In this document: piece by piece, positions 1 through 32,231 of the stretch
Numbering within the stretch: the stretch's first letter is position 1
How the letters are laid out: each line of letters opens with the position of its first letter
Origin: Myxococcus sp.
GTDB lineage: Bacteria; Myxococcota; Myxococcia; Myxococcales; Myxococcaceae
Length of the DNA stretch: 32,231 nucleotides
Reading direction: 5' to 3'
Assembly (NCBI GenBank): GCA_014879945.1
Contig: JACSRE010000195.1
Coordinates: 1-32,231, forward strand
The notes under the pieces: model-generated
What the model saw: only the letters and a program-made list of their open reading frames with translations
Databases searched by the model: none
Told to the model about the DNA's origin: nothing
Position numbers and translations under genes: made by a program

Positions 1-224
1 CCGCCGGAGCCACCCGCGCCGCCGCCGCCGCCGGTCACCTCACCGCCCCCCGTGCCCGAGAGGCCGCCGCCCGCGGCCGAGCCCGCGCGGCACTGGCCGC
101 CGAGGCAGACCTGCCCGGGGCCGCACTCGGCGGTCGCCGTGCAGGGGCGAGAGGTGGGGCCACACATGCACCCGGCGAGCGCCGAGAGCACGAACGCGAA
201 GAAGAACGAGGAGGACTGGCGCAT
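1..224 (-). CDS. Partial Cys/Gly-rich lipoprotein (N-terminus only)
   Basis: An open frame begins at ATG (224-222) and runs off the left edge, so only the first 74 codons are present. The protein starts with a short polar stretch (MRQSSS), a hydrophobic segment (residues 7-18) and a lipobox LAGC with the acylated cysteine at residue 19, so it is probably a lipid-anchored envelope protein. After it comes a Cys-rich piece (CTATAECGPGQVC, then GGQC) and a long Gly-rich linker that codes for the GCC/CCG-rich first bases of the window. This order (lipobox, small Cys cluster, Gly linker) is common in myxobacterial secreted proteins of unknown function. The 58 bases between this start and the next upstream gene leave room for its own promoter, though none is obvious. 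The function is unknown. Confidence 0.7.
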   Translation of the reverse strand, partial: MRQSSSFFFAFVLSALAGCMCGPTSRPCTATAECGPGQVCLGGQCRAGSAAGGGLSGTGGGEVTGGGGGAGGSG

Positions 225-282
225 GCGGCCGCGCACCCTACTGCAACGCGCCCCGTGGGGAAGCAGGGGGAGGCGCCGTGCG

Positions 283-858
283 TCAGAAGACCTCGACCTT
301 GCAGATCGACCGCAGCAGCGAGGCCTTGTCCTGCGACGACTTGCGGCAGAACCCCGCGTCTTCGAAGGTGACGCCCGCGGCCCCGTCGGCGGAGCAGCTG
401 CAGGCGCTGCCCATGCACGCGATGGCGTAGGCCTTGCCGTCGGAGCAGCTGGCCCGCGAGTACGAGCAGCCCGCGTTGGTGGTGCTCGAGCTGTTCTCGC
501 GGCACGTCACGGTGCCGGCTCTGGGCGGGCACACCCCCGGGTCGCGGCACGAGGCCGGCGTGTCGCCCATGGAGAGGGCTTCGCACGACGTCGCGTCGAT
601 ACCCGACAGGCAGGCATTGGCCCTCGCGCTGTCGAGGTCACACGGCAGGTCGGCGAAGGCGTCGCACTTCGCCTTGCCGCCCAGGTCCTCGGCGCACGCG
701 GCCTCGTCGGCGTACAGCGACGTCGCCGCCGAGCCCTGGCACTGGAACAGGCGCTTGCACGACCGCGCCGCGCTCTGCTTGCAGAAGTCGACGAACGTCG
801 TCGGCCCGCAGGCGCTCACCACCACCGACACCGCCATCACCGCCACGCGCCCCTTCAT
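283..858 (-). CDS. Small Cys-rich lipoprotein
   Basis: This 191-residue protein has a hydrophobic N-terminus ending in the lipobox VSAC (lipidated Cys17), followed by a mature domain with about 18 cysteines and no family I recognise. The start at 858 is chosen because its ATG shares the ATGA overlap with the stop of the helicase gene (857-855), and a GGAG lies 9 bases upstream inside the helicase end. An in-frame ATG at 873 would add five charged residues before the signal and is less likely. The paired cysteines suggest disulfides outside the cytoplasm. The overlap implies translational coupling to a cytoplasmic helicase, which gives no clear functional clue. Confidence 0.8.
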   Translation of the reverse strand: MKGRVAVMAVSVVVSACGPTTFVDFCKQSAARSCKRLFQCQGSAATSLYADEAACAEDLGGKAKCDAFADLPCDLDSARANACLSGIDATSCEALSMGDTPASCRDPGVCPPRAGTVTCRENSSSTTNAGCSYSRASCSDGKAYAIACMGSACSCSADGAAGVTFEDAGFCRKSSQDKASLLRSICKVEVF

Positions 859-2765
859 GCTCCGACGCTCCATTCCCACGCCGACCGATAGCCTTGCTGC
901 CCGTGCGCCTCGTCGATGAAGCGCTCGTAGAACGGGTGCGCGGTGAGGGTGGCCGAGTCGCCCACCACGAAGAGGTGCCGTCGCGCGCGGGTGATGGCCA
1001 CGTTCATGCGCCGCAGGTCCTCGAGGAAGCCGACCTGCTGCTCGCCGTTGCTGCGCACCAGCGAGAGGAGCACCGCCTCTTTCTCGCGCCCCTGGAACGC
1101 GTCGATGGTGTCGACCTCGAGCGTCGGCACGTCCTGGAGGCGTTCCCGGACGAGCGACGCCTGCGCGCTGTAGGGCGTGATGACGGCGAGCTGTTCTGGC
1201 GCGAGGCCGGCGCCGAGCAGCTCGCGCGCGCGGGCCACCACGAGCTCGGCCTCGCCTTCGTTGCGCAGCGACTGGGTGCCGGGCTCCCGCGACTCGTCGA
1301 AGCCCTTGCCCGCGGTGTCGAGGAAGAGGAGCGGCGGCGCGTCGACGGCCACCTCGGGGCGCAGCAGCTCGGCCAACACCCGTGACGCCACCGCCGGGTG
1401 CGCGCGCAGCTCGCCGGCGTACATCTCGCGTGAGGGGAAGCGCATCAACGCCTCGTGCATGCGGTGCTGCTCCTTCAGCATGCGCTTGACGTCGTCGCCG
1501 GAGTCCGAGAGCACGCGCTCGAAGAGCGAGGTGCCCAGGCCCTGCTGCTTCGCCTCCATCGAGATGACGGTGGCCGCGAGCTGCTTCGGGTCGCCGGCGA
1601 GGATGACGGTGGGCGCCTTCAAGAACGCGCCGAGCGCGAGCGGCTCGAGCGCCTGGGTCGCCTCGTCGAGCAGCGCCACGTCGAAGGCCCGCTTCGCCAG
1701 CACGTGGCCGTCGAGCATCGAGAGCGTCGCGCACACCACGGTGGCGCGGCCCAGCACCGACTCCACCGCCTTCTTCTCGAGCACGCGCGCGTCGTCCATC
1801 AAGGCGTAGGCGTCGCTCCGGGCCGAGCGCGCGTTGGCGAAGCGGGCGCGGCTGCGGCCCTGGTCCTTCTGCTTGCGGGCGTACCCCAGCAGCTCGAACG
1901 CCTCGTCGAACATCTCGCGCGCCGTCTTGCGGTCGTCGTGGTCCTCCACCAACAGGTCGAGGGTGTGCTGCTGCAGGTGCGGCAACACGCGCGCGGGGTG
2001 CCCGACCCGAATGGCGTTGAGCCCCGCGTCGAGGCACAGCTCGAGCAGGTGGTCGACCGCGGCGTTGCTGGCGGCGGTGCACAGCAGGCGCTGGCCGCGC
2101 TTCACGCACTGCACGGCGATCTCACCCAGCACCGTCGACTTGCCGGTGCCGGGCGGGCCGTGCACCAGCGCCACGTCGCGGGCCGAGAGCGCGAGCGACA
2201 CCGCGTCGAGCTGCTCGGGGTTGAGCGGCCGCGAGGGCGTGAAGAGAGGCCGGCGCTCGAAGCGCGGCGCCATCGCCCCCAGCACCAGCTGCTGCCGGTC
2301 GCGGGCCAGGCCGTGCGTCATCTCGGACAGGCGCTTGAGCACGCTGCGGGCGCGGTCGAAGGTGACGTCGTTGGCCACCAGGTCGATGCGCAGGCGGCCC
2401 TCGCCGATGAAGGGCGGCGGGTGGCGGTCGAAGGCGATCTCGAGCTGCTGCCGGGTGGCGCGGGTGATGATGCCCTGCGGGGGGCTGTCGACGGGGGCCT
2501 TGCGCGGGCTCACCGTCACCACGTCGCCCGAGTGGAGCCGCGAGCGCAGCGCGCGCCTGTCCTCCCGCGCGAACGTCACCAGCGTGCGGCCCCCCAGCCC
2601 GATGGCGTCTTCGATGGACTCGACGTCGAGCACCACCAGGCCGCGCGCCTCGAGCTCGGCCAGCGGCAGGGCGGCCTTCTCGGTGGCCAGGCGCTCCCGC
2701 TCGGCGCGGCGCTCGAGCTCCAACAGCCGGGCCAGCGCTTCGAAGTGGGTGACGTCTCGAGACAT
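855..2765 (-). CDS. UPF1/IGHMBP2-like superfamily 1 helicase
   Basis: This 636-residue protein is an ATP-dependent nucleic-acid helicase of superfamily 1B. The N-terminal 20-120 residues contain a coiled or helical segment and a small beta domain ([10 protein letters not shown], then SGDVVTVS) like the 1B domain of IGHMBP2. Walker A is GPPGTGKST at about 203-211, motif II is DEAT at 367-370, and motif III is GDPKQL at 391-396. A late QGREKEAV (motif V) and ITRARRHL (motif VI, arginine finger) complete the core. All motifs look intact. Whether it acts on RNA or DNA cannot be told from the sequence. It is divergent from the DUF255 gene, with 48 bases between starts, and its 3' end is coupled to a lipoprotein. 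The start has only a weak ribosome binding site. Confidence 0.93.
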
Positions 2766-2813
2766 GCGGCGTGGGCATCATGCACGGAAATCCTCGCGGG
2801 GCTATGGGGAGAC

Positions 2814-4865
2814 ATGGCCAACCGCCTCGCCGCCGAGACCTCGCCCTACCTGCGGCAGCACGCCGACAACCCGGTGGACTGGTACCCGTGGGGCGACGAG
2901 GCGCTCGCGCTGGCGAAGCAGACGCAGAGGCCCATTCTGCTCTCGGTCGGCTACTCGGCCTGCCACTGGTGCCACGTGATGGCCCACGAGTCGTTCGAGG
3001 ACCCGCAGGTGGCGGCGCTGATGAACGCGCACTTCGTCAACATCAAGGTTGACCGCGAGGAGCGGCCCGACGTCGACCACCTCTACCAGGGCGTGGTGCA
3101 GTTGATGGGGCGTGGCGGCGGCTGGCCCCTCACCGTCTTCCTCACGCCCGACAAGCAGCCTGTCTACGGCGGCACCTACTTCCCCCCGACGCCCCAGCAC
3201 GGGCTGCCCGCTTTCTCGGCCGTCGTCGCGGGCATCGCCGAGGCGTGGGAGAAGGAGCGCGAGGAGCTGCTGCGCCAGGGCGAGGCCTTCGAGAAGGGCC
3301 TGACCCAGTACGCGGCCTCGGGCGTCGATGACGCGCAGCCCGGCGCGCTCACGCCAGCCGAGGTGGTGCAGGCCGCGCAGTTCCTCGCGAAGCGGGTCGA
3401 CCCGCGCTTTGGGGGCTTCGGCGCGCGCGGCCCGAAGTTCCCCAACCCGATGTTGCTGGCGCTGATGCTCCGGGGGGCGCGGCGCTCGGGTGACGAGGGC
3501 CTGCTCACCCCGGCGCTGCTGACGCTCGAGCGCATGGCCCTCGGTGGCGTCTTCGACCAGCTGGGCGGCGGCTTTCACCGCTACAGCGTCGACGAGCGCT
3601 GGCTGGTGCCGCACTTCGAGAAGATGCTCTACGACAACGCCCAGCTGCTGCACCTGTACGCCGAGGCGATGCAGGTGGCGCCCCGCCCGCTGTGGAAGAA
3701 GACGGTGGAAGAGACGGTCGCGTGGCTCGGGCGCGAGCTGACGTCTCCCGAGGGCGCCTTCTTCGCCGCGCAAGACGCCGACAGTGAAGGCGAAGAGGGC
3801 AGGTTCTTCGTGTGGCGTGAGGAGGAACTCGACGCCGCGCTGACGCCCGACGAGGCCGCCGCGGTGAAGGCGCACTTCGGGGTGAAGCCGGGCGGCAACT
3901 TCGAGCACGGCGCGTCGGTGCTCGAGGTCGTCGGCGGCGACGAGGTGCGCGAGGTGCTGGCCCGGGCGAAGCAGAAGCTCTTCGACGTCAGGGCGCAGCG
4001 GGTGGCGCCGGGCACCGACGACAAGGTGCTCGCCGGGTGGAACGGGCTGGCCATTCGCGGGCTCTCGCTGGCCGCGCGGGTGTTTCAGCGGCCCGAGTGG
4101 AGCGCCAGGGCCAGGCGCGCCGCCGACTTCGTGCTCGAGCGCATGCGCAAGCCCGACGGCGGGCTGTGGCGCTCCTTTCACTCCGGCGTGGCGCGCATCG
4201 ACGGGCAGCTCGAAGACTACGGCGACGTCTGCGCGGGGCTGGTCGCGCTCTACCAGGCCACCTTCGAGCCCCGGTACCTCGAGGCCGCGGAGCACCTGGC
4301 CGACCTCGCCGTCGCCACCTTCTGGAGCGCCGAGAAGCGCGCGTGGCTGGCCGCGCCCAGGCACCAACACGACCTGCTGGTGCCGACGTACTCCCTGCAC
4401 GACAACGCGACGCCGGCGGGCGCGTCGACGATGACCGAGGCGCTGGTGGCGCTGGGGGCATTGACGGGCCGGGCGCGCCACCTCGAGCAGGCGCGGGTGT
4501 ACCTCGAGCAGCTCCACCACGAGCTGACGTCGCAGCCCATGTCGCTTGGGCACCTGTGGTTGGCGGCCGACGCGCTGCTCGACGGCGCCCCCGAGGTGAC
4601 GCTGGTGGGGAGCCGTGAGGCGCTCGAGCCCTTCGTCCGCCACGTCGACGAGACCTACCTCCCCACCCTGGCCGTGCACGTGCTCGAGCAGGGCGCGCCG
4701 GTGCCGGCGGTGGCGCGCGAGGTGCTCTCGGGCCGGCCCCCCCGGGGCGAGGTGGCGGCGTACCTCTGCCGCTCGTTCGCCTGTCAGGCGCCGGTGTCGT
4801 CGCTGGAGGCGTTTCGCGCGCTCGTGCGCCCGCTCGGTGCCCCGCCTGCGCCCCGCCAGGCGTGA
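2814..4865 (+). CDS. Thioredoxin-domain protein, DUF255 (YyaL/SSP411 family)
   Basis: This 683-residue protein begins with the family signature: the [21 protein letters not shown]-type N-terminus, then [10 protein letters not shown] with the CxxC pair at Cys50 and Cys53. The N-terminal thioredoxin fold (about 1-170) is followed by a long alpha/alpha-barrel region resembling N-acylglucosamine 2-epimerase and cellobiose epimerase folds, with [12 protein letters not shown] and [12 protein letters not shown] as recognisable conserved blocks. Family members are widespread but their biochemical activity is not settled; human SSP411 (spermatogenesis-associated protein 20) is a homologue. The start is fixed by GGGGAG three bases upstream of the ATG and by the family N-terminus; the same frame is open far upstream but that stretch is antisense to the helicase. 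It ends convergently, 39 bases from the kinase stop. Confidence 0.93.
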
Positions 4866-4904
4866 AGCGCCCCCCACGCCATGCCCTGCGGCTGGCGCTG
4901 GGCG

Positions 4905-6026
4905 TCAGCGCAGGCGAAAGCCGGCGTCGCCGTCGCGCACCAGCAGCCCGCGCTCGACGAGGCTCTGCGCGACGTCGAGCACCGGCGGCGCGTCGGGCGA
5001 GAGGCGCAGGTGCGCCTCGAGCTGCTCGAGCGTCAGCGGCCCTTCGAACTGCTCGAGCTGCCGCAGGGCCTCGGTTTCGTGAGGGCTCAGCGGCGCCAGG
5101 GTCGTCACGGCCAGGCTCGGCGGGGGCTGCGCCGGCGGGGGCGCGACCGCGGTGGGCGCCGGCGCTCGATGGGCCATCCACACCGCGAGCGCCCGCCTCG
5201 CGTCGCCCGCGCGCTGCGTCGCCAGCCACTGCTCCAGCAGGGTGACGACCTCGCCGAGGTCGGAGAAGCGCTGCGCCGGGGCGCGCGCGAGCATGCGCAT
5301 CACCAGCGCGTCGAGCGGCTCCGGCACCAGGGCGTTCACCTGCTTCGGCGGCGTCACCACGCACGCCACCACCTGATCGAGCGTCGAGGTGTCGGTCTCT
5401 CCGGCGTACAGCCGCCGGCCGGTGAGCAGCTCCCAGAAGACGACCCCGAGCGAGAACTGGTCGGTCTTCGCGTCGGCGACCCCGTCGAGGGCGTGCTCGG
5501 GCGCCATGTACTCCCAGGTGCCGCCGAGGCTGCCCTCGTCGCGGCCCAGGCGGCCCAGGCCGAAGTCGATGAGCCGGGTGACGCCGTCGACGCCCACCAG
5601 CAGGTTCTTCGGCGACACGTCGCCGTGCACGATGCCGAAGGGGCGGCCCGCCGCGTCGGTCGAGGTCTGCGCCGCGTGGAGCGCCGTCGCCGCGTCGGCG
5701 ACGATGCGCACCGCCGACTCGAGGGGCACCGCGCCCAGGGCCTTGAGGTCGCTGCCCTCCACGAACTCCATGGTGAAGAAGAAGACGCCGTCGGCCTCGC
5801 CGAGCTCGAGCACGCGCGAGACGTTGGGGTGCACCAGCCGCGCGGCGACGCCGGCCTCGTTGAGGAACAGGCGGCCGAGCTCACGGTCGTGCGCGAGGTG
5901 CGGGAGCAGCCGCTTGAGCACCACCTGAGGGGACGAGGACCCGGCGACGCGCGCGAGGAAGACCTCGCCCATGCCGCCGTGGCCCAGGCGCCGCACCAGC
6001 TCGTAGCGACCCAGGCGGCCGGGCAT
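4905..6026 (-). CDS. Cytoplasmic Ser/Thr protein kinase with HGD catalytic loop
   Basis: This 373-residue protein is an eukaryote-like (Hanks-type) kinase. The Gly loop is GHGGMGEV (15-22), the ATP-anchoring lysine is Lys38 (VVLKRL), the catalytic loop is HGDVSPKN (134-141), the Mg loop is DFG (154-156) and APE is at about 175-177. The usual HRD arginine is a glycine, making it a non-RD kinase, so activation-loop phosphorylation may not be needed. There is no membrane segment. A Pro-rich linker (about 289-305) leads to a C-terminal domain of about 60 residues (313-373) with a helix-rich, winged-helix-like pattern ending GLLVRDGDAGFRLR. It lies 7 bases downstream of the transglutaminase-like gene, so the two are probably cotranscribed. 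The winged-helix reading is inference. Confidence 0.92.
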   Translation of the reverse strand: MPGRLGRYELVRRLGHGGMGEVFLARVAGSSSPQVVLKRLLPHLAHDRELGRLFLNEAGVAARLVHPNVSRVLELGEADGVFFFTMEFVEGSDLKALGAVPLESAVRIVADAATALHAAQTSTDAAGRPFGIVHGDVSPKNLLVGVDGVTRLIDFGLGRLGRDEGSLGGTWEYMAPEHALDGVADAKTDQFSLGVVFWELLTGRRLYAGETDTSTLDQVVACVVTPPKQVNALVPEPLDALVMRMLARAPAQRFSDLGEVVTLLEQWLATQRAGDARRALAVWMAHRAPAPTAVAPPPAQPPPSLAVTTLAPLSPHETEALRQLEQFEGPLTLEQLEAHLRLSPDAPPVLDVAQSLVERGLLVRDGDAGFRLR

Positions 6027-6033
6027 GGCGCGT

Positions 6034-7479
6034 TCAGCGCACCTCGTGCACGACGAGGCTGCCGATGAGCGGGGTGATCTCGGCGCTGCCCTCTTCGCCC
6101 ACCTTGAAGTGGGTGGCGTCGGCGACGTCCTGGCCGAACGTCGGGTCGAGCTGCGTCCACTCGCCGACGAAGGCCTCGACCCACTCGTGCCAGTACAGCG
6201 CCGGCACCTGGTCTTCGTTCATCAGGTACACCACGCCGTCGACGCGCCGGGCGGGAATGCCGGCGGCGCGCAGCAACGCCACCGTCAGCAGCGAGTGCTC
6301 GGTGCAGTCGCCGCGCAGCGTCTTGAGCACGTCGGTCGCGCGATCGGACGACGCGCCGTAGTCCTTCACCAGGCGCTCGTTCACCCACTTGCCGATCTTC
6401 TTCGCGGCCGCGTAGGCGTCCTTCTCGTTGCCGACGATGGCCCTGGCCTGCTTGACGATCTCGGGCGCCTTCGCCTCGACGATGATGTCGCTCTCGAGGT
6501 TCTTGCCGCCGTTGGGGTCGGCCAGCGGGCGCACCTGCCTCAGCTTCGGCGGCGCGGCGGTCAGCTTCACCACGACGCGCTTGTCGTCGAGCTTCTCGTA
6601 GCTCTGGCGGTAGGTCTGCTCCTGAAACCGCTCGGGCAGGCCGCTCATCACCATCGTCATCGAGCCCGGAATCTGGCGGACCTCGGGCGGCGGCGGCTTC
6701 GGCAGCTTGATGCGGGTGAGCCCGAACACCTCGACGAGGTCGATGCGTTTGGCTTGATCCTCCGGCTCCATCATCGCCATCATGGTCGGCCCGAAGCGCA
6801 CCTCGAGCATGCGGCCCTGCTCGTCCACGAAGGCCTCGGTCGGCACCTTCTCTTTCTCGCTGATGGTGATGGCCTTCTTGAGCTTCACCTTCACGCCGCG
6901 AATCACCCGCGACTCGACGTCGCCGACGGTGGTGCGCACGTCGTACTGCTTGAGGTCGGTGGTGTCGGTGATGACGCCAGCGACGGGGGCGTTTCGTTTG
7001 AGCGCCACGCGCGCCTGGTCGGCGTCTTCGACGACCTCTCTCGGGGCGGGCAGCAGCAGCGCCTCGTCCTTCATGCCCGGCCGGGTGCGGGTGATCTTGA
7101 GGCCCTCTTTGGTGACGAGGCCGTCGAGCGTCTGGTCGCCGCCGTCGCCCCGCTGCTCGAGGCGCAGCGCCAGCAGCTTGCCGTTGGGCCTGGCCTCGAA
7201 GACCTTGGTCTCTTTCATCACCCGCTCGCTGACGCGGGTGCCGACCTTCGCCTTGAAGTGCAGCTCGTTGAGGCTGGTGACCTGATCGCCCGCGGCGTTC
7301 CGGCTGACGAGGGTGAACATCCACCCGACCTTCTGGTTCGAGAGGTACACGCCGAAGTACTCGCCCTCTTTCGGGCGCTGCGCGGTGACGGCGTCAGACA
7401 GCGGCGCGCTCTTCTCGGCGAAGGCGAGCGTCGTGAAGGCGCAGAGCGCGAGGAGGGCGAACGAGAGCGAGCGGCGCAT
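6034..7479 (-). CDS. Exported transglutaminase-like protein
   Basis: This 481-residue protein has a signal peptide (MRRSLSFALLALCAF, likely cut after AFA near residue 21). Its C-terminal transglutaminase core has the full triad: Cys392 in LRGDCTEHS, His431 in YWHEWVEA and Asp445 in QLDPT. The N-terminal 370 residues are mostly beta-rich and unassigned. Bacterial members of this superfamily are usually periplasmic cysteine peptidases or cross-linking enzymes, and the substrate here is unknown. The ATG at 7479 is chosen because it starts the signal peptide exactly; the longer frame from 7536 adds 19 residues without homology or hydrophobicity. The downstream kinase, 7 bases away, suggests an envelope function paired with cytoplasmic signalling. 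Confidence 0.88.
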   Translation of the reverse strand: MRRSLSFALLALCAFTTLAFAEKSAPLSDAVTAQRPKEGEYFGVYLSNQKVGWMFTLVSRNAAGDQVTSLNELHFKAKVGTRVSERVMKETKVFEARPNGKLLALRLEQRGDGGDQTLDGLVTKEGLKITRTRPGMKDEALLLPAPREVVEDADQARVALKRNAPVAGVITDTTDLKQYDVRTTVGDVESRVIRGVKVKLKKAITISEKEKVPTEAFVDEQGRMLEVRFGPTMMAMMEPEDQAKRIDLVEVFGLTRIKLPKPPPPEVRQIPGSMTMVMSGLPERFQEQTYRQSYEKLDDKRVVVKLTAAPPKLRQVRPLADPNGGKNLESDIIVEAKAPEIVKQARAIVGNEKDAYAAAKKIGKWVNERLVKDYGASSDRATDVLKTLRGDCTEHSLLTVALLRAAGIPARRVDGVVYLMNEDQVPALYWHEWVEAFVGEWTQLDPTFGQDVADATHFKVGEEGSAEITPLIGSLVVHEVR

Positions 7480-7567
7480 GAGGCCGCGCACGCTACCACG
7501 AGGTGAACAGGCGCCCGGGCTGACGACGACGGCCATGGCTGGCCAGACGGTGAGCCTCAGGTCGAAT

Positions 7568-8035
7568 TCACAGCCGCTTGGCGAGCACCACGAGGTCTTC
7601 GCCGGGCTTGTAGAAGTCGCGGAAGCGCGACTCCTCCTTGTACTGCATGGCGGCGTAGAAGCCGCGCGTGGGGCCGTACGCCTCCATCGCGCTGGTCTCG
7701 ACGCGAATCAGGCGGCCCTTGCGGCGGCGAATGTCGCCCTCCATCGCGCTCACCAGCGCGGCGCCCACGCCCTGCCCGCGCACCAGCGGGTCAGACGCGA
7801 TCCAGTAGAGGTCGAAGGTGCCGTCGGTCATCGGCGTCGGGCCGTAGCAGACGTAGCCGACGATCTTGCCTTCGCGGGCGGCGACCAGCACCTGGTAGTC
7901 CTTGTTGCCGGGCTGGCTAGCGCCGTCGATCAGCTCGAGCGCGCAGTCCACCTCGTCCGCCGTGAACGTCTCGATGCGGCGCAGCAGGCCTTCGAGCTGC
8001 GTCCGGTCCTGTGAGACGACGGGTCTGATTTCCAT
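7568..8035 (-). CDS. GNAT-family N-acetyltransferase
   Basis: This 155-residue protein has the GNAT fold: MEIRPV at strand 1, GKIVGYVCYG at strands 2-3, DLYWIASDPLVRGQGVGAAL carrying the acetyl-CoA loop (RGQGVG), and a C-terminal RGFYAAMQYKEE segment typical of motif B. The start is set at the ATG 8035, which has AGGA eight bases upstream; the in-frame 8053 ATG has no such site. The 5' 119 bases overlap the end of the ATP-grasp gene in another frame. Substrates of stand-alone GNAT proteins cannot be read from sequence. The pairing with an amino-acid ligase-like enzyme suggests an amine, amino acid or dipeptide substrate, which is inference. Confidence 0.88.
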   Translation of the reverse strand: MEIRPVVSQDRTQLEGLLRRIETFTADEVDCALELIDGASQPGNKDYQVLVAAREGKIVGYVCYGPTPMTDGTFDLYWIASDPLVRGQGVGAALVSAMEGDIRRRKGRLIRVETSAMEAYGPTRGFYAAMQYKEESRFRDFYKPGEDLVVLAKRL

Positions 8036-9020
8036 GGTGACGTTCCTGGGCAAGCTCGATGAGGTGGAGCGCGAGATCGCTGTACGAGAGACCGGCAGCC
8101 GACGCCGCGCGAGAGAACCCGGCCTGCGGGTGCAGGTCGCAGTTGGGGTTGATGTCGATGACCCACGGCTCGTTGCGTGAGTCGAGCCGGAGGTCGATGC
8201 GGCCGTAGTCGCGACACTCGAGCGCCTCGAACGCCGCCAGCGCGACCTCGACGCAGCGCCTGGTGACCGCGGGCGAGAGCTCGACGATGCGCGCGGGGCT
8301 GTCGATCCACTCCGGCGAGTCGGTGTCCCACTTGGCGCCGTACGAGACGATGCGGGGCTTGTTGGCGAAGGCGGCGCCGAACTGAATCTCGGTGAGCGGC
8401 AGCGGCCGGCGGCCCGAGTTGCCCAGCAGCGGCACGTAGATCTCGCGGCCGTCGATGTACTGCTCGATCAACACCGGCTGGCGGAAGGTGCGCAGCACGC
8501 GGGTGACGATCTTCCCCAGGCTGGGGCGGTCGTGCACCACCGAGTCGAACTCGATGCCCACCGACGCGTCTTCGCGCGACGGCTTGACGATGAGCGGGAA
8601 GGGCAGCTCGACGCCGATCAGCTCCTCGACGCGCTGCACGACGACCGACGCGGGCGTGGGCACGCCGCGGGCGCGCAGAATCTCTTTCGCCTTGTTCTTG
8701 TGGAGCGAGAGCGCGAGCGACAACGACGAGCTGCCGGTGAAGCACACGTTGGCGAGCTCGAGCATCGCCGGCACCAGCGACTCGCCGCGGCTGTCGGCGC
8801 CGAGCGACTCGCAGAGGTTCACCACCACGTCGGGCTGGGTGGTGAGCACGTCGGCCAAAGAGGTGACGTCGTCGACGGGCTTGACCACCACGCGGCGGCG
8901 GCCTCCGCGCAGCGCCTCGGCCATGGCGGCCGCGACGTTCACCACGTCGGCGCGGGCCTCGCGGCCTGGGTCATCTTCGAGGAGCGCGTGATCGTGGTTG
9001 TGCAGAATCGTGACGAGCAT
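7917..9020 (-). CDS. ATP-grasp ligase related to D-Ala-D-Ala ligases
   Basis: This 367-residue protein has the D-alanine-D-alanine ligase layout: an N-terminal domain with VVNLCESLGADSRGE, the substrate-side VCFTGSSSLSLALSLHKNKAK, the ATP-binding FPLIVKPSREDASVGI, EQYIDGREIYV, and the metal-binding end YGRIDLRLD with VIDINPNCDLHP. In the family the second metal ligand is normally Glu-x-Asn; here it is Asp-x-Asn. It is probably an ATP-dependent carboxylate-amine ligase making a dipeptide-like bond, not necessarily the cell-wall Ddl. The ATG at 9020 is preferred to the GTG at 9041 because neither has a strong ribosome binding site and homology begins at MLVTILHNHD. The last 39 residues (Arg/Ala/His-rich) come from reading through the GNAT gene out of frame and are not ligase-like. 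Confidence 0.85.
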   Translation of the reverse strand: MLVTILHNHDHALLEDDPGREARADVVNVAAAMAEALRGGRRRVVVKPVDDVTSLADVLTTQPDVVVNLCESLGADSRGESLVPAMLELANVCFTGSSSLSLALSLHKNKAKEILRARGVPTPASVVVQRVEELIGVELPFPLIVKPSREDASVGIEFDSVVHDRPSLGKIVTRVLRTFRQPVLIEQYIDGREIYVPLLGNSGRRPLPLTEIQFGAAFANKPRIVSYGAKWDTDSPEWIDSPARIVELSPAVTRRCVEVALAAFEALECRDYGRIDLRLDSRNEPWVIDINPNCDLHPQAGFSRAASAAGLSYSDLALHLIELAQERHHGNQTRRLTGPDAARRPAAPHRDVHGGRGGLRARADRRR

Positions 9021-9048
9021 CGATTGAGACTTCAGTAGCACACGCGCT

Positions 9049-9058
9049 CGACGCGTCG
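9049..9058. promoter_or_regulatory. Ten-base palindrome between divergent ATP-grasp and HD genes
   Basis: CGACGCGTCG is a perfect palindrome in the gap between the two divergent genes (9021-9110), 29 bases upstream of the ligase start and about 50 upstream of the HD-domain start. It could be an operator serving both directions. At this base composition short GC palindromes are common by chance, so this is only a candidate. No convincing -35/-10 pair is visible beside it. Confidence 0.2.
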
Positions 9059-9110
9059 GAAGCGAAAGGGCGACGGGAGTGGCTCGGCCGCACGCGACCG
9101 CAGTGGGGCG

Positions 9111-10421
9111 TTGCTGCTATCGCTCCACCTCGTGCGAATTCGAGACCCGATTCACGGCACCCTCACGGTGTCTGACGACGAGAAGCCCATCGTCGACAGC
9201 CGCTTCTTTCAGCGGCTGCGCCACGTGCGGCAGCTCGGCTTCGGCGACCTCGCCTTCCCAGGGGCCACCCACACCCGCCACGCCCACTCGCTCGGCGCGA
9301 TGCACGTCGCCTCACGCCTCTTCGACGCCGTCGCCAGCCGCGCGACGTTGAGCGAAGGGGCCAGGGAGCGCTTCCGCGCCGCGGTGCGCCTGGCGGTGCT
9401 CTGCCACGACCTCGGCCACATGCCCTTGTCGCACGCCTCCGAGGCCATCGCGCCCAGGCGCCCCCTGCTGGGGCTGCCCGCGTGGACGGGCGACGACGAG
9501 GGCCAGGCCTCGCACGAGGACTTCACCGCGAAGCTGCTGCTCGACAGCTCGCTGACGCCCATCATCGCGAAGACCTACGCGCGCTACGGCATCACCCCGG
9601 CGCTCATCGCGGGCCTCGTCATCGGCAGGCTGCCGCCCGGGGCCGACGGCTTTCGCGACGGGGGCCTCGACTGGACGCCGCTCTTGCGCGCCCTGGTGTC
9701 GGGAGAGCTCGACGCCGACCGCATGGACTACCTGCAGCGCGACTCGTTCTACACGGGCGTCAACTACGGCCGGTTCGACGTCGAGTGGATTCTGCAGAAC
9801 CTGCGGTGCGCCGAGCGGGACGGCCGCGCGGTGCTGGCGCTCTCGAAGGCGGCCGTCTTCGCCTTCGAAGACTTCCTCTTGAGCCGCTACCACATGTTCC
9901 TCTCGGTCTATTACCACCACACCTCGGTCAGCTACGACTGGATGCTCAAGCGCTACTACCAACAGGCGCCGGGCGAGTTCGAGGTGCCCGCCGACCCCGA
10001 GGCCTTCCTCTTCTGCGACGACGTCGCCTTGTGGACGACGCTGCGCCGCTCGAAGAACGAGTGGGCCCAGCGCATCGTCACCCGCAACGCCTACCGCCGC
10101 GTGGCGCAGTTCACCGAGCGCGACACCGACTACGACCTGGCCGACATCTCGAAGGCCCTCACCGAGGCCGGCGTCGAGCACTTCACCCTCGAGTCCCGCG
10201 GCGTGCTGTCGCGCTACACCGACGAGGGCGAGACGCCCTCGCTGTTCGTCTCGGACTCGGCCTCGGGCCGCCTCACCGAGGTGTCGGCCTACACGCCGCT
10301 GTACCAACGCTTCGCGGGCGCGGTGAAGCTGTCGCGCATCTTCGTGCGCCCCGAGCAGGTCGACCTGGGCAAGCCCATCGTCGCGAAGCTCACCGGCGCG
10401 GCGAGGTTGAGTGATGAGTGA
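9111..10421 (+). CDS. HD-domain phosphohydrolase (dNTPase-like)
   Basis: The protein is about 436 residues long, in the family related to bacterial dNTP triphosphohydrolases and SAMHD1. It opens with the family phrase RIRDPIHGTL, then FFQRLRHVRQLG, the first metal histidine in TRHAHSLG (about 57-59), the HD pair in LCHDLGHMPLSHASE (His99, Asp100), and the distal aspartate in SGELDADRMDYLQRD. All metal ligands are present, so activity on a phosphoester is expected; the exact nucleotide is not known. Its last 8 bases overlap the next gene. The start is uncertain: TTG at 9111 gives the full frame, while GTG at 9132 gives VRIRDPIHG, matching family N-termini better. Neither has a good ribosome binding site. 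Confidence 0.9.
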   Translation: MLLSLHLVRIRDPIHGTLTVSDDEKPIVDSRFFQRLRHVRQLGFGDLAFPGATHTRHAHSLGAMHVASRLFDAVASRATLSEGARERFRAAVRLAVLCHDLGHMPLSHASEAIAPRRPLLGLPAWTGDDEGQASHEDFTAKLLLDSSLTPIIAKTYARYGITPALIAGLVIGRLPPGADGFRDGGLDWTPLLRALVSGELDADRMDYLQRDSFYTGVNYGRFDVEWILQNLRCAERDGRAVLALSKAAVFAFEDFLLSRYHMFLSVYYHHTSVSYDWMLKRYYQQAPGEFEVPADPEAFLFCDDVALWTTLRRSKNEWAQRIVTRNAYRRVAQFTERDTDYDLADISKALTEAGVEHFTLESRGVLSRYTDEGETPSLFVSDSASGRLTEVSAYTPLYQRFAGAVKLSRIFVRPEQVDLGKPIVAKLTGAARLSDE

Positions 10422-11928
10422 GGCCATCGCGGGGCTCCCGCCGCCGCCGCCCGCGAAGCCGCCGCGCGAGGCCTCGGCCGTCATCGTCTTCCGCCGGGCC
10501 AGCGACGGGGTCGAGGTCTTCTGGCTCGAACGCGAGCAGCGGCTCTCGTTCGCGGGCGGGTTCTTCGCGTTCCCCGGCGGCAAGGTCGACGCGGCCGACG
10601 CCCAGGTGCCGGTCGAGGGCGCCACGGGCCTCGAGGCGCAGCGCCTCGTCACCGCGGCGCGCGAGCTCTTCGAAGAGACGGGCCTGCTGCTGGCGCGCGG
10701 GCCCTCGATGTCGCAGCCGACGCTCGATGGGCTGCGCACCCGGGTGCTGACGGGCGGCGGCTTCGGCGCGATGCTCGAGGCCCACGGGCTCGTCGTTCAC
10801 GCCGCCGACTTCGTCGAGGCCGGTCGCTGGGTGACGCCGCCGTACCTGCAGCACCGCTTCGACGCGCGCTTCTTCCTCGCCGAGGCGCCGGCCGGGCAGC
10901 AGGCGAGCGTCTGGCCGGGCGAGCTCACCTCGGGCGAGTGGGTTCGCCCCGAGGCGGCGCTGGAGCGCTGGGCGGCGGGCACGGCGCTGTTGCACCCGCC
11001 CAACCTCCACGCGCTCCGGGTGATGTCCCGCTTCTCTTCGGTCGCCGCGGCCGCGGCCGAGCTCTCGGCGCCGCCCTTCTGTGACGACTTCATCGCCAGG
11101 CACCTCGAGTTTCAGCGCGGCGTGCACGTGGTGCCGCTGCTGACGCCGACGCTCCCGCCGGCCACCCACACCAACGCCTACGTGCTGGGGACGAAGGAGC
11201 TGCTCCTGGTCGACCCCGGCGCGCCGGACGACGCGGAGTGCGAGAAGCTGGTGACGGTGGTGAGGGAGCTGATGGCCGAGGGCTGCGCGCCGCAGGCCAT
11301 CGTGCTGACGCACCACCACGGCGACCACGTCGGCGGCGTGAAGTACCTCTCGGCGCAGCTGGGCCTGCCGGTCTGGGCGCACGCGCTGACCGCTGACCGG
11401 GCGCCCGTGCCGGTGTCACGCCTGCTGAACGACGGCGAGGTGCTCGCGCTCGACGGCCCGCTGCCGATGCGCTGGCGGGTGCTGCACACGCCGGGGCACG
11501 CCAGCGGCCACCTGTGCCTCGTCGACGAGCGCTCCAGCGCGGGCATCGTCGGCGACATGGTCTCGACCGTCAGCACCATCGTCATCGACCCGCCCGAGGG
11601 CGACATGGCCGTCTACCTGCGACAGCTGGAGCGGCTGCGGGAGCTGCCCCTGGGCGCGCTCTACCCGGCGCACGGGCCGGTGCTGGCGCACGGCGTGGCC
11701 AGGCTCGAGGAGTACCTGACGCACCGCGCCTGGCGGGAGGCGAAGGTGCTCGAGGCGCTCGGCTCGTTCGCGCTGCCGGTCGGCCTCGACGCGCTGGTGC
11801 CGCGCGCCTACGACGACGTCGGCGCCTTCATCTGGCCCATCGCCGAGCGCAACACCGTCGCCATCCTCGCCAAGCTGGTGGCCGAGCACCGGGTGATCGG
11901 CCTCGAGGGGAAATACCGGGTCGCCTGA
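10414..11928 (+). CDS. Nudix hydrolase fused to metallo-beta-lactamase (LACTB2-like) protein
   Basis: This 504-residue protein joins two enzymes. Residues about 18-230 are a Nudix domain with FPGGKVDA and the Nudix box end AARELFEETGLL (81-92), expected to hydrolyse a nucleoside diphosphate linked to another group. Residues about 238-450 are a metallo-beta-lactamase fold with THHHGDHVGG (299-308), PGHASGH (His362) and GDMV (Asp381), most like LACTB2-type endoribonucleases and glyoxalase-like hydrolases. A small C-terminal winged-helix-like part (AERNTVAILAKLVAEHRVIG) matches LACTB2. The ATG at 10414 has GAGG seven bases upstream and overlaps the HD gene stop by 8 bases, so translation is likely coupled. 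A GTG in frame at 10411 is less likely. Both active sites look intact. Confidence 0.93.
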   Translation: MSEAIAGLPPPPPAKPPREASAVIVFRRASDGVEVFWLEREQRLSFAGGFFAFPGGKVDAADAQVPVEGATGLEAQRLVTAARELFEETGLLLARGPSMSQPTLDGLRTRVLTGGGFGAMLEAHGLVVHAADFVEAGRWVTPPYLQHRFDARFFLAEAPAGQQASVWPGELTSGEWVRPEAALERWAAGTALLHPPNLHALRVMSRFSSVAAAAAELSAPPFCDDFIARHLEFQRGVHVVPLLTPTLPPATHTNAYVLGTKELLLVDPGAPDDAECEKLVTVVRELMAEGCAPQAIVLTHHHGDHVGGVKYLSAQLGLPVWAHALTADRAPVPVSRLLNDGEVLALDGPLPMRWRVLHTPGHASGHLCLVDERSSAGIVGDMVSTVSTIVIDPPEGDMAVYLRQLERLRELPLGALYPAHGPVLAHGVARLEEYLTHRAWREAKVLEALGSFALPVGLDALVPRAYDDVGAFIWPIAERNTVAILAKLVAEHRVIGLEGKYRVA

Positions 11929-11942
11929 CGGGTTCGACCGCG

Positions 11943-12713
11943 GTGACGACTCGTGCCAGCCTCCCGCGGGTGGAGCAGCAGCGCCTCGAGGGCGACCAGC
12001 ACGTGGTGGACGTCGAGGGCGAGCCCGGCGCGCCCCAGAGGGCCCGGGCGCTCAGGCTGCTGAGCGACCTTCAGCGCAGCCCCCACGATCAGGTGGTCGC
12101 CACCGACTTCAACGAGGCCGCGGTCGCGCTGGCCAGGCACCCGTCGGCCCCGACGCGCGACCTTCTGCGCGAGGTGTCCGAGCTGTCGTGGCTGCGCGGC
12201 ATCGCCGACGAGCGAGGCTGGCCCTGTCGCGCGGCCGTGCTCTGGGCGTGGTCGGAGCTGGGCTACCCTTGGGCGCTCGAGCTCTCGGCCGAAGACCTGG
12301 CCTTCGTTCGCGAGAACGTGCCGGGGCGCTCCGACGGCTGGCTGACGCTCTCGCTCGTGCTCTCGAGCCTCTCGGCGCTCCTCCACGGCTCGCTCCTGGC
12401 CTTCGGGCTCGCCAGCGTTGGCCTCACCTCGCTGGCGAACAGCTGGGCGCTGATGGGGTTCGCGCCGTTCGCCGGCATGGGCGCTCACGCGCTGGCGACG
12501 CTCGCCGCGACCCGGGCCGCGCAGGCGAACGCGCCCACGGCGCGCGGCCGGCTGTGGGCGCTGGCCCTCGCGGGGGCGCTGGTGCCGGTGGTGAGCGTGC
12601 TGCTGACCTTCGTCGCCGAGGAGCTCGCGGTGGTGATGCTGGTGGTGGGGTTCCCGATGATGGCGTCGTCGCTCGCGGCGGGCGTCGCGGCCAGCAGGCT
12701 GCGCAAGCCCTGA
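11943..12713 (+). CDS. Hypothetical membrane protein with soluble N-terminal domain
   Basis: No family is recognised. The 256-residue protein has a soluble, helix-rich N-terminal part (about 1-130, with Arg- and Trp-containing LREVSELSWLRG) followed by four predicted transmembrane segments near 134-163, 168-190, 203-224 and 228-250. It ends SRLRKP, a positive cytoplasmic tail. It starts 14 bases after the Nudix-MBL stop and is probably in the same transcript. The GTG at 11943 is the first good start after that stop; no convincing ribosome binding site is seen, and GTG at 11970 is an alternative. The frame is open further upstream inside the Nudix-MBL gene, but that part is a shadow. Confidence 0.7.
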   Translation: MTTRASLPRVEQQRLEGDQHVVDVEGEPGAPQRARALRLLSDLQRSPHDQVVATDFNEAAVALARHPSAPTRDLLREVSELSWLRGIADERGWPCRAAVLWAWSELGYPWALELSAEDLAFVRENVPGRSDGWLTLSLVLSSLSALLHGSLLAFGLASVGLTSLANSWALMGFAPFAGMGAHALATLAATRAAQANAPTARGRLWALALAGALVPVVSVLLTFVAEELAVVMLVVGFPMMASSLAAGVAASRLRKP

Positions 12714-12803
12714 GGCGGCGCCGCGCGGCCGCTGTGGGGCCTCGAGCGCGAGGAGAACACCGCCGCCGTGGCCGCGAGCACGCCGTGGCCTCCGGATGGC
12801 GAG

Positions 12804-13346
12804 CTACCAGGCGGCGATCAGCACCGTCGCGCCCATCACCGCGGTGAGCGCGCCGGCGCTGACGCCGACGACGCCGCGCTGCACGCCGGGCGGCGTGGTG
12901 GTGAAGCCCGCGATCAGCCCGCCCGCGACCATGCCCGCGACGCCGGCGATGAGCATGACCAGGCCCTGGGCGACGGCCGAGGCGACGGCCCGCAGGCCGG
13001 CCTCGAGTGGGTCTTTCGGCGGGGGCGTGGCGTCGTGAATCAGCCTGGTGACGAGGCCGCCGACGCCGGCCGCGAGCAGGCCGAGGCCGAGCGCGCCGGC
13101 GGTGACGGCGCAGACGCGGCCGAAGGTGCCCTTACGGTCGATCCAGGCGCCGAGCGCGGCGCCCACGCCCAGCAGGGTGGCGCCGGCGGCGAACATCACC
13201 GCGTTCGCGCGCCGACGAGAGAAGCCCTCGGGCTGGTCCTTCGCGACCTCGGGCGCCGGGGCTTCGGCCTCGGCGGCGGCCTCGTCTGGCGGGGGGCTCG
13301 CCGAAGGGTCGACGGTCAGCGACAAGGCGAGCACGAACGTCAACAT
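12804..13346 (-). CDS. Hypothetical small membrane protein
   Basis: This 180-residue protein begins with a hydrophobic segment (MLTFVLALSLTV), then an acidic Ala/Pro/Glu linker (residues about 15-40) and four Gly/Ala-rich membrane segments near 47-68, 78-102, 123-148 and 158-178. The start is well supported: AAGGAG lies seven bases before the ATG at 13346, whereas the longer frame from 13415 lacks one. The Gly-rich helices resemble small membrane proteins of unknown role. It follows the HDOD gene by 75 bases on the same strand and could be cotranscribed. It converges with the membrane protein on the plus strand, and I see no strong terminator in the 90 bases between them. Confidence 0.75.
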   Translation of the reverse strand: MLTFVLALSLTVDPSASPPPDEAAAEAEAPAPEVAKDQPEGFSRRRANAVMFAAGATLLGVGAALGAWIDRKGTFGRVCAVTAGALGLGLLAAGVGGLVTRLIHDATPPPKDPLEAGLRAVASAVAQGLVMLIAGVAGMVAGGLIAGFTTTPPGVQRGVVGVSAGALTAVMGATVLIAAW

Positions 13347-13421
13347 CGGGCAGCTCCTTCGAGGCCCGCGACGCGCGGACGCTTCAGGAGTGGACCACCA
13401 GCGCGGGCCCGCCACGAGTTT

Positions 13422-14399
13422 TCAGGCGGCCTTCTTCTGGAACTGCCCCGCCAGCGACTCGAGCACCGGCCGGGTGTCCTTCGCCAGCTGCTCGTAGTGA
13501 CGCATCGTGAGGTTCACCGCGCTCAGCGCCAGATCGCGCTCGTGGTCGCCCACCGGCGCGACGCCTGACACCACCGGGAGGTCATCGGCCGTGCGGTAGA
13601 CCGTCGGCGTGACGCCCCAGCCGGCGTTGGCGGTGAGGTGCTCGGCGACGAGGTGAATCGCCACCGAGGGGTGCGGGTGGCCGCCGATCATCAGCTGGTG
13701 GTGGTTTCGAACCACCAGCACCAGCGAGGGGGGCAGCTTCCACGACTCGAGCAGCTGGGCGCCGATCTGCTCGTGCAGGCGCTCGACCGCCAGCCAGTGC
13801 TCGGGCCGCAGGCGCTGCGGCTGCTTGTTCTTCTTCAGCCACTCGGCGACGGCGATGAGGCCGACCGAGACGCCGAGGTCGTGGAGCAGCCCCACGAGGA
13901 ACGCGTTCTCGGCGTCGATGGAGGTGTTGCGCGCGATGAAGCGGCTGACCCAGGCCACGGCCGTCGAGTGGCGGCGCACGGCCTCGAGGGTGTCGTTGAA
14001 CCCCTCGGCGCGAATCACCGTCATCTGCATCGCCGCCTCCATCACCACGTCGCGCACCACGCTCAGGCCCATGCGAATGAGCGCCTGCTTGAGCGTCGCG
14101 ACCGCGACCGGCGCGCCGTAGAGCGACGAGTTGGCCAGCTTGAGCACCTTGGCCGCCAGCAGGGGCTCGCGCTCCAGCAGCGAGGCGAGCTCTTCGATGC
14201 GGGCGTTGGGCCTTCGCGAGAGGTCGAGGATCTCGGTGGCCACGGTGGGCAGGCGGGGCAGCTCCACCGTGGGGCGCGCCAGGAAGCCGGCCAGCCACTC
14301 CTTCACCCGGGCCTCTTCGCCTTCGATGGTGGGCCCATCGTCGTCGATGGTGTGGGTGCCCTTGCCGTAGTTCGGGTTCGCCGCGCGCTCGGAGTACAC
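13422..14399 (-). CDS. HDOD-domain protein
   Basis: This 325-residue protein has an HDOD domain from about residue 40 to 250: LPRLPTVATEIL, then LAAKVLKLANSSLYGA and LKQALIRMGLSVVRDV, both typical of the family, with FLVGLLHDLG at the degenerate HD position. HDOD proteins act in signal transduction, often with two-component systems or cyclic-di-GMP, and are generally not catalytic. Members are abundant in myxobacteria. The frame starts at GTG (14399) with GGAGG only one base upstream, which is too close to be ideal, so a start a little downstream is possible. No receiver or output domain is attached. A partner is not obvious from the neighbours. Confidence 0.88.
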   Translation of the reverse strand: MYSERAANPNYGKGTHTIDDDGPTIEGEEARVKEWLAGFLARPTVELPRLPTVATEILDLSRRPNARIEELASLLEREPLLAAKVLKLANSSLYGAPVAVATLKQALIRMGLSVVRDVVMEAAMQMTVIRAEGFNDTLEAVRRHSTAVAWVSRFIARNTSIDAENAFLVGLLHDLGVSVGLIAVAEWLKKNKQPQRLRPEHWLAVERLHEQIGAQLLESWKLPPSLVLVVRNHHQLMIGGHPHPSVAIHLVAEHLTANAGWGVTPTVYRTADDLPVVSGVAPVGDHERDLALSAVNLTMRHYEQLAKDTRPVLESLAGQFQKKAA

Positions 14400-14497
14400 G
14401 CCTCCGCGTGGTGCAAGGCGCGTGCGGCGCGGCCCTCCGTGGAGGCGGGCGCTCGCCCTCCGGGTCGGCAGGCCTGGCTGGGGCGTCGACGACCCGG

Positions 14498-17146
14498 CTA
14501 CGGGGTCATCATGAACTGCTCGGTGCCCACCGCGCCGGCCTCGGGCTCACGGTCTTCGGGCTCGGTGCCGCGCTTGAACCAGAGGTCGATGGTGCCCTTG
14601 CCGTTGGCGAGCTTGCCGGTGCGCTTGTCGACGCGGCGGCGAACGAGGTCGAGGCGTGGGGGCGGGTCGAACTCGGGCTGGTTGCGGCCCTGCAGCGCGC
14701 GCGTCATGTAGGCCAGCCAGATGGGGAGCGCCGCGCGGCCACCGGTCTCGTAGCGGCCCAGCGGGTGCTTGTTCAGGTCGTAGCCCACCCACGCGGTCGT
14801 CACGAGGTCGCGGGTGAAGGCGGTGAACCAGGCGTCGAAGGAGTCGTTGGTGGTGCCCGTCTTGCCGGCGGCCGGCTTGCCCAGGCGCGAGGCGGCGGCG
14901 CCGGTGCCCTCGCGCACCACGCCGCGCATCAGGTCGGTCACGAGGAAGGCCGTCTCGGGTGAGAAGACCTGCTCGCCCGGCTCCTCGAGGCGCGCGTAGC
15001 CCGCGGCCACCCGGTCTTGCAGCGAGGCCCACGGGTCGTCCCACGCGGTGTGGTCCTCCACCGTGCGGCCGAAGCGGTCTTCGATCTTGCGAATGAAGTA
15101 CGTCGGCTTCTTCGCGCCGAGCCGGTTGATGGTGGCGTACACGTTCACCAGCTCGAGGGGGAACATGCAGGTCGAGCCGAGCGCGGTGGAGTAGTTGTGG
15201 TTCACCGGCGAGTCGACCACGCCGTCGCCGTCGGTGTCGGCGTGGTTCGAGATGCCGAGGGTGCGGATGAAGTCGGCGAAGGCCTCGATGCCGACCTTCT
15301 CGTTCTTGTTGCCCAGCTTGCGGGCGATCTCGATGAAGGTCTTGATGGCCGGCAGGTTCATCGAGTTCACCAGCGCGGTGCGAATGAGCACCTCACCCTT
15401 GAAGTCCTCGTCGTAGTTGGCCGGCTTCCACCGGTTCTGGTTCTCGGGGTCGTCGTAGACGATGGGGCTGTCCACCAGCACGGTGCCCTGCGTCCACTGG
15501 AGCTTCTCGAAGGCGGTGGCGTAGACGATGGGCTTGAACGACGAGCCGGGCTGGCGGCAGGCCTGGAAGGCGCGGTTGAACTCGTTGGCGTCGAAGTCGT
15601 AGCCGCCCACCATCGCCACCAGGTACTGGCGCTGCGGGTCGATGCTGGCGAGGGCCGACTGCAGCTCGGGCTCCTGCTCCAGGCGCACCAGCGGCAGGTC
15701 GGTGGGCACCTCTTTGGCCATGGCGTCGTTGCGCGTCTCGCCGTCGTCGGTGAGGCCCTTCACGTCGGCCACCGCGCGCACCACGATGAGGTCGTTCTCT
15801 TTCAGCGCGTCCTTGACCGAGTTGATGAGCACGCTGGGGTAGTACTTCTCGGCGTTGAGCGGGCGGGCCCAGCGCATTCCCAGGGCGGGGAGCAGCGCCT
15901 TCTGCTTGCCGATGCGCACCTCGGCCGACGCGCCGTTGCTGGCGATGCTCGAGACCAGCGCCACGTACGAGCGGCCCGGCGTGATGACCTCGTCACCCAT
16001 GGCCTTGTCGGCCTTCGCGAGGAACGCGGCGCGCTCCTTCTCGGTGGCGAGGTTGCCGAGGGCGCCGCGGTAGCCCTGGCGCTTGTCCACAGCGAGCAGC
16101 CCCCACAGCACCGAGTCCTGGGCGGCGCGCTGCTTCTCCGACTCCATGGTGGTGAAGACCTTGAGCCCGTCGTTGAGCAGGGCCGGGTTGCCGTAGCGGT
16201 TCACCACGTCGCGGCGCACCTCTTCGGTGAAGTAGGGCGCGAACTCGTGGAAGACGTCTTCGACGTTGAACACGCTCACCTCGGTCTTCGAGGCCTCGTC
16301 GTGCTCGACCTTCGTGATCATGCCCTTCTGCAGCATCTGCCCCAGCACGTACTGCCGGCGCTTGCGGGCCTTCTCGGGCTGGGTGAAGGGCGAGAACGCC
16401 GACGGCGCCTGCGGCAGGCCCGCCAGCAGCGCCATCTCGGCGAGCGTGAGGTCCTTGACGTCCTTGCGGTAGTAGTTCTCGGCCGCCGACTGCACCCCGT
16501 AGCTGTGGTGCCCGAGGTAGACGTTGTTCAGGTAGAGGTAGAGGATCTGCTCCTTGGTCAGCTCGCGCTCGAGCCGGCGGGCGAGCAGGGCCTCGCGGAT
16601 CTTCCGCTTGATGGTCTTGGCGGTCGACTCCTTGTAGCCCTCGGTCGAGATGAGCACCGCCTTGGCGGTCTGCTGGGTGAGCGTGGAGCCGCCCTGCACC
16701 TTGCCGGCGCCGGTCAGCTTCTTGGTCACCGTCTTGAACACCGCGCGGCTGGTGCCGAAGACGTCGATGCCGAAGTGGTCGAAGAAGTCGGCGTCTTCGG
16801 CGGCGATGAAGGCCTGCACCAGGCGCTTGGGAATGCGCTCGTACGGCACCACCTTGCGGCGCTCGTTGTAGAACTCGCCCGCGAGCACCGCGTCTTGCGT
16901 GTACACCTCGGAGAGGATGGGCGGGCGGTACTCCTCGGGCCTGGGGAAGTCAGGCAGCCCGTCGGAGTACTTCCACACCACGAAGCCGTAGCCCATCACG
17001 GCCGCGGTGAGGCCCGTGAGGGTCACCCAGCCCAGGAACTTGAACGGAAGCTTCCACCAGCGCGCCTTCGGGACGTCGACCAGCACCAGCTTTCCTTTCA
17101 CGCTCGCCGGGGAGTCGGGGGCCTCGTCGCTCGTCTTCTTCTGCAT
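14498..17146 (-). CDS. mrcA: Class A penicillin-binding protein 1A
   Basis: This 882-residue bifunctional peptidoglycan synthase has a short cytoplasmic tail, one membrane anchor (about 36-58), a GT51 glycosyltransferase with Glu117 in EDADFFDHFG and GGSTLTQQ (152-159), and a transpeptidase with the SxxK serine at 535 (PGSSFKP), then STALGST and KTGT at 762-765. The catalytic residues are all in place. A DxDxDG loop (DTDGDGVVD, residues 637-645) sits just before the NHNYSTALGST block. The start has GGGGAGG four bases upstream and overlaps the pseudouridine synthase stop by one base (TGATG), so the two genes are probably translated as a pair. A non-classical C-terminus of about 80 residues follows the transpeptidase core. 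Confidence 0.95.
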   Translation of the reverse strand: MQKKTSDEAPDSPASVKGKLVLVDVPKARWWKLPFKFLGWVTLTGLTAAVMGYGFVVWKYSDGLPDFPRPEEYRPPILSEVYTQDAVLAGEFYNERRKVVPYERIPKRLVQAFIAAEDADFFDHFGIDVFGTSRAVFKTVTKKLTGAGKVQGGSTLTQQTAKAVLISTEGYKESTAKTIKRKIREALLARRLERELTKEQILYLYLNNVYLGHHSYGVQSAAENYYRKDVKDLTLAEMALLAGLPQAPSAFSPFTQPEKARKRRQYVLGQMLQKGMITKVEHDEASKTEVSVFNVEDVFHEFAPYFTEEVRRDVVNRYGNPALLNDGLKVFTTMESEKQRAAQDSVLWGLLAVDKRQGYRGALGNLATEKERAAFLAKADKAMGDEVITPGRSYVALVSSIASNGASAEVRIGKQKALLPALGMRWARPLNAEKYYPSVLINSVKDALKENDLIVVRAVADVKGLTDDGETRNDAMAKEVPTDLPLVRLEQEPELQSALASIDPQRQYLVAMVGGYDFDANEFNRAFQACRQPGSSFKPIVYATAFEKLQWTQGTVLVDSPIVYDDPENQNRWKPANYDEDFKGEVLIRTALVNSMNLPAIKTFIEIARKLGNKNEKVGIEAFADFIRTLGISNHADTDGDGVVDSPVNHNYSTALGSTCMFPLELVNVYATINRLGAKKPTYFIRKIEDRFGRTVEDHTAWDDPWASLQDRVAAGYARLEEPGEQVFSPETAFLVTDLMRGVVREGTGAAASRLGKPAAGKTGTTNDSFDAWFTAFTRDLVTTAWVGYDLNKHPLGRYETGGRAALPIWLAYMTRALQGRNQPEFDPPPRLDLVRRRVDKRTGKLANGKGTIDLWFKRGTEPEDREPEAGAVGTEQFMMTP

Positions 17147-18219
17147 CAGGCCTCCCCGGTCTCGTCGGCGTCGTCGTCTGCGTCGTGCTTCGGTGTCTTC
17201 TTCCCACCACGCGGGGGCTTGCCCGCGTGTCCTTCAGCCCGCGCCCCGGCCACCTGCACCGAGGGAGGAATCACCACGCCCGCGCGGTTGAGCACCTCGG
17301 CGAGGCCCGCGGGGAGCGGCGCTGCAATCACCATGCGCTCTTTGGTGTCGGGGTGCGGGAACTCGAGCCGGGTGGAGTGGAGGAACAAGCGGTCGAGGCC
17401 CCACCTCGCCTTGACGTCGCGGTTGAACGGGAAGTCGCCATGCTTCGGGTCGCCCGCCACCGGGTGCCCGATGGCCGCGAAATGTCGCCGAATCTGGTGC
17501 GTGCGGCCAGTCTCAATCGTGCAGCTGACGAAGGCCACCTGGGCCGTCTGCGCGAGCACGGTGTAGCGGGTGCGGGCCTCTTGCATGTTGACGCCGCGGC
17601 GGGCGCGCGACTCGGCGGTCTGCTGGTGCTCCGACAGCGGCAGGTCGATGAGCCCCGAGGTCTGCGGCAGCTTGCCCTTCACCAGCACCAGGTACTGCTT
17701 CTTCGCGAGGTGCCGGGTGAAGACGTCGGTGAAGTGCACCATCGCGGGCCGGCGCTTGGCCACCACCAGCACGCCGCTGGTCTCGCGGTCGATGCGGTGG
17801 GCGGGGCTGGCGCTGAAGCCGTTTCGCGTCGCCTTCGCGCCCAGGTACGCGCGCACCAGGTCGACGACGGTGCCGCCGGTGATGCCGCTGCCGGTGTGCA
17901 CCGCCATGCCCGAGGGCTTGTCGATGACCACCACCCAGTCGTCCTCGTGCAGCACGGTGAGGTCGTCGAGGTCGACCTTCGGCGGCGGCGGGGCGGTGCG
18001 CTCGCGCTCCGTGCGCAGGGTGGACTCGTCGCCCCGAATCGAGATGACGTCGTCCTTGGCGAGGTGCTGCTCGGGCTTGGCGCGCTTGCCGTTGACGCGC
18101 ACCTTCTTCACCCGAATCATCTTGAACAGGTGCGACGTCGGCACGTTCGGCAGAGTCCGCTTGAGGAACTTGTCGAGCCGCAGGCCGTTGTCGTCCTCGC
18201 TGATGCGGAACTCGAGCAT
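17146..18219 (-). CDS. Pseudouridine synthase, RluC/RluD type
   Basis: This 357-residue enzyme has an N-terminal S4 RNA-binding domain (about 12-70, LRLDKFLKRTLPNV to KDDVISI) and a catalytic RluA-family domain with Asp144 in HRIDRETSGVLVVAK; later TGRTHQIRRHFAAIGHP is the conserved RNA-contacting motif. It isomerises uridines in RNA, by homology in 23S rRNA; the exact site cannot be assigned. After the core there is an extra tail of about 50 residues, Lys/Gly-rich then Asp-rich (GGKKTPKHDADDDADE), probably disordered. It is first in an apparent two-gene unit with PBP1A. The upstream 103-base gap divides it from the divergent pentapeptide-repeat gene. Confidence 0.93.
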   Translation of the reverse strand: MLEFRISEDDNGLRLDKFLKRTLPNVPTSHLFKMIRVKKVRVNGKRAKPEQHLAKDDVISIRGDESTLRTERERTAPPPPKVDLDDLTVLHEDDWVVVIDKPSGMAVHTGSGITGGTVVDLVRAYLGAKATRNGFSASPAHRIDRETSGVLVVAKRRPAMVHFTDVFTRHLAKKQYLVLVKGKLPQTSGLIDLPLSEHQQTAESRARRGVNMQEARTRYTVLAQTAQVAFVSCTIETGRTHQIRRHFAAIGHPVAGDPKHGDFPFNRDVKARWGLDRLFLHSTRLEFPHPDTKERMVIAAPLPAGLAEVLNRAGVVIPPSVQVAGARAEGHAGKPPRGGKKTPKHDADDDADETGEA

Positions 18220-18277
18220 CGTGGGGGTCGCGTCTATTGCCCCTGCGCGCCCGAGTCGACGCCCAATCAGCCTTCAA

Positions 18278-18294
18278 AAACCATTCGTGGGTTT
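18278..18294. promoter_or_regulatory. Inverted repeat in divergent promoter region
   Basis: AAACC and GGTTT form a five-base inverted repeat with a seven-base spacer, inside the gap (18220-18322) between the divergent pseudouridine synthase and pentapeptide-repeat genes. The A-run of this repeat makes it the most AT-rich piece of that gap, as expected for a promoter or operator. No clear -35/-10 pair is visible. It is a weak candidate. Confidence 0.25.
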
Positions 18295-18322
18295 CGCGCG
18301 ACCATGTAGAAGCGGCCCCGTC

Positions 18323-19546
18323 ATGCCCAAGCAGCCGACCATCGAAGACCTCCTGAAGAATGGCAGCAAGCAGTGGAACCAGCTCCGGCGGGACGGCAAG
18401 GTCGCGCTCGACCACACCGGCGCCACGTTCCCCCAGCTCTTCTCGGCCAACGCCGACCTCTCGGGCCTGACGCTCATCGGCTCGGAGTGGGAGAAGTGCG
18501 ATCTGTCGAAGGTGACCTTCAAAGAGGCCGACCTCTCGAACAGCTACTTCCACGGCGGCCGCCTGCAGGACTGCGACTTCCGCGGGGCCAACCTCGAGGG
18601 CGCGACCTTCGAGAAGCTCAAGCTGCTGCGCTGTGACTTCACCGGCGCCAAGGGCCTCGAGGAGCTCGAGTTCGACGACTGCGACATGGACCGCGTGGTG
18701 GGCCTCAACGGCGAGATGGCGCCGCCGCCGCCGCCCCCGCCCGCCGTCGGCATCACCAGTTTCACCCGTGAGCAGCGCGCCGCCGCGATGGCCGCCCAGT
18801 CGCAGGGGCCGGAAGACAGCGACCTGCCGCCGTTCCGCCCCACCGACCCGCCCGGCACGCTCCTGTTCCGCGGGCTCAAGCACGTCGCCAACCCGCCGCC
18901 CTGGGTGCTCGACGTGCCCGGCCTGCGCCCGCCGCTGCCGGTGCGCATGGCCCCCGGCGTCAGCCTCGAGCACCTGTACCGCGAGGCCGTGAAGACGCGC
19001 CTCGAGGGCCGCCGCCCGGTGCCCGACATGCAGGCCCTCGAGAAGGCGAAAGAGGCCATCGCCGCGGGCGCCGCCGACACCGCCATCGCCGTCATGTACA
19101 TGCGGGAAGTGGGCGTCGAGCCCACGCCGTCTGACGCTGCCCTCGCCACCCTCGCCAACGACCTGAGCGCCGCGATGGAGGTGGAAGACGCCACCGGTGA
19201 CGTCGACCCCCGCATCACCGGCGCCATGCTCGAGCTGCGGGCCACCGCCGAGGGCATGGAGCACATCGGCGAGCTGCGCGTGCGCCTGGCGGCCGTGCAG
19301 CTCTTCACCTCGCTGCTCGAGGCCGGCTTCGCGCCCGACAACAACTGGGAAGAGGCGGTCGACTCCCAGGAGCCCTCGCAGGACCTCGCGCACGTCGCCT
19401 CGAACGGCAACCGCGCCGTCCTCAAAGAGGCCTTCGAGGCCTTCGCCGGGCTGCCCGACGAGGTGCGCATGCGCCGCCTCGCCTACCTCGCCGAAGCCAC
19501 CGCGCACGTCGAGGCGATGGCTGGTGGCGAGCCGCAGCCCGCGTGA
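18323..19546 (+). CDS. Pentapeptide-repeat protein with C-terminal helical domain
   Basis: This 407-residue protein has pentapeptide repeats in residues about 42-130 (ANADLSGLTL, EADLSNSYF, GANLEGATF), which form a right-handed beta helix of about 18 repeats. A run of seven prolines (about 134-140) joins it to a 260-residue domain I do not recognise, mostly alpha-helical with Ala/Glu-rich segments. Only the repeat part belongs to a known fold. Pentapeptide proteins can mimic DNA (the Qnr type) or act as scaffolds; the repeat region here is short and not obviously Qnr-like. The start is the first ATG after the divergent gap, with no strong ribosome binding site. The beta-barrel gene follows after 28 bases. 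Confidence 0.85.
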   Translation: MPKQPTIEDLLKNGSKQWNQLRRDGKVALDHTGATFPQLFSANADLSGLTLIGSEWEKCDLSKVTFKEADLSNSYFHGGRLQDCDFRGANLEGATFEKLKLLRCDFTGAKGLEELEFDDCDMDRVVGLNGEMAPPPPPPPAVGITSFTREQRAAAMAAQSQGPEDSDLPPFRPTDPPGTLLFRGLKHVANPPPWVLDVPGLRPPLPVRMAPGVSLEHLYREAVKTRLEGRRPVPDMQALEKAKEAIAAGAADTAIAVMYMREVGVEPTPSDAALATLANDLSAAMEVEDATGDVDPRITGAMLELRATAEGMEHIGELRVRLAAVQLFTSLLEAGFAPDNNWEEAVDSQEPSQDLAHVASNGNRAVLKEAFEAFAGLPDEVRMRRLAYLAEATAHVEAMAGGEPQPA

Positions 19547-19574
19547 CGCAGTCCCCGTCTTTCTCGGAGGCCTC

Positions 19575-20285
19575 ATGAGAGCCCTGGCGTTCGCCGTCAT
19601 GCTGGCAGGTGGAGTGGTGTCTGCGCAGGCCGTCTCGAGTGAGCCCGGCGGCGGCGTCATCGAGGCGCCGGCCGAGACGACGAAGGTGCTCGGGCCCATG
19701 CGCGCCGACGCCCGCTTCACCGTCGACACCGACATTCTGCTCGCCTACGTGAACCTGGGCGTCAACGCCGACCTCGGCATCGTGAAGCTGGGCCCGGGCG
19801 TGCTGGCGGTGGGCGCGGGCCTCGACGTCGGCTTCTGCGGCACGGTGTGTCTGCTCATCGGCGGGCTGCTCAACGGCTCCTACGGCGCGCGCAACTTCTT
19901 CCCCCAGGCCCGCCTGAGCTACCACCTCGAGCTGCCGGCGAAGTCGGGCAACGCCCTGCAGAAGGTCGACGTCTACGGCGTGGTGTTCGCGGGCCTGGTG
20001 GTGTCGTCGATGGGCTTCGCCGGGCAGTACCAGGGCGTGATGGTGAGCGCGACCAGCACCGGCGTGGGGCCCGGCGTCGGCCTGGGCGCGGGCGGCTCCT
20101 ACTTCTTCACCGAGCGCGTCTTCGTCGGGGCCGAGGCGTCGCTGAAGTACGCGGCGGGCCGCTACAACGACGTCGTCACGGTGACGCCGCCCAACTCGAA
20201 CGTCGACTTCCGCTGGCGTGACGAGTACTCGGGTTGGAGCATCTCGGGCCTGAGCGTGCGGCTCTTCCTGGGCTTCAGGATCTAG
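19575..20285 (+). CDS. Outer-membrane beta-barrel-like protein
   Basis: This 236-residue protein has a signal peptide (MRALAFAVMLAGGVVSAQA) and a mature part with alternating hydrophobic and polar residues, Gly and aromatic residues, and the C-terminal pattern ISGLSVRLFLGFRI typical of an outer-membrane barrel's last strand. There is a small Cys pair (FCGTVC). The family and ligand are unknown. The start is supported by GGAGG five bases upstream. The stop codon (20283-20285) is shared in a CTAG with the minus-strand PanD-like gene, so the two genes overlap tail to tail. It probably follows the pentapeptide-repeat gene in the same transcript. Confidence 0.8.
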   Translation: MRALAFAVMLAGGVVSAQAVSSEPGGGVIEAPAETTKVLGPMRADARFTVDTDILLAYVNLGVNADLGIVKLGPGVLAVGAGLDVGFCGTVCLLIGGLLNGSYGARNFFPQARLSYHLELPAKSGNALQKVDVYGVVFAGLVVSSMGFAGQYQGVMVSATSTGVGPGVGLGAGGSYFFTERVFVGAEASLKYAAGRYNDVVTVTPPNSNVDFRWRDEYSGWSISGLSVRLFLGFRI

Positions 20286-20746
20286 CCAGCCGCGGGACTG
20301 CGCCCGGCCTTCTGCTTCTTCTTCGCGCGCTTCGGGCTTGGCGGTTTCACCGCTGCTGCGGCGTCGGCCGGTGCCGCGGCGCCGACCGCCCGGTTCTGCG
20401 CGTCGGTCACCACGCGCTGCGGCTGGTGCTTCTTCGCCTGCTTCTCCTTCATCCACCCGAAGGACGAGAGCGTCACCAGGTCGCCCGGCCGCACCAGCTG
20501 GGCGACGGCGCCTGACACCGCCACCTCGCCCGAGGCCCGGGGCGCGGCCGTCACCGGCGCGGCGAGGCGCGCCCCGTTGGTGACGTCGAGCAGGTCGACC
20601 TTCTCGTGCTCGAGGAAGCCGGCGGCGTCGAGCAGGTCGGCGTCGAGAACCAGGCCGTCGGCCCCGTCGAGCGCCGCGCGGGTGACGACGAGCGACGGCA
20701 CCGTTCCCAGCAGCACCTGACGCAGCGACTTCGAGGTCTCGGCCAT
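20282..20746 (-). CDS. PanD-fold protein lacking the processing serine, with Lys-rich tail
   Basis: This 154-residue protein aligns along its length with aspartate 1-decarboxylase PanD: ALDGADGLVLDADLLDAAGFLE, VTNGARL and VRPGDLVTLSSF match PanD blocks. In PanD, Gly24-Ser25 is cleaved to make the pyruvoyl cofactor; here the aligned pair is Asp30-Gly31. Other PanD active-site positions are also changed: Lys9 is Thr15, Thr57 is Ala63 and Tyr58 is Pro64; Arg54 is kept (Arg60). These comparisons use the E. coli sequence from memory. It is therefore probably not a decarboxylase. Residues 123-154 are an Ala/Pro/Lys tail (SPKRAKKKQK) resembling histone H1 tails. The ATG at 20746 has AAGGAG nine bases upstream; an upstream ATG at 20785 lacks one. 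It is last in a minus-strand gene run. Confidence 0.8.
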   Translation of the reverse strand: MAETSKSLRQVLLGTVPSLVVTRAALDGADGLVLDADLLDAAGFLEHEKVDLLDVTNGARLAAPVTAAPRASGEVAVSGAVAQLVRPGDLVTLSSFGWMKEKQAKKHQPQRVVTDAQNRAVGAAAPADAAAAVKPPSPKRAKKKQKAGRSPAAG

Positions 20747-20814
20747 GACGGGCGGCTCCTTCGGGGAATCGAACGAGAGGGCCATAGGCCAGAAGGGCGC
20801 CAGCAGGTAGCCGT

Positions 20815-21822
20815 TCAGCGTCGGCGCGAGCGGCGAGGGCGTGGCGCGGCGGCCTGCCCGAAGAGGTCGAGCTGCAGCGTCTCGGTGACGGCGCGGGCGA
20901 ACAGGCCCTCTCTACGCAGCCCAGCCGCCAGCTCGTCGGCGAACCCGAACAAGGTGATGACCTCGCGCGCGCCCGAGGCCCGCGCGAAGGCCACCAGCGA
21001 GGGGTAGTCGGCGTGGTCCGAGACGGGGAAGGCCACGTCGGCGCCGGCGCGCCTGGCGCCCCACGCCTCGAGCGCCCAGCCCGTCAGCACCGCGGTGGCC
21101 ACCGGCCCCACGTCGCGCGGCCGGTGCTTCTTGAAGGGCGGGAAGAGGCCGACCTCTCCCGCTTCGAAGGTGCCCTCGAAGCGCCGCGCGTCGATGGGCA
21201 CGCCGAGGTCGGCGTAGAGCGCCGAGATGGCGTGAATCGACTCGTGCGCCGCCACCTTGAGGCCGCGCGCGGCGAGCTGCTGAATCGACTCCTGGCTCTT
21301 TCCCAGCGAGTAGGCCAGCAGCACCGGCCGCACCCCTTGAAGGAGGTGTCGCCGGCACCACGCCGCCACCTCGTCGTAGACCTGCTCCCGCGGCGGGAAG
21401 CGGTACTTCGGGTGGCCGAAGGTCGACTCCATGATGAGCGTGTCGCAGTCGGGCACCTCGGCGCGCGTGGCGGTGAGGAACGCGCCGGGGCTGAAGTCAC
21501 CGGTGTAGACGATGCGGTGGCCGTCGGGCCGCGTCACCCGCACCTGCGCCGCGCCCAGCACGTGGCCCGCGGGGAAGAGCTCGAGGGTGAGGTCTCCGAG
21601 GGCCCAGGGCTGCCGGTAGGCGAGCGGCACGGTGACGTCGATGGCGCCGACGCGGTGCTGCATCAGCGTCAGCGTCTCGCGGGTGCCGATGGCGCGCGCG
21701 TGGCGGGCGATGTGGTCGGTGTGCGCGTGCGAGACGAAGCTCACCTCGGCCTGGCGGCGCGCGTCGAACCACAACGCCGCGCCCTGCAGCTTGAGGCCGC
21801 CTTTGAGCCAGTCGACAGGCAT
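20815..21822 (-). CDS. Metallo-beta-lactamase exonuclease-like protein (ligase-associated type)
   Basis: This 335-residue protein has the metallo-beta-lactamase motif SHAHTDH (His32, His34, Asp36, His37), then FPAGHVLGAAQV, YTGDFSPG, and the beta-CASP-type later blocks LLAYSLGKSQESIQQL and FPVSDHADYPSL. This is the pattern of DNA-processing exonucleases encoded beside ATP-dependent DNA ligase and an Lhr-like helicase in many bacteria; neither is in this window. The C-terminal 20 residues are Arg-rich (RPRRSRRR), possibly DNA-binding. It sits 36 bases after the HPr-kinase-like gene and 68 before the PanD-like gene, in the same direction. RNA processing instead of DNA processing cannot be excluded. 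Confidence 0.88.
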   Translation of the reverse strand: MPVDWLKGGLKLQGAALWFDARRQAEVSFVSHAHTDHIARHARAIGTRETLTLMQHRVGAIDVTVPLAYRQPWALGDLTLELFPAGHVLGAAQVRVTRPDGHRIVYTGDFSPGAFLTATRAEVPDCDTLIMESTFGHPKYRFPPREQVYDEVAAWCRRHLLQGVRPVLLAYSLGKSQESIQQLAARGLKVAAHESIHAISALYADLGVPIDARRFEGTFEAGEVGLFPPFKKHRPRDVGPVATAVLTGWALEAWGARRAGADVAFPVSDHADYPSLVAFARASGAREVITLFGFADELAAGLRREGLFARAVTETLQLDLFGQAAAPRPRRSRRR

Positions 21823-21858
21823 GGAGAGCGCCCGGTCTGCACCAGCCGGCCAGCGATG

Positions 21859-22626
21859 TCACCCCTGGGCGGGCAGGCGCAGCGCCTCGCGCACGAAGGC
21901 GCCCACCGCGACGTCCTTGCGGAAGGCCAGGGTGCCCAGGCGCACCTGCGAGAGGAAGGTGAGCACCCGGCGGTTCACCTCGCTGCGCGGCAGCGCGAAC
22001 ACCGCGCCGTCGAAGCACTGCGAGGTGGCCAGCTGTGCCGCGGCGAGGGGCGCCAGGGGCCCCAGCGCCTCGTGGGGCGCCTTCTCGAGCGCGACGAAGA
22101 GCCTCGCCGGTAGCCGCCCCGGCTGGCCCACGTTGTCGGCGTCGGAGCGGAAGGGCGTGCCGGCCACCGTGCCGTCACCGTAGAGCTGCACGATCTCATC
22201 GGTCATCAACTGAAGGCCCGCTTCCCGGCACAGCCGCGACAAGGTGGACTTGCCGTCGCCGCTCTTGCCCGAGGCCACCAGCACCTGCGCCCCGTCGGTG
22301 ACGGCCGCCGCGTGAACCAGCAGCGCGCCGCGGCGCGTGGCCACCAGGTACCAGGCCAGCCGCAGCACCAGCTCGCCCTGGAACATGCCGTCGGGCACCT
22401 CGACGTCCAGCCGGTCGCCCTCGAGCAGGTAGCGGCAGCGGCCCAGCGGGCCCTCGGCGACGGGCGCGTGCTCCGGGAGGACCGGGTGGCGGGTGATGAC
22501 GAGGTCGGGCCGCTCGACCGACGGCACCGAGAACGCGCCCAGGTGCACCCGCGGCCTCGACATGTCGGCGAGGGTCGCCTCGACGCGAATGACGGCGCCG
22601 CCACAGTCGAAGTCGAAGGAGCGCAC
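21859..22626 (-). CDS. HPr-kinase-like P-loop protein
   Basis: This 255-residue protein resembles the kinase domain of HPr kinase/phosphorylase: LVHAAAV (His105), then the P-loop SGKSGDGKST at 119-128 and TDE (Asp143, Glu144) at the position of the HPr kinase acidic pair. The first 90 residues form a beta-rich part with no clear match. Many such stand-alone homologues exist next to peptide-modification or polysaccharide genes and phosphorylate unknown partners; no PTS HPr gene is seen here. The start is GTG at 22626 with GGAG eight bases upstream. Only four bases separate it from the deacetylase-like gene, so cotranscription is almost certain. Confidence 0.85.
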   Translation of the reverse strand: MRSFDFDCGGAVIRVEATLADMSRPRVHLGAFSVPSVERPDLVITRHPVLPEHAPVAEGPLGRCRYLLEGDRLDVEVPDGMFQGELVLRLAWYLVATRRGALLVHAAAVTDGAQVLVASGKSGDGKSTLSRLCREAGLQLMTDEIVQLYGDGTVAGTPFRSDADNVGQPGRLPARLFVALEKAPHEALGPLAPLAAAQLATSQCFDGAVFALPRSEVNRRVLTFLSQVRLGTLAFRKDVAVGAFVREALRLPAQG

Positions 22627-22630
22627 CGTG

Positions 22631-23334
22631 CTAGCTCCAGGGCTCGAGCTGAACGTCGCGGGCCTCGAGCAGGGCCCTGGCCTCGGGCGCGCAGAAGGTC
22701 GCCAGCTCGACCTCGCGCTGCGCCGCGTAGCCGCTCGTCACCACGCTCGGGGTGAAGCCCGGGTGGCACATCAGCTCGATGAGGCCGACGCTGGGCAGGG
22801 TGTCGAGGGTGCGCGCCAGCTGCTGCGGCGTCCACCAGGGCTCGGCGCCGGCGTCGCCGAGGAAGACGTCGTTGGTGCGCACCCCGCGGGCCTTGAGCGT
22901 CTGGCGCATGGCGTCGTCGATGCTGCGCACCGAAAGGCCCCGCGCCTTCGCCACCGTCGCGAGCCCCTCGAGCACCGCGGGGTGGCGGTGCAGGTGCTTG
23001 TGCACGTCGACGTGGGTGGCCGCGCGCCCCAGCAGCGCCTCGAGCCGCTCGAGCTGCGCGTGCACCTCGGCCACCACGAAGGCGGCCTCGAGCGTGCCCG
23101 CGTCGCGCTCGACGAACGCGTGGCCCGGGCGGCTCAGCGACGGCCAGCGCGCGAGGTTCAGGTGCAGCCCCACCGACAGGCCGTCGGCGAGCGCGGCCGC
23201 GTCTTCGCTGTGCGGGGTGTTCACCATCATGGTGGTGCTCGACACCACGCCCTCGCGCATCGCCTTGACGATGCCGCGCGAGACGGCCGGGTCGTAGCCG
23301 AAGTCGTCGGCGTTCAAGATGACGCGCCGGGGCC

Positions 23335-23338
<4 letters not shown>
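22631..23338 (-). CDS. YdjC/ChbG-like carbohydrate deacetylase
   Basis: This 235-residue protein carries the YdjC family motifs: NADDFGYD (Asp11, Asp12) near the N-terminus, GLHLNL (His59), and VDVHKHLHRHP (His113, His117), which bind the divalent metal. Known members deacetylate N-acetylated sugars such as chitooligosaccharides, or act in hopanoid head-group steps; the substrate here is not set. The ATG at 23338 overlaps the kinase stop by four bases (ATGA), so translation is coupled. The frame is open far upstream but that part lies inside the kinase gene and is a shadow. It has no signal peptide, so it is cytoplasmic. Confidence 0.9.
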
Positions 23339-25467
<2,129 letters not shown>

Positions 25468-25999
25468 GGAAGGCGAACCGTAGGAGCACTTGCGCGTGGT
25501 GTCACTCGTCGAAGCGGGTGAGGGCGGCAGGCGCTCGAGCCGATCACACGCGCGGCGTTCCAGCGTCGGCGAGCGAACACGGCCGGTCGGAGGCAGGCGA
25601 CCCCTGCTCGACGATGAACACAGCGCCTGGCTGAAGGGAGAGCTCGCGGTCCGTCTCCTCGCCTGCCACTGGGCGCCCCCGTCTCTGCCGTGCGCTCCGC
25701 CCAGCGTGCAGCGCTCCGCAACGCCGCCGCCGCCGGCCGACGGAGGACCGGCTACGACCCCTGCGCGTTGACGCCGGGGCCGCGCGCCTGGCTCCTCGCA
25801 GCGCGACCGCCTCCTTTCGTCGCGCTGATCAGGCGCGCCTCAAGGGACCAGCGCACCCGTCATGAGCGGTGCGTGCTCGTGGAGTTCGGAGGGCATCCAC
25901 GTTCAGGCTTTGTTGAAGGTTGGGTGGCGAGGAAATTCGGCGCGGTTACATCCGCGCGGTCTGCGCGTCGCAGCGAACCCCTCACCCGGAGATTCACAC
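25468..25999. other. Intergenic region of 532 bases between divergent genes
   Basis: No gene is visible in this gap between the kinase start (minus) and the FAS1 start (plus). The frames that stay open on both strands code for Arg/Ser/Pro-rich translations without homology, signals or ribosome binding sites. The right part, from about 25895 to 25951, is less GC-rich than the rest and should hold the FAS1 promoter. The left part may hold the promoter of the kinase operon. No tRNA-like or riboswitch-like fold stands out by eye; a small regulatory RNA cannot be excluded. Confidence 0.6.
25940..25957. promoter_or_regulatory. Inverted repeat upstream of the FAS1 gene
   Basis: GCGCGG and CCGCGC form a perfect six-base inverted repeat around the core TTACAT, 42 bases before the FAS1 ATG. 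The TTACAT core is a fair -10-like hexamer, so the repeat would overlap the promoter and act as an operator. No clear -35 element is seen at the right distance. It is a candidate only. Confidence 0.35.
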
Positions 26000-26521
26000 A
26001 TGAAGAAGCTGCTCGTCGTTGCCACCATCGCGGTGGCGTCGGTTTCGTTTGCCCAGAAGAAGGACATGAAGGCGCCGGAGGCCGCGAAAGAGGCTCCCGC
26101 GGCGGCGACGAAGGACCTCGTCGACACGGCCGTCGCAGCGGGCTCCTTCACCACCCTCGCGGCTGCGCTCAAGGAGGCGGGCCTCATCGAGACACTGAAG
26201 GGAAAGGGGCCGTTCACCGTCTTCGCGCCGACGGACGAGGCCTTCGCGAAGATCGCCAAGAAGGACCTCGACGCGCTGCTGAAGGACAAGAAGAAGCTGA
26301 CCGCGGTGCTGACGTACCACGTGGTTGGTGGCTCGGTGATGGCGGCCGACGTCGTGAAGATGAAGGACGGCAGCAAGGTGAAGACGGTGGAGGGGCGTGA
26401 GTTCACGGTCGGCCTCAAGGACGGCAAGGTCACGGTCGACGGAGCGAACGTCGTCAAGACCGACATCGCCGCGTCGAACGGCGTCATTCACGTCATCGAC
26501 ACCGTCATCATGCCCAGGTGA
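26000..26521 (+). CDS. Secreted FAS1 (fasciclin) domain protein
   Basis: This 173-residue protein has a clear signal peptide ([18 protein letters not shown]), a short Lys/Ala/Glu linker (about 20-37) and one FAS1 domain with both conserved blocks: [10 protein letters not shown] (H1) and the C-terminal [13 protein letters not shown] (H2). FAS1 proteins are extracellular or cell-surface adhesion-type domains. The start has GGAG eight bases upstream. It stands alone: a 532-base gap lies before it and two hairpins follow it, so it is probably a single-gene transcript. The Lys-rich content and lower GC of the reading frame stand out from its neighbours, consistent with high expression. Confidence 0.95.
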
Positions 26522-26576
26522 CGAGCTGACTCGTCGCGTGAGGGCCCGGACTCCTCTCGGAGGGCCGGGGCTCTTC
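26520..26576 (+). terminator. Tandem hairpins after the FAS1 gene
   Basis: GACGAG-CTGA-CTCGTC (26520-26535) is a perfect six-base stem with a four-base loop, starting inside the stop codon. A second, larger hairpin pairs CCCGG and CTCC (26545-26554) with GGAG and CCGGG (26559-26569) around loop TCTC, with a small internal bulge, and is followed by CTCTTC. The pair resembles an intrinsic terminator with a weak T-tract, as usual in high-GC bacteria. Confidence 0.55.
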
Positions 26577-26681
26577 ACGTCCACGCAGACGGGGCCCGAG
26601 AGGGCGCGGAACTCCGCCCCGAGGCCCCTGCGTGGCGCCCGCGCCCCTCATCAAGCGCAGGCCCCGTAGTACCCTCGCGGC

Positions 26682-27338
26682 GTGCGTCACCTCGGGCTCG
26701 TCGTCGTGCTGGCGTGCGGGTGCGGCGTGGGGCCTTTCACGCCGGTGGACGCGCGGCCGCTGCTGCTGCCGTTGTCGGTGGACGCGTCGGGCACCGGCAC
26801 CCGGCTCGCCCTGCGCGTCTTCGGCGTGCCGGGGGTCGAAGAGCCGCCCGTCATCGGCCCCGGGGGGCTGGTGGCGTCGTTCGCGTGGGGTGGCGCCTCG
26901 CCGGGTGAGCCGTTCGGCGCGCGGCTGGTCGTGGTCGAGACCACCACGAGCCGCGGGTGGCTCTTCCTCCAGGTGGCGGTGGACGGCGGGGTGGTGGAGT
27001 CGAACCGGGTGCGCGTCGACGCCCCCGGCGCTGCGTCGGCCGAAGCGCCGTCGGTGCCGCAGCTGGTGCCGTGGGCGACCGCGCCGATGACGAGCGTGCT
27101 CCTGGTGGCGGAGGACTTCGGGAGCGGTCGGCTGGTCGACGCCCAGGGCCGCGCCCTGCCCGACGGCTCGGTGCGGTGTGAGCGGCCCGGGCCGCCGGCG
27201 CTCCGCGGCGCGAGCATGGAGTGCTTCGTCACCCGCCAGGCGCCGCTCGAGACGACGGGCTACGCCGGGCGCTCGGTGCGGGCGGTGGTGCAGACCCGCG
27301 CAGGGCCGGTGTTGACCCCCGAGGTCGCCCTGCCCTGA
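26682..27338 (+). CDS. Putative lipoprotein of unknown function
   Basis: This 218-residue protein starts at GTG and has a short hydrophobic leader with a lipobox-like VLAC (Cys12), followed by CGVGPF and a beta-rich domain of no recognised family. Four further cysteines are present (Cys14 in the leader region, Cys168 and others near the C-terminus around RCERPGPP and MECFVTR). The very short n-region (VRH) is less typical, so lipidation is probable but not certain. No good ribosome binding site precedes the GTG. It lies between the FAS1 terminator and the xanthine dehydrogenase genes, 79 bases upstream of xdhA, with no evident link to either. Confidence 0.65.
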   Translation: MRHLGLVVVLACGCGVGPFTPVDARPLLLPLSVDASGTGTRLALRVFGVPGVEEPPVIGPGGLVASFAWGGASPGEPFGARLVVVETTTSRGWLFLQVAVDGGVVESNRVRVDAPGAASAEAPSVPQLVPWATAPMTSVLLVAEDFGSGRLVDAQGRALPDGSVRCERPGPPALRGASMECFVTRQAPLETTGYAGRSVRAVVQTRAGPVLTPEVALP

Positions 27339-27380
27339 GGGCGGCCCCTGCGCTGGTGCGTCATGGCCCCAGAGCGCGAT

Positions 27381-27403
27381 GGCCCGACGGGCCCAGCTGG
27401 GCC
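27381..27403. promoter_or_regulatory. Overlapping palindromes just before xdhA
   Basis: Two overlapping dyads lie 15 bases before the xdhA ATG (27418): GGCCC-GAC-GGGCC (27381-27393) and the perfect 14-base palindrome GGCCCAGCTGGGCC (27390-27403). They share the central GGCC bases, so only one can fold at a time. They could be an operator for xdhAB, an RNA structure affecting its translation, or a terminator for the preceding gene without a T-tract. If xdhA starts at 27379 instead, they lie inside the coding sequence. Confidence 0.35.
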
Positions 27404-27417
27404 AATCTCTGCCCCCG

Positions 27418-28884
27418 ATGAACACCTTGCGCTTCAACTTGAACGGCCAGTGGATCGAAGAGTCGGGACTCGCGCCCACCACCACGCTCCTGCGCTACCT
27501 GCGCGACGTGCGCGGGCTCACCGGCACCAAAGAGGGCTGCGCCGAGGGTGACTGCGGCGCGTGCTCCGTGGCGGTCGTCGAGAACGGCCCCGACGGCGCG
27601 CCTGCGTACCGCGCCGTCAACGCCTGCCTGCTGCTGCTGCCGATGGTGCAGGGCAAGCACGTCGTCACCGTCGAGGCGCTCAAGCAGGGCGAGGCGTACC
27701 ACCCGGCGCAGCAGGCCATGGCCGCCGCCCTCGGCAGCCAGTGCGGCTACTGCACCCCCGGCATCGTGATGTCGTTGTTCGAGGCGACGTATCGGAAGGA
27801 CCTGAAGCAGCCCTGGCAGCTCGACGACCAGCTCTGCGGAAACCTCTGCCGCTGCACCGGCTACCGGCCGATTCGTGACGCCGCCACCGCCGTCGCCGGC
27901 ACCTGCCCGAAGGACGCCTTCGTCGCCGCGCTGCCTGCCTCCAGGCCCACCTCGATGGCGTTTCACCGCGAAGACGAGGGCCAGCTCTTCGTCACGCCCA
28001 CCACCTTCGACGAGCTGTGGGCCGTGCTCGACGAGCACCCCGACGCGCGCTTCGTGGTGGGCGGCACTGACCTGTCGCTCGAGATCACCAAGCGCTTCCA
28101 GGTGCCTCCCAGGCTGATCTCGCTCGAGGGCCTGTCCGAGCTGCACACCCTGCGCGAGGGCGCGACGCACCTGCTCGGCAGCGGCGCCACCCTGTCGGAG
28201 CTCGAAGACTTCTCGGCCGCCCGGCTCCCGCCCGTGCACCGCATGCTGCGGTACTTCGCGGCGCGGCAGATCAAGCACCGCGGCACCGTGGGCGGGAACC
28301 TGTGCACGGCCTCGCCCATCGGCGATCTGCCGCCGGTGCTGATCAGCCTGGGCGCCACCGCGGTGCTGCGCTCCCGACGAGGCGAGCGGCGGCTGGCGCT
28401 CGAAGACTTCTTCACCGGCTACCGCAAGACGGCGCTCGAGCCCAAAGAGGTGCTGATCGGCGTCGAGGTGCCGGCGCTCCCGCCGACGACGCGCGCGGCC
28501 GCCTACAAGGTGAGCAAGCGCCGAGAGCTCGACATCAGCGCGGTGTCGGCCGGAATGCTCGTCGAGGTGAGCGCCGCCAACGTGGTGACGCGCGCCCGGC
28601 TCGCGTTCGGAGGCATGGCCGCGACCACGAAGCGGGCCGCGCACGCCGAGGCCGCGCTGCTGGGCCAGGCGTGGACCGAGGCGGCCGTCGAGCTGGCCGC
28701 GAAGGCCATGGCGAACGACTTCACGCCGATGTCCGACCACCGCGGGAGCGCGCCCTACCGGTCGCTCGTCGCCGCCAACCTGTTGCGCGGCTTCTTCGAC
28801 GAGACGTCAGTGACGCCACAGCCGCGGCTCGCGCCAGGTCACGCGGCCACCGTGCTGACCCACGAAGAGGTGCGCCATGACTGA
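27418..28884 (+). CDS. xdhA: Xanthine dehydrogenase small subunit (FeS and FAD)
   Basis: This 488-residue protein is the iron-sulfur/FAD subunit of xanthine dehydrogenase, which oxidises hypoxanthine and xanthine to urate. The first [2Fe-2S] cluster is bound by Cys41, 46, 49 and 70 (EGCAEGDCGACS), the second by Cys109 and Cys112 (QCGYC) and Cys144 and Cys146 (LCRC). The FAD-binding domain follows from about residue 180, with VVGGTDLSLEI and RGTVGGNLCTASPIGDLPP. The start at 27418 (MNTLRFNLNG) matches family N-termini; an in-frame ATG at 27379 would add 13 residues and no ribosome binding site decides it. Its stop overlaps the xdhB start by eight bases. Confidence 0.95.
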   Translation: MNTLRFNLNGQWIEESGLAPTTTLLRYLRDVRGLTGTKEGCAEGDCGACSVAVVENGPDGAPAYRAVNACLLLLPMVQGKHVVTVEALKQGEAYHPAQQAMAAALGSQCGYCTPGIVMSLFEATYRKDLKQPWQLDDQLCGNLCRCTGYRPIRDAATAVAGTCPKDAFVAALPASRPTSMAFHREDEGQLFVTPTTFDELWAVLDEHPDARFVVGGTDLSLEITKRFQVPPRLISLEGLSELHTLREGATHLLGSGATLSELEDFSAARLPPVHRMLRYFAARQIKHRGTVGGNLCTASPIGDLPPVLISLGATAVLRSRRGERRLALEDFFTGYRKTALEPKEVLIGVEVPALPPTTRAAAYKVSKRRELDISAVSAGMLVEVSAANVVTRARLAFGGMAATTKRAAHAEAALLGQAWTEAAVELAAKAMANDFTPMSDHRGSAPYRSLVAANLLRGFFDETSVTPQPRLAPGHAATVLTHEEVRHD

Positions 28885-31192
28885 GCCCACCTCGCCGCTG
28901 CGCCAGGCGCTGCTCCACGAGTCGGGCCTCAAGCACGCCACCGGCGAGGCCCGCTACGTGGACGACTGGCCTGCGCCTCCCGGAATGCTGGTCGCGCAGG
29001 TCGTCACCTCGAGGGTCGCGCACGCGAAGCTCCAGCGCGTCGACGCCAGCGCCGCGCTCGCCGTGAAGGGCGTGGTGGCGGTGCTCACCGCGAAGGACGT
29101 GCCCGGCACCAACGACGTCGGCCCCGTCATTCACGACGAAGAGCTCTTCGCGCACGACACGGTGCGGTTCCTCGGCCAGTCCATCGCGGTCGTCATCGGC
29201 GAGTCGTACGAGGCCTGCCGCGCCGGCGTGGCCGCGGTGAAGGTCGAGCTCGAAGCGCTGCCGGCGGTGCTGTCCATCGACCAGGCCATCGAGCACCAGA
29301 GCTACTTGTCGAGGGACCACCGGCTGACCCGCGGCGACTCGAAGGCCGCGCTCGCCAACGCGCCGGTGCGCTTCCAGGGCGAGGTCGTCACCGGCGGGCA
29401 AGACCACTTCTACCTCGAGACGCAGTGCACCCTCGCCATCCCCGAAGAGGGCCCGGCGTTGCGCCTCATCTCGTCGACCCAGCACCCCAGCGAGGTGCAA
29501 ACCATCGTCGCCCACGTGCTGGGCTGGGGCCGGCATCAGCTCGTCGTCGAGGTGCCGCGCATGGGCGGCGGCTTCGGCGGCAAAGAGACGCAGGCTGCGC
29601 CGTACGCGGCGATGGCGGCGCTGGGGGCGCTCAAGACGGGCCGGCCGGTGAAGGTGTGGCTCAACCGCGACCAGGACATGATGTGGACGGGCAAGCGCCA
29701 CCCGTTCAAGACGCGCTTCGACGTCGGCTTCTCGACCGACGGCCAGCTGCTGGCGCTCGAGGCCGAGCTCTTCGCCGACGCCGGGTTCAGCACCGACCTG
29801 TCGCGCGCCATCCTCGACCGCGCGCTCTTCCACATCGACAACGGCTACTTCATCCCCGACGTCACGGTGACGGGCCACCTCGCGAAGACGAACCTGCCGT
29901 CGAACACCGCGTTCCGTGGGTTCGGCGGGCCGCAGGGCATGGCCGTCATCGAAGACATCATGTCGCGCGCGGCCGAGCGGCTGGGCCTCGAGGCCTCGGC
30001 GCTGCGGAGGAAGAACTTCTACGGCGCGGCCCCGCGCAACGTGACGCCCTTCTGGCAAGAGGTGAAGGACTGCCGGCTCGAGCGGCTCTTCAGCGAGCTG
30101 CTCTCGACGAGCGAGTACACGCGGCGCCTGGGCGAGGTGGCCGGGTTCAACCAGGCCCACCGGCACGCCAAGCGCGGGCTGGCCATCACCCCGGTGAAGT
30201 TCGGCATCAGCTTCACCACCTCGTTCCTCAACCAGGCGGGCGCGTTCGTCGTCGTCTACGCCGACGGCTCGGTGCAGCTGAACCACGGCGGCACCGAGAT
30301 GGGGCAGGGCCTGCACACCAAGATGCTGGCGGTCTGCGCCCACGAGCTGGGCGTTCGGCCAGAGCGTGTGCGGGTGATGACGACGGCCACCGACAAGGTG
30401 CCCAACACCTCGGCCACCGCGGCCTCGAGCGGCTCGGACCTCAACGGCTTCGCGGTCAAGCACGCTGCCGAGACGGTGCGCGAGCGCCTGAGGCCGGTCG
30501 CCGCGAAGCTCCTCGGGGTGGCGGGTGACGCCGCGAAGGCCCTGGTGTTCGAGAACGGCCGGGTCTTCCTGCCGTCGACGCCGGCGCAGGCGGTGCCGTT
30601 CGAGAAGGTGACGCACGAGGCCTACCTCGCGCAGGTCTCCCTGTCGGCCACCGGCTACTACCGCACGCCCGACATCCACTTCGACAGGGCCACCGGCCGC
30701 GGCAAGCCGTTTCACTACTTCGCCTACGGCGCGGCGGTGTCAGAGGTCGAGGTGAGCGGGCTGACGGGCGAGCACCGGCTGCGCCGCGTCGACCTGCTGG
30801 CTGACGTCGGGGCGTCGCTGGTGCCGTCCATCGACAAGGGGCAGGTCGAGGGCGCCTTCATTCAGGGCTGGGGCTGGCTCACCTGCGAGGAGCTCCGCGT
30901 CGACGACAAGGGCTTCCTGCGCACGCACTCGCCCGACACCTACAAGGTGCCGGCCTTCGGCGACGCCCCCGTGGACTTCAGGGTGGCGCTGCTCGAGAAC
31001 GCGCCGCAAGACGGCACCATTCACGGCAGCAAGGCCGTCGGCGAGCCGCCGCTGATGCTGGCCTTGTCGGCGGTGGCGGCGCTGCGCCACGCGGTGTCGG
31101 CGTTCGGCAAGCCGGGCCGGGAGGTGGTGCTCCCCATGCCCTGCACGCCCGAGACGGTGCTCTTCGCCGTCGAGGCGGCGCGGCGCCCGTGA
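28877..31192 (+). CDS. xdhB: Xanthine dehydrogenase large subunit (molybdopterin)
   Basis: This 771-residue protein is the molybdenum-cofactor subunit and partner of XdhA. It has the N-terminal Ald_Xan_dh_C fold (TGEARYVDDWPAPPGML), the cofactor-binding motifs GGGFGGKE, AFRGFGGPQG and MGQGLHTK, and the catalytic glutamate in GEPPLMLAL near residue 724. It works in the cytoplasm as part of an XdhAB heterodimer or its dimer. Maturation normally needs XdhC, which is not in this window. The ATG overlaps the xdhA stop by eight bases, so the subunits are translationally coupled. It ends one base before the convergent Cys-repeat gene. Confidence 0.95.
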   Translation: MTEPTSPLRQALLHESGLKHATGEARYVDDWPAPPGMLVAQVVTSRVAHAKLQRVDASAALAVKGVVAVLTAKDVPGTNDVGPVIHDEELFAHDTVRFLGQSIAVVIGESYEACRAGVAAVKVELEALPAVLSIDQAIEHQSYLSRDHRLTRGDSKAALANAPVRFQGEVVTGGQDHFYLETQCTLAIPEEGPALRLISSTQHPSEVQTIVAHVLGWGRHQLVVEVPRMGGGFGGKETQAAPYAAMAALGALKTGRPVKVWLNRDQDMMWTGKRHPFKTRFDVGFSTDGQLLALEAELFADAGFSTDLSRAILDRALFHIDNGYFIPDVTVTGHLAKTNLPSNTAFRGFGGPQGMAVIEDIMSRAAERLGLEASALRRKNFYGAAPRNVTPFWQEVKDCRLERLFSELLSTSEYTRRLGEVAGFNQAHRHAKRGLAITPVKFGISFTTSFLNQAGAFVVVYADGSVQLNHGGTEMGQGLHTKMLAVCAHELGVRPERVRVMTTATDKVPNTSATAASSGSDLNGFAVKHAAETVRERLRPVAAKLLGVAGDAAKALVFENGRVFLPSTPAQAVPFEKVTHEAYLAQVSLSATGYYRTPDIHFDRATGRGKPFHYFAYGAAVSEVEVSGLTGEHRLRRVDLLADVGASLVPSIDKGQVEGAFIQGWGWLTCEELRVDDKGFLRTHSPDTYKVPAFGDAPVDFRVALLENAPQDGTIHGSKAVGEPPLMLALSAVAALRHAVSAFGKPGREVVLPMPCTPETVLFAVEAARRP

Positions 31193-31193
31193 G

Positions 31194-32231
31194 CTACTGG
31201 CAGTAGCCCGACGTCAGGCACTGCTGGCCCTGCGCGCACATGGCGGCAAAGCCCTGGTTCTGGCAGCTGGGGCGGCAGTAGCCGACGAGCGCGCTCGGGC
31301 TGGGGGCCAGCGTACAGACGTAGCCCGTGCGGCAGCTGCCCTGGCCCGTGCCGGCCCCGGTGCAGGTGGAGCGGCAGGAGCTGACCGGCTGCCCGAACAC
31401 CGTCTCGGTCACGCACAGGCCGCTCGGGCACATCTGGCCGCCGGCGCCGCAGTTGGTGGTGCAGTACCCGCCGGGGAACCCGGTGGCCTGGCCGAACTGG
31501 CGCTCCTCGATGCAGTTGCCTTCGCAGGTGCTGGCGGCGGTGCACGCGCTGCCGATGGGCAGCACCTGGGGCGTCCCCCCGTCGGCGCCGGTGTTCGGGG
31601 TGCACACCCCGCCGCGGCAGTTGGTGCCGCCCGGGCACTGCATGCACATCTGGCCGGCGGTGCCGCAGGCGAAGTTGTTCTGCTGGCCGCCCGACACGCA
31701 GCGGCCGAAGGCGCAGCAGCCGCTGGCGCACGACACGGCGTCGCACGAGCTGGGGCCCGCGTCGGCCGCTCCGCCGGTGCACACGCCCATGTCGCACTGG
31801 CTGCCGCCCGGGCACATCGCGCACTGGGCGCCGCCGGTGCCGCACGCGAAGCGCGACTGGTTGCCGGGCGGGAGGCAGCGGTTCGCGCCGGGCACGCAGC
31901 ACCCGCTCGCGCACGTCATCGCGTCGCAGCCCATGACGTTCTGGCAGCGGCCGTTGACGCAGTCTTCGCCGCGCCCGCACGTCACGCACATGGTGCCGGG
32001 GGCGCCGCAGGCGATGGCCGTCTGCATCGAGGGCGTCACGCACTGGCCGCGGCCGCAGCAGCCGGTGCAGGTGCCGGGGCCGCAGGCGGCCACCGTGCAG
32101 GTGCCGTTGACGCACTGCTCGCCGTTGCCGCAGCGGGTGCAGGCGCCGCCGGTGGCGCCGCACGCGAGCGGAGAGTCTCCGACCTGGCACTGGCCCGCAC
32201 CGTTGCGACAGCCGCACGCCGAGCCGCCGCC
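31194..32231 (-). CDS. Partial Cys-rich repeat protein (C-terminal part)
   Basis: This frame is open to the right edge, so the N-terminus is missing; 345 codons plus stop are present. It starts with GGGSACGC, so a Gly-rich linker probably precedes it. Four copies of a Cys module follow (see the repeat entry), then a different Cys-rich domain (about residues 225-345) with CEGNC, CTTNCG, MCPSGLC, CRSTC and YVCTLAPS. More than 40 cysteines suggest extensive disulfides outside the cytoplasm. It is a likely surface or secreted protein, perhaps an adhesin-like scaffold; no catalytic motif is seen. GTG at 32093 inside the frame is not the real start, because the repeat pattern continues upstream of it. 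Confidence 0.8.
   Translation of the reverse strand, partial: GGGSACGCRNGAGQCQVGDSPLACGATGGACTRCGNGEQCVNGTCTVAACGPGTCTGCCGRGQCVTPSMQTAIACGAPGTMCVTCGRGEDCVNGRCQNVMGCDAMTCASGCCVPGANRCLPPGNQSRFACGTGGAQCAMCPGGSQCDMGVCTGGAADAGPSSCDAVSCASGCCAFGRCVSGGQQNNFACGTAGQMCMQCPGGTNCRGGVCTPNTGADGGTPQVLPIGSACTAASTCEGNCIEERQFGQATGFPGGYCTTNCGAGGQMCPSGLCVTETVFGQPVSSCRSTCTGAGTGQGSCRTGYVCTLAPSPSALVGYCRPSCQNQGFAAMCAQGQQCLTSGYCQ
31602..32231 (-). repeat. Four tandem Cys modules in the edge protein
   Basis: The core CGxxGxxCxxC followed by xxGxxCxxGxC occurs four times: CGATGGACTRC (partial at the edge), CGAPGTMCVTC, CGTGGAQCAMC and CGTAGQMCMQC, each ending GxxCxxGxC. The last three are preceded by CxxxxCxxGCC-type segments (CGPGTCTGCC, CDAMTCASGCC, CDAVSCASGCC). 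The unit is roughly 50-60 residues. The identity between copies suggests internal duplication. Confidence 0.75.

Follow-up and report, generated by a model that had tools for sequence, protein, structure and literature searches.

Introduction

PanD aspartate decarboxylases (PF02261, TIGR00223; M. tuberculosis 2c45, E. coli 1ppy, T. thermophilus 1vc3) are the closest described relatives of the protein analyzed here, which has the same fold and core length and shares their Arg54, their Gly73 and a C-terminal Asn. It differs from them in lacking the Gly-Ser pair together with Lys9, Tyr22, Thr57, Tyr58 and Asn72, and in adding an N-terminus, a basic WMKEK segment and a tail. The E. coli PanD S25A variant and unprocessed zymogens (1pqe, 1pqf, 4cs0) have an uncleaved barrel like that of our model; however, these forms are mostly laboratory point mutants, whereas the loss described here is natural and affects the whole active site. 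A retained dead homologue of a pyruvoyl-dependent decarboxylase is likewise found in Trypanosoma, where the AdoMetDC prozyme activates an active paralogue (PMC5201418), while the genome under study has none. Finally, Rhizobium etli has no panD and obtains beta-alanine for pantothenate via the reductive uracil pathway, which replaces PanD function while panB and panC are kept (PMC7142369). The replacement is the same as the one proposed below, but R. etli is without any PanD gene, whereas our genome retains a dead one.

PanD is usually viewed as either present and active or else absent. Here we describe a sole PanD that is dead but maintained. The fold and the replacement pathway are known; what stands out is a natural, sole-copy, maintained PanD pseudoenzyme, and our search of the open-access literature for aspartate decarboxylase or panD as a pseudoenzyme or moonlighting protein found none. 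The gene lies in a stretch of 32,231 nucleotides from a Myxococcus sp. (contig JACSRE010000195.1), referred to here as the window.

Results and Discussion

A PanD-family protein without the self-cleavage pair

The gene and the parts of its product that bear on its identity are as follows.

20282..20746, minus strand: PanD-like pseudoenzyme gene, 154 aa (ORF; PF02261, 81 bits)
20756..20761, minus strand: ribosome-binding site AAGGAG, 9 nt before the PanD-like ATG (sequence)
20384..20725, minus strand: double-psi-barrel PanD core, residues 8-121 (phmmer/Pfam range, AlphaFold, Foldseek)
20654..20659, minus strand: dead self-cleavage site, Asp30-Gly31 replacing Gly24-Ser25 (alignments)

The ORF runs on the minus strand from an ATG at 20746 to a stop at 20284-20282, and the MAE... 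start of the protein is kept in relatives. PF02261 matched residues 9-120 (E 6.5e-23; Pfam gathering score 25), and a phmmer search of the PDB returned PanDs of known structure (M. tuberculosis 2c45, E 2.5e-21) and no convincing sequence match besides them; such scores cannot be put down to chance. The AlphaFold model reached a pLDDT of 96-98 across most of the core (mean 89.2), and its best Foldseek matches were uncleaved PanD zymogens and mutants (E to PanD 7e-15; rmsd 0.8-1.9 Å). An earlier sequence-only reading of this DNA, whose coordinates for the gene are correct, had proposed a double-psi-barrel PanD fold, and both the Pfam score and the model, which lies about 1 Å from uncleaved PanD, bear this out. 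By homology, fold and orthologous position, the protein is a member of the PanD family; on the TIGR00223 panD equivalog model it scored 79.7 bits, below the cut-off of 106.

The alignments also agreed with every substitution named in that reading, namely Asp30-Gly31, Thr15 (for Lys9), Ala63 (for Thr57) and Pro64 (for Tyr58), and added the loss of Tyr22 (Gly28) and Asn72 (Ser78). PanD Arg54 is retained as Arg60. No Ser, Thr or Cys beside the turn of the protein could stand in for Ser25. Together, these residues strongly argue that the protein would be unable to form the pyruvoyl cofactor and would therefore make no beta-alanine.

The dead gene is the only PanD of its genomes and shares a locus with intact relatives

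A separate PanD elsewhere in the genome was considered as a candidate and rejected, since the window gene is the sole PF02261 match in its genome (98.7% complete), with neither a second match nor an intact panD elsewhere. This also excludes, for this genome, a role as a regulator of an active PanD paralogue, because no paralogue is there. We then extended the comparison to 96 genomes of the family, and most of the genomes compared are fragmented MAGs. Ser-less PanDs were present in eleven genomes of four genera, comprising G000, G002, G004 and G006 from the window's genus, G021, G065, G066, G067 and G068 from genus g16, and G023 and G007; each was the only PanD match of its genome. Their identity to the window's copy falls to about 42%, and the frames are open in all 11 genomes. 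A sequencing or frame error as the cause of Asp-Gly is ruled out by the eleven Ser-less genomes and the conserved frame. One further genome, G064, is apparently without the gene altogether. Conservation among orthologues, a point raised in the sequence-only reading, largely held for the dead pair and failed for the tail: Asp-Gly is kept in eight of the eleven Ser-less versions (the other three carry Asp-Ala (G023), Phe-Gly (G007) and a one-residue deletion (G006)), and the tail is variable and near-absent in two. As a separate observation, 21 genomes of the family (G087-G091, G019, G015, G014, G024, G027, G010 and others) have no PanD homologue.

Four close relatives (G001, G003, G005, G018) carry an intact Gly-Ser PanD at the same syntenic locus, and these enzymes have the MAxxxKxLR start, the GWMK[ED]K segment and the Lys-rich tail of the dead group. 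On TIGR00223, the three intact relatives tested scored 152-165 bits and the six dead versions tested 48-91 (cut-off 106). Elsewhere in the family, the usual type of PanD occupies another genomic location and forms a clade separate from this group, and an order-wide profile search for further members found none, with a score gap from 178 to 115 bits. The locus is defined by the following neighbors.

20815..21822, minus strand: metallo-beta-lactamase-fold protein, syntenic upstream neighbor (PF12706 just under cut-off)
18320-19546, plus strand: pentapeptide-repeat protein, syntenic anchor on the other side
17146-18219, minus strand: RluC-type pseudouridine synthase, syntenic anchor on the other side
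14498..17146, minus strand: class A penicillin-binding protein, syntenic anchor

Dead and intact genes of the group share this one place, the metallo-beta-lactamase-fold gene adjoining panD in nearly all intact and dead relatives, G004 excepted, and the three other anchors being seen where a relative's contig extends that far. In G004 (L038, around 1-7900), the genes upstream of the dead panD, including the metallo-beta-lactamase-fold gene, are swapped for unrelated ones, and panD is retained.

Could the Ser-less protein still be an enzyme, either through backbone cleavage at Asp-Gly or with another cofactor, and act as a decarboxylase or in a different reaction? The frequent retention of Asp-Gly would fit, as would that of Arg54, the binder of the substrate carboxylate in PanD, in all versions. 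Nevertheless, we regard this as very improbable. Asp-Gly is a common beta-turn pair, and that preference would account for its retention. Genomes with the dead site have an alternative beta-alanine route, described below, and five further active-site residues are gone in the window protein, among them Thr57, without which the E. coli enzyme is not activated (PMC3975893).

The dead PanD is under purifying selection

The dead copies of G002 and G004 differ by 9 amino-acid changes against a neutral expectation of 18.5, and those of G000 and G002 by 29 against 51; in each case, 0 of 2000 simulations gave a number as low. Nei-Gojobori dN/dS was 0.16-0.31 among dead G000, G002 and G004 (0.16 for G002/G004) and 0.08-0.12 for intact pairs, and it was 0.46-0.66 when G000, G002 and G006 were compared with intact G005. 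The dead PanD is constrained by purifying selection, yet it evolves clearly faster than the intact enzyme. With the catalytic residues lost here and in ten other genomes and purifying selection acting after the loss, the description of the protein as a pseudoenzyme is upheld.

The faster evolution might instead reflect slow decay of a remnant left functionless once the uracil route (see below) had taken over, its ORF intact since little time has passed or since misfolding is costly; the variability of the dead site, the loss of the tail in G021 and G068 and the absence of the gene from G064 could be read in the same way. On the other hand, such a remnant would not be expected to stay open as a reading frame across four genera and 11 genomes at identities that low, to have accumulated about half the nonsynonymous changes of the neutral expectation between dead copies, or to hold five residues (K6, R9, W98, K102 and A104) invariant in all 11 dead versions. 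We consider decay unlikely. Of the invariant residues, K6 and R9 are N-terminal, and the other three fall in the best-conserved stretch of the protein, which is rich in Trp, Lys and His.

20420..20458, minus strand: basic/aromatic segment GWMKEKQAKKHQP, residues 97-109 (best-conserved stretch among dead versions)

Residues 96-109 form the most conserved 14-residue window among the dead versions, with a pairwise identity of 0.66 against a mean of 0.50 (P 0.013 versus random columns, for a window picked after looking). The charge of the segment is +1 to +4 in this group (+3 in the window protein), in contrast to -1 to -2 for the three PanDs of the conventional type used for comparison. A phylum search with the exact DNA motif for the segment start matched this locus only. 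The conservation of this basic/aromatic segment suggests a binding role that would predate the loss of catalysis.

The basic tail is a trait of the group

20285..20389, minus strand: Lys/Ala/Pro-rich tail, residues 120-154 (low-confidence in the AlphaFold model)

The tail has a net charge of +7 and 23% K+R, and since residues 97-109 are basic as well, the protein could be imagined as a histone H1-like nucleic-acid binder, as the sequence-only reading had it. The comparison with relatives did not support this. Tail length in the group ranges from 1-2 residues in dead G021 and G068 to 61 in G018, and similar tails sit on intact enzymes, among them the G018 tail, whose net charge is -1. The tail is a trait of the group and not of the dead state, and it identifies no function; we hold H1-like binding through it to be improbable.

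A clustered uracil pathway probably substitutes for PanD

The window's genome retains panB and panC, as do the dead genomes tested, so that beta-alanine should still be required. Contig C65 of the window's genome, away from the PanD-like gene, carries a cluster of genes for a PreT-like protein, PreA, dihydropyrimidinase and N-carbamoyl amidase. PreA (639 bits, cut-off 335) and dihydropyrimidinase (576 bits, cut-off 393) scored well above threshold. The PreT-like protein and the nitrilase-family carbamoyl amidase reached the threshold of none of the NCBIfam models listed, and we infer their roles from resemblance and place in the cluster. A full-scoring dihydropyrimidinase occurs in 9/11 dead, 14/21 PanD-less and 2/64 Gly-Ser genomes of the family, the last having been classed by full PF02261 score or grouping and in part read residue by residue (dead versus Gly-Ser, Fisher P 2e-8, uncorrected for kinship). 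PreA is present in ten of the eleven dead genomes, whereas all four intact same-locus relatives lack it (Fisher P 0.004, uncorrected for kinship); G004, the only dead genome without it, is a 5-Mb bin with a completeness of 85%. In the flanking-gene tree, dead and intact species are interleaved, so that the contrast recurs inside the genus as well as in the comparison with G018.

We conclude that the uracil cluster could probably supply beta-alanine in the window's genome, thereby making PanD catalysis dispensable, and that the beta-alanine so derived would feed PanC. The prediction is that the uracil-to-pantothenate route of rhizobia also operates in myxobacteria. A PLP-type decarboxylase (PF00282) was rejected as a replacement: matches in dead genomes are weak (~50-78 bits) and occur in intact relatives too. 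Three other genomes (G011, G025 and G026) are without PanD and dihydropyrimidinase but have strong PF00282 decarboxylase matches. Two more, G034 and G029, combine a Gly-Ser-type PanD with strong dihydropyrimidinase and PreA, as expected of an intermediate state.

A model for the retention of the dead barrel

Taken together, we think it likely that the gene is a true PanD orthologue which lost catalysis, with the uracil route substituting and the barrel kept as a non-catalytic scaffold. According to this working model, the locus would first have held an intact Gly-Ser PanD, as it still does in close relatives. Once the reductive uracil pathway fed PanC with beta-alanine, PanD catalysis would have become dispensable, and Gly-Ser and other active-site residues could be lost, so that no pyruvoyl cofactor would form. 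The barrel, which is probably tetrameric as before, would be retained as a putative binding scaffold, in a second role predating the loss of catalysis, given that the segment is common to intact relatives and not to conventional PanDs. Judged by sequence conservation, the dead PanD probably has such a second, non-catalytic role. A more specific version, in which a pre-existing binding role of the face 97-109 accompanied repeated independent enzyme-to-scaffold conversions at one locus as the uracil route took over, is put forward tentatively, the odds being rather against it.

A dead PanD beside the live version of sister species, together with a defined replacement pathway, amounts to a natural experiment on the origin of a pseudoenzyme. 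In addition, automatic labeling of PF02261 matches as aspartate decarboxylase can mislead pathway reconstructions.

One or several losses of catalysis

A tree of flanking and panBC-linked genes placed intact G005 beside dead G000/G002/G004 (99.5/99) and dead G006 outside, which implies several losses. In the PanD tree, by contrast, all dead versions join together, and the species topology was rejected (AU P 0.009). When catalysis-linked columns were removed, the species topology was still rejected (P 0.019), while a placement of G005 with its sisters was not (P 0.25). The PanD tree is unreliable because of its long branches. From one to about five losses of catalysis are possible.

At the low end, a single old dead allele or paralogue could have persisted, with intact copies swapped in or reciprocally lost. 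The union of the dead versions in the PanD tree and both rejections of the species topology speak for such a history, but the same grouping can arise artificially from long branches and shared relaxation, and the G005 test on the reduced columns, the flanking-gene positions of G005 and G006 and the differing dead sites (the G006 deletion, Phe-Gly in G007) point the other way. We give it roughly one chance in three; it concerns history and not function and is compatible with the likely explanation given above, a PanD orthologue converted to a scaffold. Synonymous divergence, tried as a clock for when dead and intact alleles diverged, was saturated and did not discriminate.

Two features of the surrounding genes were noted in passing. 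The gap between panB and panC is ~0.1-0.2 kb in most relatives, but in G000, G002 and G004 it widens to 1.5-3.9 kb and contains other genes (panB/panC regions L062 6074-9220, L063 4970-10475 and L064 5871-11071). In the window itself, two adjoining genes on the plus strand (27379-31192) resemble, by eye, the iron-sulphur and molybdopterin subunits of xanthine dehydrogenase.
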